DNA from: an uncultured Opitutia bacterium
GTDB lineage: Bacteria; Verrucomicrobiota; Verrucomicrobiia; Opitutales; Opitutaceae
Direction: 5' to 3'
NCBI GenBank assembly: GCA_903877135.1
Contig: CAIRCN010000085.1
Location: 1 to 64,000, forward strand
Length of the DNA: 64,000 bases
Part shown: piece by piece, positions 1 through 64,000 of the stretch
Position numbering within the stretch: position 1 is the stretch's first letter
Layout: every line of letters starts with the position of its first letter
Position numbers and translations under genes: made by a program
The notes under the pieces: model-generated
What the model was told of the DNA's origin: nothing
The model's database searches: none
The model's input: the letters and a program-made list of their open reading frames with translations, nothing else

Positions 1-50
<50 letters not shown>

Positions 51-254
51 ACGAATGGGACGCGCAAAGTCCCGCCCACCGGCGCTCCTGTCAACGCCTT
101 TTTCCTGACTCTCGCACTTCGCGCTTGCCTCCCCAGCTGGCGATCCCTCTTTTCGACCGCTCTGCCAGTCAACAACCATCAACCATAACCATCCCTCCCG
201 ATCCCAAGGCGGCCCTCTGGCCGGCCTGTGTTTCAGAGGAAACATCAGATCACC

Positions 255-1154
255 ATGAACGTAACTCCCAAAGACCTGCTCGATGCCGGCGTGCATTTCG
301 GGCATCAGACCAAACGCTGGAACCCGCGCTCGAAGCCCTTCATCTTCGACCACCGTCAGGGCACCACCATCATCGACCTCGGCAAGACCCATGAGGCCCT
401 CGGAAAAGCCTACACCTTCATCGAGGAAGCGGTCGCCAACGGTGGCAACATTCTCTTCGTCGGCACCAAGCGCCAGGCCAAGGAAATCATCCGCGAGGCC
501 GCGACCTCCACCAACATGCCGTTCTGCGTTGATCGCTGGCTCGGCGGCACACTGACCAACTACGAGACCGTCAAAAAATCGATCGCGAAGTTTAAGAAAT
601 ACCAGCAAATGGAAGTCAGCGGTGAACTAGCCAAATTCTCCTCAAAGGAAGGCTCCGCCATCAAGCGCGAGATGGTCCGCATGCAGCGCAACTTCAGCGG
701 CATCGTCGAGATGGGCGGCTTGCCCGCCGCCATGTTTGTCGTCGACGTGAACCACGAGAAGATCGCCGTCGCCGAGGCCGCCCGCTGCGGTATTCCCTGC
801 GTCGGATTGTGCGACACTAATTCCGACCCCACCACCCTCTCCCACCCGGTTCCCGGCAACGATGATGCGGTGAAATCCATCCGTATCATCGTCGAGACGA
901 TCCTCGCCGCCGTGCAAAGCGGCCTCGCTCAGCGCGACACCCGACGCGCCCAACGTGGCGCTGCCGATATCAGCAAAACGACCGCCGGCGTCGTGGCTCC
1001 CGTCCCAGAAATTCCGCTGGTTGACGGCGAAATTGATCTCTCGAAGGTCGACTTGCCTGCCAACGTCGCGGCCGTGGTCGAGAGCGAGGGCGAGGTCATT
1101 GTGCCAAAGAAGAAAGCACTCCGTCCCAAGAAGGCCGTCGTCAAGGCCGAGTAA
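255..1154 (+). CDS. rpsB: 30S ribosomal protein S2
   Basis: Small-subunit ribosomal protein S2, 299 residues. The N-terminus MNVTPKDLLDAGVHFGHQ and the following RWNPRSKPFIF stretch are the family signature. The C-terminus is longer than the common 240-260 residue form and ends in a Lys/Arg-rich tail (about residues 285-299). I chose the ATG at 255 because S2 homology begins there; an AGAGGAAA purine tract about 12 bp upstream is one of the few Shine-Dalgarno-like sites in this window. tsf follows after 28 bp, the standard rpsB-tsf pairing, so the two are probably co-transcribed. Confidence 0.97.
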   Translation: MNVTPKDLLDAGVHFGHQTKRWNPRSKPFIFDHRQGTTIIDLGKTHEALGKAYTFIEEAVANGGNILFVGTKRQAKEIIREAATSTNMPFCVDRWLGGTLTNYETVKKSIAKFKKYQQMEVSGELAKFSSKEGSAIKREMVRMQRNFSGIVEMGGLPAAMFVVDVNHEKIAVAEAARCGIPCVGLCDTNSDPTTLSHPVPGNDDAVKSIRIIVETILAAVQSGLAQRDTRRAQRGAADISKTTAGVVAPVPEIPLVDGEIDLSKVDLPANVAAVVESEGEVIVPKKKALRPKKAVVKAE

Positions 1155-1182
1155 GCCACTCCCATTCGAGACATCCTATTTC

Positions 1183-1776
1183 ATGAGCACCACCATCACC
1201 GCTCAAATGGTCAACGCCCTGCGCATCGCCACTGGCGCCGGATTGCTTGACTGCAAGAAAGCCCTGACCGAAGCCAACGGCAACGTCGAGGAAGCCACCA
1301 CCATTCTGCGCAAGAAAGGCGCAGCGTCCGCCGCCAAGAAGGCAGATCGCGCGACCCGCGAGGGCCTGATCGAGAGCTACATCCACGTCGGCGGCAAAGT
1401 CGGCGTGCTCCTTGAGGTTAACTGCGAGACCGATTTTGTCGCCCGCAACGACGACTTCAAGACGTTCTGCCGCGACGTGTGCCTCCAGATCGCCGCCGCG
1501 AGCCCGCTCTACGTTTCCCGCGACCAGGTGCCGGAGGCCGATCTCACCAAGGAACGCGAGATCGCCGTCGCCCAGGTCCAAGGCAAGCCGCCCGCGGCCG
1601 TGCAGAAGATCGTCGAGGGCAAGTTGGAGAAATATTACTCCACGGTGTGCCTGCTCGATCAGCCGTTCGTCAAGGTGCAGGACAAGACCGTCAAGGACAT
1701 CCTCACCGAAAAGATCACGAAGATCGGCGAGAACATACAGATCCGCCGTTTCATCCGTTACCAGCTCGGCGCCTGA
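1183..1776 (+). CDS. tsf: Translation elongation factor Ts (short form)
   Basis: Guanine-nucleotide exchange factor for EF-Tu. The N-terminal UBA-like region (ATGAGLLDCKKALTEANG, about residues 14-31) and the core motif VNCETDFVARND (about 80-91) are clear. At 197 residues it is near the length of the Thermus-type short EF-Ts and about 85 residues shorter than the E. coli protein, so part of the core and the coiled-coil protrusion are missing. It starts at ATG 1183, just after rpsB, and ends before a strong intrinsic terminator. No purine-rich ribosome-binding site precedes the start. Confidence 0.96.
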   Translation: MSTTITAQMVNALRIATGAGLLDCKKALTEANGNVEEATTILRKKGAASAAKKADRATREGLIESYIHVGGKVGVLLEVNCETDFVARNDDFKTFCRDVCLQIAAASPLYVSRDQVPEADLTKEREIAVAQVQGKPPAAVQKIVEGKLEKYYSTVCLLDQPFVKVQDKTVKDILTEKITKIGENIQIRRFIRYQLGA

Positions 1777-1801
1777 GTCGCAAAATCGTTTGCCGTTTTC
1801 G

Positions 1802-1840
1802 AGGCGTTTCACTCATTGGGGTGAAGCGCCTTTTTCTTTT
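1802..1840 (+). terminator. Intrinsic terminator of the rpsB-tsf operon
   Basis: An 11-bp stem (AGGCGTTTCAC at 1802-1812 paired with GTGAAGCGCCT at 1821-1831, with one G:T-type mismatch) closes an 8-base loop and is followed by a run of T with one C. The T run ends two bases before the ATG of the DUF983 gene, so the terminator occupies that gene's whole leader. Confidence 0.88.
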
Positions 1841-1842
1841 CC

Positions 1843-2256
1843 ATGAAAGTCACCCGCGTCCAGATCATCGCCCGGGGTCTCACCAACCGCTGTCCCAACT
1901 GCGGGGGGCGGACGCTTTTCAAACCCGGCACCTTCTTCAAGGTGAACCAGATCTGCGCGGCGTGCGGCTTTGAAATCGAGCGCGGCAACGACGAGGGCTT
2001 CTTCCTTGGCTCGATGTCGCTCAACTTCGGCGTCACGCTCGTCGGGTTCCTCATGCCCGTGCTACTGCTGTGGTGTTTTAAGGTCATCGGCGACACAACG
2101 GCAGGCGTGCTCGCCGGTGCTGGCTCGTTCGCTTTCCCTACCATGTTCTACCGTTCCTCCCGCAGCTGGTGGCTGATGAATTATTATATATTTCTGCCGC
2201 ACCACTTGCCCGCGAATGGCGGCAAGGGGCGTTCCGGCGAAGACGACAACATCTGA
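1843..2256 (+). CDS. DUF983 family membrane protein with zinc-ribbon-like N-terminus
   Basis: A 137-residue protein of the DUF983 family, function unknown. Two CxxC pairs (CPNC near residue 18 and CAAC near 38) suggest a small metal-binding ribbon. Two hydrophobic segments follow (about residues 62-80 and 84-100), then RSSRSWWLMNYY and a hydrophilic tail. The start ATG lies two bases after the tsf terminator T run with no separate leader, so expression may come from read-through or an internal promoter. It converges with the sialidase-like gene. Confidence 0.85.
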   Translation: MKVTRVQIIARGLTNRCPNCGGRTLFKPGTFFKVNQICAACGFEIERGNDEGFFLGSMSLNFGVTLVGFLMPVLLLWCFKVIGDTTAGVLAGAGSFAFPTMFYRSSRSWWLMNYYIFLPHHLPANGGKGRSGEDDNI

Positions 2257-2285
2257 CTGTGCTGCATCGCCAACAATACGCTCCG

Positions 2286-3509
2286 TTACCGCGCCGGATA
2301 TTTGAGGATTGCGCGCTTGCCGCCGCCTATCAAATTCTGCGTCGGCGTCCGCCGGGCGGTCCCGCCGTTGGTGTAATGCGCCGAGTAGAAAACCAGCATG
2401 CCCTCGTCGAGAAAGCAGACCGAGGCATATATGAGTTCGCGTTCGGGCCGGGTGGCGTTCCAGCCCTCGTCGTCCACCACGGTCGGGCCGCTCCACGTTT
2501 TACCGCCATCCGCCGAAGTGGCATACACCAGTGGGCACCGCGGAAACAGCGACCCCGGCTCGACCGGCCGCGCGTGGTTGTAGAAGACGATCAGCCGCCC
2601 ATCGGGCAGTGTCTTCAGGGTGAGCGAAGTGCAGGGCGAAACGAGCGCGGTGTTCCCCGCCTCAGACCACGTCGCTCCGCTGTCGCCCGAATATGAATCA
2701 ACCAGAAACCCCGTGCCCGAGCGCGCGAGCATGTAGACATGCCCATTTGGCAATTCTGCCACACACGGCTCGGCCATACCGCGCAACGCGCCCTTGAGCA
2801 CCACGAACTGTGAAAGCTTCCACGTCGCGCCTGAATCGTCGCTGTAGAAGCAGCCCGACTCCGCGAGATCGCCCTCGGGCCCGCTGCCGGGCACCGCATG
2901 CGCCGCCGGCACCAGCAGCCGGCCGCTTCGCAATTGGATGAGCCGGTCGTTCATAACATACCAGCCGTCGTCGGGCGCGACGCCGCGGCCTACGATGCTC
3001 GCCGGCGTCCACGTCGCGCCATTGTCCGCCGAGAACGCGATGGCGGGCAGCCCGCCGCCCTTGTTGTCCGGCACGTAGCGATGCACCAGCAAGGCAATGC
3101 GCCCGTCCTTCAGCCGTAGAAAGGAAAACCCGCCGTTGTTCATCGTTCCGGTGAGTTTCCATTCCATCCTGAGCCGGCCCTCCTCGCGCCACGTCCTTCC
3201 ACCGTCCTTGCTATGATAGACGGGTGGCAGCGGATAAATCCCGCGCAACTCCTGAAACTCCGCCGGTGCGCTGCCCCACGGCGCCGCCATCAGCAAATCG
3301 CCTCCCGGCAGCTTGATCATACCCGGCCCGATAAACACGTGCTCCGTCTGATGAGGAATGACCACCTGTGGTGTGACGACGAATTCGGCCCGCGGATAGG
3401 GCAATGATGCTGTGCTGATCGCAGCAGAAGCCGCGGCACCGGAAACAGAGGCAGAGGCGAACATAGCGGCAAGGGCGAGTATCGGAGAGAATGATGAGGT
3501 TTGGTTCAT
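2286..3509 (-). CDS. Secreted BNR-repeat / sialidase-like protein
   Basis: A 407-residue predicted secreted six-bladed propeller. Five Asp-box motifs (S-x-D-x-G-x-T-W) are visible: SKDGGRTW, SADNGATW, SDDSGATW, SGDSGATW and SADGGKTW. The N-terminus MNQTSSFSPILALAAMFA looks like a signal peptide, though with a weak charged n-region. The ATG at 3509 is preferred over a TTG 18 bp upstream. The classical FRIP/YRIP motif of GH33 sialidases is not evident, so true sialidase activity is uncertain; it may act on another glycan. It sits alone, tail-to-tail with the DUF983 gene. Confidence 0.85.
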   Translation of the reverse strand: MNQTSSFSPILALAAMFASASVSGAAASAAISTASLPYPRAEFVVTPQVVIPHQTEHVFIGPGMIKLPGGDLLMAAPWGSAPAEFQELRGIYPLPPVYHSKDGGRTWREEGRLRMEWKLTGTMNNGGFSFLRLKDGRIALLVHRYVPDNKGGGLPAIAFSADNGATWTPASIVGRGVAPDDGWYVMNDRLIQLRSGRLLVPAAHAVPGSGPEGDLAESGCFYSDDSGATWKLSQFVVLKGALRGMAEPCVAELPNGHVYMLARSGTGFLVDSYSGDSGATWSEAGNTALVSPCTSLTLKTLPDGRLIVFYNHARPVEPGSLFPRCPLVYATSADGGKTWSGPTVVDDEGWNATRPERELIYASVCFLDEGMLVFYSAHYTNGGTARRTPTQNLIGGGKRAILKYPAR

Positions 3510-3585
3510 CGGGAATTCAGGGCACAAATATTAATATCGCCCTATTGCCGTCGAAGGTGCCCGCGCCGATGGTTGATCGGGCAAC

Positions 3586-5019
3586 TCACTTGTGATCCCA
3601 CGGCAGGTGGACGGCGAGCTTGGGAAACTTCCAAATTCGCACGGGCTCGAACATTTTTCCCGGGTTGCAGATGCCGCGCGGGTCGAGCGCGTCCTTCACG
3701 GCGCGCATGGCCTTCACCTGCGCCGCGCTATGCTGGATGCGCAGAAACGGCGTCTTCGCGAGTCCGATGCCGTGCTCGCCGGAGATCGCGCCGCCCAGCG
3801 CCACCACCGTGCGCATGAGTTTTTCCACAGCCCGCTCGGCCGCGCGCATCTCGGCCCGGTTCGCCCGGTGATACATGATGTTCACATGCAGGTTCCCGTC
3901 GGCGAGGTGCCCGAACGTCGGAATCGGCAAACCCGAGCTGCGTTTCAACCGCGCCAGAAACCGGATGAACGCCACGTAGTTCTTCATTGGCACCACGACG
4001 TCCTCGTTGAGTTTGGCATCGCCGAGCTCGAACATCGCGCCCGAGCACTTCCGGCGCACCGCCCAAAGCCGCTCGGCCTCGGCGCGGTCCAGCGCCACGC
4101 GGTGCGCCGCCGCGTGCTCCGTCGCCCACGCCAGCACGACGGCCTGCTGCTCGCTCACCTCGGCAGCGCTGCCCGCCAGCTCCAGTAGGATCACCGGCCG
4201 CCCGGCCTGCCCGGCAAAGATCGTCGTCTGCATCGCGCGCTCCGCGCACAACACGCTCTCACGGTCGAGAAACTCGCAGATCGCCGGCTGCACCCGCTGC
4301 CGGAACAGCGCCAGCGCCGCCTGCAGCGCCTTGGTCTCGTCGGCAAAGGAGGTCAGCAGCGTCCACCGCGCCGCCGGTTGCGGGATGAGCTTGAGCACCG
4401 CGCCGGTCACGACGCCGAGCATCCCCTCGCTGCCGATCCAGAGGTCGCGCATGTTGAAGCCGGCGGAGAATTTCTTCGTCGCCGTCCCCCACTCCACCCA
4501 CTCCCCCGTCGGCAGAAACCCGCGCAGCGCCACGATAAAGTCCCGCGTCACGCCATATTTTCCGCCGTGCATCCCGCCGGCGTTGCACGCGATGTTACCG
4601 CCGATGGTGCAGTATTCCTTCGACGACGGATCGGGCGGATAAAACCACCCCTTCGCCCCGGCGGCGCGCTGGATTTTGGCAACCGTCGCCCCGCTCTGCA
4701 CCTGCGCCAACCCCGCATCCCCGTCGATGGCGACGCTGTTGAGCCGCAAAATGTCGATCACCCAGCCGCCGCGCACCGGCGCCGCCGAGCCCATCAACGT
4801 CGTGCCCCGGCCGCGCACCGTTACCGGCACGCTGTAGCGGTTCGCCAATTTGAGCGCCACGCCAATGTCCGCTTCCTTGCGCGGCGTGATGACGGCCTCG
4901 GGCAGGAAGGAAATCTTGCTGCTATCAAACGACGCCGCGTAAAGCGACGCCGCATCGGTGGCGACAACGCGCCCGCCGAGGCGGCGGCGCAACAGACGGG
5001 TGGCGCGGACGAAGCTCAT
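3586..5019 (-). CDS. FAD-linked oxidase, GlcD / D-lactate dehydrogenase type
   Basis: FAD-dependent 2-hydroxyacid dehydrogenase, 477 residues. The PCMH-type FAD-binding domain is N-terminal (VRGRGTTLMGSAAP, then CTIGGNIACNAGGMHGGKYG). The C-terminal FAD-oxidase cap ends in the usual GEHGIGLAKTPFL and ALDPRGICNPGKMF motifs. The ATG at 5019 gives normal family length; upstream in-frame sequence is arginine- and alanine-rich without homology. No glcE, glcF or Fe-S partner is adjacent, so its electron acceptor and substrate (glycolate, D-lactate or another hydroxyacid) cannot be told from context. Confidence 0.9.
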   Translation of the reverse strand: MSFVRATRLLRRRLGGRVVATDAASLYAASFDSSKISFLPEAVITPRKEADIGVALKLANRYSVPVTVRGRGTTLMGSAAPVRGGWVIDILRLNSVAIDGDAGLAQVQSGATVAKIQRAAGAKGWFYPPDPSSKEYCTIGGNIACNAGGMHGGKYGVTRDFIVALRGFLPTGEWVEWGTATKKFSAGFNMRDLWIGSEGMLGVVTGAVLKLIPQPAARWTLLTSFADETKALQAALALFRQRVQPAICEFLDRESVLCAERAMQTTIFAGQAGRPVILLELAGSAAEVSEQQAVVLAWATEHAAAHRVALDRAEAERLWAVRRKCSGAMFELGDAKLNEDVVVPMKNYVAFIRFLARLKRSSGLPIPTFGHLADGNLHVNIMYHRANRAEMRAAERAVEKLMRTVVALGGAISGEHGIGLAKTPFLRIQHSAAQVKAMRAVKDALDPRGICNPGKMFEPVRIWKFPKLAVHLPWDHK

Positions 5020-5115
5020 GCCGCTGGTTAAAAGGCCCACAGGTCGGGCGCGCGAGTAAAGAAAACCGGTCCGTTGTCGCGCGAAAGACTTTCCCTCTCG
5101 GCGCGCTCGCGACAG

Positions 5116-5145
5116 TTGCATTGATGGGCTGAAACCGGCTATGCT
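5116..5145 (+). promoter_or_regulatory. Sigma70-like promoter for the coiled-coil gene
   Basis: TTGCAT and TATGCT hexamers lie 18 bp apart, about 40 bp upstream of the ATG at 5186. Both are close to the consensus, and the site is in the gap between two divergent genes. Confidence 0.5.
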
Positions 5146-5185
5146 CTGGCTCTGGAGTTGACCCATCCCCAGTGCCACAAGTCCC

Positions 5186-5602
5186 ATGAAATCCGGAGCC
5201 CAACCAAAACCCGACGCCACCCCAGCCAGCACCACGAGGCAACTCACCGCCCGCATCGCCGAGGCCCAGCGCGAGGCCGATGCGGCCAAGGTCACCGCCC
5301 AGAGCGCCAAGGCCGACTTCAAGCGCGCCCGTAAGATTCACCGCGAGGCCAAGCGCCTCGCGAAAGCCGCGCGCAAAGCGCTCAAGACCCTCAAGCGGGA
5401 ATTGCAGGCGCTCCGCGAGCGACAGCGCCGCACGTCGCGTGCACGAGCTTCCGCCGCGACACCCACGGAAGCTCCTGCCCCCAAGGCTACAGCGGGCATG
5501 AAGCGACCGCGCCCAGCGACCGCGCCACCTCCGCCCGAGGTCGTGCCACCGGTGCCCCCGCCCGAACCGCCCGGCCTCCCGGCTGCAACACCGACCGGTT
5601 AG
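5186..5602 (+). CDS. Small basic coiled-coil protein, Pro-rich tail (hypothetical)
   Basis: A 138-residue protein I cannot assign. Residues about 18-85 form an Ala/Lys/Arg/Glu heptad-like helix (AQREADAAKVTAQSAKADFK, then KRLAKAARKALKTLKREL). The last 50 residues are Ala/Pro-rich with a PPPPEVVPPVPPPEPP tract. It has its own promoter-like sequence and no membrane segment. The strongly basic, Ala/Lys-rich helix suggests nucleic-acid binding or a structural role, but this is only composition. It is divergent from the FAD-oxidase gene. Confidence 0.62.
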   Translation: MKSGAQPKPDATPASTTRQLTARIAEAQREADAAKVTAQSAKADFKRARKIHREAKRLAKAARKALKTLKRELQALRERQRRTSRARASAATPTEAPAPKATAGMKRPRPATAPPPPEVVPPVPPPEPPGLPAATPTG

Positions 5603-5645
5603 CTTACCTGGAAGCTTCCGCGCCACCAAGCGCATTCAACTCCAG

Positions 5646-6716
5646 TCAATACCGCCCAAACTCGCGGGCTGTGGCATACATCGCCACGACGTTTTCTGTA
5701 GGCGAGTTGTCCTGCAATTGGTGCGTCGGGGAAAAACAGTAGCCGCCGCCGGGCATCATGGTCTCCAGCGTCTGCCGGCAATACGCCTCCGTCTCCGCCA
5801 CCGTGCCATAGGCGACCGGGCCGGCGGTGCTGATGCAGCCGTGGAACGCGAGACGCCCGCCGAAGTTGGCCTTGAGGTATGCCGGCGCCATGTTTTTCGC
5901 CTCCGGCTGCAGCGTGTCCACCGCCTTGACGCCGATGGCGATGAAATCCTCAAACGCCCAGCTGCTCGAGCCGCAGCAATGGAGCATCGTCGGCAGGTTG
6001 AACGATTTCGCGAGGGCGACGATTTTCTCGTGCAGCGGCCGAATCTGCTGGCGGTAAAGGTCGAGGCTGATCGTCGGCCCAATCTGCGTGCCGAGGTCCT
6101 CGCCCATCCAGACGAAATCGATGCCGCCACGCGCAGCCTCGAGGGTGCGCCGCAAAATCTCGAACTGGATGTCGAACCGGCGGCGCGTGAGCAGCATCCC
6201 GGCGGGATCGTCGTCGATCAGATCGACAAGCGTCTGCTCCATAGTGCGCAGCATGCCGTTGCCGTTGATGACATCGGGCAAGCCGGCGTTTCCGGCGAAC
6301 ACACCGAACTCCGCGTGCCGCTGGCACAACTCCCGCACCGCGGTGTAGTCGAAGTCGTCGGGCGATGGCATGGGCCAGGCCGCAACTTCCTCCTCGGTCG
6401 CCTCGCGCAGCGGGAAGTCGCAGAAATCCCAATAGCCGCCCGACGAGTGCTCGATCCACATGCGGTGGATGCCCCAGTCATCGACCATGACGCCGCGCTC
6501 GGGGATGTCGGCGTGAAGTTTTTTGCCGTGATACGGCGCATAGATGCCGCGGAAATCCACCTGCAGCGCGCGGGCCAGCTGCTCGTCGGCGTCGGGTGCG
6601 AGCCCGAAGTGCGCCTTGAGCCGGCGGTCGATGTCGCCGTTGGCGAAGTAGTCGATCGGCACGCGATCCGGTTGCTGGCAGGCCAGCGCGGTGAGAACCC
6701 GTTCTTTGGAAGTCAT
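5646..6716 (-). CDS. Uroporphyrinogen decarboxylase-family protein (methyltransferase-like)
   Basis: A 356-residue UROD-superfamily TIM barrel starting MTSKERVLTALACQQPDRVP, the form common in corrinoid or other methyltransferases (MtaA/MtbA-like) rather than haem synthesis. FVWMGEDLGTQIGP, then MLHCCGSSSWAFEDF and GVKAVDTLQPEAKNM, match the barrel strands of this group; the His-Cys-Cys pocket could hold a metal. The start is preceded by TTTTTCTCTCC rather than a Shine-Dalgarno. It is divergent from a second, distant UROD-family gene. The substrate is unknown; related genes often sit beside sugar catabolism loci. Confidence 0.85.
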   Translation of the reverse strand: MTSKERVLTALACQQPDRVPIDYFANGDIDRRLKAHFGLAPDADEQLARALQVDFRGIYAPYHGKKLHADIPERGVMVDDWGIHRMWIEHSSGGYWDFCDFPLREATEEEVAAWPMPSPDDFDYTAVRELCQRHAEFGVFAGNAGLPDVINGNGMLRTMEQTLVDLIDDDPAGMLLTRRRFDIQFEILRRTLEAARGGIDFVWMGEDLGTQIGPTISLDLYRQQIRPLHEKIVALAKSFNLPTMLHCCGSSSWAFEDFIAIGVKAVDTLQPEAKNMAPAYLKANFGGRLAFHGCISTAGPVAYGTVAETEAYCRQTLETMMPGGGYCFSPTHQLQDNSPTENVVAMYATAREFGRY

Positions 6717-6801
6717 GGAGAGAAAAAGTGAACCGATCCTGCGCAGTCGGGAACCCGGCTCAATCTTGTTCGGAAGACAACGGGCGAAAATTCATCCGAC
6801 G

Positions 6802-6851
6802 GTAGCGGAGCCGCTTCCGGCTCCGTGCGTAACGGGAAGCCGTTCCGCTAC
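6802..6851. repeat. Imperfect palindrome, REP-like hairpin
   Basis: GTAGCGGAGCCGCTTCC (6802-6818) and GGAAGCCGTTCCGCTAC (6835-6851) form an inverted repeat with two mismatches around a 16-base spacer, inside the 221-bp gap between the two divergent UROD genes. No T run follows, so it is not an obvious terminator. No second copy was noticed in the window. Confidence 0.6.
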
Positions 6852-6937
6852 GATATCAGAGAATGCCAAGCCACGTCCCGGCTGAATTTGCCTGCGCCCG
6901 GGATTGCACTGCGCGAGCCGTGTGTTAGCAGGAGCGG

Positions 6938-8044
6938 ATGACGATGACCCCTCGTGAACGCGTGCTGACCCTGCTGCGCGGCGGCCGGCCCGACCAGGTG
7001 CCGTGGTTCGGCGACCTGGACTATCTCGCCACCGCCATGATCGGCCGCGGCCAGCGGCCCGCCGACTTCAAGCAGAGCGCAGCCTACCTCGACTGGCACC
7101 GTGAGCTTGGGCTCGGGTTTTACCTGCAAGGCTACTTCCCCTTCCACACGATCATCGAAAACTGCCGCATCACCGAATGGCGCGAAGGCCACGACAAACA
7201 CCGGAAAATCGAGACGCCGCGCGGCGTGCTGCACGATTGCTGGACGTGGCTGCCGGAGTCGTTCACCGAGGGGCCAACCGAGCATCTGCTGAAAACCGCG
7301 GCCGATCTGCCCGCCTACCAGTTCCTGCACGCCAACACGCGCTACGAGCCCGACTACGCGTTCGGCGCGGCGCGCCAGAGCGAACTCGGCGACATCGGCG
7401 TGATGCTGGCCTACCTGCCCAAGAGCCCGTTCATGCAGGTCGTCGCCCTCGACGCGGGCATCATCGCCACCGTCGAGATGATGTCCGACGCGCCGGAGCA
7501 TTTCGAGGAGACGCTTGACGTCGTCCGCGCATCGCACGACCAGGCCGCAGCGATCTCACTCACGTCGCCCTCCGAGGTGCTGATGATCCCTGAGAATCTC
7601 TCGTCGGAAAGCGTGGGGCCGGCGCTGTTCGAGCGATTCATGCGGGATTACCAGCAGACGTGGACAGCGCGTATTCGCACGGCTGGCAAGTTTTCCTGCA
7701 TGCACCTCGACGGCACGCTCAAGGGACTGCTGCGGCAGGAATGCACGGTGGGGTTCGATTTCATCGAGGCGCTGACGCCAGCGCCCGTCGGTGATCTGGC
7801 GGTCGAAGACTGGGCAAAATTTTGCGGCGATGCCAAGACCATCTTCTGGGGCGGGATGCCCGGCGCATATTTTTCGCCGCACGTGAGCGAGGCGGAATTC
7901 GAACGTTTCACGCGGGCGACGCTGGCGGTGATGCGCCGCGAGCCGCGCTATGTGCTCGGCGTGGCCGACCAGGTGCCACCCAACGCGGTCGTCAGCCGGC
8001 TCCACCGCGTGCGCGAGCTTGTGGCAGAGTGCGGCGTTTACTGA
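6938..8044 (+). CDS. Uroporphyrinogen decarboxylase-family protein
   Basis: A 368-residue UROD-superfamily protein starting MTMTPRERVLTLLRGGRPDQVPWFGD. It shares the N-terminal helix and Asp/Gln-Val-Pro motif with the divergent neighbour but little else, so it is a separate subfamily rather than a recent duplicate. FSCMHLDGTLKGLL and FIEALTPAPVGDLAVEDW correspond to the late barrel strands. The start is well supported: an AGGAG sits four bases before ATG 6938, a rare clear Shine-Dalgarno in this window. It ends 16 bp from the convergent acyltransferase/ligase gene. Substrate unknown. Confidence 0.82.
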   Translation: MTMTPRERVLTLLRGGRPDQVPWFGDLDYLATAMIGRGQRPADFKQSAAYLDWHRELGLGFYLQGYFPFHTIIENCRITEWREGHDKHRKIETPRGVLHDCWTWLPESFTEGPTEHLLKTAADLPAYQFLHANTRYEPDYAFGAARQSELGDIGVMLAYLPKSPFMQVVALDAGIIATVEMMSDAPEHFEETLDVVRASHDQAAAISLTSPSEVLMIPENLSSESVGPALFERFMRDYQQTWTARIRTAGKFSCMHLDGTLKGLLRQECTVGFDFIEALTPAPVGDLAVEDWAKFCGDAKTIFWGGMPGAYFSPHVSEAEFERFTRATLAVMRREPRYVLGVADQVPPNAVVSRLHRVRELVAECGVY

Positions 8045-8060
8045 GGCGCTGCGGTGCGCG

Positions 8061-10289
8061 TCATTTCATAGCGAGGAGCGCGAGGTCGCGGCAGGCCTTC
8101 AGGTCGGTCTTGCCGGTGCCAAGGATCGGGATCTTATCGACGCGCTGGATGAGCTTGGGCACCCAGAGCGAGGGCAGTCCCGCGCCAAGGAGTCGCGTGC
8201 GCAATTCGTCAGAGGACACTTCGCGAGTCGAGAGTAACACGAGTGCCTCGCCCTTGGTCGGATCGGGCACGCCCATAACGGCAAAGGTGAGTCCGTCACC
8301 TTGATCCCAGCCCATCACCTCCTCAATTTTTTGCTCTATCGTGCCATGCGGCACCATCTCGCCGCCGATCTTGGAAAAACGCGAGAGTCGGCCTTCGATG
8401 TAGAGAAATCCGTCATTGTCGAAGCGGCCGAGGTCGCCGGTGTCGAACCAGCCGTCGCGAAAGGCAGCGCGGGTTTTCTCCGGATCGTCGAGGTAGTAAT
8501 TGAAGACGTTGGCGCCCTTGAAGAGGATGATACCGACCTCGGTGAACGGCAACTCGGCACCCGTTTCGGGATGAACGATACGGGCCGTCATGCCAGGCAT
8601 GAGGCGGCCGACCGAGCCGAGTTTGTGACCGATCTGCGGCTCGCCGGTGAACGTGGTGACGGGCGGATGCGGCTGGTTGATGTTGGTCGCCGGTGTCGTT
8701 TCTGTCAGACCGTAGCCCTGTAGTATCTCGATGTGATAAACCTCTAAAAAGCGCCGGTGCAAATCTTCGGGGAGTTTTTCGGCGCCGGTAACAACCAAGT
8801 CGAGCGACTTCAGTTCACCGGGTTGAGCCTTTTTTAGAATCGGACGAACGAAGGTCGGGGCGCCAATCAACACGGTCGCCTGCTCATCGCGGATGGCCTC
8901 GACGATGCGGCGGGTATCCAGCGGGCTCGGCACAGTCACGATCCGGCAACCGCGCAGCATGGGATACCACAGCGTGACGGTGAAGCCGAAGCTGTGAAAC
9001 ACCGGCAGGCAGCCGACGAGCATGCAGGTCTTGGGCAGAATGGAGAGCGAGGAAATCTGGTCGCAGTTGGCGAGGATGTTGCGGTGCGTGAGGACAACGC
9101 CCTTCGGCTCGCCCGAGCTGCCGCTGGTGAACAGCAGGCCGGCCTCGGCGTTGTCGCCGACCTTCGGCAAGCCGAGCAGGGTCGGCATCCACTGGTTCGG
9201 CAGCAGCCACACGGCGACGAGCCAGGGGAGAATCGAGCGCTTGCCGCCCATGGCCGCGATCTCGGCGCGCAGGTCAAGCGTGCGCGCTGGCCACGGAAAA
9301 TTTGGCACCTTGGCGCGCATCGCGTCGGCCGAAATCACCGTCCGAATCTCGCCGATGGCGAGGGACTTTTCGACCGTGGAGCGGCCAGCGGTAAAGTTGA
9401 GGTTGACGGGCACCTTTCCGGCGCAAATGACGGCGAGATTCGCGATGAAGGCTCCAGCACCTGGTGGCAGCACGATACCGACGCGTTTTTCGTGAATCGT
9501 GGCCCGGATGCGGCGTGATAGCGCCGACGCCACCGCCAGCAATTGACCGCAGTTGACGGTCCGGCGCTCCGCGGTGCGGTCGACGATCAACATATGGCGC
9601 GGCTGTTTTGCCAACGTGCGGACGCATTCGCGCCCGAGATGGCGGCGCAGGACCGGGCGCTCATGAAACGCAAGGCAGCCGAGATCGAGTAGTTCACGGC
9701 GCGCCCAAGCGGCCGTGGCCTGCTCCGGCGGCACGGGCTGCCCAAACTGGATGAACACGGGCGTCGGCATGAGCCGCGGGGATTTCCAGAGGTATTTGTT
9801 GTCCGCGAATGAAAAAACCGAGCCCCAAAGTCCGTCGAGAGCCGCCGCGATCACCGGCGCACCAGCGAGCCGGGCGATCACCTCGAAACCCTTCTTGATT
9901 TCCATCAACTGGCCAGTGCGAGAGATATGGCCTTCGGGGCAGATGCAGACGACCCCGCCGCGCTTCAGGACCCGGACGGCCTCGCGGATGCCCTCGGTGG
10001 GGTGCTGCGCCGAGATCGATATGGCTCCGCTCAGGCGGAAACACCAGTCGAAGAACCAATTCGCCCTCAACCCGCGGTGACCGACAAAGTGCATCGGCCG
10101 CGGACAGGCGAGCTGAAGCACACACGTGTCCACATACGAAATGTGGTTGGCTAGCAGGAGGACACCCCCCGTGGCGGGAAAATTCTCCACGCCACGCACC
10201 CGCACCCTATAAAGGAGACGCAAGATCGTCACCACGATCAACTCAATCAGGTAAGGGAAATAGGAGCGCCGTCGAAATGGGGTTGGCAT
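8061..10289 (-). CDS. Fused 1-acyl-glycerophosphate acyltransferase / acyl-ACP (CoA) synthetase, Aas-like
   Basis: A 742-residue two-domain lipid enzyme. The N-terminal PlsC-type domain carries the acyltransferase motif NHISYVDT (HX4D) and CPEGHISRTG. The C-terminal AMP-binding domain has LLFTSGSSGEPKGVVLTH, GYGLTETTP and GWFDTGDLGRF. This order is that of Aas, which re-acylates 2-acyl-lysophospholipids with acyl-ACP made from free fatty acid at the inner membrane. The ATG at 10289 (MPTPFRRRSYFPYLIE) is preferred; a further 73 in-frame residues upstream have no homology and would run into the next gene. It lies 37 bp downstream of the TOPRIM-like gene, possibly on the same transcript. Confidence 0.9.
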   Translation of the reverse strand: MPTPFRRRSYFPYLIELIVVTILRLLYRVRVRGVENFPATGGVLLLANHISYVDTCVLQLACPRPMHFVGHRGLRANWFFDWCFRLSGAISISAQHPTEGIREAVRVLKRGGVVCICPEGHISRTGQLMEIKKGFEVIARLAGAPVIAAALDGLWGSVFSFADNKYLWKSPRLMPTPVFIQFGQPVPPEQATAAWARRELLDLGCLAFHERPVLRRHLGRECVRTLAKQPRHMLIVDRTAERRTVNCGQLLAVASALSRRIRATIHEKRVGIVLPPGAGAFIANLAVICAGKVPVNLNFTAGRSTVEKSLAIGEIRTVISADAMRAKVPNFPWPARTLDLRAEIAAMGGKRSILPWLVAVWLLPNQWMPTLLGLPKVGDNAEAGLLFTSGSSGEPKGVVLTHRNILANCDQISSLSILPKTCMLVGCLPVFHSFGFTVTLWYPMLRGCRIVTVPSPLDTRRIVEAIRDEQATVLIGAPTFVRPILKKAQPGELKSLDLVVTGAEKLPEDLHRRFLEVYHIEILQGYGLTETTPATNINQPHPPVTTFTGEPQIGHKLGSVGRLMPGMTARIVHPETGAELPFTEVGIILFKGANVFNYYLDDPEKTRAAFRDGWFDTGDLGRFDNDGFLYIEGRLSRFSKIGGEMVPHGTIEQKIEEVMGWDQGDGLTFAVMGVPDPTKGEALVLLSTREVSSDELRTRLLGAGLPSLWVPKLIQRVDKIPILGTGKTDLKACRDLALLAMK

Positions 10290-10326
10290 GAGCGCGCCAC
10301 CATGCCGGAGGACACTGGTGAAGATT

Positions 10327-11022
10327 TCAAAGCTTTTTATCGTCCATGATGGCGGAATTTTTCGGTGGTTGACCCCGGCCGTGCGCCGCTTCCCGCCATT
10401 CCCGCAGGTCGCGGGCGAGCGCGCCAAAGCCGGCGGGAAAATCCGCCTCGAGCCGCCGCACGTCAGCACGGTGCCGCTGCACCTCGTCGAGCGCGCACTG
10501 GACTTCATGCGGGAGCGTGGGCCGGTCTGTGCCGTAAACGCGCCATTTGAGCTCCGCCCGCGAGTAGGGCTGCCGCCCAGTCTCCTGCCCGGAGCTCCAC
10601 GCGGCCTCAGTCACGCTGGCGTCACGCCCGCATAGATACCATGCCTCGATCGCCGGCACCGCTACGCCGACGCAGCGCAGCATGCGCGTCCGGCCGTGCG
10701 CTGGCGGGAGCCGCTTCGTCGTCTGGCGGAAAACGGCGCGCAATTGGCAGAGCCGGCATTGCGGGTGATAGTAGCTTGGTGCCTCGTGCGCAGCGGTGTG
10801 CACCACGGAATCGTCCGAGTCAACCACCACCACCAGGCCTTCGGCCGTGGTGTTGAAGTGCAGGTGCCGGATCACGGCGGGGAGAATTTGAGCGACATTG
10901 GGCCAGCCGCGGGCGCGCAGCCCGGCCTGCACCGGCTCGATGCGAGCACGGAGCACTGCCTCGACCAGCACGCTTACTGCCGCCTCATCCGCCGATGACT
11001 CGCTCAGGACTGCCACTTTCAT
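10327..11022 (-). CDS. TOPRIM-like protein, DUF4276/OLD-nuclease type (partner of ATPase)
   Basis: A 231-residue protein translationally coupled to the upstream ATPase by an ATGA overlap. It starts MKVAVLSESSADEAAV, an acidic strand-loop like the first TOPRIM glutamate motif. GLVVVVDSDDSVVH follows as a DxD-type strand, then VAVPAIEAWYLCG, which resembles the IEAWLL motif of DUF4276 and OLD-type TOPRIM proteins. Together these suggest a metal-dependent nuclease fold. The family call rests on motif pattern only. The pairing with an ABC/SMC-type ATPase is the layout of split OLD-like defence systems; PARIS (AriA-AriB) is the best-known example. Confidence 0.6.
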   Translation of the reverse strand: MKVAVLSESSADEAAVSVLVEAVLRARIEPVQAGLRARGWPNVAQILPAVIRHLHFNTTAEGLVVVVDSDDSVVHTAAHEAPSYYHPQCRLCQLRAVFRQTTKRLPPAHGRTRMLRCVGVAVPAIEAWYLCGRDASVTEAAWSSGQETGRQPYSRAELKWRVYGTDRPTLPHEVQCALDEVQRHRADVRRLEADFPAGFGALARDLREWREAAHGRGQPPKNSAIMDDKKL

Positions 11023-12014
11023 GGATCATCCGGCACTCCGCCAAGTATGCCGCTGAACCACATATCGCCAAGCGAGCCCTCTTGCATGAGTTCCGCGAGA
11101 TCAGTCCGGTCCGCGAGCCGGTGAAACGTCCCCACCGCCCCGCGTTTGTGCGTGATGACAACCTCCTCGGGATGCTCGCGGAAGAGGTCGAGCAGGAAGG
11201 GTGAATGGGTGGTCGCGATGACTTGCACTGGCGGCCGGTCAAGTCCGAAGTCCGCCGGGTAGCTCAGCCGATAGAGTGTGTCGCGAATCTCGCGCAATAT
11301 GCGCGGATGCACGCCGCGATCGATTTCCTCGATGCAGACGACTGCCGGCGGCGCCGGGTCGAAGGCGAGGCTCAGCATCGCAAGCAGGTAAAGTGTGCCC
11401 TGCGAGAGACTGTCGGCCATGATCATGGCGCCGCCGTTTCCGAGCACCAGACCGAGCGAAACGGTGTTGCCGGGGCCCGTCGCGAAATCGATCCCCGAAA
11501 ACTCCGGCGTGAGGCGCAGAACCTCCGCCGTCAGATTTGCGAACGCTTCCGGTGACCGTTCACGCATGCCTGCAAGCACGGCGGAAAGATTGTGCCCGTT
11601 GGGGGCGAGTTCGGAGTTGAGGCCCCGCGGTGCAGGTTCCGCCATCGCATAGTGGTCGAGCCGATAGGCCCGGATATGGCCGATCTTCCGTTTCAGCGCC
11701 AGCCAGTCCGGCGCATCCGGGGGCTCGATGAGCAATGTGTCGCATTGCAGATCCGAAATGCAGATCATACTGGCGCGGATCGCAGCGTGTGGCGGTGTGA
11801 ACTCAAACAAGAGGCCCGGCCCACCCTCACGCGGTGCTTGCAGCGTAGAGAGATCGTCCAAGGCCAGTTTCGACAGTGCGCGCAATTGCAGCAGTGCTTG
11901 GATGAGGCTAGTCTTGCCGCTGCCGTTGGGACCGATGACGAGATTGAACGGCGCGAGCCGGAGGCTCGTGTTGCGCAGCGCCTTGAATTTTTGGAAAGCG
12001 ACAGAAGCAATCAC
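11019..12014 (-). CDS. AAA/ABC-type ATPase of the OLD/RecF-like class
   Basis: A soluble ATPase with the Walker A motif GPNGSGKTS close to the N-terminus (about residues 28-36), an ABC-like signature DSLSQGTLYLL, Walker B VVCIEEIDRG and a switch-histidine motif ATTHSPFLLDLF. This is the AAA_21/AAA_15 class found in OLD nucleases and many defence systems. The GTG at 12014 is preferred because homology begins at once with IASVAFQKFKALRN; an in-frame TTG at 12071 is the outer limit. The 3' end overlaps the TOPRIM-like gene by 4 bp, so the two products are probably made in fixed ratio and interact. Confidence 0.82.
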   Translation of the reverse strand: MIASVAFQKFKALRNTSLRLAPFNLVIGPNGSGKTSLIQALLQLRALSKLALDDLSTLQAPREGGPGLLFEFTPPHAAIRASMICISDLQCDTLLIEPPDAPDWLALKRKIGHIRAYRLDHYAMAEPAPRGLNSELAPNGHNLSAVLAGMRERSPEAFANLTAEVLRLTPEFSGIDFATGPGNTVSLGLVLGNGGAMIMADSLSQGTLYLLAMLSLAFDPAPPAVVCIEEIDRGVHPRILREIRDTLYRLSYPADFGLDRPPVQVIATTHSPFLLDLFREHPEEVVITHKRGAVGTFHRLADRTDLAELMQEGSLGDMWFSGILGGVPDDP

Positions 12015-12099
12015 AGCTGCACGCTGACACTCCGCCTCGCCGACGACAAGGTCATCCGCGCGAGTGCGCAAGAGACCCCCGGCAGGCGAGGAGCCAGCG

Positions 12100-15051
12100 C
12101 TACTTCCCCAACAGCGTGTTCAGCAGGCCGCTCTTTTCTAGAGCCGAGTTAAGCAGGGCGTTGCGAAGTTCGCTCGTGTCGGTTTTCCCCAGCGTGCCGC
12201 CGATTATAAGCGGGGCCACGAACGCCGCATAGCCTAGGCTGTCCTGTTTATTCTCGAGCAGGCCAGCGCGCTTCATGAGGTCGCCCAGCCGGCCGCGCGC
12301 TGCGAGGGTGAGTTCGAGCTTGAGCGGCTGGGCCAGCAGCGGGACGCCGGTCACATGGGTGATCTGCCCACTACCCCCCAGCCGGACTTCGGGCGAGATC
12401 AGCGTAAAATCCTTGAGCACGACATTCAGCGAGGCATCGCGCGCCGCGATCACGCTCAACTGGTCGAAGGGAATTTCCGAGAGGGCTTTGGCGATGTCGG
12501 TGAGAATCTGCGCCTTGTTGTTTAGGTTCTCGAATTCCTGTTTGCGGGTCACCACACCCAGCAGCCCGCCAATCGCCGCAACAGTGGATTGGGTTCTCTG
12601 GATTTTGTCGGAAATATCCGAGGAGAGGGCGCGAAACAGCCCGCCTTTGCTCGAGAGCACCGTGTCGCCACGTGCGCGAGCGGCCAGATCGGTCAAATTT
12701 CCCCCGTCGCCGGAAATGAGACTGGTCAGATTGATCCGACCCTCAATCGTCGGGAGCATCTCCGGGGCGAGCGCCTTGAATGCCGGCGCCACGTCGAAGT
12801 TCAGCAGGGCGAGATCCGCACTCAGCCGGTAGGGAGCAACGGTGTGGGGCGTGAAGGCGACTCCGGCGTTGAGCTTGAGATCGCTGTCGTCGCCGAAGCC
12901 CGCACGCAAACCTTCCAGCCGCAACTCTCCCTCCCCCACCCGCAGCACACCGCCCACGTCGCTGATCTGAAACTGTTCGGAATACACGACTTTCTTCAGC
13001 GCGAGAACGATCTGGCCTCTCAGGTCCTGCCAAAACGGCACCAGATCAGGACTGGTCGGCGCACCGTCCGTGTCGGCGAGTGAGGGTGAAGCCGCGAGGG
13101 GCGCTGCCAGGAGTTGCACGTCGGCCGCGACCAGAAGGTCGCTGGCGAGCCGGGCGTTGAGGGCGACGCCACCCGCCGCACGGGTCAGCGTGCCGGCGAC
13201 GAGGAGGTCGGACTTGCGGGTGGCGCGCTCGATTTGCAGCGCGGCATTGAAGGTGATTTTGCCGGTGCGATCGACATCGGCGCGCAAATCGCCGGTCACG
13301 ACCGGCAGCGTCTCCTTGTTCGCGGCGACGAGATTCGTGATTTTGACCGTGGCCTGTAATTGCTGGTCGGCGGCGGTAAGGCTGGCCGTCAGCTCGCCGT
13401 CGGCCGTCCCACTGGCGAGCTGAAGGTGACCGGTCGCGGCGGGTTGGGCCAGTGCCGCCGGCAGATTGGCGTTCCAATGGCCGGCGGCCTTCACGGGCTG
13501 GTCCTTGCCGGCGAGCTGGCCCGCCTTGAGTTCTAGCGTCAGGAGAGTCTCGCCACCCCTGCGGGCCGCGAAATCGGTCACGCACATCTGCCAGCCTTGC
13601 GGTGAATAGTCGCCCGCGAGACTCGCCGCCACGTCAACATCATTGAGCAGTGGCACGCCCGCCCGAGTGACCCCGAGGTGTTTGACCGACAGCGGCGCCT
13701 TCGAGTGCAGCGTGAGACCACCGGCGTGCGCACTGGCGGCAAACTCCCCGCGGACGTCGTCCCCCGTCACGGCGAGATTACCAAGGAATGGACGCGCCCA
13801 CGCCAGCGGCACATCTTGAAGCGACAGCCAGAGTAAATCCTGCGCGGGGTCGGCGACGCTCAGGCCACCGGTGCGGAGGTTAAGCTCGAACGATTGTAGC
13901 GCATGCACCCGCAGAACCGGCTTCGTTCCGGCCACCGTGGCACTGAGACGATCGACGCGGACAGAACTCGCATGTTGCAAGACATCAAAATCCGCCAAAA
14001 CCGTGATGGCCCCTATTGCGGCAAACTCGGGCCGGACCACCGCCAGATGATCAGCATAAACCTTCAGTCGCCCCGCCGCATGAACTTCGCCAAAGGAGGC
14101 ATCGGTCTCGAAACTGCCTTCGCCCACCGCGGCAAACTCCGGCAGAACATGTCCAAGCGTAAACGGCGCCAGGTCCGAGGCGCGCAGATCGATTTTCCAC
14201 TGACCCGTGATTTTCGCCCCAACGCTAGCGAAATCGGCCTGCACATCGGCCAGTTTTTTGCCCTCTCCCGAGAGCACCCAGTGATACGTCTCGCCGCCTG
14301 CGGTCCGCGCTGCGACGACCTGCGTCTTCAGCTTGACCCGCTGCGGAAACCTCGGACCGCTGACAGCAGCATCGGTGGTCATCACGAGGCGGCCAAACGT
14401 GCGCGGCGTGTCCATGAACGCGCTGATTTCGCCATGCAGCGTGAGCGTGCCCCCGTCCTCGGTTGTGCCTGCAATCTCCAGGGCAAAGCGTCCGTCGCGG
14501 CCAGTGGCGAGACTGCCGCCGCGCAACGTGACCTTTACCCGGGCAGCGGGATGATCCGGCAAGGCTGGTAAAATAACTTCACCCTCGAGATCCACGTCGT
14601 CGATCGTGACATCAGCCGGAAGCTGGAGCTGCGCGAACGCGCCTTGCACGAGGGGAACGGCGGCCGCTGCCGCAGCGGCCGGCGCTCCCGGAGTGCCGGC
14701 AACCGTGGCGGCGGCACTGGGTGCATGCGTTAAGTCGAGCGTCCAGCCCCGGGCGCGCAAATGCCGCACCTGCACGTTGTGACCGAACAAGGCCGACAGC
14801 ACTGGCAGCTCAACTGCGAGTGAGGGCAGTGTCCCCACGGCACCATGCGACTCAAACCGCAACTGACCGATCTCTACCCTACTGAACCCGAAGGCCAGTG
14901 AGCCCAGTTTGGCGCGTAAACTTGGCCGAGCAGCCAGCGCCTTCCGCGCCGCCCAAGTTTGCAGTGAGGAGTTGAGCCCGACCGCGACAGCCAGCAGCGC
15001 GAGCACCAACAGCGCCGCGGCGCCGAATAAGAATAGGCGGACGGGTTTCAT
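12100..15051 (-). CDS. Large AsmA/TamB-like envelope protein
   Basis: A 983-residue protein with one N-terminal membrane anchor (KPVRLFLFGAAALLVLALLA, residues 2-21), then a long beta-rich periplasmic region and an AsmA-like C-terminal part. Such proteins are bridge-like factors in outer-membrane biogenesis and lipid transport. The ATG at 15051 is chosen because the anchor follows directly; in-frame sequence upstream overlaps tolC on the same strand and is a shadow. It lies 97 bp after tolC and may share its transcript, which would tie envelope maintenance to efflux. Sequence alone does not give the cargo. Confidence 0.8.
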   Translation of the reverse strand: MKPVRLFLFGAAALLVLALLAVAVGLNSSLQTWAARKALAARPSLRAKLGSLAFGFSRVEIGQLRFESHGAVGTLPSLAVELPVLSALFGHNVQVRHLRARGWTLDLTHAPSAAATVAGTPGAPAAAAAAAVPLVQGAFAQLQLPADVTIDDVDLEGEVILPALPDHPAARVKVTLRGGSLATGRDGRFALEIAGTTEDGGTLTLHGEISAFMDTPRTFGRLVMTTDAAVSGPRFPQRVKLKTQVVAARTAGGETYHWVLSGEGKKLADVQADFASVGAKITGQWKIDLRASDLAPFTLGHVLPEFAAVGEGSFETDASFGEVHAAGRLKVYADHLAVVRPEFAAIGAITVLADFDVLQHASSVRVDRLSATVAGTKPVLRVHALQSFELNLRTGGLSVADPAQDLLWLSLQDVPLAWARPFLGNLAVTGDDVRGEFAASAHAGGLTLHSKAPLSVKHLGVTRAGVPLLNDVDVAASLAGDYSPQGWQMCVTDFAARRGGETLLTLELKAGQLAGKDQPVKAAGHWNANLPAALAQPAATGHLQLASGTADGELTASLTAADQQLQATVKITNLVAANKETLPVVTGDLRADVDRTGKITFNAALQIERATRKSDLLVAGTLTRAAGGVALNARLASDLLVAADVQLLAAPLAASPSLADTDGAPTSPDLVPFWQDLRGQIVLALKKVVYSEQFQISDVGGVLRVGEGELRLEGLRAGFGDDSDLKLNAGVAFTPHTVAPYRLSADLALLNFDVAPAFKALAPEMLPTIEGRINLTSLISGDGGNLTDLAARARGDTVLSSKGGLFRALSSDISDKIQRTQSTVAAIGGLLGVVTRKQEFENLNNKAQILTDIAKALSEIPFDQLSVIAARDASLNVVLKDFTLISPEVRLGGSGQITHVTGVPLLAQPLKLELTLAARGRLGDLMKRAGLLENKQDSLGYAAFVAPLIIGGTLGKTDTSELRNALLNSALEKSGLLNTLLGK

Positions 15052-15148
15052 GAGCTGCCAGACAAACACCACGCCCCACACCACGTGGCGAGCCGGAGAA
15101 GTGGAAAAAATATTGAACGCGCGGCGTGGCGCACGGACACCGGCGGTG

Positions 15149-16489
15149 TTACAGACCGGTGACGAATTCGTCGGCCAGACCCATCGCCCGGCGCAGGTTG
15201 GCCACCGCGACGTTGTGTCCGTAGTAGGCCTGAATCTGGTTCGTGCGGGCCGTGGTGAGATCGACCTGCGACGTGAGCACATCGAGCTGGGTGGCAGTGC
15301 CGGCGTTGTAGCGGGCAGTGGCGAGGCGCAGCGCCTCCTCGGCCTGCGCGACGACCTTTTGCGAGGCGTCCGCCAGCTCGACGGCCTGCTGCAACGCGGA
15401 AACGGCACGCCGCACCTCGACGTCGACCCCGAGGATCTGCTCGCTGGTGGCCAGCCGGGCCTGTTCGACCGCCGACCGAGCCTGCGCGACGCGGCCGCGG
15501 GTGGCGTGGCCGTCAAAGATGTTCCACTGCGATTGGAGCCCGATGAGGAACCCGTCGCGTGAAGCGGAGCCAAAGCTGCTCCAACCTTCGCCGTATTGCC
15601 AGCCACCAACCAGGGCGAGATTGGGAATGTAGCCGGACTTGGCCACTGTCACGCTCTCCTCCCGGGCAGTGGCGAGGCGTCCGAGGCGCTGGATTTCCGG
15701 CCGGGTCTCATGCGCGGCAGTGAGGGCCGCCTGCAAATCGTAGCTGACGGGAATGTAGGCGAGCACGCCGATGAAGTCCGGGACTTTGCGGAGGTTTTCC
15801 GGTGTGATGTTGGCGTAGCCGAGCAACTGGCGCATCTCCTCGATGGCGATCCGGTAGTCGTTACGGGCTGTGATCAGGGGAACCTGGCCGTTGGCGAGGG
15901 CGACTTCGGCGCGGAGTTTTTCGAAACTGGAGGTCGTGCCTGCTTCAAATCGGTCTGTGGCGTTCTTGAGCTGCGATTGCAGCAGCTCGATGTTCTGCTC
16001 CTGCACCTTGATTTTTTCCCGGGCGAGGAGGATGTCGTAGAATTTCGTCCGCACTTGGAGGATCGAGGTGTTGACGATGCCTTTCATTTCCAGGACCGCC
16101 GCCTCTCGGGTGAGGTCGGCGCTCTTCACTGAGGAGCGGACGCTGCCGCCGGAATAAAGCACCTGGGTCGCCATGACGCTGACCGCCAGCGTGCGGTCCG
16201 TGGCCGGGACCGAGGTGGAAATCGCCTTGCTGTTGCCCTGGAAACCGCCGTTCGCGGCGACCGTGGGAATTTCCTTCGCGCTGACCTCAAGCACCACGCC
16301 TTCCTGCTGTCGGATGCGTTCGCGGGCCTGTCGGATGGCAAAGTTGTTATCGAGGGCGTAAACAATCGCGGTTTTGAGGTCGAGCTGATCGGGCACCGGT
16401 TGTTCCGGGACCGGAGCCGCGGTCAACCCGGCACTCGCGGCCAGAGCCAGAAAAAGGACGGAATTGAGGAAGCGAAGGGACGTTTTCAT
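15149..16489 (-). CDS. TolC-family outer-membrane efflux channel
   Basis: A 446-residue outer-membrane channel of a tripartite pump. A signal peptide (MKTSLRFLNSVLFLALAASAG) is followed by two OEP repeats: LDLKTAIVYALDNNFAIRQA starts the first, and LATARYNAGTATQLDVLTSQ is the typical late coiled-coil motif of the second. The start overlaps the RND gene stop by 4 bp (ATGA), so it is translationally coupled to the pump. The upstream sequence CTTCCTCTCCCGC is pyrimidine-rich, without a Shine-Dalgarno. Confidence 0.94.
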   Translation of the reverse strand: MKTSLRFLNSVLFLALAASAGLTAAPVPEQPVPDQLDLKTAIVYALDNNFAIRQARERIRQQEGVVLEVSAKEIPTVAANGGFQGNSKAISTSVPATDRTLAVSVMATQVLYSGGSVRSSVKSADLTREAAVLEMKGIVNTSILQVRTKFYDILLAREKIKVQEQNIELLQSQLKNATDRFEAGTTSSFEKLRAEVALANGQVPLITARNDYRIAIEEMRQLLGYANITPENLRKVPDFIGVLAYIPVSYDLQAALTAAHETRPEIQRLGRLATAREESVTVAKSGYIPNLALVGGWQYGEGWSSFGSASRDGFLIGLQSQWNIFDGHATRGRVAQARSAVEQARLATSEQILGVDVEVRRAVSALQQAVELADASQKVVAQAEEALRLATARYNAGTATQLDVLTSQVDLTTARTNQIQAYYGHNVAVANLRRAMGLADEFVTGL

Positions 16490-19400
16490 GCGGGAGAGGA
16501 AGCGGGGGTTGCGATGGCGCCGACGGCCGCGCGCTCTTTGGCGTAGTCACGGGCGATCAGCATATAAACGGCGGGGACGACAAACAAGGTGAACAAAGTT
16601 CCGACCGACATGCCAGTCGCAATGACGATGCCCATGTTGAATCGGCTGGCCGCGCCCGCGCCAGTCGCCACGATCAGCGGCACGACGCCGAACACCATCG
16701 CGGCGGTGGTCATGAGGATCGGGCGGAGGCGCACGGCGGCCGCGTGGTCGATCGCCTCGCGCTTGGTCTTGCCCTCCTCCTGCAGCCGGTTCGCGAATTG
16801 CACGATGAGGATGCCGTGTTTGCTGATGAGGCCGACCAGAGTGATGAAACCGACCTCGGTGTAGATGTTGATCGAGGCCGCGCCGAGGAAGAGAAACACG
16901 AGCGCGCCGACGAGCGTCATGGGCACGCTGCCGAGGAGGATGATGAACGGATCGCGAAAGCTCTCAAACTGCGCCGCCAGCACGAGGAAGATGATGATCG
17001 CGCCGAAGATGAACGCGACCACCAGCGAACTGCCTTCCTGCACATATTGCCGCGACTGCCCGCCGAAATCGACGCTGTAGCCCTGCGGGAGCGTGACCTT
17101 CGCCTGCGTGTTGAAGAAATCGAGCGCCTGGCCGAGCGAGACACCCTGCCGCGGCACGGCGGAAATCGTGGCCGAGTTGAGTTGCTGGAAGTGTTTTAGC
17201 GACTGCGGCTGCACCTTGGATTTTACCGTGGCAAAGGTCGAGAGCGGGACGAGTTTGCCGCCACCGCCGGTGACGTAGTAGTCGCCGAGCTGGTTCGGGT
17301 TGAGGCGAGACAAGCGTTCCACCTGCGGGATGACCTTGTAGCTGTTGCCCTGAATGTTGAAGTAATTGACGTATCCGCCGCCAAGCAGCGAACCGACGTC
17401 TGCCGCAACCTGCTGCATGCTGACGCCGAGATCGGCCGCCTTGTTGCGGTCGATTTCGATGTCGGCGCGCAACTGGTCGAATTTGAGGTCGCTGTCGGCG
17501 AAATAGAACAGGCCGCTCTTCATGGCGCGGAGGACCAGATCGTCCGCGACCTCAGCGATCCGCTCGGGCGCGTCGGTCGAGACGATGACGTATTGCACCG
17601 CCGGGCCGCTGCCGCCGCCGGGAAGCGGCGGGCGCAGGAATGCAAAGGTTTTCAGGCCTGACACGGTGTTGAGCTGCGCGGAGACTTCCGGCAGCAGTTG
17701 CAGCGTGCTCCGCTTGCGCGTGGGATCTCCCCACGGTTTGAAGACCATGCCGTTGATCGCGGTGTTAGTGCCCGAGTAGCCGACGATCTGGAAGACATTC
17801 GCGGCCTCGGGAAAGCTATTGAAGATCTTGGCGTTTTCCTCGGCGTAGCGGGCGGTCTGGTCGATGTTGGCGTTCGGCGCCGCCGTGGACATCGCGATGA
17901 TGATGCCTTGATCTTCGTCGGGGGCGAGTTCGTGCTTCGTCATCGACCAGAACGGATAGATGAGCAGCATCGACACTACCGGGATGACGAGCAGCACGGG
18001 CCAGGTCTGCATGGAGCGGCCGAGGAAGTGTTCGTAGCGCGCGGCCAGCTTTTCGAACGTGGTGTCGAGGAAGTGCGCGAAACCTTTTTTAGTGGTGCTG
18101 TGCTTGAGTAGTTTCGAGCACATCATCGGCGAGAGCGTGAGCGCGACGATGCCGGAGATGATGACGGCGCCCACGAGCGTGAAGGCGAACTCGCGGAAGA
18201 GCGTGCCGGTGAGGCCGCCCTGGAAGCCGATCGGCGCATAGACGGCGGCGAGCGTGATCGTCATGGCGATCACGGGGCCGCCGAGTTCGCGCGCGCCCTG
18301 CAGGCTGGCCGCCATCGGTGAGAGGCCCTCCTCGATATGCCGGTGGATATTTTCGACGACGACGATGGCGTCGTCCACCACGAGGCCGATGGCGAGCACC
18401 ATCGCGAGCAACGTGAGAAGGTTGATGGTGAAGCCCATCACGAGCATCAGGAAGCCCGCGCCGACGAGTGAGAGCGGCATGGCCACCAGTGGGATGATCA
18501 CCGAGCGAATCGAGCCGAGGAAAAGGAAAATCACCACGATCACGATGGCCAAGGCCTCGACGAGCGTGTCAATGACCTCGCTGATGGCACCGTTGATGTA
18601 GGCCGTGGCATCGTAGGGAATGTTGGCGTGCAGGCCGGCCGGCAACTGGGCGACGATTTCGGGAAACACTGCCCGCACGTCGCGGATCACGGTGAGCGCG
18701 TTGGCGTTCGGCAGGACGTTGATGCCAACGAAGGTGGCGTCCTGGCCGCCGTAGTGCACGACACTGTCGTAGCTCTCGGCGCCAAGCACGACGTCGGCGA
18801 CGTCCTTCAGGCGGATAACGGCACCATCCTGTTGGCGGATGACCAACTCCTTGAACTCGTCGGCCGTGTGGAGATCGGTCGCGGCGTTGAGATTGACGGA
18901 GATCATCGAGCCTTTAGTCGCGCCGACGGCGGCGAGGGAGTTGTTGGCCGCGAGCGCGACGCGGACCTGCGCGGGGCTGAGGCCGTAGGCGGCGAGCTTG
19001 TCGGTCTTGAGCCAGATGCGCATGGCAAACGTGCGGCCGCCGAGGATCTGGGCGCTCTGCACGCCATCGACGGCGGCGAGTTTTGGTTGCACCACGCGCG
19101 TTAGGTAGTCGGTGATCTGGTTGGAATCGAGTTCGGTGCTGTAGAAGCTCAGATACATCGATGAGGTGGTCTCGCCGACCTGCACGTCGATCACGGGGTC
19201 GAAGGCGTCAGCGGGAAGCTGGTTGCGCACCTTGTTGACCTTCGAAGTGATTTGAGTGAGCGCGGCGTTGGGGTCGTAGTTGAGCTTCAGGTGGGCCGTG
19301 ATGGTGCTGACGCTCGGCACGCTGCTGGACTCCAGGTAATCGATACCCTCCGCGCTCGCGATCTGCTTCTCGAGCGGCGAGGTGATGAAACCCTGGATGA

Positions 19401-19572
19401 GGTCGGCACTGGCGCCGGTGTAAATGGTGGAGACCGTTACAACCGCGCTGTTGCTGACGGGATACTGGCGCACGTTGAGCAGCGTGAAGGAACGCCAACC
19501 TACGAGCAGAATCAGGAGGCTGACGACCGTGGCCAGCACCGGTCGCTTGATGAAGATGTCCGTGAAATTCAT
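16486..19572 (-). CDS. RND multidrug efflux transporter, HAE1 (AcrB/MexB) type
   Basis: The 1028-residue inner-membrane proton/drug antiporter of the tripartite pump. It begins MNFTDIFIKRPVLATVVSLL, the usual HAE1 start. The proton-relay aspartates are present in TM4 (AIGLVVDDAIVVVENIHR), and the partner lysine is in TM10 (LISKHGILIVQFANRLQ). Two large periplasmic loops lie at about residues 30-335 and 560-860, giving normal family length. It lies 12 bp after the adaptor gene and overlaps tolC. Substrates cannot be predicted. Confidence 0.95.
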   Translation of the reverse strand: MNFTDIFIKRPVLATVVSLLILLVGWRSFTLLNVRQYPVSNSAVVTVSTIYTGASADLIQGFITSPLEKQIASAEGIDYLESSSVPSVSTITAHLKLNYDPNAALTQITSKVNKVRNQLPADAFDPVIDVQVGETTSSMYLSFYSTELDSNQITDYLTRVVQPKLAAVDGVQSAQILGGRTFAMRIWLKTDKLAAYGLSPAQVRVALAANNSLAAVGATKGSMISVNLNAATDLHTADEFKELVIRQQDGAVIRLKDVADVVLGAESYDSVVHYGGQDATFVGINVLPNANALTVIRDVRAVFPEIVAQLPAGLHANIPYDATAYINGAISEVIDTLVEALAIVIVVIFLFLGSIRSVIIPLVAMPLSLVGAGFLMLVMGFTINLLTLLAMVLAIGLVVDDAIVVVENIHRHIEEGLSPMAASLQGARELGGPVIAMTITLAAVYAPIGFQGGLTGTLFREFAFTLVGAVIISGIVALTLSPMMCSKLLKHSTTKKGFAHFLDTTFEKLAARYEHFLGRSMQTWPVLLVIPVVSMLLIYPFWSMTKHELAPDEDQGIIIAMSTAAPNANIDQTARYAEENAKIFNSFPEAANVFQIVGYSGTNTAINGMVFKPWGDPTRKRSTLQLLPEVSAQLNTVSGLKTFAFLRPPLPGGGSGPAVQYVIVSTDAPERIAEVADDLVLRAMKSGLFYFADSDLKFDQLRADIEIDRNKAADLGVSMQQVAADVGSLLGGGYVNYFNIQGNSYKVIPQVERLSRLNPNQLGDYYVTGGGGKLVPLSTFATVKSKVQPQSLKHFQQLNSATISAVPRQGVSLGQALDFFNTQAKVTLPQGYSVDFGGQSRQYVQEGSSLVVAFIFGAIIIFLVLAAQFESFRDPFIILLGSVPMTLVGALVFLFLGAASINIYTEVGFITLVGLISKHGILIVQFANRLQEEGKTKREAIDHAAAVRLRPILMTTAAMVFGVVPLIVATGAGAASRFNMGIVIATGMSVGTLFTLFVVPAVYMLIARDYAKERAAVGAIATPASSPA

Positions 19573-19584
19573 GAGGGCGGCGGC

Positions 19585-20724
19585 TCAGGTATTGGGCAGG
19601 CGGGGCTGCGTGCTGTTGGCCGGGGCGACCGTATTGTTGATCTGGACGGCGGAACCGTTGCGCAGTTTAAGCTGGCCAGAAGTGACCACTTCGTCGCCCG
19701 GGCTCACGCCCTTGAGCACCGCCACCTGGTCGCCGAGCTGGCTGCCGAGCTGGACGAATTGTTGGCGCACCGTCAGCACGGGCTGACCGCTGGCATCCTT
19801 GCCCTTGGATTCGACGATGTAGACCGAGTTGCCGTAAGGGTTGTAGCTGATCGTGGTCTGCGGGAGCGTCACAAACTTGTCCTGCTGCGGCAGCACGACA
19901 TCGACGCCGCCGAACATGCCGGGGCGGATGCGCTCATCAGCGTTGCGCACGGTGGCCTGCACCTGGACGTTGCGGTTGGTGTCGTCGACCTTGGCGTTGA
20001 TGGCGTTGATCGCGCCAGCGAAGACGACCCCGGGATAGGCATCGAGCGTCACCTGCACAGCCTGCCCGACCTTGAGATTGGTCACGTCCTGCTGGGGCAG
20101 GGAAAAATTCACATAGAGCGGGTCCATGGCCTCAAGCGGCACGATCAAAGTGCCGCCCTTGATGAACTGGCCGAGGTTGATCTGGCGGATGCCGGTGCGG
20201 CCCGCGAAAGGCGCGCGGATCGTCTTTTTCGCGATGATCGAGCGGATGGCATCGGCGTTGGCGGCGGTCTGCCGCGCTTGCGCCTCGCCCCCATCGAGGT
20301 CGGCCTGTGAATTGGTGTCCTTCGCGCGCAGTTCCTGCGCGCGTTTCAGGTTGAGGCGGGCGAGATCGGCGCTGGCCTCGGCGCTAGCAAGCTGAGCCAT
20401 CTCGGTGGAGACGTCGAGCTGCACGAGCAGGTCGCCCTTGTTCACGAGCGCCCCTGATTCGAAGGCGATTTTGACCACGGTGCCATCGAGCTCATTGGCG
20501 ATAGTGATGCCCTCCGCCGCAGAGAAACTGCCCACGGCATGGAGCCGGCGCTGCCAGATCTCCTCGGGGGCTTTCATCGAGGAGACGACGGTGGGCGCGG
20601 GTTTTTGTGCCGCCATTTTGGCGATGATGGCACGGATGGTGATGATCTTCCAGGCGGCGATAGCGCCGATCACGAGGATCACGCCGACGGCCATCCCGAT
20701 GGAACGCTTGGCTGTTAGGGTCAT
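19585..20724 (-). CDS. RND efflux periplasmic adaptor, MexA/HlyD family
   Basis: The 379-residue membrane-fusion protein linking the RND pump to TolC. An N-terminal anchor (residues about 7-24) precedes the first half-lipoyl segment (ANELDGTVVKIAFESGALVNKGDLLVQLD region), a coiled-coil hairpin (about 110-165), the second lipoyl half (IRAPFAGRTGIRQINLGQFI) and beta-barrel and membrane-proximal domains. The anchor lacks a lipobox, so it is held by a transmembrane helix rather than lipid. It is 47 bp after marR and 12 bp before the pump gene, in the same operon. Confidence 0.93.
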   Translation of the reverse strand: MTLTAKRSIGMAVGVILVIGAIAAWKIITIRAIIAKMAAQKPAPTVVSSMKAPEEIWQRRLHAVGSFSAAEGITIANELDGTVVKIAFESGALVNKGDLLVQLDVSTEMAQLASAEASADLARLNLKRAQELRAKDTNSQADLDGGEAQARQTAANADAIRSIIAKKTIRAPFAGRTGIRQINLGQFIKGGTLIVPLEAMDPLYVNFSLPQQDVTNLKVGQAVQVTLDAYPGVVFAGAINAINAKVDDTNRNVQVQATVRNADERIRPGMFGGVDVVLPQQDKFVTLPQTTISYNPYGNSVYIVESKGKDASGQPVLTVRQQFVQLGSQLGDQVAVLKGVSPGDEVVTSGQLKLRNGSAVQINNTVAPANSTQPRLPNT

Positions 20725-20771
20725 GGTGGAGAGGATAATTGGAAACGTAGCAGACTTGAAAAGGGTAGGAA

Positions 20772-21347
20772 TCAGGCGTGAACCGCGTGAACGGATGCAA
20801 AGATCGCAGAGTCGGGCAATGGCGGAGCCTCCGCCGCCCGTTGGGTGATCTTGCCGAGCAGTCGCACCATGGTTCGCCGCTCGCCTTCATCGAGTGGCTC
20901 CATCAGCCACGCCATGCGCTGAAAATGGGGCGGCAGAATCTCCCGCAGTAGTTGTTCGCCTTTGGGAGTGAGCCGGACGGACGTCATGCGCCGGTCGTCC
21001 AAATCGGGCGTGCGCGTGACGAGTCCATCGCGTTCCAGCGTGTCGACCAAGCCGGTGATTGTGGCCCGTGTAACACCTGTGCGTTCGGCCAATTCGGCGG
21101 GACTAAGCGTCTGCCCGCCGCCCTGACTTTGCCGGCAGGTGCGCCAGAGCGATATGAGCACGCTGAAGCGGCCCTGCGACATGCTATGGCTCGCCAGATG
21201 CGCCTCCACCACGCGGAACGCCTCGTCGCCGGACCGCAGCAAATGCAGGAATGCCTCTGTCGCCGACGGATCGAGGTCGGGAAACTCGCGCGACGCCTCG
21301 AGAAGGTTCTCGTAGCGCGGTAGGTCGTTCAGCATCAGAAGTGGCAT
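20772..21347 (-). CDS. MarR-family transcriptional regulator of the efflux operon
   Basis: A 191-residue winged-helix repressor. The DNA-binding part reads LSPAELAERTGVTRATITGLVDTLERDGLVTR, followed by the wing DLDDRRMTSVRLTPKGEQLL, both classical MarR features; residues about 1-60 form the dimerisation helices. ATG 21347 is preferred over ATG 21383, because the latter lies inside the operator palindrome and the promoter -10. As first gene of the efflux operon it probably represses itself and hlyD-RND-tolC until a ligand binds. Confidence 0.92.
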   Translation of the reverse strand: MPLLMLNDLPRYENLLEASREFPDLDPSATEAFLHLLRSGDEAFRVVEAHLASHSMSQGRFSVLISLWRTCRQSQGGGQTLSPAELAERTGVTRATITGLVDTLERDGLVTRTPDLDDRRMTSVRLTPKGEQLLREILPPHFQRMAWLMEPLDEGERRTMVRLLGKITQRAAEAPPLPDSAIFASVHAVHA

Positions 21348-21363
21348 GGCAATAAAGTCGTGA

Positions 21364-21387
21364 ATGGTTAGGAACCTAACCATAATA
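21364..21387 (-). promoter_or_regulatory. MarR operator palindrome overlapping the -10
   Basis: Perfect 9-bp arms ATGGTTAGG and CCTAACCAT are separated by two bases (21364-21383). On the minus strand a TATTAT -10-like hexamer (21382-21387) abuts and slightly overlaps the palindrome, so bound repressor would cover the transcription start. It lies 17 bp upstream of the MarR start codon. Confidence 0.75.
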
Positions 21388-21506
21388 GCAAGCGGTCTGA
21401 GCCGATTTTTTGAAAACTCCTGTTTGGCAGCCCAGTAGTCAGTTTTTCTCCCGGTGCATTGCTTTCAGGATGGCAGTCCGCGCTGCACCACGACTACTTT
21501 CGCGCC

Positions 21507-22253
21507 ATGTCCAATTCCGCCGCCCGCGCAGATGGCCGTCGCGCTGATCAACTTCGCGCCGTTACCTTCGAACCGAATATTGCGCCTTACGCCACCGGCT
21601 CCGTGCTGGTCAGCTTCGGCCTCACTCGCGTCATTTGCGCGGCAACGATTGAACCCAACGTCCCAACCTGGATGAAGCAGCAGCGCGTCCCCGGTGGCTG
21701 GCTCACGGCGGAATACTCTATGCTCCCCTACTCGACGCTCGACCGGAAGCCGCGCGAAATCGCCAGAGGCAAGCCCGACGGCCGCAACATCGAGATTCAG
21801 CGCCTAATCGGCCGTTCGCTCCGCGCCGTCATCGACCTGAACAAGCTAGGCCAAAACACCCTCTGGCTTGATTGCGATGTTCTCCAGGCCGATGGTGGCA
21901 CACGCACCGCCTCGATCACTGGAGCCTACCTCGCCGCGCGCCTCGCCGTGCAAAAACTCCTCGACGCGAAAAAAATCGCCGAGAACCCGCTCACCGACTC
22001 CGTCGCCGCAGTCAGCGTGGGAGTCTTTGGCGGCCACGAACTGCTGGACCTGAATTACGTCGAGGACAAGGACGCTGCGGTGGACGCGAACATCGTGATG
22101 ACCGGCCGTGGCCAGTTCGTCGAGGTGCAGGCCAGCGGCGAGGAAACGACGTTCTCCCGCGAGCAGCTCGACAGCCTTATCGCCCTCGCGCAAAACGGAT
22201 TGAAGGAACTGGCCTCGCTGCAGGCAGTTTTCCTCATGAAACATCTGCTCTGA
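21507..22253 (+). CDS. rph: Ribonuclease PH
   Basis: Phosphorolytic 3'-5' exoribonuclease that trims tRNA 3' ends, 248 residues, normal length. Clear motifs are RADGRRADQLRAVTFEPN at the N-terminus, GSVLVSFGLTRVICAATIE, LPYSTLDRKPREIARGKPDGR and DCDVLQADGGTRTASITGAY. The ATG at 21507 begins at the homologous MSNSAARADGRR; sixteen in-frame residues upstream have no support. It stands between the divergent MarR operon and the ACP cluster. Confidence 0.96.
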   Translation: MSNSAARADGRRADQLRAVTFEPNIAPYATGSVLVSFGLTRVICAATIEPNVPTWMKQQRVPGGWLTAEYSMLPYSTLDRKPREIARGKPDGRNIEIQRLIGRSLRAVIDLNKLGQNTLWLDCDVLQADGGTRTASITGAYLAARLAVQKLLDAKKIAENPLTDSVAAVSVGVFGGHELLDLNYVEDKDAAVDANIVMTGRGQFVEVQASGEETTFSREQLDSLIALAQNGLKELASLQAVFLMKHLL

Positions 22254-22298
22254 TTCGCAGCGGTTCCATAATACCGCACCTTGCGGCACAGCCAGCGG

Positions 22299-22327
22299 TT
22301 GACGGAGTGGAAATCCGGCTTTACGTT
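22299..22327 (+). promoter_or_regulatory. Candidate promoter of the ACP-ketosynthase cluster
   Basis: TTGACG (22299-22304) lies 17 bp before TACGTT (22322-22327), about 50 bp upstream of the ACP start. The -35 is strong and the -10 weak (three of six). It is the only promoter-like pair seen in the rph-ACP gap. Confidence 0.4.
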
Positions 22328-22375
22328 TTTCGATGAGCCACACGCTCGTGAAGTTTGCCCCCGCAACTCTCTCTG

Positions 22376-22747
22376 ATGATCACCATCCCCGTAGCAAAAA
22401 AACGCGCCAAGGAAACCCTCGTGGGCTTCCCTCCCCGCGTGACCGCCGCCTACCTCAACGTCGCCGAGACCGGCTCACCCGAGAGCCTCGACATCGCCGT
22501 GCTCGGAGTGCTCCATTTTTACCTGGCCAAAAAACCGGCGGAGCCACTCGACACGCTGCCGGGCACCACCAGGCTGGTTGAGGATCTCGGCTGCGACTCG
22601 CTCACGATGATGGATTCGGTCTTCATGATGGAGAGTCTCTTCGATATCAAAATTAACGACCTCGAACTGAGCCGCCTCGCGACCCTCGACGAATTGCGCG
22701 CCCACCTGCGGCAGTTGGTCAAGGTTGGCGCCGTGCCGGCAACCTGA
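22376..22747 (+). CDS. Acyl carrier protein-like protein with N-terminal extension
   Basis: A 123-residue ACP-type carrier. The phosphopantetheine serine is S75 in EDLGCDSLTMMDSVFMMES, followed by FDIKINDLELSRLATLDELR, the usual helix II-III part. About 40 residues precede the carrier fold (VAKKRAKETLVGFPPRVTAA), longer than the roughly 78-residue fatty-acid-synthase ACP, so this looks like a dedicated carrier. ATG 22376 was chosen over an upstream TTG. The ketosynthase gene follows after 12 bp, implying that it carries that enzyme's acyl substrate. Confidence 0.83.
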   Translation: MITIPVAKKRAKETLVGFPPRVTAAYLNVAETGSPESLDIAVLGVLHFYLAKKPAEPLDTLPGTTRLVEDLGCDSLTMMDSVFMMESLFDIKINDLELSRLATLDELRAHLRQLVKVGAVPAT

Positions 22748-22759
22748 CCGGGCCGCACC

Positions 22760-24031
22760 ATGGTTGCCCCGCGGATCGTCATCTCGGGTCTGGGATTCGT
22801 CACCAGCATTGGCAACGACCGTGCGTCCGTCTCCGCGAGTCTGAGGGAACTCCGCTCGGGAATAGGGAGCTATGATTTTTTCCCCGGCACCGATCTGCCG
22901 GTCAAAGTCGCCGGCACGATCAAGGGCTTTGACACGTCGGCCTTGCAATGGGCCGGGTGGACCTGGCCGGATGGCTACGGCATCAAGCAGGAAATCCTGC
23001 GGGGCATGGCACCGCACGGACTCTACGCCTTGTGCGCAGTCGAGCAGCTGATCGCCGACGGCCGACTTACAACCGACGAACTCGCCAGTGACGAGACCGG
23101 CTTGTTTTGCGGTTCGGCCGGCTCGCCCCGCCTGATGCGGAGTTATCTGAACCAGATCCACGACTCCCAAGGCTTGCGCGTGCCGCCCATGGGAATCGTG
23201 AGCGCCATCGCCGGCACCCTGAATTTCAATCTCGCGGCCCACCTCGGGGTGCGCGGGGCGGTGGCCGGATTTTCTTCGGCGTGCGCGTCGACGACGCAGG
23301 CACTGGGCTATGCCTTTGATGAAATCCGGCTTGGGCGGCTGCGTCGCGTGCTCGTGGTGGGCGGCGAAGACCTCAACACGGACGCGATTTTCCCCTTCCA
23401 AGGCATGCGCGCCCTCTCACGGAACCCTGACCCGGCACGCGCATCGCGGCCGTTTGACCGGGATCGGGATGGTTTCGTCGGCACCGGCGGCAGTGTCGCG
23501 CTGCTGTTGGAGGACGCGGAAGCGGCGCGCGCCCGCGGAGCCACCATTTACGCGGATATGCTGGGGTGGGGCCAGTCCGCGGACGGGCAAAGCATTGCCG
23601 GTTCGGACCCTGAAGGACGGGGGCTGGTGCGGGCGATGCGCCGCGCCTTGGCAGCGAGCAGCGTGGCCCCGGCGGAAATTAATTATGTGAACGCGCACGC
23701 CACCTCCACCCCGGCGGGCGACGCCTCCGAGGCCCAAGCCCTGCGGGCCGTGTTTACCGAGGTCGGTGCCCATCCCCAAGTCAGCAGCACCAAGGCGCTG
23801 ACGGGGCACGGACTCTCCCTTTCAGGCGTCATGGAGACAGGATTTTGCGCCGTCAGCATCGCAGAGGGTTTCATCCCGGGCGCAGCCAATCTGGAAAATC
23901 CGGATCCGGCCTGCATCGGCCTGAATCTGCCCCGCACGACCCTGCCGGTGGCGCCGCGCACCGTGCTGAAGAACAGCAGCGGCTTCGGCGGCTGCAACGT
24001 CTGCGTAGTTCTCCGACGTTGCGATAAATAG
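22760..24031 (+). CDS. Beta-ketoacyl-ACP synthase, FabF/KAS II type
   Basis: A 423-residue condensing enzyme with the full Cys-His-His triad: C175 in SSACASTTQ, H313 in NAHATSTPAGD and H350 in TKALTGHGLSLSG. The C-terminal glycine-rich NSSGFGGCNVCVV motif is also present. It is probably catalytically active, unlike chain-length factors that lack the cysteine. It sits next to its own ACP, away from any fab gene cluster in this window, which suggests specialised acyl-chain synthesis. A perfect hairpin separates it from the next gene. Confidence 0.9.
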   Translation: MVAPRIVISGLGFVTSIGNDRASVSASLRELRSGIGSYDFFPGTDLPVKVAGTIKGFDTSALQWAGWTWPDGYGIKQEILRGMAPHGLYALCAVEQLIADGRLTTDELASDETGLFCGSAGSPRLMRSYLNQIHDSQGLRVPPMGIVSAIAGTLNFNLAAHLGVRGAVAGFSSACASTTQALGYAFDEIRLGRLRRVLVVGGEDLNTDAIFPFQGMRALSRNPDPARASRPFDRDRDGFVGTGGSVALLLEDAEAARARGATIYADMLGWGQSADGQSIAGSDPEGRGLVRAMRRALAASSVAPAEINYVNAHATSTPAGDASEAQALRAVFTEVGAHPQVSSTKALTGHGLSLSGVMETGFCAVSIAEGFIPGAANLENPDPACIGLNLPRTTLPVAPRTVLKNSSGFGGCNVCVVLRRCDK

Positions 24032-24089
24032 GGTTCTGCCATTAATTCTGATTGGCAGGCTGCGCATGGTCATCAACGTTTGGCCATTT

Positions 24090-24119
24090 CTCGATGTCTG
24101 TCCCCCGATGGACATCGAG
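24090..24119. repeat. Perfect 9-bp inverted repeat between ketosynthase and esterase genes
   Basis: CTCGATGTC (24090-24098) and GACATCGAG (24111-24119) frame a 12-base loop in the only sizeable gap (101 bp) of the cluster. No T run follows, so it is more likely a regulator-binding site, attenuator or RNA-processing hairpin than a terminator. Confidence 0.6.
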
Positions 24120-24132
24120 GCCAGTCACATAC

Positions 24133-25026
24133 ATGTCTGTTAAGTTCGCCCTTCACACCTCCGTCAGCGCTCCGCTTCAAATGCCAGACCAAGGCATATT
24201 CATGCCCGGACGCAATGGCCGGGCCGTGGTGCTGATCCATGGGCTGACGGGAACCCCCAACGAAATGCGGTTTATCGCCTGGTTCCTCAACACCCACGGC
24301 TACACGGTGTCGTGCCCCCGGCTGGCGAATCACGGCCAGCCGCTGGATATTCTGAAGTCCACGCACTGGGAGGATTTTTATGGCAGCGTGCGGCAGGCCT
24401 ACCAAGCCCTGCGCGCTGATCACAGTCACATTTACGCCAGCGGCCTGTCGATGGGGGCGCTGCTGGCGCTCCTGCTGGCGGACGAATTTCAAGGGGCGGT
24501 GGCCGGCGTGAGCTGCCTGTCGCCCACGCTGTTCTACGACGGCTGGAACGTGCCGTGGTATCACTTCTTGCTGCCGCTCGGTTCGCACACGCCGCTGGGC
24601 CATTACGCCTACTTCAAGGAGGAGCCGCCCTACGGGCTCAAGAACGAGCGCCTCCGCGAAAAAGTGCACCAATTCTATAAGAATGCGGACATCCATGCGA
24701 TCCGGGATGTGGAGCGTTTTGGCTACCCCTTTTTCCCGGTGCGCCTGCTCGGCGAACTCCGCCGGCTGGTGAGACACCTGCAGAAGCGCCTCCCGTTCGT
24801 GCATTGTCCCTGCCAGATCATCCAGGCGCGGCACGACGACATGAGCAGCGTGCGCAACGCCCAGTTCATCCACGACCGCGTCGCGTCCACCCGCAAGGAA
24901 ATCGTCTATTTGGAGAACTCCTACCATATCATTACCGCCGATCAGGAGCGCGGGAAAGTCGCGCAGAGCATGCTGGATTTTTTCGCCCACGAAGAGAACC
25001 ATGCCCAAGACCATGCACCTCCCTGA
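24133..25026 (+). CDS. Alpha/beta hydrolase, carboxylesterase/thioesterase-like
   Basis: A 297-residue serine hydrolase without signal peptide. The oxyanion region is VVLIHGLTGTPNEMRF, and the nucleophile elbow is GLSMG with S106. RHDDMSSV and NSYHIITAD supply the likely Asp and His of the triad. It resembles Est30-like carboxylesterases; in this neighbourhood it could release an acyl product from the carrier protein. ATG 24133 fits the homologous start. Its 3' end overlaps the HAD gene by 26 bp. Confidence 0.85.
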   Translation: MSVKFALHTSVSAPLQMPDQGIFMPGRNGRAVVLIHGLTGTPNEMRFIAWFLNTHGYTVSCPRLANHGQPLDILKSTHWEDFYGSVRQAYQALRADHSHIYASGLSMGALLALLLADEFQGAVAGVSCLSPTLFYDGWNVPWYHFLLPLGSHTPLGHYAYFKEEPPYGLKNERLREKVHQFYKNADIHAIRDVERFGYPFFPVRLLGELRRLVRHLQKRLPFVHCPCQIIQARHDDMSSVRNAQFIHDRVASTRKEIVYLENSYHIITADQERGKVAQSMLDFFAHEENHAQDHAPP

Positions 25027-25720
25027 CGCAAAAAAAACTGCGCCTAGCCCCAAGCACGAGCCGGCCGGCTTCCGTGTTTTCATCGACTTCGATAACACCA
25101 TCTCCATCGGCGACGTCCTCGACGGCGTGATCGAGAAATTTTCCATCGATGACAGCTGGCGTGCTCTCGAAAACGCGTGGGCGGACGGACGGATCGGCGC
25201 GCGGGAATGCCTCGACGGACAAGTGCGCGGCCTGCGCGCGGACTGGCCCGACCTCGCTCGTCACCTCGAGGGCGTAAAGCTCGATCCGGGATTCGCGACG
25301 CTGCGGGATCTCCTGCGACGCGAAGGCGTCGAACTGACCATCGTCAGCGACAACTTCGACGTTTTGTTGGGCCATATTCTTCGGCACAACGGCCTGGCCG
25401 ACGTCGCCTGCTACGCCAATCATCTTGAACTCGCCGACGACAGCCTACTGCCGTCTTTTCCCTTCAACAACCCAGACTGCCCGACCTGCGCCCACTGCAA
25501 GAAAACCCATTTCCTGCCGCCCAACGACGACGCGCGCCAGGTCATTTTCATCGGCGACGGACGGTCGGACATCTGCCCCGCGCGACACGCCGACATCGTC
25601 TTTGCCAAGGACAGTCTTTTGACTTATCTGCAAAATGCCGTGATTCCCTGCATCGCCTACCACGACTTGACCGAGGTCGCCCACGCCCTGAAAAAACACC
25701 TTCATGAAAGCAAAATCTGA
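25001..25720 (+). CDS. HAD-IB phosphatase, MtnX / phosphoserine phosphatase-like
   Basis: A 239-residue haloacid dehalogenase-type phosphatase. Motif I is FIDFDNTIS (nucleophile D29, acid D31), motif II lies in LTIVSDNFDVLLG and motif III is IFIGDGRSDICPA. A CPTCAHCKK cysteine cluster, seen in MtnX-like proteins, precedes motif III. No methionine-salvage gene is nearby, so MtnX function is doubtful; it more likely dephosphorylates an intermediate of this cluster's pathway. It overlaps both neighbours (26 and 17 bp). Confidence 0.85.
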   Translation: MPKTMHLPDAKKTAPSPKHEPAGFRVFIDFDNTISIGDVLDGVIEKFSIDDSWRALENAWADGRIGARECLDGQVRGLRADWPDLARHLEGVKLDPGFATLRDLLRREGVELTIVSDNFDVLLGHILRHNGLADVACYANHLELADDSLLPSFPFNNPDCPTCAHCKKTHFLPPNDDARQVIFIGDGRSDICPARHADIVFAKDSLLTYLQNAVIPCIAYHDLTEVAHALKKHLHESKI

Positions 25721-27116
25721 AACCAATCACGCCAAAGGATCGCTGAGTGAGAAAGAACTGCTTGAACTCGAGTCGCGCTACTGCTCCTGGGGCGACACCG
25801 TCCACTACGCGAAGGAACTGACCTTCTTCAGCGAGGCCAACGGCAGTTTTCTCTACGACCGCAAGGGCACCGAATACCTTGACCTGCAGATGTGGTATTC
25901 CGCGGCGAATTTCGGCTACCGCAACCCGCGCCTGAACGCCGTCCTGAAAAAGCAGATCGACACTCTCCCCCAACTCGCCTGCCAATACCTGCACGAGGAG
26001 CGCGTGCTTCTCGCCACCAAGCTCGCGCAACGGATCGAGCGCACCCTCGGCGTGAAGGGCCGCATCCACTTCAACGTCGGCGGCGCCTCCGCGATCGAGG
26101 ACGCGATGAAGGTCGTGCGCAACCACACCGGCCGCAACCACACCTTCGCGTTCATGGGCGGCTACCACGGCCGCACGCTCGGCGCCACGTCGATCACCTC
26201 GAGCTACCGCTACCGCGAGCGCTTCGGGCACTTCGGCGATCGTGCGAACTTCATTCCGTTTCCCTATTGCTTCCGCTGCCATCTCGGCCTGAAGCCGGAG
26301 ACCTGCGGCATCGCGTGCCTCCGCCAATTCGAGAAAATGTTCGAGTCGGAGTATTACTCCGTCGTCAACCCGAAGAACAACAAGAGCGAGTATGGCGCGT
26401 TCTTCGTCGAGCCCGTCCAGGCCACCGGCGGCTACATCGTGCCGCCGAAGACTTATTTCAAGGAGCTCAAGCAAACCCTCGACCGCTACGGCATCCTCCT
26501 CGTCGTGGACGAAATCCAGATGGGCTTTTTCCGCACGGGAAAATTCATGTCCATCGAACATTTCGACGTCGTCCCCGACGTCATCGTCTTCGGCAAGGCG
26601 ATGACCAACGGCCTCAACCCCATCTCCGGCATCTGGGCGCGCGAAGACCTCATCTCACCGCAGGTTTTCCCGCCGGGCTCCACACACTCGACGTTTTCTG
26701 CCAATCCGCTCGGCACCGCCGCCGGCCTCGCCGTCATGGACTTGATTGAGGACGAGGATTTCGAGACGACGGTGCCGCAGAAAGGCGCCTACTTCGTCAA
26801 GAAGCTTGAGGCGCTCAAGGCCAAATACCCGTGCATCGGCCACGTCGGCGGCCTCGGCCTCGCCCTGCGCATGGAAATGTGCCGCGACGACGGGCACACA
26901 CCCAACCGCGAGCTCACCGACGCGATCATGAATATCGGCCTGAGCGGCACGCTCACTACCGGTGGCAAACAGCGCGGCTTGATCCTCGACATCGGCGGCT
27001 ACTACAAGAACGTCTTCACGCTCGCGCCGTCACTCTACATCACCGAGGAAGAGATCGATCTCGGCGTGGCGCTGTTCGAAGAGGCCCTGCAACGCGCGCT
27101 GAAGGCCCGCGCCTGA
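25704..27116 (+). CDS. Class III PLP-dependent aminotransferase
   Basis: A 470-residue fold-type I aminotransferase of the ornithine/GABA/glutamate-semialdehyde class. The internal-aldimine lysine is K298 in DVIVFGKAMTNGLNP; LLVVDEIQMGFFRTGK supplies the PLP-binding Asp, and GGYHGRTLGATS the substrate loop. A four-cysteine patch (YCFRCHLGLKPETCGIAC, residues 188-205) is present, as in some relatives. The substrate cannot be read from sequence; the setting suggests amination of a keto-acyl or small-molecule aldehyde. It overlaps the phosphatase gene by 17 bp, so the two are translationally linked. Confidence 0.88.
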   Translation: MKAKSETNHAKGSLSEKELLELESRYCSWGDTVHYAKELTFFSEANGSFLYDRKGTEYLDLQMWYSAANFGYRNPRLNAVLKKQIDTLPQLACQYLHEERVLLATKLAQRIERTLGVKGRIHFNVGGASAIEDAMKVVRNHTGRNHTFAFMGGYHGRTLGATSITSSYRYRERFGHFGDRANFIPFPYCFRCHLGLKPETCGIACLRQFEKMFESEYYSVVNPKNNKSEYGAFFVEPVQATGGYIVPPKTYFKELKQTLDRYGILLVVDEIQMGFFRTGKFMSIEHFDVVPDVIVFGKAMTNGLNPISGIWAREDLISPQVFPPGSTHSTFSANPLGTAAGLAVMDLIEDEDFETTVPQKGAYFVKKLEALKAKYPCIGHVGGLGLALRMEMCRDDGHTPNRELTDAIMNIGLSGTLTTGGKQRGLILDIGGYYKNVFTLAPSLYITEEEIDLGVALFEEALQRALKARA

Positions 27117-27142
27117 CCGTCGCAGCACGCGTGGGCTCGACG

Positions 27143-27568
27143 ATGAAACCCGACGCCTTCAAGATCCCCCGCGCGGTCGTCGTCGGCTTAGTGCTTGCCG
27201 TGGTGCTGGACACCATCATCCACATCGCGTGGAAGATCGCTGTAGCCGGCGTGCCCGCCGAGGCGTCGTTCGCCGCGATCATCCGCGCGGCCTGCGCGAG
27301 CCCGTGGTTTTGGGGCGCGATGCTCGCCTACGTGCTCCAGTTTTTCAACTGGATGCGAGTCTTGGCGCACGCCGACCTCAGTTACGCCCAGCCGCTGACT
27401 GCGCTCGGATATGTAGCCGTGTTGGTGGTTTCTCGTCTGGCGCTGCACGAGGAGATTTCACCGGTCAAGGTGGCCGGCGTGGCGCTGATTTTCGTCGGCG
27501 TCTATTTCATCAGTCGGACACCATTCCGCACCCCGGCCGCCGCGTCCGACCGCGAGTGCAGCCTATGA
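27143..27568 (+). CDS. SMR/EamA-type half-transporter, subunit 1
   Basis: A 141-residue four-helix membrane protein of the small multidrug resistance / EamA fold (hydrophobic segments about 10-28, 42-65, 72-92 and 100-118). The motif AQPLTALGYVAVLVVSRLAL and the closing VAGVALIFVGVYFISR are typical of this group, including ArnE/ArnF-type lipid-linked sugar flippases. Its stop overlaps the start of a second, different SMR-type gene (ATGA), so a heterodimer is expected. Confidence 0.82.
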   Translation: MKPDAFKIPRAVVVGLVLAVVLDTIIHIAWKIAVAGVPAEASFAAIIRAACASPWFWGAMLAYVLQFFNWMRVLAHADLSYAQPLTALGYVAVLVVSRLALHEEISPVKVAGVALIFVGVYFISRTPFRTPAAASDRECSL

Positions 27569-27945
27569 ACCATGAAGTCACCGGCCTCCTGCTAGTCCTC
27601 GCCGCCGTAGTGGTGGAGAGCTTCGCCCAGCTGTTTCTAAAGATCGGCGCTTCCGGCGGCCCGGGCATTCTCGTGCTGCCCTACCGCGATCACGTGGCCC
27701 GTTTTCATGCCGGCGCACCCGCCAGATACTGGGTGGCCGCCGGCCTGCTTGCCTACGTTGCGGAGGTCGTCCTTTACACGCTCGCCCTGCATTTCCTCGA
27801 CGTGAGCGTCGCGTTCCCTCTAGGCAGCCTCTGCTTCATCGGCGTCGCACTGCTCTCGCGGTGGTTCCTTGGGGAAACCGTTGGGAGCACGCGTTGGCTC
27901 GGCGTCGCCTTCATTTTGGTCGGCGCTATCTGTGTCGCGCTCTAG
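27565..27945 (+). CDS. SMR/EamA-type half-transporter, subunit 2
   Basis: A 126-residue four-helix SMR-fold protein. It opens LLLVLAAVVVESFAQLFLK, with a glutamate in TM1 where SMR pumps have their coupling acid, and closes WLGVAFILVGAICVAL. A longer loop between TM1 and TM2 distinguishes it from subunit 1. Paired unequal SMR genes of this type usually make an asymmetric heterodimer; ArnE/ArnF, which flips undecaprenyl-phosphate-linked aminoarabinose, is the closest functional model. It overlaps the previous gene by 4 bp and is 3 bp from the next. Confidence 0.82.
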   Translation: MNHEVTGLLLVLAAVVVESFAQLFLKIGASGGPGILVLPYRDHVARFHAGAPARYWVAAGLLAYVAEVVLYTLALHFLDVSVAFPLGSLCFIGVALLSRWFLGETVGSTRWLGVAFILVGAICVAL

Positions 27946-27948
27946 TCC

Positions 27949-29124
27949 ATGCCTGCGGAAGGTCCAACGGTGCAGATCGAGTTCGTGTCCCGGGTGGCGG
28001 AGATCGACGGATGCCTCTGGCGCGACTGCTTTCCGGCGCCGCTGGAGGGACGCTTCTGGTATCAGGCGCTCGAAGATTCCGGCCTCGGCGACCAGTTCAT
28101 GTTCTGCTACGCGCTGATCCGGAAAAACAGCCAGCCGGTCGGGATCGCGCCGTGTTTCCTGCACGATGTCCCCATCACTCTCGTCGCGCCGAGACCTGTC
28201 GCCTGGGTCCTCAGGCAGCTGGCCCGCGTCATCCCGCGCGTCGGTTATCAACGCACGCTCTTCGTCGGGTCGCCGTGTGCCGATGAGGGCACGGTTGGCC
28301 TCGTGCCAGGCCTGAAGCTCTCCGACATCGTAGTTGAACTGAGCGAGGCCGTGGGGCAGCGCGCGCGTGCGCTGAAGGCGCCGATGATCGTCTTCAAGGA
28401 CTTTCCGCAGGTCGATCTTCCCGTGCTGAAGACGCTCCGCGGCTTTTTTCCGAGCGTGAGTTATCCCGGCACTATCACGACCCTGCCGGCGCCCGGAAAA
28501 GACGCCTACTACCGGTCGCTCGCCCACACGCAGCGTCACAACCTGCTGAAAAAATTTCGCCGCTCCCGCGTGACGCTACCACTAGTCGCGAGCGCCGTGC
28601 AGCATCCGTCAGACGCCGAGCTTGCGGAGGTGTTCGGCCTGTTCCAGCAGACCTATGAAAGGGGGATAACGAAATTCGAGCGGCTGGACCGGCGGTTTTT
28701 CGAGCGCATCCGCGGCGAGCCGACCGCCCATTTCATTCTGCTGCGCGACTCGGCTGACAGCGCGCTCGCGGCGTTCATGCTGGTCTTTTGCCTCGGTGGA
28801 CGCGTGGTCAACAAGTTCATCGGGCTCGACTATCGCCGCGGCGAGAAGGCCTACCTGTATTTCCGCCTGTTCGATGCCGCCGTGGACTTCGCGTATGCCT
28901 GCCACGCCACGGAGCTGGCGAGCGGTCAGACCGGCTACCGCGCCAAATTCGACCTCGGCCACCGCCTCGTCCCGCTGTTCAATGTAGCTCGCCACGCCAA
29001 TCCACTCATTCATGCCATATTCCGGGCCGTGGGCACGCGGATAACCTGGCAAACCCTCGACGAGGATCTCGCCGTCTATCTGCGCGCCCATCCCGAGGTA
29101 AACGTCCCGTCCGCCACGCCCTGA
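27949..29124 (+). CDS. GNAT/FemAB-like N-acyltransferase (peptidogalycan-recognition/BioF2 type)
   Basis: A 391-residue protein resembling the double-GNAT-fold family around FemAB and DUF482. The C-terminal half carries FILLRDSADSALAAFMLVFC, FIGLDYRRGEKAYLYFRLFD and ELASGQTGYRAKFDLGHRLVP, the typical acetyl-CoA-fold strands and closing motif. Such enzymes transfer acyl or aminoacyl groups to amines. As last gene of the cluster, 3 bp after the SMR pair, it may acylate the amine made by the aminotransferase. Family assignment is moderate; the reaction is inference. Confidence 0.75.
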   Translation: MPAEGPTVQIEFVSRVAEIDGCLWRDCFPAPLEGRFWYQALEDSGLGDQFMFCYALIRKNSQPVGIAPCFLHDVPITLVAPRPVAWVLRQLARVIPRVGYQRTLFVGSPCADEGTVGLVPGLKLSDIVVELSEAVGQRARALKAPMIVFKDFPQVDLPVLKTLRGFFPSVSYPGTITTLPAPGKDAYYRSLAHTQRHNLLKKFRRSRVTLPLVASAVQHPSDAELAEVFGLFQQTYERGITKFERLDRRFFERIRGEPTAHFILLRDSADSALAAFMLVFCLGGRVVNKFIGLDYRRGEKAYLYFRLFDAAVDFAYACHATELASGQTGYRAKFDLGHRLVPLFNVARHANPLIHAIFRAVGTRITWQTLDEDLAVYLRAHPEVNVPSATP

Positions 29125-29146
29125 TTGAACGGACCGCACCGCCCGG

Positions 29147-30289
29147 TCACCGTTGCCGCAGGTTGAGGAAGGCCGCGAGATCGGCGACCGCAGCGGAGAT
29201 CTTGTGTCCGCGGCGAACCCGCCGGGACACGACACGCAGCGCCCGCGCGGCACGGTCTGCTTTCGGATCGATGTGACCGACCAGCTCGGCGCCCACGAGG
29301 ACCGGTAGCGCGTAATAGCCGCGGACGCGTTTGTGCGGCGGTGTATAAACCTCCCAAGTGTAATCGAAACCCCACAGCGCCGCAGTGACACGCCGGTCGT
29401 AGATCAGCGGATCGAGCGGGGCGAGCAGCCGCGGCGCAGCGGAAACATCCCTATTCGCGCCCGTTTCGCCTGCCGCCGCAAGCAGCGCAGCATCCTCGCG
29501 CAGAAAGTAGAGCAAGGGGCAGCCCACCACCGCAACCGGCTGCACCAAGTCACCGACTGAATGCAACTCCTCGCGTTTCAACGTGACAAGGCGACGCTGG
29601 CGGAGCTTGAGGTGCGCGAGCCAACGCGCGGTGTCGACCGCGGAAGGTTTGGGCAAAGCCAACGTGGTGGCTGGCAGCACCCGCTCTGGCAAATCGTAAA
29701 TGCGGCGCACCCCATCACGCCGCGCGATCAAGAGGCGGCCATGAAAGAACAGTTTCTGCAGCGCGGACTTCGCGAGCGTGGCTGAGCCCCAGCCTCCGAA
29801 AAACCGGCGCGCTTTCCCAACATCAGCAAAGTCCTCCGAGCAGAGCGGCCCACGCGCGGCGATCTCGACAAGCAGCCTGGGCACCAGGGCGCGCTCGAGC
29901 GGTGTCAGCCTCCCCGACCATGCGCCTGTCTGCTTGCTGCGCCGGTGCATCGCCACCAGCAAGTGCGGCCAGGCCTCGAGTGGAAAAGCCACCAGCACAC
30001 CCGTCGACGGCAAGTGATGTTCAAAGGCTGTGCGCTGCTCCGCTGCCAGCGGCTGTCCATCGCCGTGGAGATGGCGCATGAGATCGCCTTCGCGGTAGCC
30101 AGTCACGCGGTTCCGCAGGATGAGATCGTGCATCCGGCCACAAACGTTGATCGGGTCGATTTGGATGAAGCCGTGGTGCGCTAGCGCCGCCGCGACGTAT
30201 GGGACGGGCGTGTCAAGCAGTTGCGCGCATCGGACGAAACGACGCGCCACCGAAATGGAGATTCGAACCGGGGGCGGCACGAGCACCAT
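29147..30289 (-). CDS. Winged-helix DNA glycosylase, YcaQ/AlkX-like (HTH_42)
   Basis: A 380-residue protein of the HTH_42/COG3214 family, whose members unhook DNA interstrand crosslinks. The catalytic Q-phi-D motif is present as FIQIDPIN (Q43, D45), placing it with AlkX (YcaQ) rather than the Q-phi-Q AlkZ group. Later landmarks are LLAPLDPLIYDRRVTAALWGFDYTWEVYTP and RVRGYYALPVLVGAELVGHIDPKAD, the conserved C-terminal beta-barrel. It is convergent with the acyltransferase gene and has no repair neighbours. Confidence 0.85.
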   Translation of the reverse strand: MVLVPPPVRISISVARRFVRCAQLLDTPVPYVAAALAHHGFIQIDPINVCGRMHDLILRNRVTGYREGDLMRHLHGDGQPLAAEQRTAFEHHLPSTGVLVAFPLEAWPHLLVAMHRRSKQTGAWSGRLTPLERALVPRLLVEIAARGPLCSEDFADVGKARRFFGGWGSATLAKSALQKLFFHGRLLIARRDGVRRIYDLPERVLPATTLALPKPSAVDTARWLAHLKLRQRRLVTLKREELHSVGDLVQPVAVVGCPLLYFLREDAALLAAAGETGANRDVSAAPRLLAPLDPLIYDRRVTAALWGFDYTWEVYTPPHKRVRGYYALPVLVGAELVGHIDPKADRAARALRVVSRRVRRGHKISAAVADLAAFLNLRQR

Positions 30290-30410
30290 TCAGCAGTGCC
30301 GCCAAGGAAAAACAAGCCCGGTGCAGCTGGGCGCTCATAGGGACAGGATGAATCAACTAAACAGAAAATTATGGGCTGGTTCGACGCGCAATCTTTGTCA
30401 TATTGCTCCT

Positions 30411-30791
30411 GTGGCAAGGATTCTCATAATTGATGACGACGAGTCGATCCGCGAGTTGCTGCTCCAAATGCTGCTCATGGCGGGTCACACGGCGGTCACC
30501 GCGATCAATGGTTTTGAGGGCCTGAAGCTTTTCCGCGCGGAGCCGACGGACCTGATCCTCACTGACATCATGATGCCCTATGGCGGGCTGGCCACGATCC
30601 GAATTTTGCGTGACGAATTTCCGCAGGTCGGAATTATCGCCATGACCGGTGGTGGCTCGTTTCGCCTCGACTACGCGCGTACCCTCGGGGCGCATCGAAC
30701 GCTCGTCAAACCGTTTACCGTGGAGCAACTCACCGCCGCGATCGCCGAAGTGCTCGCCCTAAATTCCTCTTCGAAGCACGAGAAGACGTAG
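30411..30791 (+). CDS. Single-domain response regulator (receiver only)
   Basis: A 126-residue CheY-like receiver: acidic pocket IIDDDES, phospho-acceptor D52 in LILTDIMMP, and the late lysine in RTLVKPFT. No output domain follows. The GTG at 30411 puts beta-1 at the N-terminus as usual; an in-frame ATG at 30348 would add 21 unconserved residues. No cognate kinase is adjacent; the phoR kinase next to it is on the other strand with its own PhoB partner. It may work in phosphorelay or with the CheX-like protein at 47.8 kb, which is inference only. Confidence 0.85.
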   Translation: MARILIIDDDESIRELLLQMLLMAGHTAVTAINGFEGLKLFRAEPTDLILTDIMMPYGGLATIRILRDEFPQVGIIAMTGGGSFRLDYARTLGAHRTLVKPFTVEQLTAAIAEVLALNSSSKHEKT

Positions 30792-30936
30792 ACCGCGGTC
30801 GCGCAGGGCAGCGAGCCCAGTCTCGTGTCATCAAGCGATCGTATGACCGTCGGCCAGTTTCCGCGCTTCGTTGATTTTCAATCGAGGAAATGCTGGGCGT
30901 GGTTTCGCCACAATTTACAAACCCACTTCACCACGA

Positions 30937-32112
30937 TCAATCTGTGGAAAATACCTGGAGGGTGAAGTAGAACGCCGCGCCCTGCCCCATTTCGCTCTCG
31001 ACGCGCACTTGGCCACCGTGCGCGAGCACGACGTGCTTCACGATCGCCAGGCCCAGGCCGGTGCCGCCCTGCTCGCGCGAACGGGCCTTGTCCACGCGGT
31101 AAAACCGTTCAAAGACCCGCGCCCGCGCCTCCGGCGGAATCCCCGGCCCGTCGTCGCGCACGCACACTTCCACTTTGCCGTTGTCCAGCGGGCGGCCTGA
31201 GACTGTGACTACGCCACAGGCCCGGCCGTATTTGATGCCGTTGTCGATCAGGTTGAAAAGCACCTGGTTCAGCCGGTCGGGGTCCGCATGCACCAGCAGC
31301 CCTTCTGGCAACGTGCTCTCCATTTGCATGGCCCGCACTTTCGCGCGCGGTGCAAGGTCATCTAGCGTTTGTTGCACCGCCGTGCGTAGCGAGCAGGGCT
31401 GAAGGTTCAGCGTGAGTCGGCCTGAGTCGAGCCGGGCGAGCATGAGTAAATCGTCGATCAGCAGTGTGAGCCGGTCGGCGTGGCGGTCGATAATCGCCAG
31501 CAGCCGGTCAAGTGCTACGGGGTCGGCTTTTGCGCCGTCCAGCAGTGTCTCGGCCGCGCTTTTGATGAGCGAAAGGGGAGTGCGCAACTCGTGGCTCACG
31601 TTGGCGACAAACTCCTGGCGCGCGCCCTCCAGTTCACGCATGCGGGTGAGGTCGTGAAACACCAACAAGGCACCGGTCCGCGCACCGGCAGCGTCATTGA
31701 GCGCGGCCCCGTTGATCTGGAGAATGTGCGGTGCCGGCCCTTCGAGTCGCAGCTCGTGGTCGAGAATGACTGGCTCTGTGGCGAGCCGCGCCACTAGGGC
31801 GGCGACTTCATGGTTGCGCACGGCCTCGAGCAGGGTGCCGCCGATCATCAGCCGGGAGAAACCGAACAGCGACTCCGCCGCGCGGTTGCTCAGCGTGATC
31901 CGGCCGGTGGCATCGAGAACGAGGAGACCCTCGACCATGCTGTCGAGCAGCGTCTCGAGTCGCTGTTGCTGCGCCTGCTGCGCGGCAACGTGCACGGCCC
32001 TCAGTGCCGCCATTTCCTCCGCGTGCCGCGCGACCTCAGCGAGATGTCGGCGGCGGGCCGTCCACCACAGACTGGCGATCACAGCGGCGAGGAGGGCGAA
32101 GACGAAGCTCAA
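30937..32112 (-). CDS. phoR: Phosphate regulon sensor histidine kinase PhoR
   Basis: A membrane sensor kinase of about 391 residues. One N-terminal transmembrane helix (SFVFALLAAVIASLWW) is followed by a coiled linker, a PAS domain (MVEGLLVLDATGRITLSN), HisKA with the phospho-His (FVANVSHELRTPLSLIK) and an HATPase domain with NGIKYG, RDDGPGIP and GGTGLGLAIVKHV. The start is uncertain: no good ATG lies between the phoB stop and the helix, so I use TTG 32112; in-frame sequence upstream overlaps phoB and is not PhoR-like. It is the last gene of the Pho operon. Confidence 0.88.
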   Translation of the reverse strand: MSFVFALLAAVIASLWWTARRRHLAEVARHAEEMAALRAVHVAAQQAQQQRLETLLDSMVEGLLVLDATGRITLSNRAAESLFGFSRLMIGGTLLEAVRNHEVAALVARLATEPVILDHELRLEGPAPHILQINGAALNDAAGARTGALLVFHDLTRMRELEGARQEFVANVSHELRTPLSLIKSAAETLLDGAKADPVALDRLLAIIDRHADRLTLLIDDLLMLARLDSGRLTLNLQPCSLRTAVQQTLDDLAPRAKVRAMQMESTLPEGLLVHADPDRLNQVLFNLIDNGIKYGRACGVVTVSGRPLDNGKVEVCVRDDGPGIPPEARARVFERFYRVDKARSREQGGTGLGLAIVKHVVLAHGGQVRVESEMGQGAAFYFTLQVFSTD

Positions 32113-32137
32113 GGCGAAGGATGGGGGTGCACCAGGT

Positions 32138-32824
32138 TCAGACTTCGGTCCGAAAACGGTAGCCAACGCCGCGGATGGTTTCGAGGTAGGCGGCCGCTGG
32201 GCCAATTTTCTCCCGCAGGCGCCGCATGTGGGTATCGACCGTGCGCGTGTCGATGGCGGTCTCATAGCCCCACACGTCCTGCAGTAGGCGTTCGCGCGTC
32301 TGCACTCGGCCCCGGCGCTTGGCCAGCAACGTGAGGAGGTTGAACTCGGTGGCCGTGAGCGTGACCGGCTTGCCTTCGATCTGCGCGACGTGCCGCGGCA
32401 CGTCGATTTCCAGCACGCCAAAACTCAGGTGGTCACCGGGCTCGTCGGCCGCCTTGCTGCGCTTGAGCAGCTTGCGGATGCGCAGCACGAGCTCGCGCGG
32501 GCTGTAAGGCTTGGTGACGTAGTCGTCGGCGCCAAGTTCGAGGCCGACGATGCGGTCCACCTCGGCCGCCTTGGCGGTGAGCATGAGCATGGGGATGGCC
32601 GCCGTTGCAGGATCCCGCCGTAAAATCTTGCAAACTTCGAGACCGTCGAGCTCAGGCAGCATGAGATCGAGCACAACGAGGTCCGGCCTCTCGGCCCGCA
32701 CCACGGCGATCGCCTTCAGCCCGTCGGTGGCAAAGAGCGGGCTGAACCCGGCCTCGCGCAGTTTGAAGCCTAGCACCTCCAGCGCGTCGGGCTCATCGTC
32801 AACGATCAGGATCTTGGGTTTCAT
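32138..32824 (-). CDS. phoB: Phosphate regulon response regulator PhoB
   Basis: A 228-residue OmpR/PhoB-type regulator. The receiver domain has D53 in LVVLDLMLPELDG and the lysine in ADDYVTKPYSP. The C-terminal winged helix reads TLTATEFNLLTLLAKRRG, then DTRTVDTHMRRLREKIG and YLETIRGVGYRF. It overlaps phoU by 26 bp and lies just upstream of phoR. It should bind the Pho box upstream of the porin gene and so control its own operon. Confidence 0.95.
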   Translation of the reverse strand: MKPKILIVDDEPDALEVLGFKLREAGFSPLFATDGLKAIAVVRAERPDLVVLDLMLPELDGLEVCKILRRDPATAAIPMLMLTAKAAEVDRIVGLELGADDYVTKPYSPRELVLRIRKLLKRSKAADEPGDHLSFGVLEIDVPRHVAQIEGKPVTLTATEFNLLTLLAKRRGRVQTRERLLQDVWGYETAIDTRTVDTHMRRLREKIGPAAAYLETIRGVGYRFRTEV

Positions 32825-33479
32825 TCGTTTTCAGGGCGGAATGGCGGATGTCTTTCGCCTCGAAAAGATATACCACCTCCTCGGCAATGTTGGTCGCGTG
32901 GTCGGCGATGCGTTCAAGGCATTTGGAGATGACCATGAGGTGCAGGCAGCGGGTGATGGTGGTCGGACGCTCGACCATGTAGCTCGATAGCTCGCGGTGC
33001 AACTGCCGGTTGAGGTCGTCCACCTCCTTGTCGCGCGGGATGACGGTGCGGGCCAGCTCGGGCTTCCGCTCGACGAACGCCGTCAGCGCGTCGCGGAGCA
33101 TCTCGAGCGCCATCTGGGCCATGCGTGGAAGGTCGATGTAGGGCTTGAGTTGCGGCTCGGCGTTGAGGTCGTGGGCGCGGCGGGCGATGGAGCAAGCCTC
33201 GTCGCCCACGCGCTCGAGATTCTGGGAAATCTTCATCGCCACGGTGATGAAGCGCAGGTCGGTGGCCAGGGGCGCTTTCGTCAGCAGGTGCAGGGCGATG
33301 TCGTCGACCTCAATCTCGAACTGATCGATGGCGTTGTCCTCCTGTTGAACCTTGAGGGCCAGTGCGTCATCGCGCTCCACCAGTGAGCGCATGGCCCGGG
33401 AGAGGGCCGAAGAGGAGTGGCTGGCCATCGCCAGGATGGCTTCCTTCAACTGGTTGATTTCTTCGCTGTAGTGCGTCAT
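32799..33479 (-). CDS. phoU: Phosphate signalling complex protein PhoU
   Basis: A 226-residue all-helical PhoU with two repeats, each ending in the E/DxxxD metal-site motif: ISQNLERVGDEACSIARRA in the first and ISKCLERIADHATNIAEEV in the second. It couples Pst transporter state to PhoR. It is 24 bp after pstB and overlaps phoB. The upstream sequence CCCCAATTCCC has no Shine-Dalgarno. Confidence 0.96.
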   Translation of the reverse strand: MTHYSEEINQLKEAILAMASHSSSALSRAMRSLVERDDALALKVQQEDNAIDQFEIEVDDIALHLLTKAPLATDLRFITVAMKISQNLERVGDEACSIARRAHDLNAEPQLKPYIDLPRMAQMALEMLRDALTAFVERKPELARTVIPRDKEVDDLNRQLHRELSSYMVERPTTITRCLHLMVISKCLERIADHATNIAEEVVYLFEAKDIRHSALKTNETQDPDR

Positions 33480-33503
33480 GGGAATTGGGGTTTGGGGTCG
33501 GTC

Positions 33504-34364
33504 TTAACCGAAGCGGCCGGAGACGTAGGCCTCGGTCTGGGCGTGGGCCGGGTTCATGAAAATGGTGCGGGTGTCGGCGTATTCGATGAGTTTGCCGAGA
33601 TAAAAGAACGCGGTCTTGTCCGAGACTCGCGCCGCCTGCTGCATGTTGTGGGTGACGATGACGATGGTGAAGCGCGTGCGCAGCTCCTGAATCAATTCCT
33701 CGATCTTGGCCGTGGCGACCGGATCGAGCGCCGAACACGGCTCGTCCATCAAAATGACCTCGGGCTCGACCGCCAAGGCGCGGGCGATGCAGAGGCGCTG
33801 CTGCTGGCCGCCGGAAAGTCCCAGGCCGCTGGTGTGCAGCCGGTCCTTGACCTCGTCCCAGAGCGCAGCGCCCCGGAGCGATGTTTCCACGACCTCGTCG
33901 AGTCGCGCCTTGTTGGTCTGGCCCTGGAGCTTCAAGCCGTAGGTGATGTTTTCGTGGATGGATTTCGGAAAGGGATTTGATTTTTGAAAAACCATGCCGA
34001 CCCGCTTGCGCAGCTCGATGACATCGACATCCGGGCGGTGGATGTCGATGCCCCGGATCTTGATCATGCCCTTGGCCACACGGGCCCCGTCGATGAGGTC
34101 GTTCATGCGGTTCAGGCAACGGAGCAGCGTGGACTTGCCGCAGCCGGACGGCCCGATGAACGCGGTGACCTTGCGGTTTTCTATCCCAAGGGTGACGCCG
34201 TGCAGCGCCTGCAAGGCGCCGTAGAAGAAGTCCAACTGGTCGATGTCGACGAGGGTTGCGCCCGCGGGCGCAACGGCGGCGCCGGTGGCGGGCGCAGCAA
34301 CGGTCGGATGGCGGACAGACGCGGAGGGGCGGGTTTCCATGAGAGAGGGAGCGGAGGTTACCAT
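33504..34364 (-). CDS. pstB: Phosphate ABC transporter ATP-binding protein PstB
   Basis: The 286-residue ATPase of the Pst importer. Walker A is [19 protein letters not shown], the signature is [19 protein letters not shown], Walker B is [14 protein letters not shown] and the H-loop is [10 protein letters not shown]. An Ala/Pro-rich N-terminal extension of about 30 residues precedes the domain. ATG 34364 overlaps the pstA stop (ATGGTAA), suggesting coupled translation; ATG 34340 is an alternative start. Confidence 0.96.
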
Positions 34365-35398
34365 TGGTAGCGGTTGCGCAGTCGGCTGCGGAGCACGATC
34401 GAGGCCGTGGCGATCAGGGCGACGATCAGCAGGAAGACGAAGGCGGTGCCGTATTGCACGCGCTCTGTGTATTCGTTCTGCGGAATCTTGGAGCTGACGA
34501 CGTAGATGTGATAGGGCAGTGCCATCACGCCTTGGAAGAAAAACTCGCTGAATTTGTCCACCTGCCACGGCAGCTTGTCGCGCACGACGTAGGCGGCGGT
34601 GAACATGATCGGCGCCGTCTCGCCGGCCACGCGGGCAATGCCGAGGATCGACGAGGTGAGAATGCCCGGCAGCGCGTAGGGCAGGACGTTCTTGCGGATG
34701 GTCTGCCACTTCGTCGCGCCCAGCGCAAGCGAGCCCTCACGGAAGCCCCTGGGCACGGCCTTGAGCGACTCCTCGCTCGCGGTGATGACCACCGGTAGGA
34801 CCATGAAGGCGAGCGTGAACCAGCCGGCGAGCAGCGAGACGTTCCAGCCGAAGAAGATCACGAACATCCCGAAGCCGAAGAGACCGAAGACGATCGAGGG
34901 CACGCCTGCAAGGTTCAGGATGGCGAGGCGCACGAAGCGGATGAACCGGCCGTCGCGGGCATATTCGTTAAGGTAGATCGCGGCACTCACCCCGAGGATG
35001 AGGGCGATGGCCATCGAGCCGAGGACCAGCAACACGGTGCCCACGATGCAGGGGAAGATGCCGCCCGCGGAGTAGATGTAACTCTCCGACTTCACCCGGG
35101 CCACGTCGGGGTGCCGCGCCTGAAAGACACGGTAGTCGCCGTCACCCAGCTCCATTTTTTGTCCGTGAAATTCAAAGACGTGCAGCGACTCGGGCGCCTC
35201 CGTCAGAAACGTGGTGTTGAGGAACGGCGCTCGGACCTGAAACACGCTGCCCGCGCCCTTGAACACGATCGTGCCGAAGATCAGCGCCCCGCAGAGCAGC
35301 ACAAAATAGGTGGCCGCCCTGAAGCAGAAAAAGACGAGGCCCTCCCGGCGGCGCAGAGCCGAGGGCCGGGCCTGAAAGATATGGCATTCGGTGCTCAT
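34358..35398 (-). CDS. pstA: Phosphate ABC transporter permease PstA
   Basis: A 346-residue permease with six predicted helices. The EAA loop reads [23 protein letters not shown]. Between TM1 and TM2 it has about 40 extra residues (region [19 protein letters not shown] and following), longer than in typical PstA, echoing the much larger insert in PstC. ATG 35398 is preferred over TTG 35410, which overlaps the pstC stop. Confidence 0.94.
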
Positions 35399-35402
35399 GG
35401 TT

Positions 35403-37004
35403 TCAGCCAATGGAGATGCGGTAGCGGCGCACGATGCCCTGGGCCACGTAGTTGATGCCGAGCGAAAGAAAGAACAGCACGAGGCCGACCATGAACAGCG
35501 CGCGATAGTGGATACTGCCCTGCACGACTTCGCCCATCTCCTGCGCGATGATGCCGGTCATCGTGTGCACCGGCTGGGTGATGACGGCGAGACCCGCCGT
35601 GAAATCGGGGATGGCGATCCGGTTGCCCGCGCAGAGCAGCACGACCATCGTCTCGCCGATCACGCGGCCGAGACCAAGCAACACCGCCGAAATGATGCCG
35701 GAGAGCGAGGCGGGCACGATGATCTTGACGACGGTCTGGAGCCGGGTGGCGCCGAGCGCGAACGAAGCCTCCGTGAAGGCGCGGGGCACGTTGTTGAGCG
35801 CATCCTCCGCCAGCGTGAAGATCGTCGGCACCGCGATGAACGCCAACAGGCAGCCGGCGGTGAGGATGTTGAGCCGCTCGGCGTAGGGAAACCCCGGCAC
35901 CCAGGCGAGCCCCGGCACCTGCGACAGGGCGCGCAGCAACTGGCCCAGCACCGCAATGCCGAAAAACCCGAGCACGACCGAGGGAATCGCCGAAATGAAC
36001 TCGATGCTCGGCTTGATCAACCGCTGCTCAAACGGGCTCGCGATCTGATTAACATAGACCGCCGCGCCGACGCCGAGCGGCACCGCCAGCACGAGCGCGA
36101 CCACGGAAACCATGATCGAGCCAACGAGGAGCGGGATGACGCCATACCAGTCCTGCCAGAAGCTCGCGGTGCGCCACTCGTGGCCGAAGAGGAAAGAAGT
36201 AAAGGCGCGGCTTGCCGGCACGGGCGCGCGGAAATCCCACGACTCCAAATTCCGGAGCACGGAGGGAAACCCGGCCAGGTATTCGGCATTGAGCTCCTTG
36301 AAGCGTTCGAGCCGGGCTTGCAGCGCGGGTTCCGGCATGGCTGGCGCAGTTGCGATCACGGCGTTCAGCCGCCTGGAAAATTCCGCGGCGGCCTCCCGGT
36401 AAGCGGGGAGCGTGCCGAGGATCGGCTTGAGTTCGGCGACAAAATCGATCGGGACTGTCTCGATTTTGGCCGCCGCCTCGGTCTGACCAGCCGCGAGTAG
36501 CTGGGCGCGCTGGGTCTTCCGATCCTCCGTGACGGTGAACTTCTCCTTGATCGCCGTGGCCTGCTCGGTCAGGTCCGAGACGAGCGTGCGGATCGGCTCC
36601 ACCGCGTCGCCATACTGGTCGGCAAACGTGTCGAAGCCCGCCAGTGCCGCGTTCGCCGCCGCAAGGGAGAGTTTCTTCTGCTGTGTAAGATAATTGACCT
36701 GCCGGACGCGCAAATCGGACAGGTAGCGGGTCAGCGCGGTGTGGTCATCCTGCTGGGTGCGGATGTAGTCCACATATTCGAGGCCGGCCTGGCGGTAAAC
36801 CTCCAGGTTTTCCCGGTTTTCGCCGAAAAACCCGGCGCCCTCGCGAAACAGGAAAATCGTGATCAGCGCCAGCACGACGACCGAGACGACCGCGTTGCCG
36901 CCGAAGAAGAACTTGATGCAGTCGCCGAGTGTCAGGCCAAAAAGACGAAATGTCCCCTTGTGGGCGATAAAGTGGGTGCCCTCGGTGGGTCGGGAGGAAG
37001 CCAT
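35403..37004 (-). CDS. pstC: Phosphate ABC transporter permease PstC with large periplasmic insert
   Basis: A 533-residue permease, about 200 residues longer than usual PstC. TM1 is near residues 33-53 ([20 protein letters not shown]). A hydrophilic, helix-rich, coiled-coil-like region (about 55-255: [40 protein letters not shown]) is inserted before the normal [13 protein letters not shown] and TM2. The permease core then has the EAA loop [20 protein letters not shown]. The core looks functional. The start ATG 37004 is supported by the core's N-terminus. Confidence 0.93.
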
Positions 37005-37052
37005 GATACAACAGGACGAGATGCGGCGCGGACGGCGGTGGCAAAGGTAAAC

Positions 37053-37083
37053 AAAAGCCCGCCGACTTTCGGTCAAGCGGGCT
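37053..37083 (-). terminator. Intergenic attenuating hairpin between pstS and pstC
   Basis: On the minus strand AGCCCGC (37083-37077) pairs with GCGGGCT (37062-37056) around a 14-base loop and is followed by TTTGTTTA. The stem is short, so it probably reduces rather than stops transcription into pstCAB, keeping the binding protein in excess. Confidence 0.6.
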
Positions 37084-37106
37084 GGAGTGTCATTCCGGTG
37101 AACGGT

Positions 37107-37916
37107 TCAGCGCACGGGCACGAAACCGATCTTCGCGACGATCTTCTGCCCGTCGTCGCTAAGGGTGAAGGCGACGAACTTGGCCGCCTCGCCGACTGGC
37201 TCGCCGTTGGTATAGTAGAATGTCGGGCGGGCGTAGGGATATTTCTTCGCCAACACCGACTCTTTGCTCGGCGTGGTGCCCTCGATCGAGGCCACCTTGA
37301 CGCCGGGCTCGTTCATGTAGGCGAGGCCGACGTAACCGATGCCGCTCGGATTCTTGGCGACTTCGGCGACGATCTGCTCGTTGCCGGCCATCTTCTGCGA
37401 GGAGCCGGCGTAGTCGCGCTTCTTCATCGCGAGGTCCTTGAAGTCCGAGTAAGTGCCCGAGGAAGTGTTGCGCGTGTAGATCGAGATCGCGCCCGGCGTG
37501 CCGCCCACTGCCGACCAGTCGGTGATGTCACCGGCGAAGATTTGCTCGACCTGGCGCTTGGTCAGGGCGGAGACCGGGTTATTCGCATTCAGGACCACGG
37601 CGATGCCGTCGTAGGCGACGATGGTGGGCTTCATGGTCACGCCCTTGGACTGGGCGAGCGACATCTCGGTGGGCTTGGCGCGGCGGGACGACATGCCGAT
37701 CTGGGCGGTTCCGTCGGTGATGGCCGCGATGCCGGTGGTGGAGCCCTCGGCGGCGATCTCGAAGGAGACGCCCGGGTTGCGGGCCTTGTAGTCCTCAGCG
37801 AGCGTCGGGACGAGTTTCGCCCCTAGTGTGTCGGAACCCTTGATGACGAGCTTTTGGGCGCGGGCGGAAGTCGCGGCGAGCGCGGCGACAGCGAGGAGAA
37901 GGAGGAATTTTTTCAT
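37107..37916 (-). CDS. pstS: Periplasmic phosphate-binding protein PstS
   Basis: A 269-residue solute-binding protein with signal peptide MKKFLLLLAVAALAATSARA. Phosphate-binding landmarks are IKGSDTLGAKLVPTLAE, AEGSTTGIAAITDGTAQIGMSSR and YTRNTSSGTYSDFKDLAMK. The short form and the GSDTL start are those of the compact PstS group. It follows the porin gene by 30 bp and precedes pstC, so porin, binding protein and permeases are one transcription unit. Confidence 0.96.
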   Translation of the reverse strand: MKKFLLLLAVAALAATSARAQKLVIKGSDTLGAKLVPTLAEDYKARNPGVSFEIAAEGSTTGIAAITDGTAQIGMSSRRAKPTEMSLAQSKGVTMKPTIVAYDGIAVVLNANNPVSALTKRQVEQIFAGDITDWSAVGGTPGAISIYTRNTSSGTYSDFKDLAMKKRDYAGSSQKMAGNEQIVAEVAKNPSGIGYVGLAYMNEPGVKVASIEGTTPSKESVLAKKYPYARPTFYYTNGEPVGEAAKFVAFTLSDDGQKIVAKIGFVPVR

Positions 37917-37946
37917 GATGTTTTCGGGTTGTTTTTTGGGGAGAGG

Positions 37947-39218
37947 TCAGAAGTTCACCTGCATCTGGCTGCGGACGCCGTCGGCCGTGGCCTTAGCGAT
38001 ACCGCCAGTGACCGTGTCCTTCGATTCGGCGTGGATGTAGCCGAGCTGGAATTTCACGTCGTTGCCGCGAAACAGATAGTTGCCGCCGAAATACCATTCG
38101 GACATCTTGTTCATGGTGCCGCCACTGGGCGCCGAGCGTGTGCCGTCGCTGATGTTCACGCCCCGGCCGTCGGAATTGACATAGCTGTAGCGCACCACTC
38201 CCTCGAGTTTGTCGGTGAACAGGTAAGCGGGTTGAATCCAGTAGGCATTGATATTGGCGTCGGCGGTGCCCGAGGCGCGCCCGTTCTGATTCTTACCGTC
38301 AAAATACTCCCCTTCGAGGTCGAGTTTGCCGTAGCCCAGCGCGCCATAGACCGAGTAAACCGTCAGGTTGTTGCCTTTGCCGAGGGTGAGACCGCCTTGA
38401 TCCGGCAGGTCGCCAACCGACGCGCCGAATTTATAGGTGCCGCCGTCGAACTTGCCCTTGTAGCCGGCGTTGGCCCAGTAGGACAAATTGTTGTTGGCCG
38501 CGGTGCCCGCGCCCTGGACCCCGGGGTCGGAATTGCCGCTGAGCGAGGAGAACTCGTCGCGCTCGGGATTCGTGACTGCGACATTGTAAAAAAGCCCGCT
38601 ATCCAACGTTCCGCCCAGGAAGACGCCAGTGCGGTAACTGCCGGCCCCGAGGCGGCGGCCGTTGTTCGACTCGACAAAATACCGGGTCGCTGGCGAGCGC
38701 TCAATCGCCTTCAGGCTGCCGCTGGAGGTGTCCCACTCTTCCAAGCCGATCGGTGCCTTGCGAAAGCCAATGTCGAGCACCAGCGGGTCGCTCTGTTTCC
38801 ACTCGATGAACGCCCGGTCAAAGCTGTTGTTGGCAAAGTCGTAATTGACGTCGGCACTCCAGCCATTGCCCACCTCGGCCTTGGCGCCCAGGTAGATGCG
38901 CCGCAGAAGAAAATGCTCGGTGGACACCGGGTTGGCCGAGGTTCCATCGATGGAGGCGCCCAGCCCGGCATATTGGACCTGCACCCGGCCGCTGATGGAA
39001 AGACCAACCGTGCTTTTGCCGCCGGAGATTGTCGAGACGACTGCGGCGCTGGATTCGCGGGCCAGATCGGCGCGCAATTCCTCGCCTTCCTGGTCGTTGA
39101 TCAGGCCTTTTTTGACGAGCAGGTCTATGAGTGGGCCGCTGTCCTGCGCGAAGGCAGAGGTGGCGGCCAGCAGCGCGCCGCCGAGCAGCGCGAGCCATTG
39201 GGATTTCAGGTTTATCAT
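37947..39218 (-). CDS. Phosphate-selective porin, OprP/OprO family
   Basis: A 423-residue outer-membrane porin with signal peptide (ending SAFAQ) and C-terminal phenylalanine (MQVNF). After a short coiled N-terminal stretch (LIDLLVKKGLINDQEGEELR), the barrel begins GLSISGRVQVQYAGLG; the block LRRIYLGAKAEVGNGWSADV and YFVESNNGRRLGAG match OprP/O proteins. It is first in the Pho operon, directly behind the Pho box, and would admit phosphate to the PstS pool. ATG 39218 is used; a TTG five codons upstream is less likely. Confidence 0.93.
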   Translation of the reverse strand: MINLKSQWLALLGGALLAATSAFAQDSGPLIDLLVKKGLINDQEGEELRADLARESSAAVVSTISGGKSTVGLSISGRVQVQYAGLGASIDGTSANPVSTEHFLLRRIYLGAKAEVGNGWSADVNYDFANNSFDRAFIEWKQSDPLVLDIGFRKAPIGLEEWDTSSGSLKAIERSPATRYFVESNNGRRLGAGSYRTGVFLGGTLDSGLFYNVAVTNPERDEFSSLSGNSDPGVQGAGTAANNNLSYWANAGYKGKFDGGTYKFGASVGDLPDQGGLTLGKGNNLTVYSVYGALGYGKLDLEGEYFDGKNQNGRASGTADANINAYWIQPAYLFTDKLEGVVRYSYVNSDGRGVNISDGTRSAPSGGTMNKMSEWYFGGNYLFRGNDVKFQLGYIHAESKDTVTGGIAKATADGVRSQMQVNF

Positions 39219-39269
39219 GGTGAGTGCGTTCAAGGTTTGGTTGACGGAACGCCGCCATCATGGGGCCCG

Positions 39270-39301
39270 ATTGTTACGAACGCATGACGATCACGTGACA
39301 A
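39270..39301 (-). promoter_or_regulatory. Pho box with overlapping -10 of the porin-pst-pho operon
   Basis: On the minus strand TGTCA (from 39300), CGTCA (from 39289) and CGTAA (from 39278) recur with exact 11-base spacing, the arrangement of the PhoB direct repeat. A TAACAAT -10-like sequence lies about 7 bases after the second repeat, as in E. coli Pho promoters where the Pho box replaces the -35. The porin ATG is about 52 bp downstream. Confidence 0.78.
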
Positions 39302-39386
39302 AACGGCAAAAGCACACCTCCCGTCATACGTGCCGAAGAAACAAACCGCTGGCGGGAAAAGTAAGACGGCTGCGTGGCCCGGTTAA

Positions 39387-41162
39387 TCAGACCTCGGTCT
39401 TCTTGCGTTTTTCCACGAGCGCGAGCAGCAGATCGCCCTTGGCCAGACTGCCGACCAGTTGACCGCTCTCTGGTTCCACCACCGGCAGACGCTCCGCCGT
39501 GACGCCGAGAAACGCGGCCAGCCCGTCGCTCAGCGACTGCTTGGGCCCGATCCGAGGAAAATCCTCCCGCATGATGTCGCTCGCGATGACCAGACCCGCC
39601 AGATCCGGCTCACCGAGGTAGGGTTTGATATCGTGCAAGGACACCGCGCCGAGGAAACGCCCGTCGGCATCGACCACATAGAGGTGGTTGATGCGCACGG
39701 TGAGAAACATTCGTGCGATTTCGGCGAAGCGCGCCGTCGCCGGCACTGTCTCCGGTTTTGTTTTCATCAGGTCGCGCACACTGCCGGTGGACAGGAGGTC
39801 GGCGGGGATGGCGGCGGTCTTGCGCTTGAGCGCCTCGCTGTAGAGCGACTGCCCTTCCAGCCCCTTCGCCGTGTAATACGCCAGCACGCTGCACAGCATC
39901 AGCGGCAAGATGATGTCGTAGCTCAGCGTCATCTCGAACAGCATGATCACCGCCATGACCGGCGCGTAGGTGGCCGCCGAGAGGAACGCCCCCATGCCCA
40001 CCAGCGCGAACGCCTCCGGCGAGGACGCCCCCGTGGGCCAGAGCGTGTGCACCGCGGCGCCGAACAGATAACCCACGCTCGCCCCCATGAAGAGTGTCGG
40101 CGTGAACACGCCCCCGGGCGCGCCCGAGCCAAACGTCGAGGCCGTGGCCACCCACTTCGCCACGAACACCAGGAGGAGCGCCGCCCACGCGATGTGGCCG
40201 TTGAGGATTGAGAGCACCACCGTGTAGCCGTTGCCGCACACCTCGGGTACGAACACCGCGATGTCGCCGACGATGATACCCCCGAGCACCAGCCGCGCGA
40301 TCAGCGGCATCGACGTGCCGACGAACCACCGCTCCGCCGCGCGCAACGAGCGCAGGAACCACGGCGCCACCGTGCCCGCCACCAGGCCCAGCACGATATA
40401 AGGGCCCATTTCCCACGGAGAATTCAGCGTGAACGCCGGCACACGGTAGAGCTGATGCGCATTGGTCATCACGCGCACCGTCAGCGCGGCCACCACTGCC
40501 GCGACCGCCAGCGGCCCGAGGCTCTCCATCGCGATGGTGCCCAAAATGATTTCCGCCACGAAAAACGACCCCGCGATCGGCGCGTTGTAGGCCGACGCGA
40601 TCCCCGCCGCTGCGCCGCACGCCACCAGCAGCCGCAGTTGCGGCGGGGAAAACTGCCGCCAGCGGCCGAGCATCGACGCCATCATCGCCGCCAGCTGCAC
40701 CATCGGGCCCTCGCGCCCGATCGACCCACCCGAGCCGATGGTAAACAGCGCCGCGGCGCTTTTGAGCAAGCTCGACCGCACCGGCAGGTCGCCCGAGCCG
40801 ATGACGATCGCCTCCATATAGTCGGTCGAGCTCTGCTCACGCGTCAGCCGTTGGCCGAACAGCAGAGTGAGTCCCGCCAGCAATCCGCCCGCCGCCGGCA
40901 CGAGGATGCGCGCCCACCACGGCAGTTGCCGCATCGTTTCGACGACGCCAGAATTGTAGCCGGTCAGCAGCTCGTGGATACCTTCGGCCAGCACACTGAA
41001 GAGCAGGGACGCCAGCGCACCGAGGAAACCGGCCAGCGCCGCCCACAGCAGCGTGATCTGCCACTCCGTGAATTGCAGTTTCTCCTGAATCCACAGCCGC
41101 CAGCGCAGCAGGCGCAGCAGCCGCCGCATCAGCAACGCCGCCGGATCGGTGACCGCCTTCAT
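39387..41162 (-). CDS. CLC-type chloride channel/antiporter with C-terminal CBS pair
   Basis: A 591-residue CLC protein. Ion-pathway motifs are present: GSGGSIGREGPMVQ (with the gating Glu of GREGP), CGAAAGIASAYNAPIAGSFFVAE and GSGAPGGVFTPTLFMG. After the membrane domain, two CBS domains (about 455-585, SVRDLMKTKPETVPA and ITASDIMRED-like segments) end the protein. The gating Glu points to an antiporter-type cycle. The start ATG 41162 overlaps the stop of the upstream EIIA gene by 4 bp (ATGA). Confidence 0.93.
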   Translation of the reverse strand: MKAVTDPAALLMRRLLRLLRWRLWIQEKLQFTEWQITLLWAALAGFLGALASLLFSVLAEGIHELLTGYNSGVVETMRQLPWWARILVPAAGGLLAGLTLLFGQRLTREQSSTDYMEAIVIGSGDLPVRSSLLKSAAALFTIGSGGSIGREGPMVQLAAMMASMLGRWRQFSPPQLRLLVACGAAAGIASAYNAPIAGSFFVAEIILGTIAMESLGPLAVAAVVAALTVRVMTNAHQLYRVPAFTLNSPWEMGPYIVLGLVAGTVAPWFLRSLRAAERWFVGTSMPLIARLVLGGIIVGDIAVFVPEVCGNGYTVVLSILNGHIAWAALLLVFVAKWVATASTFGSGAPGGVFTPTLFMGASVGYLFGAAVHTLWPTGASSPEAFALVGMGAFLSAATYAPVMAVIMLFEMTLSYDIILPLMLCSVLAYYTAKGLEGQSLYSEALKRKTAAIPADLLSTGSVRDLMKTKPETVPATARFAEIARMFLTVRINHLYVVDADGRFLGAVSLHDIKPYLGEPDLAGLVIASDIMREDFPRIGPKQSLSDGLAAFLGVTAERLPVVEPESGQLVGSLAKGDLLLALVEKRKKTEV

Positions 41163-41632
41163 GCCCCGGCGCCGCGCACGAGCAGCGCCCGAAACTCCGC
41201 CTCCGTCGCCGCCGCCAGCAATCCGGCCCGGACGCCCTCCGTCTTCAGCAAACGCGAAATCGAAGACACGAGCTTCAGATAGCCTTCCACCTGCTGTTTT
41301 GGGGTGCCGATCATGAACACCAGCCGCACCTGCGGATGCTCCGCGTCGAACGCCACGCCCGGAGCCTCCAGCCGGCCGATGCCCAGCACGATGCGATCCA
41401 CGGCGGATGTGCGCGCGTGCGGCAACGCCACCTCCGCCGCGATGCACACCGATGCGACGCGCGCCCGCTCTTGCAAGTCGCGCAGAAACCGCGCCTCGTC
41501 GTTCACCCCCGGCACCAGCGCCAGCGGCGTATGAACGGCACGCAGTGCCGCCGCACGCGTGTTCACATTCACGTCGAGCAGGACCACGTCCGGTTGGGCG
41601 ATGAGGTCGTTTGGCAAGTCCACTGCTCCCAC
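41159..41632 (-). CDS. PTS EIIA type-2 (fructose/mannitol/Ntr-like) domain protein
   Basis: A 157-residue free-standing EIIA domain. The phospho-His is H72 in AAEVALPHARTSAVDR, and VRLVFMIGTPKQQVEGYLKLV is the following conserved strand-helix. No EIIB or EIIC gene is nearby, so it is probably regulatory rather than sugar-transporting. It starts at GTG 41632. Translational coupling to the CLC gene is unusual and suggests that it controls that transporter. It is divergent from the M24 peptidase gene. Confidence 0.85.
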   Translation of the reverse strand: MGAVDLPNDLIAQPDVVLLDVNVNTRAAALRAVHTPLALVPGVNDEARFLRDLQERARVASVCIAAEVALPHARTSAVDRIVLGIGRLEAPGVAFDAEHPQVRLVFMIGTPKQQVEGYLKLVSSISRLLKTEGVRAGLLAAATEAEFRALLVRGAGA

Positions 41633-41799
41633 CTTAAAGGGTTGCTTCCGTAAAACAAGCCGCAGGTTTCGCTTATGTCGGAATCAGAGCAAAACAACCC
41701 CACCAAGTCCCTCCCCCTTGGCCCTTGACGCTGCCCTGCGCCGATTGAGGATGGCCGCCATCGGCGGTCGTCACTGCCACGATCACCGTCAAAAATCGT

Positions 41800-43077
41800 A
41801 TGTCCTCTTCTCTCTCCGACCGCCGGGGCCGCGTGGCCCAAGCCCTGAATCTCGACGACACCCTGCTCCTCGTCGGCGCGGGCGAACCGGTGCCACTGCC
41901 CGAGGGCAGCGACCAGAGCTACCCATTCCGCGCCCACGCGGAATATTTTTATCTCACCGGCTTGGAGTGTCCCGGCGGGGTTATCGCCTTCGATCCACAC
42001 GACGGCGAGCGCGAAGGCTGGCGCTCGTTCGTCCCCGATGTCACCGAGGGTGAACGCGTCTGGGAAGGTCGCCAGCAGCAGTCTGGCGAATCCGTCGCTG
42101 TGCTCGAGACGTGGCTGTCGGCGCGCCGCGGCCGACCCATCGCGGCGCTAGGCGCACCTCTGCGCGGCGTGCAGGCGGACGCCGGCAAGACGGCGAAGAC
42201 CCGCGAACTGCTGACTCACGCGCGCCGACCAAAGGACGCCGGCGAAATCGCGCTCCTGCGGCGCACCGCCGTGGCAACCGCCGCCGGTTTCGCCGCGCTG
42301 CGGGCCGCCCTCCGCCCCGGCGTGACCGAGCGCCAGTTGCAGGTCGATCTTGAAACCGGATTCTTCCGCCACGGCGGCACGCGCGCCGGTTACGGCAGCA
42401 TCGTTGGCAGCGGGCCGAACTCCGCGGTGCTTCACTTCGAGCCGGGCGAACGCGCGGTATGCGAGGGCGATTTTGTGCTTGTCGACGCAGGAGCAGAAAT
42501 CGACCGCTACATGAACGATGTCACTCGCACCTACGTCGCCGGCACGCCGACGGCGTTCCAACGCGACCTCTACCAGATCGTGCTCGCCGCCGAGGAGCAC
42601 GCCATTGCGCGCTGCGTGCCCGGCGCGGAGTGGCGCGAGGTCCACCTTGCCGCCGCCGTCGAAATGGTCGCCGGTCTCGTCGGCATGGGCGTGATGCGCG
42701 GCGCGGCAGAGAGCCTCGTCGAACAGGAGGCGCACACGCTGTTTTTCCCGCATGGCCTCGGCCACATGGTCGGGCTGGGCGTGCGCGACGGCAGCGGCCT
42801 GCTGCCGGGGCGCACCAAATCCACCCGCGCCAGCCTCGCCACGCTGCGCATGGATTTGCCGCTGGCGCCCGGCTACGTCGTCACCGTCGAGCCCGGGCTA
42901 TATTTCATCCCGCCGCTGCTCAACGATCCCGCCCGCCGCGCCCGCTATCGCAATTGCGTCAACTGGCCGCTGGTCGATCAGCACCTCGCCCTCGGCGGAG
43001 TGCGCATCGAGGACAACGTGCTTGTGACCCCCGGTGAACCAGACGTCCTCACCCGCGACATCCCCAAAACGCTATAA
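41800..43077 (+). CDS. pepP: Xaa-Pro aminopeptidase (aminopeptidase P, M24B)
   Basis: A 425-residue metallopeptidase removing N-terminal residues before proline. The creatinase-like N-domain has PFRAHAEYFYLTGLECPGG. The pita-bread domain carries the two-metal ligands: LVDAGAEIDRYMNDVTRTY (two Asp), FFPHGLGHMVGLGVRD (His), VVTVEPGLYFIPPLL (Glu) and GGVRIEDNVLVT (Glu). Length and motif order are normal. No Shine-Dalgarno precedes the ATG. Confidence 0.93.
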   Translation: MSSSLSDRRGRVAQALNLDDTLLLVGAGEPVPLPEGSDQSYPFRAHAEYFYLTGLECPGGVIAFDPHDGEREGWRSFVPDVTEGERVWEGRQQQSGESVAVLETWLSARRGRPIAALGAPLRGVQADAGKTAKTRELLTHARRPKDAGEIALLRRTAVATAAGFAALRAALRPGVTERQLQVDLETGFFRHGGTRAGYGSIVGSGPNSAVLHFEPGERAVCEGDFVLVDAGAEIDRYMNDVTRTYVAGTPTAFQRDLYQIVLAAEEHAIARCVPGAEWREVHLAAAVEMVAGLVGMGVMRGAAESLVEQEAHTLFFPHGLGHMVGLGVRDGSGLLPGRTKSTRASLATLRMDLPLAPGYVVTVEPGLYFIPPLLNDPARRARYRNCVNWPLVDQHLALGGVRIEDNVLVTPGEPDVLTRDIPKTL

Positions 43078-43153
43078 CAGTGCCGGACGCACCCGTCCGT
43101 TTACCGCGGAATTTTCCGTGGACAAACTGCTCTGGCTGGCTCTCTTTCTCCGC

Positions 43154-43390
43154 ATGTCCCAGCCCGAAGCCAAGCTCACTTCCCCCGCCAGTCTGGTCGT
43201 CGACCTCGCGCTCGTCGTCGCCTTTTTCACCTACTTGTTTTCGGTGCTGAAGCCCCATGTGCCGTCGAACGACCCGCATATGATCACCCTCTGGGGCGCG
43301 CTGGGCGCAGCGTGCATGACGGGCGTCTTCTGGCTGGCACTGCAGATGTTCCGCGTGGTGCTGAAGGCGCAGCGCGCCGCCGGGAAATAG
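43154..43390 (+). CDS. Small two-helix membrane protein (hypothetical)
   Basis: A 78-residue protein with two hydrophobic helices (VVDLALVVAFFTYLFSVL and LGAACMTGVFWLALQMF) joined by a short hydrophilic loop, and a basic C-terminus (KAQRAAGK). No family recognised. ATG 43154 is used; an in-frame GTG at 43118 would add a further hydrophobic stretch. It lies 76 bp after pepP, probably co-transcribed. Confidence 0.65.
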   Translation: MSQPEAKLTSPASLVVDLALVVAFFTYLFSVLKPHVPSNDPHMITLWGALGAACMTGVFWLALQMFRVVLKAQRAAGK

Positions 43391-43470
43391 ACCCGGCCGC
43401 GGGTTTGCGCCGGACCTGGCGTTTATGACGGAGTTCACTGCGCCGTTTCCGGGCGGAGTTGTCTGCATCG

Positions 43471-43499
43471 TTGACACCTCGGCGCACTGGGGTTTCTCA
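43471..43499 (+). promoter_or_regulatory. Possible ppdK promoter
   Basis: A perfect TTGACA -35 (43471-43476) lies 17 bp before a poor -10 (TTCTCA). It is in the 167-bp leader of ppdK, about 60 bp from its ATG. Support rests mainly on the -35. Confidence 0.3.
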
Positions 43500-43557
43500 T
43501 CAAACCCTGCGTGTCCGTTCGTTACGTCTGATTCTTAAACAGAAAATCATCACTCAC

Positions 43558-46341
<2,784 letters not shown>

Positions 46342-46343
46342 CC

Positions 46344-46367
46344 TGTGGGAGCGGCTTTACGCCGCGA
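46344..46367. repeat. Short GC hairpin of the GGAGCGGC-GCCGC type
   Basis: TGTGGGAGCGGC, TTTAC, GCCGCGA forms a 5-bp GCGGC/GCCGC stem directly after the ppdK stop. The motif resembles dispersed extragenic hairpins in other bacteria. It is a single copy in this window, so repeat status is not shown. Confidence 0.45.
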
Positions 46368-46376
46368 CCCTTCCCA

Positions 46377-46410
46377 GCCCCGCGCCCACCCCGGCGCGGG
46401 GCTTTTTCTT
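46377..46410 (+). terminator. Intrinsic terminator of ppdK
   Basis: A perfect 10-bp stem, GCCCCGCGCC (46377-46386) with GGCGCGGGGC (46393-46402), 6-base loop, then TTTTTCTTT. Typical Rho-independent terminator. Confidence 0.92.
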
Positions 46411-46451
46411 TCTATCAAACCGAGGCTAACCGCATTATCCATTCATCCGTC

Positions 46452-47729
46452 ATGCACCACTGTCTCGCCGTTCTCGTCGCCGCACTCGCACTCCCCGTCG
46501 CTCTCGTCGCCGCCGACCTCGACGCCGCCTCTGCCACCAACCAACTCGGCCTCGACCTCTACCGCCAGTTCTCGAAGGAAAAATCCGACGCTAACCTCGT
46601 CCTCTCGCCCTACTCGATCACAGCGGCGCTCGCCCTCGCCTACACCGGCTCCGACGGCGCGACGCGCACCGAGATGGCCCGCGTCCTCCATTTCCCCGCC
46701 GACGATCTCGTTCTCCAATCCTCGCTCACCACCCTGCGCGCCGACCTCGATCAAGCCGCTTCCACCTCAATCGCCCGCGCCGACAGGAAAGAGCGCTACG
46801 GCGGCTACTCCGACACGATCGAATGGCACGTCGCCAACCGCCTCTACATCCAGAGCGGCTATGCGTTTCGCGATGCATTCCTCACCTGAATGAAAAACGG
46901 CTACGGCGCTGCACTCGCACCGCTCAATTTTCAGAAAGACGCGCCGGGCGCCCGCCTCACCATCAACCGCTGGGTCGAAGACCAAACCCACAACAAGATT
47001 CGCGACCTCATTCCCGTCGGCAGCGTCAATGCAGACACCCGCCTCGTTTTGGTGAACGCCCTCTACTTCAAGGCACCTTGGGACGTCTCGTTCAAACCAA
47101 GGCTCACGCAACCCGAGCCGTTCTACGTCGGCGGTAACGAAGTTCGGTCAGTGCCCACTATGAGCACAGAACGCTTTCTCGGCTACCGCCACGCCGACGG
47201 CTTTACGACCGTGGCGTTGCCTTATACCGGCTCCGATCTCCAGTTCGTGATATTCCTGCCCTATGCCAGAGTGGGAATCGATGCGGTCGCCGCACGGCTC
47301 ACCTCCGATTACCTGAGGTCCAGCGCGCACCTCACCGAAGACCGCAGCTCTGCCGAAGTCCGGCTCTTTCTCCCAAAATTCCACCTGCGCGGATCAACCA
47401 TCGGACTGGGTGATGCCCTGCAATCGTTGGGCATGAAAACTGCCTTCGACCGACCGACCGGCACCGCCGATTTCAGCCGTATCGCCCCGCGCCGGCCGGA
47501 TGACTATCTCGCCATCTCCGAGGTGTTCCACCAGACCTTTCTTGTCGTCGACAAAAAAGGCACCGAAGCCGCCGCCTCCACCAGCGTAAAATTCGTGGGC
47601 GGGCTCGGGATTATGGCAACTCCGCCCCAGCCCATCGAAGTCCGCGTCGACCATCCCTTCCTCTTCGCGATCCAGCACCGCACCTCCGGCCTCTGCCTCT
47701 TTCTCGGCCGCGTCACCGACCCGCGCTGA
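46452..47729 (+). pseudogene. Serpin (serine protease inhibitor) interrupted by an in-frame TGA
   Basis: Two pieces in one frame make a complete serpin. 46452-46889 encodes a signal-like N-terminus (MHHCLAVLVAALALPVALVA) and the first serpin part (ANLVLSPYSITAALALAYTG), ending at TGA 46887-46889. The next codon is ATG (46890), and 279 more residues follow (NRWVEDQTHNKIRDLI, LVLVNALYFKAPWDVSF, reactive-loop hinge KKGTEAAASTSV, C-terminal VDHPFLFAIQHRTSGLCLFLG). The hinge is of inhibitory type. The break falls before helix F. Options: recent nonsense mutation, sequencing error, or TGA-ATG stop-restart giving two chains. Frame and motifs are otherwise intact. Confidence 0.8.
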
Positions 47730-47806
47730 ACCGGGGGCGGTCGGCACCCAGCCCGGGCCGAAAACCCTCAAGCCGCCAACACCCCGCGCCGATATCAATT
47801 AACACT

Positions 47807-48319
47807 TTGCCCACAGCCGAACCACCTTCAGTCGTCACCGCCCACATCGAAAGCTCAATTGTGCGCGCTATGACCAATGTTTTTGCGATCATGCTGCATC
47901 GCAAAGTTCAGCTCGTGAACCAATCCTCGCAGCCAGTCTCTACTGAAGCCGACGCGGGGCACATGGTGATCGGCAACGTGTGCTTTGTGGGGAAGATCAA
48001 CGGCGCAGTCTTTCTGGTCTTTTCCGGAGCGTTCAGCAAATACGCCGCCACCCACATCCTCGGCATGAGCGAGGCTGAGGTCGAGATGGAGGGTCATTCC
48101 GTGATCAAGGATGTCATCGGCGAACTTACCAACATGACCGCCGGCGGCTTCAAGAACACGCTCTCCGATCTTGGCTACCCCTGCAAGCTCACCCTGCCCG
48201 TCATCATGAGCGGGAATCGCCTCACCGTGTCCGCCAGCAAGTCGGCGCAGCGACAGATTTTCCATTTCGAGAGCGAGGGCCACCGCATCGCAGCCGACAT
48301 CCAGATGCTGCCCGATTGA
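47807..48319 (+). CDS. CheX/CheC-type chemotaxis phosphatase-like protein
   Basis: A 170-residue CheX-fold protein. The catalytic E-x2-N motif lies in IKDVIGELTNMTAGGFKN, and AAHILGMSE-like and LPVIMSGNRLTV segments match the family's beta strands. CheX proteins dephosphorylate CheY-type receivers. No chemotaxis genes are nearby; a stand-alone receiver lies at 30.4 kb. The start is uncertain: TTG 47807 keeps the first helix (VVTAHIESSIVRAMTNVF), whereas the first ATG (47870) would cut it. Confidence 0.8.
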   Translation: MPTAEPPSVVTAHIESSIVRAMTNVFAIMLHRKVQLVNQSSQPVSTEADAGHMVIGNVCFVGKINGAVFLVFSGAFSKYAATHILGMSEAEVEMEGHSVIKDVIGELTNMTAGGFKNTLSDLGYPCKLTLPVIMSGNRLTVSASKSAQRQIFHFESEGHRIAADIQMLPD

Positions 48320-48357
48320 GCCACGGCACTGCGTTTTTGCGCGAAGCGCGGGCGGCG

Positions 48358-48669
48358 CTATTTCATCCCGCCGTGTGGCGGAGGTTTCCGGGGCCGGGGT
48401 GCCGCCCAGAGACGAATCAGGTGTTCCGCGAGGTTTTTCATGCTGATACGCTGCAAGCCTTCCTGGCCCACGGTCTCGCGAAATGGCGCCGCCACGGCAC
48501 TACGTTCCCGATAGTAACGCCACAGCTCGCCTTCCAACTGCGCCGCCGCAGCATGCTCATCCAATGTCGCCGCCAAGGTTTTTTGAACTTTTTGCACCCA
48601 ATGGTGTCGTTCCTCGGCATGCGCTTGGAAATAATCAAACACCAGTTGTTCGCTCCGGTTGAGGCTCAC
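48358..48669 (-). CDS. Small hypothetical protein
   Basis: A 103-residue soluble protein starting at GTG 48669 (MSLNRSEQLVFDYFQAHAEE). It is rich in helix-forming and charged residues (RHHWVQKVQKTLAAT, WRYYRERSAVAAPFRE) with a Pro/Arg-rich C-terminus. No family recognised. The amino-acid pattern, lack of stops and head-to-tail fit with neighbouring genes support real coding. Confidence 0.62.
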   Translation of the reverse strand: MSLNRSEQLVFDYFQAHAEERHHWVQKVQKTLAATLDEHAAAAQLEGELWRYYRERSAVAAPFRETVGQEGLQRISMKNLAEHLIRLWAAPRPRKPPPHGGMK

Positions 48670-48779
48670 GCCGCCAACCTGTGTCGCCGTGGTTGAAAAA
48701 CAACTGCAAAACTCATCCCCACAGCGTCATTGCATTTTCCCTCCACCCTGTTAACACCGTCAGCAAAACCTCCTCAACT

Positions 48780-49592
48780 ATGTGGCAAAAACTCACAGAC
48801 CAACTCCCCGCCGTCATCCTGACCGCCATTCTGATCACGGGTGCCGCCTTCTGGCTCCATCATAAAACCGTTGCCGACATGACTCTTCGCCAGCAGGCCG
48901 AACTGGCTCCGTTGCGCGAGCAAAACGACGCTCTGCGCACTGCCTCCGAGGAAAATCGCCGGCAGATCGAAGTGACCAACAAACTGCTCAAGGACGCCAT
49001 TTCAAAGCGCGAAGCCGACATGTTCCGCACCGACGAGGAAATTCAAAAGCTCAACACCGAGCGCATGAACGCCCTAGCCGAAGCCATCGCAAAAAAGGTC
49101 CAACCCTACAACCCGTTGCCGAAGTCGCCCGAGGAAGCCGAAAAAATGCAGAACGAGCAGGTCGACAAAGTTTCCTCCCGTATGGCGGAGAAAATCCAAC
49201 CCATCCTCACCGAGATGGCCAGCGACCAGCACCTCACCCGCGACTCCATCAACGCCTACAGCGTGAAAATCTCCGACCAGATCGGCAATGTGCTGACCGC
49301 CGAACTAGCGAAAAACCAGAAGCTGAACACCAACCTGCAGGCCACCCAGGCCGCAGCGCAGGATTCACTGGCGTTGTCGCACGAGATGACCGCGCTCTAC
49401 ATCAGCTCGCTGAAAGACCAAGGACTCGTGACCCGCCTGCTGGCCCTGCCGGTCAATGTCGTCAAAGACGTGGCGAACTTCAATATCATCGAAAAGCGCG
49501 ACAAGGACAAGATTGCCCAAGATCTCATGGCCAAGATGACCGAGGTTGAAAAACACCTCAACGATCTTCAGGCGCAGGCGCCCAAGAAGTAA
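48780..49592 (+). CDS. Membrane-anchored coiled-coil protein (hypothetical)
   Basis: A 270-residue protein with one N-terminal transmembrane helix (LPAVILTAILITGAAFWLH, residues 8-26) and a long helical domain, coiled coil at about 35-110 (LREQNDALRTASEENRRQIE) and again 225-265 (EKRDKDKIAQDLMAKMTEVE). It is probably anchored in the inner membrane with the rest in one compartment. No family recognised. The ATG at 48780 is preceded by CCTCCTCAACT rather than a Shine-Dalgarno. A strong terminator follows, so it ends its transcript. Confidence 0.72.
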   Translation: MWQKLTDQLPAVILTAILITGAAFWLHHKTVADMTLRQQAELAPLREQNDALRTASEENRRQIEVTNKLLKDAISKREADMFRTDEEIQKLNTERMNALAEAIAKKVQPYNPLPKSPEEAEKMQNEQVDKVSSRMAEKIQPILTEMASDQHLTRDSINAYSVKISDQIGNVLTAELAKNQKLNTNLQATQAAAQDSLALSHEMTALYISSLKDQGLVTRLLALPVNVVKDVANFNIIEKRDKDKIAQDLMAKMTEVEKHLNDLQAQAPKK

Positions 49593-49616
49593 CGGCCCGC
49601 CGCCGCCTCCCCCTCA

Positions 49617-49643
49617 AGCCACGCCGAAACGCGTGGCTTTTTT
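49617..49643 (+). terminator. Intrinsic terminator after the coiled-coil gene
   Basis: AGCCACGC (49617-49624) pairs perfectly with GCGTGGCT (49631-49638) around a CGAAAC loop and is followed by TTTTT. Typical Rho-independent terminator. Confidence 0.92.
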
Positions 49644-49715
49644 GTCGCCCTGAATGCTCGCTGCGGCGAATGTCGCCGCCGCACTCGTCTTGCGCGTGTG
49701 CCAACCGCTCTCCCC

Positions 49716-51737
49716 ATGCCGAAAACCCGCCGAGTGTTCCTCCAGTCCACCTTCAGCCTCGCCGCCTTGTTCGCCCTGCGGCGCCTTTTGGCCCACGAAC
49801 CGCTGGCAGAGATGGGCCTGATCCAACCGGGTCTGCTCTTTTCCAAGGCTGACCTGCCGCGCATCCGCGCCACCCTCCAGCGCCCCGAGTTCGCTGATTT
49901 CTGGCAGTGGGCCAACACTGTGGACCTCGATGCCGAACGACGTTTCCTCAATGATGAGCTAAATCCGCACAATCTGATCGCCGATCTGCAACGCGCCCAG
50001 TCGATCTTGCTCCGCTGCGCCTTCATGCACGCCGTCGCCCCCGATCCGCGCCAACTCGCCCTCGCACGGCTCGCACTCCGGCGGGTGCTCGACTACCCGC
50101 GGTGGGACTGGTTTCTTGAGGGCGGTCGCCACACGGTCAGCCTCATCCGCGGCGCAGTTTCGTGCATAGCTCTCGCCTTGGCCGCCGACTGGCTGGCCGG
50201 GGATCTCAGTGCTGACGAACAAGCAGAAATCACGCGGCGCATGGGCGACGAGGGCGGTCCGTCCTGTTACCGCGCTGTGTTCGGCATGACGCATCACGAC
50301 AAGGTCGCGGGCTGGACGATGGACCACACCAACGAGGGAGTTACCTTTGTCGATGTCAGCCATTGGCCGGCTATTCTCGACCAAACGAATATCCGCATCA
50401 CCGCCACCTCCGGACTCGCGGCCGCCGCGGTCCATCTTCGCGACCGCCACCCTGACGCCGCCGCTTGGCTTGCTCTGGCGCAGGACAGCCTCAAGCGCTA
50501 CGCCTCGCGCCTGCCTGCCGACGGTTCGTTTGAGGAGGGCGTCGGCTATTGGGATTTTTCGTTCACCCACTATGTGTTTTCCGTTGAGATCATGCAGCGG
50601 GCGCTCGGCATCGACGGACGCCACCTCGTCAACTACCCCGCCATGGCCCGCTATGCGCTCGCCATGGCCATGCCCACGGCGGGCAATCCGACCGATTGCA
50701 TCAACATCGGCGACGCATATTCCGCTTCCGACGGCATTCCGCTCGCCTGGATCGCACGCGAGTTTCGCGATCCCACCGCCCAATCTCTCGCGACCAGTCC
50801 CGGCGCCATCCGCTCGCAGTGGAACAGTGCTTGGGCCGCCATCTGGTTCGATCCCACCGTGCCCGCCGCCCTGTCCGCCGACGTCCCGCTTGACCGGCTC
50901 TGCGCGCCCGGGATCGTCGTGTCGCGATCCGGCTGGCAATTACCGGATGGCGTGGTCGCGTTCCGCAGCGGTGGCCCCAACAATCACGAGCACGCCGACC
51001 GCAACAGCGTCATTTTCAAAGCCCACGGCGAACGCCTCCTCCACGACCCGTTCCACGCCGACTATTCTCCCTATAAACCCAAGTGGCTGCTGCGCCAGAC
51101 CGAAGCGCACACCGCGGTCCTTATCGCCGGCCGCGGGCACATCTACCACCACGGCGAGGAAGGCACCAACGCCTCCACCGCGACCGCCACTCTCCAAGCG
51201 CACCGTTTCACCGCCGGCTGGATGCTCGCCACGAGCGACGCCACCGACGCCTACCGTCGCGCCGGCCTGCCGGTGCTCCTCGTGCAACGCACGCTCCTCT
51301 ACCTCAAGCCCGACACCCTGATCATCGCCGACCGCGTGCGCCTAACCGAGCCACAGCCCGTGCAGGCGCGCTTCCAGGTTTTCAACGACGACAAGTGCGG
51401 CCGCGTGAAAGCTGACGGTCACGGTTTCGTGATCACCAGGCCTGCCGCGACCATGCAGGCCCGGGTCCATGCCGCGGCCCAGCAGCAAGTCTCCACCGGC
51501 CAGCTAGAGCTTCCGCCCGCCGAAGGCATTTATCCCTACGCCGAAATCGTGTCGCCGGCCGCGCGCGAACACACGCTCCTCACCATCTGCACCGCCGCGC
51601 CTGCGGGTGCTGTGCACGGCACTATCGCTGTCGCTCACGAGGGTGACCGCTGGACGCTTTCTGGCAATCACCTCAAGGCGAAAATCGCCGTCACTCTCGT
51701 CTTCACCGGCCACGACGAGCCTTATGTCACACTGTGA
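49716..51737 (+). CDS. Heparinase II/III-family polysaccharide lyase, Tat-exported
   Basis: A 673-residue predicted periplasmic or secreted lyase of acidic polysaccharides. The N-terminus KTRRVFLQSTFSLAALFA is a twin-arginine signal. The alpha/alpha-toroid occupies about residues 60-370 (EEGVGYWDFSFTHYVFSVEI). The heparinase II/III beta domain has the characteristic NNHEHADRNSVIFKAHGERL and LHDPFHADYS. The substrate (heparin-like, alginate or other uronate polymer) cannot be told. The ATG at 49716 matches the Tat start. It stands alone, downstream of a terminator. Confidence 0.88.
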   Translation: MPKTRRVFLQSTFSLAALFALRRLLAHEPLAEMGLIQPGLLFSKADLPRIRATLQRPEFADFWQWANTVDLDAERRFLNDELNPHNLIADLQRAQSILLRCAFMHAVAPDPRQLALARLALRRVLDYPRWDWFLEGGRHTVSLIRGAVSCIALALAADWLAGDLSADEQAEITRRMGDEGGPSCYRAVFGMTHHDKVAGWTMDHTNEGVTFVDVSHWPAILDQTNIRITATSGLAAAAVHLRDRHPDAAAWLALAQDSLKRYASRLPADGSFEEGVGYWDFSFTHYVFSVEIMQRALGIDGRHLVNYPAMARYALAMAMPTAGNPTDCINIGDAYSASDGIPLAWIAREFRDPTAQSLATSPGAIRSQWNSAWAAIWFDPTVPAALSADVPLDRLCAPGIVVSRSGWQLPDGVVAFRSGGPNNHEHADRNSVIFKAHGERLLHDPFHADYSPYKPKWLLRQTEAHTAVLIAGRGHIYHHGEEGTNASTATATLQAHRFTAGWMLATSDATDAYRRAGLPVLLVQRTLLYLKPDTLIIADRVRLTEPQPVQARFQVFNDDKCGRVKADGHGFVITRPAATMQARVHAAAQQQVSTGQLELPPAEGIYPYAEIVSPAAREHTLLTICTAAPAGAVHGTIAVAHEGDRWTLSGNHLKAKIAVTLVFTGHDEPYVTL

Positions 51738-52098
51738 CGCCAAGCCCAAGATCGCAGGGCGTGTTGTCCCTGGCGAGTCGCAGTTATCGAGTCTCTTGGG
51801 TGCTTTGACTTCAGAGTCGGTGTCCGGTGTCACGCAGTGCTTCAGCCCAGGCATTGCCTTGTGTATTGAAACGCAGGCGGAGCACCGCACTAAGCCCATT
51901 GAGCGCGTTGGAGTCACTCCAACCAAGATAAAACGAAGCCTGAGGTAGCACATGTCCAACTTCAACGGTAGCCCCTCGCCAAGGGAAAGTAGCTTGCCCA
52001 AGCTGCAGACAGGCATGAAACGCCATCACACAGCCGCCATCCCGCCCGCCACCTCGTGATTTTCCACAGCGCGTTCCTCCTTCCGGCGCGCCTTGTTC
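51738..52098. other. 361-bp gap with no convincing gene
   Basis: Between the lyase gene and ruvX. Base composition is visibly less GC-rich than the neighbours. The only protein-like stretch is a minus-strand open frame (52029-51811, 72 residues) containing VGHVLPQASFYLGWSD and LRLRFNTQGNAWAEALRDTG; it lacks a recognisable family and flanking gene signals, and may be a remnant. No RNA gene, clear hairpin or repeat was seen. Confidence 0.5.
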
Positions 52099-52530
52099 TC
52101 AAGGCAGCTCCGCCTCAGGCTGCGGGAACGCCTGATTCAGGTAATCCTGCAAGATCAGCGTCGCCGCCCGCGAGTCGATGATGCCGCTGGCGCGCACCGC
52201 ACGGCGCTTTTCTTTCGCGATGCCCGACTCCGCCTCGTAACTCGTCAGCCGCTCATCCACGAGGTGCACCGGCAGCCCAAGCGCGCCGCGCAGCCTCTCC
52301 GCAAACGCCTCGGCTTCCAGCGCCTTCGGCCCGGCGGAGTCGTCCATGTTGAGCGGATGCCCCAGCACGATCTCGTCTGCGCGACGGTCGCGGATGGCGG
52401 ACACAAGCGCCGCCCAGCGCGGCCCCGGCTCCGCCTGCGTGAGCGCCGGCAACGGCGTGGCGACGCCCAGCTCGTCGCCAAACGCGAGCCCGATGCGGCG
52501 CGTGCCAAGGTCGATGCCGATGTAACGCAT
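52099..52530 (-). CDS. ruvX: Putative pre-16S rRNA nuclease / Holliday junction resolvase-like RuvX (YqgF)
   Basis: A 143-residue RNase H-fold protein of the YqgF family, which processes pre-16S rRNA. Motifs: MRYIGIDLGTRRIGLAFGD (first catalytic Asp), EIVLGHPLNMDDSAG and HLVDERLTSYEAE, then GIIDSRAATLILQDYL with the late acidic residues. ATG 52530 begins exactly at the family N-terminus; an in-frame ATG 14 codons upstream is less likely. It is divergent from moxR. Confidence 0.93.
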   Translation of the reverse strand: MRYIGIDLGTRRIGLAFGDELGVATPLPALTQAEPGPRWAALVSAIRDRRADEIVLGHPLNMDDSAGPKALEAEAFAERLRGALGLPVHLVDERLTSYEAESGIAKEKRRAVRASGIIDSRAATLILQDYLNQAFPQPEAELP

Positions 52531-52737
52531 GCCGGCGATTCCCGCCGCGCGACGGCGCGGGCGCAATTTCATTTGCAACGCGCATTCTCCTGGATCGCGC
52601 CCATCACCCCCGCTGGCCGCCAGCATGCGGTCGTTTGGGGTGGCAATGGCATCGTGGCGGCTTCTTTCTGGTGGAAACTTATCCTTCACCTGCGAGTCAA
52701 ACCCCGCACGCTGCAATCTACCTCCACTTCTTTCCCT

Positions 52738-53696
<959 letters not shown>

Positions 53697-53700
<4 letters not shown>

Positions 53701-54599
53701 CCGTGCCGGTCGAGTCCACAGTTTCGCAGAGCCCGCTGGCGATGTTGCGCCAGCTCGAATGGCGTGTGCGCCACGCCGTCGAGAACATGCTCAGCGGCGA
53801 ATACCGCTCCACCTTCCGCGGCCGCGGCATGGAGTTCGACCAGGTCGTTCGCTATGAATTCGGCGACGACGTGCGCGACATCGACTGGAACGTCACCGCG
53901 CGCCTCGGCGAGCCCTACCGCAAGAAGTTTGTCGAAGAGCGCGAGGTCACGCTCCTCGTCGTGTTCGAGGACTCACCCTCGCTGCACTTCGGTTCCGGTG
54001 CGGAGTCCAAGCGCGAGGCGTTGATGGAGCTGGCGGGCCTCGTAATGTTGCTCGGCGCCGTCAACCGCGACCGCGTGGGCTTTGTGCACGCCGCGCCCGG
54101 CGGAAATCTCTTTCGCGAACCGATCCGCGGCCGGGGCGCCATCCTGCACCTCGCCGCCACCCTGCTCGCCCGGCCCGCCCCCGCGGCGACCGACCGCGCG
54201 CCCGAACTGCCCTGGCGCTTTCTCGCCCGCGCCGCGCCGAAGCACAGCGTGCTGCTCTGGCTCGGCGATTTCCCGCCGCGCACCGAGCCCGAAGGCTGGG
54301 CCGTGATGCAGCGCCGCTACCAGACGATGGGCTTCCGGGTCGACGACCCGTGGGAGCGCGCGCTGCCGACGCAGGAAAGTTTCGCCGCTTATGATCCAGC
54401 CGCCGGCCGGCTCGTCACTCTTGAGGGGAGTGCCGCGGAGCGCGCCGCCCATGCCACTTGGCGCGCCCAGCGCGAGGCCGCCTGGCGTGCCCTCTTCCCC
54501 GACGCGCTGAGCCGGCTCGTCGTCGGCACCGGCGAAAACCGCCTCGATGCCCTGGTGAAGTTCTTCCACGCCCGCATGCGCTCGGGCAGCCGCCGCTGA
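53697..54599 (+). CDS. DUF58 domain protein of the Bat operon
   Basis: A 300-residue DUF58 protein, a regular MoxR partner. The signature RGRGMEFDQVVRYEFGDDVRDIDWNVTAR is at about residues 40-70, followed by the degenerate VWA-like part LLVVFEDSPSLHFGSGAESK. It lacks the N-terminal membrane helices that some DUF58 proteins carry, so it is probably cytosolic. It starts at GTG 53697, overlapping the moxR stop by 4 bp (GTGA). Confidence 0.92.
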
Positions 54600-54602
54600 A
54601 CG

Positions 54603-55622
54603 ATGAACGGCTACGTGCTCAAAGACCCTCTCTGGCTTCTCGCCCTGCTCGTGCTGCCGCTGCTCATCTGGCTGCGTCAACGGCGGCCCGTGCCTGTCTT
54701 GCTCGTGCCCTTCGCCGCCGCGTGGCATCGCCCGTCGCTGGTTTCGTTTTCCCGCTGGCCCGCTGGCCTCGCCCTGGCCGGCCTCGCGCTGCTCGTGTTC
54801 GCGCTCGCGCGGCCACAGCGCGTCGAGGACAAGCGCGAGGTTCACTCGCAGGGCTATGACATCGTGCTCTGCATCGACCTCTCCGGCTCAATGCTGTCGG
54901 AAGACTACGAGCGCGGGGGCGACCGCATCAACCGTCTGCAGGCCATCAAGCCCGTCATCCAGGCCTTCATTGAGCAGCGGCCTGCGGATCGCATCGGTGT
55001 GGTGCTGTTTTCCGGTCGCGCCTACACGATGGCACCGCTGACCTTTGACCACGAGTGGCTCTCGCGCCAGCTCGAGCGCATCAAGATCGGCCTGATCGAG
55101 GACGGCACGGCCATCGGCGATGCGATGGGCGTTGCGCTCACGCGGCTCGAGCAGGCAAAACGCGAGAGCGCCGGCCGGCGCCAGGGCGCCTTCGTCGTGC
55201 TGCTCACTGACGGCGCCAACAACCGCGGCTCGCTCACACCGCCGCAGGCCGCCGAGCTCGCGAAAGCCCGCGGCATCCCCGTTTACACCATCGGCGCCGG
55301 CAAGGACGGCATCGTGCCGTTCCCAGTCTTTGACGACAAGGGTCGCAAGCTCGGCTACCGGCGCATCGTCGCCGACCTCGACGAGGACGCGCTGCATAAC
55401 ATCGCCGAGACGACCGGCGGGAAATTCTTCCGCGCCGCGGAAACCAGCACCATCGAGTCGGCGTTCAAGGCGATCGACAAGGCGCAGAAAATCGAGTTTC
55501 AGGCCAAGAGCTACCTCGTGACAACGGAGCTGTTCTTCTGGTCCGCCGTCCCCGGACTTGCCGCCCTCGCGCTCGGTGCGCTCTTCGCCCGGCCATTCTG
55601 GCAAAAGGAGGCCGCCGTATGA
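54603..55622 (+). CDS. batA: VWA-domain membrane protein BatA
   Basis: A 339-residue protein. Two N-terminal membrane helices (about 8-25 and 50-68) precede a VWA domain with MIDAS motif CIDLSGSM and later GTAIGDAMGVALTRLEQ and VVLLTDGANNRGS; a C-terminal helix (about 305-330) re-enters the membrane. This is the BatA layout of aerotolerance operons. It is three bases after the DUF58 gene and overlaps batB by 4 bp. Confidence 0.93.
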   Translation: MNGYVLKDPLWLLALLVLPLLIWLRQRRPVPVLLVPFAAAWHRPSLVSFSRWPAGLALAGLALLVFALARPQRVEDKREVHSQGYDIVLCIDLSGSMLSEDYERGGDRINRLQAIKPVIQAFIEQRPADRIGVVLFSGRAYTMAPLTFDHEWLSRQLERIKIGLIEDGTAIGDAMGVALTRLEQAKRESAGRRQGAFVVLLTDGANNRGSLTPPQAAELAKARGIPVYTIGAGKDGIVPFPVFDDKGRKLGYRRIVADLDEDALHNIAETTGGKFFRAAETSTIESAFKAIDKAQKIEFQAKSYLVTTELFFWSAVPGLAALALGALFARPFWQKEAAV

Positions 55623-57445
55623 CCTTCGCTTGGCCGCATCTTCTCTGGTTGCTGCTGGTTCCCTCTGCGTTGTTCGTCTGGGAACTGACCCGCCATCGTC
55701 GCGCGGCCAACGCCTCGCACCCGAACATCCTGCGGGCTGAAGCCGGCACCCATCACCTATCGCTTGTCGCGCGTCCATCTCCGGCAGCGCAGGCGCGGCC
55801 TTGGCTCGCCGCCGGGCTGATACTCGCCATCGTGGCTTTCGCCCGCCCGCAATGGGGCCGGCTCGAGGAGCCTGTCTTCGACCAGTCGCGCGAAATTCTC
55901 CTCGCGATTGACCTCTCGCGCTCGATGCTTTCGCCCGACGTGCGGCCGTCGCGCCTCGAACGGGCCAAGCTCCTTACACAGTCGCTTCTCGAAAAACTCG
56001 CCGGCGAGCGCGTCGGCCTGGTCGTTTTCTCCGGCACCGCGTTTCTGCAATGCCCGCTTAGCGCCGACTACGAGATTCTGCGCGAGTTTCTCCCGGCACT
56101 CGGACCAAATTTCATGCCCGAGGGCGGCACCAATTACGGCGCGCTGCTCGACACCTCGATCGGGGCCTTTGGCTCCAGCACGTCCGCCGACCGCTTTCTT
56201 GTCATCCTCAGCGACGGCGAGGCCACCGATGACGATTGGCACGACCGCGTGGAGGAGCTGAAGAAAAAAGGTATTCGCGTCATCGGCCTCGGCGTTGGCA
56301 CCGCCGCGGGGGCGATGATTCCCGACGGCACCGGCGGCCTCGTGAAGGACGACCGCGGCGCCGTTGTGCTCTCCAAGCTCGAAAGCGGGACGCTACGCGA
56401 GCTCGCCGACCTCACCGGCGGCACCTACCGCGACGCCTCCACCTGGATCGATCTCGCCTCCGTGCTCAACGCCACCGTCGAGTCCGGACGCAAGGGGAAA
56501 TTCCTTGAGAAAAATACCGTGCGCCTCGTCGAGCGTTTCCAGTGGCCTCTCGCCCTCGGCCTCTGGTTTCTCCTCGTGAGTTTTTACTACGAATTTCCCG
56601 TCCATCCGAAACCGCGGGACATCAAGCTTGCCACCCCCGCCAACCCGAAGCAGCCCGCCGCCGGTGCGCTCGCCGGGGCGGCTCTGTGCCTGTTGTGCCT
56701 GCTGGTTTTCCCCTCGCCGCTCTCCGCCGCCAAACCGCCGCTCCCACCCACCGCGCCACCACTCGCCAAAATCGTCGGCCGCATTGCGGCGCAGCCTGTG
56801 CGCAGTGCGCGCGATTGGGCCGAGATGGCCAACGAAACCGTGCTCTGGGGTCAGAATATCCAGTCTGGCCAGCAACCAGTTCCTCCCGGTCCGGTGCAGG
56901 ATGCCCTGTCGGCCGTAACCCTCGGCTCCGCGCTCGACGCTAAAACCGCCAACTGGCCCAAACTGCGCTCCGACCTTGAGGCACTGCTCAAAACGCCGGA
57001 GGAACAGAAGAAGGAGCAGCAAAAACAGGATCAAAAGAACCAAGATCAGCAGAACCAGGACCAACAGAAACAGGATCAGTCCAAGCAGGACTCCCAGTCA
57101 TCGCCTCAAAACCAGCAGTCGCCGCCGCAGAAAAAAGAGCAGTCGTCCGACAGTCAGCAACAGAAACCCGAAAAATCGGAGGAGCAGAAAAAACAGGAAT
57201 CCGCGTTCGGCGACATGAAGCAACACGAGCCGCCCCCGCCACCGAAACCGCAGTCCGGTGACACCCAGAAGGTCGGCGGTGTGCCGGAGAAAAAGAACGC
57301 CGCCCAACTCACCGACCCCGCCATGGCCGTGCCGCTGCAGAAACTCGATCAGCTACGCAACCAGGATTCCCCCGCCGAACTTTTCCAGTTGATGGACGCC
57401 GACAAAAAAACCGCCGCGCCGAAGAAAATCACCAAAGACTGGTAA
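55619..57445 (+). CDS. batB: VWA-domain membrane protein BatB with BatC-like Gln/Lys-rich tail
   Basis: A 608-residue protein. N-terminal helices and a VWA domain with MIDAS AIDLSRSM, then GTNYGALLDTSIGAFG and FLVILSDGEATDDDW, are BatB. After a further helix (about 300-320) and a second hydrophobic segment (about 345-365), the region 370-608 is BatC-like: a short helical part, then a striking Gln/Lys/Asp low-complexity tract (about 460-530). Ordinary BatB is about 330 residues, so this is a BatB-BatC fusion. Confidence 0.88.
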   Translation: MTFAWPHLLWLLLVPSALFVWELTRHRRAANASHPNILRAEAGTHHLSLVARPSPAAQARPWLAAGLILAIVAFARPQWGRLEEPVFDQSREILLAIDLSRSMLSPDVRPSRLERAKLLTQSLLEKLAGERVGLVVFSGTAFLQCPLSADYEILREFLPALGPNFMPEGGTNYGALLDTSIGAFGSSTSADRFLVILSDGEATDDDWHDRVEELKKKGIRVIGLGVGTAAGAMIPDGTGGLVKDDRGAVVLSKLESGTLRELADLTGGTYRDASTWIDLASVLNATVESGRKGKFLEKNTVRLVERFQWPLALGLWFLLVSFYYEFPVHPKPRDIKLATPANPKQPAAGALAGAALCLLCLLVFPSPLSAAKPPLPPTAPPLAKIVGRIAAQPVRSARDWAEMANETVLWGQNIQSGQQPVPPGPVQDALSAVTLGSALDAKTANWPKLRSDLEALLKTPEEQKKEQQKQDQKNQDQQNQDQQKQDQSKQDSQSSPQNQQSPPQKKEQSSDSQQQKPEKSEEQKKQESAFGDMKQHEPPPPPKPQSGDTQKVGGVPEKKNAAQLTDPAMAVPLQKLDQLRNQDSPAELFQLMDADKKTAAPKKITKDW

Positions 57446-57453
57446 CCCTCTCC

Positions 57454-59940
57454 ATGCGCCGCCTCCTCGCCCTGCTGTTCCTCTCCGCGCTCGCCGCCAC
57501 CACGGCCCACGCCCAGTCCGCGCACTGGGAAAATTCCGATTCCGGCGACCCCTCCGAGTTGCAGCTCATCTTTCAGGACTGTACACCCGACGGCAACGTG
57601 CGCCTGCCGCCCATCCCCGGCGTCACTCTCACGCAAACCGGTACGTCGACGCAGATGTCGATCGTGAATTTCTCGATGTCTCGCTCGGTCATCGTCAGCT
57701 ACAATGCCCGCGCCCAGCACCAGGGCGGCACGATCCGCATCCCAGAATTCACCGTGCAGACCAACAAAGGCGCGATGACCGTCCCGGCCTTCACCGGTGG
57801 CGCCCCGCGCGCCGCCATCGACGCCAACGTCACCGCCCGCCTTACGACCGGCGTCCCCACCGCTTGGGCCGGCGAAGTTTTCCCCGTCACCTACCAACTC
57901 GAAGCGTCGCGTCGCAACCCCAGCCAGATCGTAAGCAACCTTGATTGGAACGCCACACCGCTCGTCGCCGAGGACTGGTCCAAGCCCGAGCCCACCGAAA
58001 CCGTCGTCAACGGGGAATCGCGCAGCGGCATGGTCTATCGCACCCGTGCCTTCGCCAAGGCGCCCGGCCCGCTCACACTCAACTCCGCCAGCCTGCTCGT
58101 GAACATCCAGACCGGCAGCGTCGGTTTCGGACTCTTTCAGGCGCCGCACATGGAGCAGCTCACCGCGACGTCCAACCGCCCCGAACTTCTCGTCCAGGCG
58201 CTGCCCGCGCCCGCCCCTGCGGGATATAGAAACGCCGTCGGCCAGTTCAAGTTCACCTCGAAGGTCGTGCCCGCCACCGCCGGTGTCGGCGAGCCGGTCA
58301 CCTGGACCGTCGAACTCAGCGGCACGGGCAATTGGCCTGACATCGCCGGCCTGCCGCAGCGCGACGTCTCGAAGGATTTCCAGGTCATCCAGCCGCAGGC
58401 CAAGCGCACGCCCGCCGAGGGCAAACTCTTCGACGTCACGCTCACCGAGGATGTCGTGCTCATTCCCACGCACCCTGGCACCTATACGCTCAGCCCGCTG
58501 GCGTTCACCTATTTCGACCCGAAAAGCGGCAGCTACAAAACGCTCATGACGCCCGCCACCACCATCACGATCACGCCCGCACCCGGTTCGCCGCTCGCCC
58601 CCAACCAGCCTGCGGTCGTCAATCCCGATACCGCCCCTGACCAATCCAAAATCTCACTTCCAAAATCTAAAATCGAACCGCCCGCCGGCATCCCGCGCGA
58701 TCCGCTCCCCGGCGCCGCCTCGACGCTGCCGCCCTTTTCCGCCCGCGGCGTGCTCGCGCTCGTGCTGGCGCCGTTTGCTGCGCTGCTCGTCTTCTGGGGC
58801 TGGCTGGCCATGCGCCGGGCCCGAGCGACCGATCCGCTGCGCCCCAGACGCGAGGCACGCACCCGCCTCGCCGCCACGCTCGCCCAGCTCCGCCCCACCT
58901 CCGGCTCTCAATTTTCAACTCTCAACCTTCAACTGCAGCAGCAACTGCTGCTGCACTGGCAGCACGACAGCGCGATCCTCTGGGAAATCGCCCACGCCGC
59001 GCCGCCCGCCGCCGCGCTCACGGATGCGACTTGGAGCACGCTTTGGTCGGAGTCTGACCGCGCACTTTATGGCACTGCGCCCGCGCTTCCCGCGGACTGG
59101 GTAGCCCGCGCTGAGGCTGCACTCGCCGCCAAACCAGTGCGCGCCTTCGCGCCTTCGCGGCTCTTCCTCCCGCGAAATCTGCTACCGTTCTTCTTCGCCC
59201 TAGCCGTCACCGCCGCCCTCACGGCGAGCACACACGCCGCGGACCCGGCCGCCGCCTACCGCAGCGGCGATTTTGCCGCCGCCGAAAAAGCCTGGCGCAC
59301 CACCCTCGCCACTCACCCCACTGACGCCATCGCGCGCCACAATCTCTCGCTCGCCCTCGCGCAACAAGACCGCTGGGGCGAGGCCGCCGCGCACGCCGCT
59401 GCCGCCTTCGTGCACGAACCCGGCGCCGAGCCCATCCGCTGGCAGCTTGCGCTGGCCTGCGAAAAAGCCGGCTTCGTCCCCGGGCCATTCGCCAGTTTTC
59501 TGCCGCCCGGCCCGGCACAATCGCTTGCGCAACTCGCCTCGCCCGCCATCTGGCAGCTCGCCATCGGGTGCGCCGCGCTCGTTTTCTGCGTTGGCTGCGC
59601 CCTGTTACTTTTGGGCGCCTACGGCCGTGCCTCCCGCTTGCGCGTTGGTTTCGCCCTCTGCGCGCTGGGCGCAGGCTTGCTGCTCGGCGGCGCCGCGGCA
59701 GTGAGCCTGCGCGCCTATGGCGAAAGCGCCGATGGGCGCGCCGTGATCGTCTGGCGCGAAGGTGCCCTGCGCTCGATCCCAACCGAGGCCGACACTACGC
59801 AAAAAACCTCCGTGCTCGCCCCCGGCAGCATGGCGATCGCCGACCGGACATTTCTCGCCGACCGCTGGGTGCGACTCAACTTCGACAATGGTCAGACCGG
59901 CTGGGTGCGCAAAGAGGAACTCGTCCCGCTCTGGAAATAG
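57454..59940 (+). CDS. batD: BatD-BatE fusion protein
   Basis: An 828-residue protein with signal peptide MRRLLALLFLSALAATTAHA. Residues about 25-390 form the beta-rich BatD region (NVRLPPIPGVTLTQTGTST, VTYQLEASRRNPSQIV), ending in a membrane helix (LALVLAPFAALLVFWGWLA) and a cytoplasmic-like segment. From about residue 575 a BatE-like part follows: helix, TPR (AAYRSGDFAAAEKAWRTTLA), two membrane helices and a C-terminal SH3-like domain (DNGQTGWVRKEELVPLW). BatD and BatE are usually separate proteins. It is eight bases after batB. Confidence 0.87.
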   Translation: MRRLLALLFLSALAATTAHAQSAHWENSDSGDPSELQLIFQDCTPDGNVRLPPIPGVTLTQTGTSTQMSIVNFSMSRSVIVSYNARAQHQGGTIRIPEFTVQTNKGAMTVPAFTGGAPRAAIDANVTARLTTGVPTAWAGEVFPVTYQLEASRRNPSQIVSNLDWNATPLVAEDWSKPEPTETVVNGESRSGMVYRTRAFAKAPGPLTLNSASLLVNIQTGSVGFGLFQAPHMEQLTATSNRPELLVQALPAPAPAGYRNAVGQFKFTSKVVPATAGVGEPVTWTVELSGTGNWPDIAGLPQRDVSKDFQVIQPQAKRTPAEGKLFDVTLTEDVVLIPTHPGTYTLSPLAFTYFDPKSGSYKTLMTPATTITITPAPGSPLAPNQPAVVNPDTAPDQSKISLPKSKIEPPAGIPRDPLPGAASTLPPFSARGVLALVLAPFAALLVFWGWLAMRRARATDPLRPRREARTRLAATLAQLRPTSGSQFSTLNLQLQQQLLLHWQHDSAILWEIAHAAPPAAALTDATWSTLWSESDRALYGTAPALPADWVARAEAALAAKPVRAFAPSRLFLPRNLLPFFFALAVTAALTASTHAADPAAAYRSGDFAAAEKAWRTTLATHPTDAIARHNLSLALAQQDRWGEAAAHAAAAFVHEPGAEPIRWQLALACEKAGFVPGPFASFLPPGPAQSLAQLASPAIWQLAIGCAALVFCVGCALLLLGAYGRASRLRVGFALCALGAGLLLGGAAAVSLRAYGESADGRAVIVWREGALRSIPTEADTTQKTSVLAPGSMAIADRTFLADRWVRLNFDNGQTGWVRKEELVPLWK

Positions 59941-60027
59941 CACGCGCCCTCCGCGCCGGGAGGCCTCGTCTCGTTCTTGCCAGCGGTCGCGTGCCACGCG
60001 AACCTCGCGGCACTACTCCTGCTCGGC

Positions 60028-61185
60028 ATGCACCTGTCCTCCCTGCGTTTTCTGACGGCCATCCACTGCATCGCGGCCACCCTGCTGTTGGCCGCCTGCA
60101 CAACCCAGCCCGCCGTGCCCTTGGCGATACTAGCCGCGCAGGATTCCGATGTCGTCCAAATTACGCCCTACCCAAGCTCTATGCCGAGCGCCACCACCGC
60201 GAACGGCGGCCGGCCAGGCAGCGGCAGTGTCATCTTCGCCGCGCCCAGCTTCGGCGGTCCGGCTTCGCCTGAGCAGTCAGACGCCCGGATTTTCTATGCA
60301 CTCGGCTGGGATAAACTGGTCAAACAAGACTACGCGGGCGCGATCGTCGAATTCGACCGATGGATCGCACTGGATCCTAACGTAGCCATGGCCTACAGGG
60401 TCCGCGGCTATGCCAAACACCAGCAAAAGGCCTTCAAGGAGGCGCTGGCGGATTTCGACCGTGCCATCGCCCTCAACCCGAACGCCGCCGATTCCTATGG
60501 CTGCCGCGGCGAAACCAAGATCGCCCTCAAGGACTACGACGGGGCGATTGCCGACTATAATCGCGTCCTGTCGCTCCAGCCAAAGTCTGCGCTGGGCTAC
60601 TTCAGCCGCGGTCTCGCCAAGCGGCTCAAGCGGGATTTCCCGGCGGCCCTCGCGGATTTTGACCGCTGCCTGAAGTTGACTCCCGATTTTGGCCCTGCCC
60701 GCCGTGTCCGCGGTGATGCGCGGTATCTCGCTGGCAACTTTTCCGGGGCCCTTAACGACTACGAAAAGATGATCGCGCTCATGCCGGCGACACCCGAAAC
60801 CGACTATGCTCGTTTCTTCCGCAACTTGCTCCTGAGCCGCCTCGACCGGGCAGGCGAAGACGACCTCGCAAAAAACGTGCCGGGCTGGAAGGACGGCTGG
60901 CCAAAAACCATCGGCCTGTTTCTCACCGGGCAGATCACGGGCGACGAGTTTACGCAGCGCGCCTCCGCTGCTCCCGACGAGAAAACCCGCCGAGAGCAGA
61001 CCTGCGAGGAGCGTTACTACGCCGGCATGATCGATCTCCTCGCGGGCTACACTGCGGCGGCGCGGGTGAAATTCACCGCCTGCCTCGCGACCGAGATGAA
61101 CAATTTCACCGAATTCTCCCTGGCCCAGGACGAGCTCGCCCGGCTCGACGCGGGAACCCCGACGCCAAAACCGGCCACGCAGTAG
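60028..61185 (+). CDS. TPR-repeat lipoprotein
   Basis: A 385-residue lipoprotein. The signal peptide ends with lipobox LLLAAC (about residues 18-23). After a disordered linker, at least four tetratricopeptide repeats run from about residue 90 to 260 (YAGAIVEFDRWIALDPN, FKEALADFDRAIALNPN, YDGAIADYNRVLSLQP, FPAALADFDRCLKLTPD). The C-terminal 120 residues have no recognised domain but a possible further helical repeat. A TTG 17 codons upstream is rejected because the signal peptide begins at ATG 60028. It is 87 bp after batDE and may be co-transcribed. Confidence 0.86.
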   Translation: MHLSSLRFLTAIHCIAATLLLAACTTQPAVPLAILAAQDSDVVQITPYPSSMPSATTANGGRPGSGSVIFAAPSFGGPASPEQSDARIFYALGWDKLVKQDYAGAIVEFDRWIALDPNVAMAYRVRGYAKHQQKAFKEALADFDRAIALNPNAADSYGCRGETKIALKDYDGAIADYNRVLSLQPKSALGYFSRGLAKRLKRDFPAALADFDRCLKLTPDFGPARRVRGDARYLAGNFSGALNDYEKMIALMPATPETDYARFFRNLLLSRLDRAGEDDLAKNVPGWKDGWPKTIGLFLTGQITGDEFTQRASAAPDEKTRREQTCEERYYAGMIDLLAGYTAAARVKFTACLATEMNNFTEFSLAQDELARLDAGTPTPKPATQ

Positions 61186-61210
61186 CTCCGACCCGCGCAC
61201 GCAACCGGCG

Positions 61211-62083
61211 CTACTCGACATTGGCGATCTGCTCGCGCACCCGCTCAAGCTCGTTCTTCAGCTCGATGACGGCGCGGGAAATCGTGAGGTCGTTGGCCTT
61301 GCTGCCGATCGTGTTCACCTCGCGTCCGATTTCCTGCAAAATAAACTCCGCCTTACGGCCGATCTCCGCCTCGGTCCGTAGCAGCAGGGAAAACTGTTCC
61401 AGATGGCTGCGTAGTCGTGTCAGTTCCTCCGTCACGTCACACCGGTCGGCAAAGAGCGCGATCTCCCGAAGCACACGCTCATCCTCGACGTCAAGTTCTA
61501 GGCCGGCCTGACGGAGCCGTTGCAGCAACTGCTCCCGGTAACCGGCGGTCACGTGCGGTGCCCGCGCCGCAATCGTGTCGACGTGGACCTGCAGCGTGTT
61601 GAGCCGCGCTAGAAAATCGACCAGCAGCGCCTCGCCTTCCTGGGCGCGCATCGCCACAAACGCCCGCAACGCCTCTGCGAGCGCATCGGCCACGGCCGGA
61701 GAGGCGGCTTCGGCCGTCGGCAAATCGGCCGTCTTGCGCTGGGAGTTGGCGACCGACCACAGCAGTTCCGCCGTCGGCTCGAAGTGCAGCCCACGTGTAT
61801 CGGCCAGCGCCGCCAGCCGGTCCAGTGTGGCTCCGATCGCGGCGTCGTCCCAGGAAATTTCGCTCGCGCCCCGGGCCCCCGTCAGCTCGATCACCACGCT
61901 GATCCGGCCGCGTTGGGCCACGCGCCTCACCTGTTCTCCGACCGCGGCCTCTAGGCTTTCCCACTCGTCAGGGAGCCGCACCACAAGGTCGAGCGTCTTG
62001 CGATTAACCGCGCTCACTTGGACGGTGAGCGAATAGCCGGCGATCGACGACGACGCCCGTCCGTAACCGGTCATGCTTTTCAT
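61211..62083 (-). CDS. yicC: YicC/YloC-family endoribonuclease
   Basis: A 290-residue protein with the family N-terminus [11 protein letters not shown] and C-terminal [48 protein letters not shown] region; the acidic [11 protein letters not shown] end is the most conserved part. YicC proteins are endoribonucleases affecting sRNA stability. The start overlaps the trpB stop by 4 bp (ATGA), an unusual pairing. Confidence 0.95.
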
Positions 62084-63303
62084 AATTTGGTCCCGAGTAT
62101 CTTCGCGACCTGCTGCACGTCCTTGTCGCCGCGGCCGGAAAGGTTGATCACGATAATCTTGTCCTTGGTGAGTTCACGGGCGCGTTTTAGCCCGTGCACC
62201 AGCGCGTGAGTCGATTCCAGCGCCGGGATAATCCCCTCGAGGCGCGAGCAGGTCTGGAACATTTCCAGCACCTCGTCGTCGCAGGCGTAGGCGTAGTCGA
62301 TGCGCTTCCGGTCGCGGTAAAAGGCATGCTCCGGACCGATGGCTGCGTAGTCGAGCCCCGCGCTCACCGAGTGGGTCAGTTCAATCTGGCCGTCGGAGTT
62401 CTGCAAAATGTAGGTCATCGCGCCTTGCAGCACGCCCAGTTTTCCACCTTCGAATCTCGCCGCATGCTCGCCGCGACGAATACCGCGCCCGCCGGCCTCC
62501 ACGCCGATCAGCCGCACGCCGGAATCCTCAAGGAACTCGAAAAAGAACCCGATCGCATTGGAGCCGCCGCCCACGCAGGCGATCATCTCGTCGGGCAGCC
62601 GGCCCTCGCGGGCGAGGATCTGCTCCTTCGTCTCTCGGCCGATGGCCCGGTGAAAGTCGCGCACCATCATCGGATACGGATGCGCACCAAGCGCCGAACC
62701 GAGGATGTAGTGCGTGCTGCGGACGTTGGTCACCCAGTCGCGCATCGCCTCGTTGACGGCGTCCTTGAGCGTTTTCTGGCCGGCCTCGACGGAGCGGACT
62801 TCGGCACCCATGAGCCGCATCCGGAAAACGTTCAGGGCCTGACGCTCCATGTCCACCGCGCCCATGTAAACGATGCACTCGAGCCCAAACTTCGCGCACA
62901 CGGCCGCCGTGGCCACGCCGTGCTGCCCTGCGCCCGTCTCGGCGATGATGCGCTTCTTGCCCATCCGCCGCGCGAGGAGCGCCTGACCGAGGGCGTTGTT
63001 GATCTTGTGCGCGCCGGTGTGCAGCAGGTCCTCGCGCTTCAGGTAAATCTTCGCGCCGCCAGCGTGCGCGGTCAGCCGCTCGGCGAAATACAACTCCGTC
63101 GGCCGTCCCGCGAACTCCTTCAGGTGGTGCCGTAGCTCGTTCTGGAACGCCGGATCAGCCCGCGCCGCCTCGTAGGCCACCCCGAGCTCAGCGAGCGCCG
63201 TCATGAGCGTCTCCGGGACAAACACGCCGCCGTAGCGCCCGAAATGCCCGCCGGCATCCGGCAGGGAAAAACGGTCGAGACTCGGCGCGGTGGCGGTAGA
63301 CAT
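62080..63303 (-). CDS. trpB: Tryptophan synthase beta chain
   Basis: A 407-residue PLP enzyme condensing indole with serine. PLP lysine K100 is in [16 protein letters not shown]; phosphate is bound by [12 protein letters not shown], and [20 protein letters not shown] and [15 protein letters not shown] are the family's long signatures. This is the TrpB1 type, normal length, starting at MSTATAPSL (ATG 63303). No trpA follows; yicC does, with a 4-bp overlap, so trpA must lie elsewhere. Confidence 0.97.
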
Positions 63304-63356
63304 GGGACGTGAATGTGTGGCAGGCACGAGCACGGAGGCAAGCACGCCCGTCGCGT

Positions 63357-64000
63357 TCAGACGCGCTTGACCGTCACCAGTGTAAGATCGTCGCGCAGAA
63401 GCGTCGTGCCGGTGAACCGCTGCAAGCTCTCCAGCAGACCGTCGTTGATTTCACGGGCGCTGCGCAAGTGCAGCGCCCGCACCGCATCCGCCAGCCGGGC
63501 GCCGGAAAACTCTTTGTCGTCCTCGTTGGGCGCTTCAGTCAGGCCGTCGGTGTAGAGCACGAGGGTGTCGCCCGGCAGAAACGCCTCTGTGCGGTCGGCG
63601 ATGACGGCGGAAAAAATCTCGTCGGGCACCATGCCGAGCGGCATTCCCTCCGAGCCGACAAATTCGCCCAGTGCCACGCCGGTGGCCGCGTTCGGCCGCG
63701 AAATGAGCGGCAACTCGTGCCCGGCGCGCGCCAGCGTGACGGCGCCCTTGGATGTATCGACCACGGCGTAAAGCATCGTGATGAACATGCCCCGTTGCAT
63801 GTCGCCGCCCATCGCCCGGTTCAGCTCCTTGAGCGTCTCCGCCGGTGACACATGCCGCAAGGCGATCTGGCGCAGATTGGTCCGGCAGATGGCCATGAGC
63901 AGCGAAGCCGGGATGCCCTTGCCCGACACGTCGGCCACCGCAACGCCAAGGCGAGTTTCGCTCAGGGCAAACAGGTCGTAAAAATCTCCACTTACCTTCT
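63357..64000 (-). CDS. PP2C/SpoIIE-type phosphatase (RsbU-like), 5' end beyond window
   Basis: C-terminal catalytic part of a SpoIIE/RsbU-class serine phosphatase; the frame is open to the window edge. [35 protein letters not shown], the metal-binding core, starts the visible part; [17 protein letters not shown] and [12 protein letters not shown] complete the fold. Such proteins usually carry N-terminal sensor domains (HAMP, GAF, PAS or receiver) and act in partner-switching or anti-sigma control. At least 214 residues are visible. It lies upstream of trpB on the same strand. Confidence 0.9.

Follow-up and report, generated by a model that had tools for sequence, protein, structure and literature searches.

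The eight genes at positions 22376 to 29124 of the window (the whole 64,000-nucleotide stretch analysed), whose host belongs to an Opitutaceae-type family of the Verrucomicrobiota, are members of a conserved, horizontally shuffled unit, and we give an even chance to the view that they represent one version of an undescribed pathway to an N-acylated amino lipid. The original prediction of a compact cluster was accurate as an observation (genes, coordinates, overlaps and catalytic residues of the eight + strand ORFs are all borne out), and its interpretation is partly supported. The genes are:

22376..22747, + strand: acyl carrier protein (ACP), 123 aa; carrier Ser75; PF00550
22760..24031, + strand: FabF-type ketosynthase (KS), 423 aa; C175/H313/H350; ketoacyl-synt N + C
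24133..25026, + strand: alpha/beta hydrolase (HYD), 297 aa; GLSMG nucleophile motif; PF12146 (Hydrolase_4)
25001..25720, + strand: MtnX-like HAD-IB phosphatase (HAD), 239 aa; PF06888/PF12710 (Put_Phosphatase/HAD)
25704..27116, + strand: class III PLP enzyme (AT), 470 aa; Lys298; PF00202 (Aminotran_3)
27143..27568, + strand: SMR/EamA half-transporter 1 (SMR1); PF00892 (EamA)
27565..27945, + strand: SMR/EamA half-transporter 2 (SMR2); PF00892 (EamA)
27949..29124, + strand: FemAB/GNAT-fold acyltransferase (FEM), 391 aa; predicted fold

The HYD and HAD genes overlap by 26 bp (25001–25026), HAD and AT by 17 bp (25704–25720), and SMR1 and SMR2 by 4 bp (27565–27568, ATGA), while the gaps are 3 bp (SMR2–FEM), 12 bp (ACP–KS), 26 bp (AT–SMR1) and, as the longest in the cluster, 101 bp (KS–HYD). 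The cluster has no base-composition signature of an island, its GC of 0.60–0.65 in 2-kb blocks resembling that of the window.

In six family genomes the eight genes all stand side by side, and four of these share the same order. Among 252 family genomes HAD is present in 15 and FEM in 16, with 15 common to both (hypergeometric probability 3e-23, phylogeny ignored); the threshold of E≤1e-40 leaves out HAD matches at 2.9e-7, 3.7e-5 and 1.7e-4 and a second one in G160 (5.5e-9), and FEM matches in G252 (5.9e-25) and G256 (1.0e-21). AT is found in all 16 FEM genomes, once truncated and once as a 43-residue piece, both at contig ends; the piece is that counted for G160, the same genome having no AT at E≤1e-60 (G288, via L011). 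Seven of the 16 carriers have AT and FEM on separate contigs, and since the AT contigs of G227 (7.7 kb) and G160 (5.4 kb) are short, the two genes may yet be linked there. The orthologues are thus not scattered without order among the family genomes, the outcome named beforehand as telling against a single pathway; the kept order, the adjacency and the co-occurrence even across contigs all favour one. A presence throughout the Verrucomicrobiota was considered and rejected, as AT was matched at E≤1e-140 in one of 387 evenly drawn genomes of the phylum, the window's own (at most the best four candidates being scored per genome).

Related modules occur on plasmids of Rhizobium, Agrobacterium, Phyllobacterium and Bartonella, and Xanthomonas sacchari has all eight gene types, including KS and ACP. 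When 72,556 plasmid records were searched, HAD was matched in 47 (E≤1e-20), FEM in 41 and AT in 34, all AT and FEM records lying within the HAD set; these counts cover plasmid records alone, 13 of the 47 having no AT, and include many near-identical strains. Thirteen of the 47 records were examined, and 12 of these encode HAD, a class III PLP enzyme, FEM, an arginase-like protein, HYD and two SMR proteins (the Bartonella HY406 genes are split over two loci, HY038 was viewed around AT only, and members at L112–L115 other than AT and the L113 FEM are assigned by record annotation). A DegT-family PLP enzyme stands beside the SMR pair in X. sacchari, Bartonella HY406 and Roseomonas mucosa HV2.

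In an order of the Cyanobacteriota, AT is present in 14 of 15 FEM-positive versus 4 of 15 FEM-negative genomes, the latter chosen by hand from 38 (Fisher 5e-4, phylogeny ignored), and HAD in 13 and five of the same two sets, G324 having HAD without AT. Of the 18 genomes with AT, 17 have HAD next to it, and in the eighteenth AT is truncated at the contig start. No KS or ACP gene was seen beside module genes in the Cyanobacteriota loci examined, an SMR gene is absent at one FEM locus (L127), and HYD was seen in six of the 15 FEM loci, so that a complete core is not demonstrated in this order. All 14 genomes that have both genes carry AT and FEM on separate contigs or at a distance from each other on the same contig. 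This separation, like that in seven of the 16 family genomes, would fit neighbours brought together by chance and sharing no function, but we regard such an explanation as extremely improbable in view of the near-perfect co-occurrence of the genes when unlinked and the repetition of clustering in several lineages.

The recurrent core of the unit consists of a PLP enzyme, HAD, HYD, FEM and two SMR proteins; the acyl-chain genes (ketosynthase/ACP, desaturase, CFA synthase) are variable. Identity between window and proteobacterial proteins is 58–60 % for AT, 21–26 % for FEM, 31–41 % for HAD and 33–41 % for HYD, and the difference between AT and FEM would follow from a constant amine combined with a variable acyl side. 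Towards the Cyanobacteriota, FEM is 51–54 %, HAD 36 % and HYD 33–34 % identical. We note that the contrast between AT and FEM is not clean, HAD, the presumed head-group enzyme, being as diverged as HYD, and FEM being better conserved than HAD in the Cyanobacteriota comparison.

AT has a class III aminotransferase fold (PF00202, 268.9 bits, cut-off 30.5) and its catalytic Lys298 is invariant in alignments; it passes no NCBIfam cut-off among the 25 best models and forms its own clade in the tree (100/99). Its predicted structure (pLDDT 68) was left out of the analysis. The gate of glutamate-dependent class III enzymes, which we take to be GabT E211 together with R398 (substrate binding), is carried by GabT, ArgD and PatA of E. 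coli and absent in BioA and HemL. In AT, Thr241, Asp429 and Thr439 stand where this gate would be, with both threonines in 25 of 25 AT proteins aligned, and the missing Glu/Arg pair places AT outside the GabT/ArgD/PatA type. On three plasmids (Roseomonas, Aureimonas and Azospirillum) a HemL-like enzyme replaces AT next to HAD; the first two, which were scanned, score 440 and 428 bits against the HemL equivalog model TIGR00713 (cut-off 527.3), and 463 and 450 bits against NF000818, a subfamily model of the same name whose cut-off of 398 they exceed. The missing gate and these substitutes make ordinary glutamate transamination doubtful, so that of the proposal that the enzyme aminates an intermediate, the PLP fold and Lys298 hold while the amination itself is not secured.

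HAD scores 81.3 bits against TIGR01489 (cut-off 81.55) and 62.8 against TIGR01488 (cut-off 45), and D29/D31, S116, K167 and GDGRSD are conserved in the alignment. By profile, the nearest solved structures are MtnX 2fea (101.6 bits) and phosphoserine phosphatases (54.6 bits), although HAD is not itself assignable as an MtnX phosphatase (TIGR03333, 53.2 bits, equivalog cut-off 303.2). Acting together on a phosphorylated precursor, the PLP enzyme and HAD could yield a small amine head group, a candidate being serinol via serinol phosphate by analogy with RtxA. As PMC3222319 describes it, RtxA is one bifunctional protein in which PLP-dependent amination of a phosphorylated C3 ketone, with glutamate as preferred donor, precedes dephosphorylation; AT plus HAD may be likened to it as an analogy of chemistry alone, and AT is without the glutamate gate. 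The lack of a carboxylate gate in AT speaks against an ordinary glutamate donor in a serinol scheme.

A polyamine- or guanidino-headed lipid, in which the arginase-like protein and the PLP enzyme would process an arginine-derived head for acylation by FEM, seems to us very unlikely. It would give a role to the arginase-like protein of the examined Alphaproteobacteria and X. sacchari operons (some by annotation), which also adjoins AT in one Opitutaceae-type genome (G228); the invariant Asp429 of AT, where BioA has Arg at the aligned position, could be a site for a cationic group; and the HemL-like enzymes reach 400–401 bits against the guanitoxin enzyme GntE, below its cut-off of 525. Nevertheless, 31 of the 33 genomes in which it was sought, 19 of them module-positive, have no arginase-like match (the exceptions being G228 and fragments in G160), and HAD would be left without an obvious role.

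KS is a KAS-type ketosynthase with an intact catalytic triad of Cys175, His313 and His350, confirmed by script, and the carrier Ser75 sits in a DSL motif of ACP (PF00550, 24.1 bits, cut-off 20.8). Both proteins lie outside the recurrent core. KS is not the FabF equivalog (TIGR03150, 320.8 bits, cut-off 493.75), and a separate FabF (624 bits) is encoded on another contig of the host genome. HYD retains Ser106 (in GLSMG) and His265 in the alignment, and among solved structures the profile places it closest to thermostable monoacylglycerol lipases (154 bits).

These genes could instead make a ceramide-like long-chain amine, KS yielding a beta-ketoacyl thioester that HYD releases, the PLP enzyme aminating the chain in replacement of the serine palmitoyltransferase (SPT) step, and FEM N-acylating the base; this we consider unlikely. 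The KS of the window shares 55 % identity with that of an SPT-type cluster in G256 that also contains a distant FEM and an ACP, G252 has FEM–ACP–SPT, and a 3-hydroxyacyl-CoA dehydrogenase gene is upstream of FEM at L012/L013 and in four of 13 further Cyanobacteriota loci. On the other hand, the operons examined in Rhizobiaceae, Phyllobacterium, Roseomonas and Aureimonas have neither KS nor ACP, HAD would have no role, AT is conserved more than any acyl-chain enzyme, and the host has an SPT-like gene at another locus (contig C53). The dehydrogenase was rejected: it is absent near FEM in nine of the 13 loci, and those that have it share wider synteny. A link to the SPT pathway was likewise rejected: SPT-like proteins of at least 69 % identity are encoded outside the window cluster in 16 of 20 genomes (including the query and an 89 % copy), and the module-carrying G225 and G226 have SPT homologues of 35 % only, as do G289 and G290 (35–36 %).

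The bacterial sphingolipid (dihydroceramide) pathway comprises Spt, AcpR, AasR, CerR and bCerS/YghO according to PMC9386255 and PMC11087976, the latter placing the dihydroceramide N-acyltransferase in the cytoplasm, before translocation. The window cluster resembles it in its dedicated ACP, PLP enzyme and separate N-acyltransferase, and in the distant FEM and related KS of the G256 cluster, but has no SPT or other alpha-oxoamine synthase among its eight genes and has instead the class III PLP enzyme with HAD, besides the SMR pair. A place for FEM among the ceramide synthases was set aside on profile comparison, which detected no relation to YghO of E. coli BL21(DE3) (hhalign probability 0.9 %, E 0.063).

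At 1e-3 FEM matches no Pfam family, its score against PF04339 (FemAB_like; E 0.014, 15.0 bits) being below the gathering score of 27, which the X. sacchari, Rhizobium and Bartonella relatives exceed (41–57 bits); relatives at eight loci are 51–67 % identical. Its AlphaFold model (pLDDT 91, pTM 0.89) resembles FemX, MprF and N-myristoyltransferase folds, with Z of about 16–22 (FemX 6snr, Z 21.6, rmsd 4.8 over 300 residues; N-myristoyltransferase, Z about 16–17). We are confident that the predicted fold is of the tandem-GNAT type near these proteins, as the FemAB/GNAT-like assignment had proposed, and it is compatible with N-acyl transfer. A GNAT-type enzyme also N-acylates a small amine with acyl-ACP in ornithine lipid synthesis (OlsB/OlsA), although the window cluster has no OlsA-type O-acyltransferase and has a PLP enzyme, a phosphatase and an SMR pair.

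SMR1 scores 28.9 bits against PF00892 (cut-off 28.2) and SMR2 31.3. The best NCBIfam matches of both are ArnF and ArnE (35.4 and 22.6 bits for SMR1, 43.2 and 37.6 for SMR2), far below the equivalog cut-offs of 99 and 92 bits, respectively; the ArnE/F-like character proposed for the pair is thus supported as a sub-threshold resemblance. ArnE/ArnF is the flippase of the 4-amino-4-deoxy-L-arabinose lipid A pathway, and the likeness extends to the pairing of two small EamA/SMR proteins whose genes accompany those for making an amine, and to the DegT-family enzyme beside the pair in the three strains above; an Arn glycosyltransferase or decarboxylase is not among the eight. SMR/EamA proteins are also able to export small compounds, and the pair might secrete a small molecule (an N-acyl amino compound, signal or siderophore-like product) and not serve a membrane lipid. 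The patchy, plasmid-borne distribution of the operons and a TolC–ABC–adaptor set downstream of two of them in Agrobacterium would suit such a product, but we doubt it, given the resemblance, albeit sub-threshold, to lipid-flippase subunits and the desaturase and CFA synthase within Rhizobium and Phyllobacterium operons, which point to membrane-type acyl chains.

Synthesis and export of an amine-bearing lipid is the probable function of the cluster, the product and its head group being inferred; an N-acyl amino lipid is supported by the FEM fold, the co-occurrence and the acyl-tailoring genes. ACP and KS may extend or dedicate an acyl chain, FEM would place an acyl group on the amine at the cytoplasmic side, HYD could trim or remodel an acyl ester or release acyl-ACP, and SMR1/SMR2 might serve as an inner-membrane flippase for the product, the role that ArnE/ArnF has for its own lipid. 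That this amounts to a new amino-lipid class, with the amine installed by an unstudied PLP enzyme (gate-less class III or, interchangeably, HemL-like) acting with HAD on a phosphorylated precursor, FemAB-fold N-acylation and SMR-heterodimer flipping, and with a spread over Verrucomicrobiota, one order of the Cyanobacteriota and, rhizobial and agrobacterial plasmids included, Alpha- and Gammaproteobacteria, we put at slightly less than even. The arginase-like gene, DegT and HYD have no fixed step in the scheme, KS and ACP are missing in the Rhizobiaceae operons examined, and four FEM-negative Cyanobacteriota genomes have AT, all of which count against an amino lipid.

Keyword searches of the open-access literature (subscription journals lying outside it) gave no description of the gene set or lipid, in keeping with the earlier statement that it matches no nameable pathway; PMC7688217 is unrelated to the gene set, and the literature on serinol and sphingolipids yielded no more than background. 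A compact pathway common to unrelated bacteria, among them plant symbionts and uncultured lineages, most likely makes an undescribed membrane component or signal. That two unlike PLP enzymes, neither with the gate, stand next to one set of partners points to a testable chemical step, and with the Rhizobium plasmid versions, whose strains are culturable and non-pathogenic, genes can be deleted and lipids followed by mass spectrometry.

Orthologues of ACP, 55–73 % identical, are present in five other family genomes (L006 and L037 being one contig). The search for the window KS type left out G131 and G160. Another FabF paralogue, found in a 530-bit search of at most the best seven candidates per genome, has nine carriers, of which all but G144 and G196 are module-positive.

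The eight genes at 22376-29124 form one unit. The ORFs of the original prediction are real, the overlaps of 26, 17 and 4 bp and the 3-bp gap said to join them are all correct, and so are the assigned catalytic residues (ACP Ser75; ketosynthase C175, H313 and H350; class III PLP enzyme K298). Cluster and surroundings have the same base composition and are laid out as follows.

16486-21383, opposite strand, upstream: presumably an RND efflux pump, its adaptor and a MarR-type regulator
upstream of the cluster, same strand: a gene that we take to be RNase PH-like
22376-29124, forward strand: ACP, FabF-type ketosynthase (KS), alpha/beta hydrolase (HYD), MtnX-like phosphatase (HAD), class III PLP enzyme (AT), two SMR half-transporters (SMR1, SMR2) and FemAB/GNAT-fold acyltransferase (FEM)
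downstream of the cluster: a convergent gene
30937-34709, opposite strand, downstream: presumed phosphate-regulation genes (histidine kinase, response regulator, PhoU-like, PstB-like)

The head-to-tail arrangement that had suggested a single pathway is conserved in related genomes, the order ACP-KS-HYD-HAD-AT-SMR1-SMR2-FEM being identical in four: the window's own, G102 (L006/L037), G025 (L008) and G218 (L036). All eight genes are also adjacent in G155 (L038) and G038 (L015), with FEM-SMR2-SMR1 on the opposite strand, and G018 has SMR1-SMR2-FEM-HYD-HAD-AT without adjoining KS or ACP. At L040-L044 and L046, loci of six genomes, HYD-HAD-AT faces a different FabF paralogue in convergent orientation; ACP was found by similarity in four of the six and from the gene map in a fifth (L042). 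Among 252 genomes of the host family, HAD (E<=1e-40) has 15 carriers and FEM 16, and 15 genomes have both; in G131, the one FEM carrier without HAD, a contig end cuts AT short next to SMR1-SMR2-FEM. AT and FEM lie on separate contigs in seven of the 16 carriers, all drafts (G058, G160, G220 and G224-G227), and the contigs of G160 and G227 are so short that the two genes may still be linked. HAD and FEM are both absent from G001, the window's congener, and from two of the three g18 genomes listed (of these two, one has a completeness of 72 %), which would fit a module acquired and lost as a whole.

The ketosynthase is part of the module but exchangeable. A FabF above the curated cut-off is present in all ten genomes tested, and the window KS (320.8 bits) differs from these in type. 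The paralogue facing HYD-HAD-AT elsewhere, a second FabF, scores about 530 bits and so also passes the curated cut-off; this type (E<=1e-170) occurs in nine of the 252 genomes, seven of them module-positive (3e-8, phylogeny ignored), and in G018 it is on a different contig from the module. G228, G131 and G160 have no match to it, and no KS adjoins their module genes in the regions read.

A tblastn search of 72,556 plasmids with AT gave 34 records, from Rhizobium, Agrobacterium, Bartonella, Phyllobacterium, Sinorhizobium and Xanthomonas. Direct homology checks against the window genes or their relatives covered loci L106-L109, L111 and L138-L141. In the Rhizobiaceae and Phyllobacterium operons opened, the gene order is HAD-AT-arginase-like-SMR-(desaturase)-HYD-FEM-SMR-(CFA synthase). 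Xanthomonas sacchari carries HAD-AT, KS-ACP, FEM-arginase-like and DegT-SMR-SMR-HYD, so that every one of the eight window types is represented, with two more besides. Its KS shares 42 % identity with the 530-bit type and 34 % with the window KS, and the ACP match is weak. On the Bartonella HY406 plasmid the genes are in two places, AT-FEM-arginase-like and HAD-HYD-SMR-SMR-DegT. Next to the SMR pair, Roseomonas, Bartonella and X. sacchari all have a DegT/DnrJ/EryC1/StrS aminotransferase (L138, L140 and L111), the X. sacchari protein being 52 % identical to the Roseomonas and 39 % to the Bartonella counterpart.

HAD was found in 47 plasmid records, FEM in 41 and AT in 34, and by accession the 47 include every AT and FEM record. 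The 13 HAD records without AT come from Roseomonas (11), Aureimonas and Azospirillum (one each). Each of the three opened encodes a HemL-like class III enzyme next to HAD and divergent from it; the Roseomonas enzyme shares 73 % and 82 % identity with its two counterparts and about 25 % with AT. A second class III enzyme, 29 % identical to AT, is encoded close by on the Azospirillum plasmid. These HemL-like enzymes may be true HemL, since the two scanned score above the cut-off of a broader aminomutase subfamily, though below that of the hemL equivalog. AT itself reaches the cut-off of none of its 25 best NCBIfam models. In all 25 AT proteins checked, threonine occupies both the GabT-type Glu and Arg positions and aspartate that of the BioA Arg. 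As the Glu/Arg pair is absent from HemL and BioA too, AT and the HemL-like enzyme are, judged by these residues, class III branches without GabT-style glutamate anchoring. The gate residues argue against ordinary glutamate-dependent transamination.

The genome-contig scan also found FEM in two Cyanobacteriota genomes, of an order that is probably Obscuribacterales, in which 15 of 53 genomes have FEM. AT is present in 14 of these 15 versus four of 15 chosen FEM-negative genomes; of these 18 AT carriers, 17 have HAD no more than about 120 bp away from AT. At 13 further FEM loci, SMR1-SMR2-FEM is collinear in nine, the SMR pair adjoins FEM in another arrangement in three, and one has no SMR gene; four of the 13, as well as loci L012 and L013, have HYD close to FEM. 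At L129 and L131, in the same order, the SMR pairs are 39-53 % identical to those of X. sacchari and not of the local type, and the nearby FEM is of the local type.

In the tree, the 22 AT proteins group together (100/99) to the exclusion of four E. coli class III enzymes, and within this group the Cyanobacteriota AT branches first (remainder 87/82). The FEM tree, whose long branches call for caution, differs in placing Cyanobacteriota FEM (96/91) with that of the Opitutaceae family (100/98) in one unresolved group, and this suggests that FEM was transferred separately from AT. In G228, L039 (contig C89, 8493-14506) is an unusual module that combines family-type HYD-HAD-AT and an arginase-like gene adjoining AT with an SMR pair and an intermediate FEM. 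This FEM is about equidistant from the Opitutaceae type (34 % to the window FEM) and the proteobacterial type (31-32 % to rhizobial FEM); the tree groups it with proteobacterial FEM (94/88).

The predicted FEM model is a confident tandem GNAT (pLDDT 91), closest to FemX, aminoacyl-tRNA-dependent peptide synthases and MprF synthase domains, with N-myristoyltransferase lower. HAD comes closest to MtnX and phosphoserine phosphatase, HYD to monoacylglycerol lipases, and the SMR pair resembles ArnE/ArnF with scores below the cut-offs. Since the PLP enzyme, HAD, HYD, FEM and SMR pair recur, and the variable genes act mostly on acyl chains, we infer a product with a fixed amine head, which FEM would acylate on nitrogen and the SMR pair would then flip; every chemical step of this scheme is putative, and it has no step for HYD, the arginase-like protein or DegT. 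Keyword searches of the open-access literature found no description of such a pathway. Pathways for sphingolipids and related lipids have a similar make-up of dedicated acyl genes, PLP enzyme, N-acyltransferase and flippase. Family genomes also carry a separate sphingolipid-like set (L083-L086, L089, L071 and L072, among them contigs C53 and C4 of the window's genome), comprising an ACP-FabZ fusion, a KS 65-70 % identical to that of the SPT-type cluster of G256, an SDR, an SPT-like alpha-oxoamine synthase and a gene that we take to be glycosyltransferase-like; 16 of the 20 genomes queried have the SPT-like protein with at least 69 % identity.
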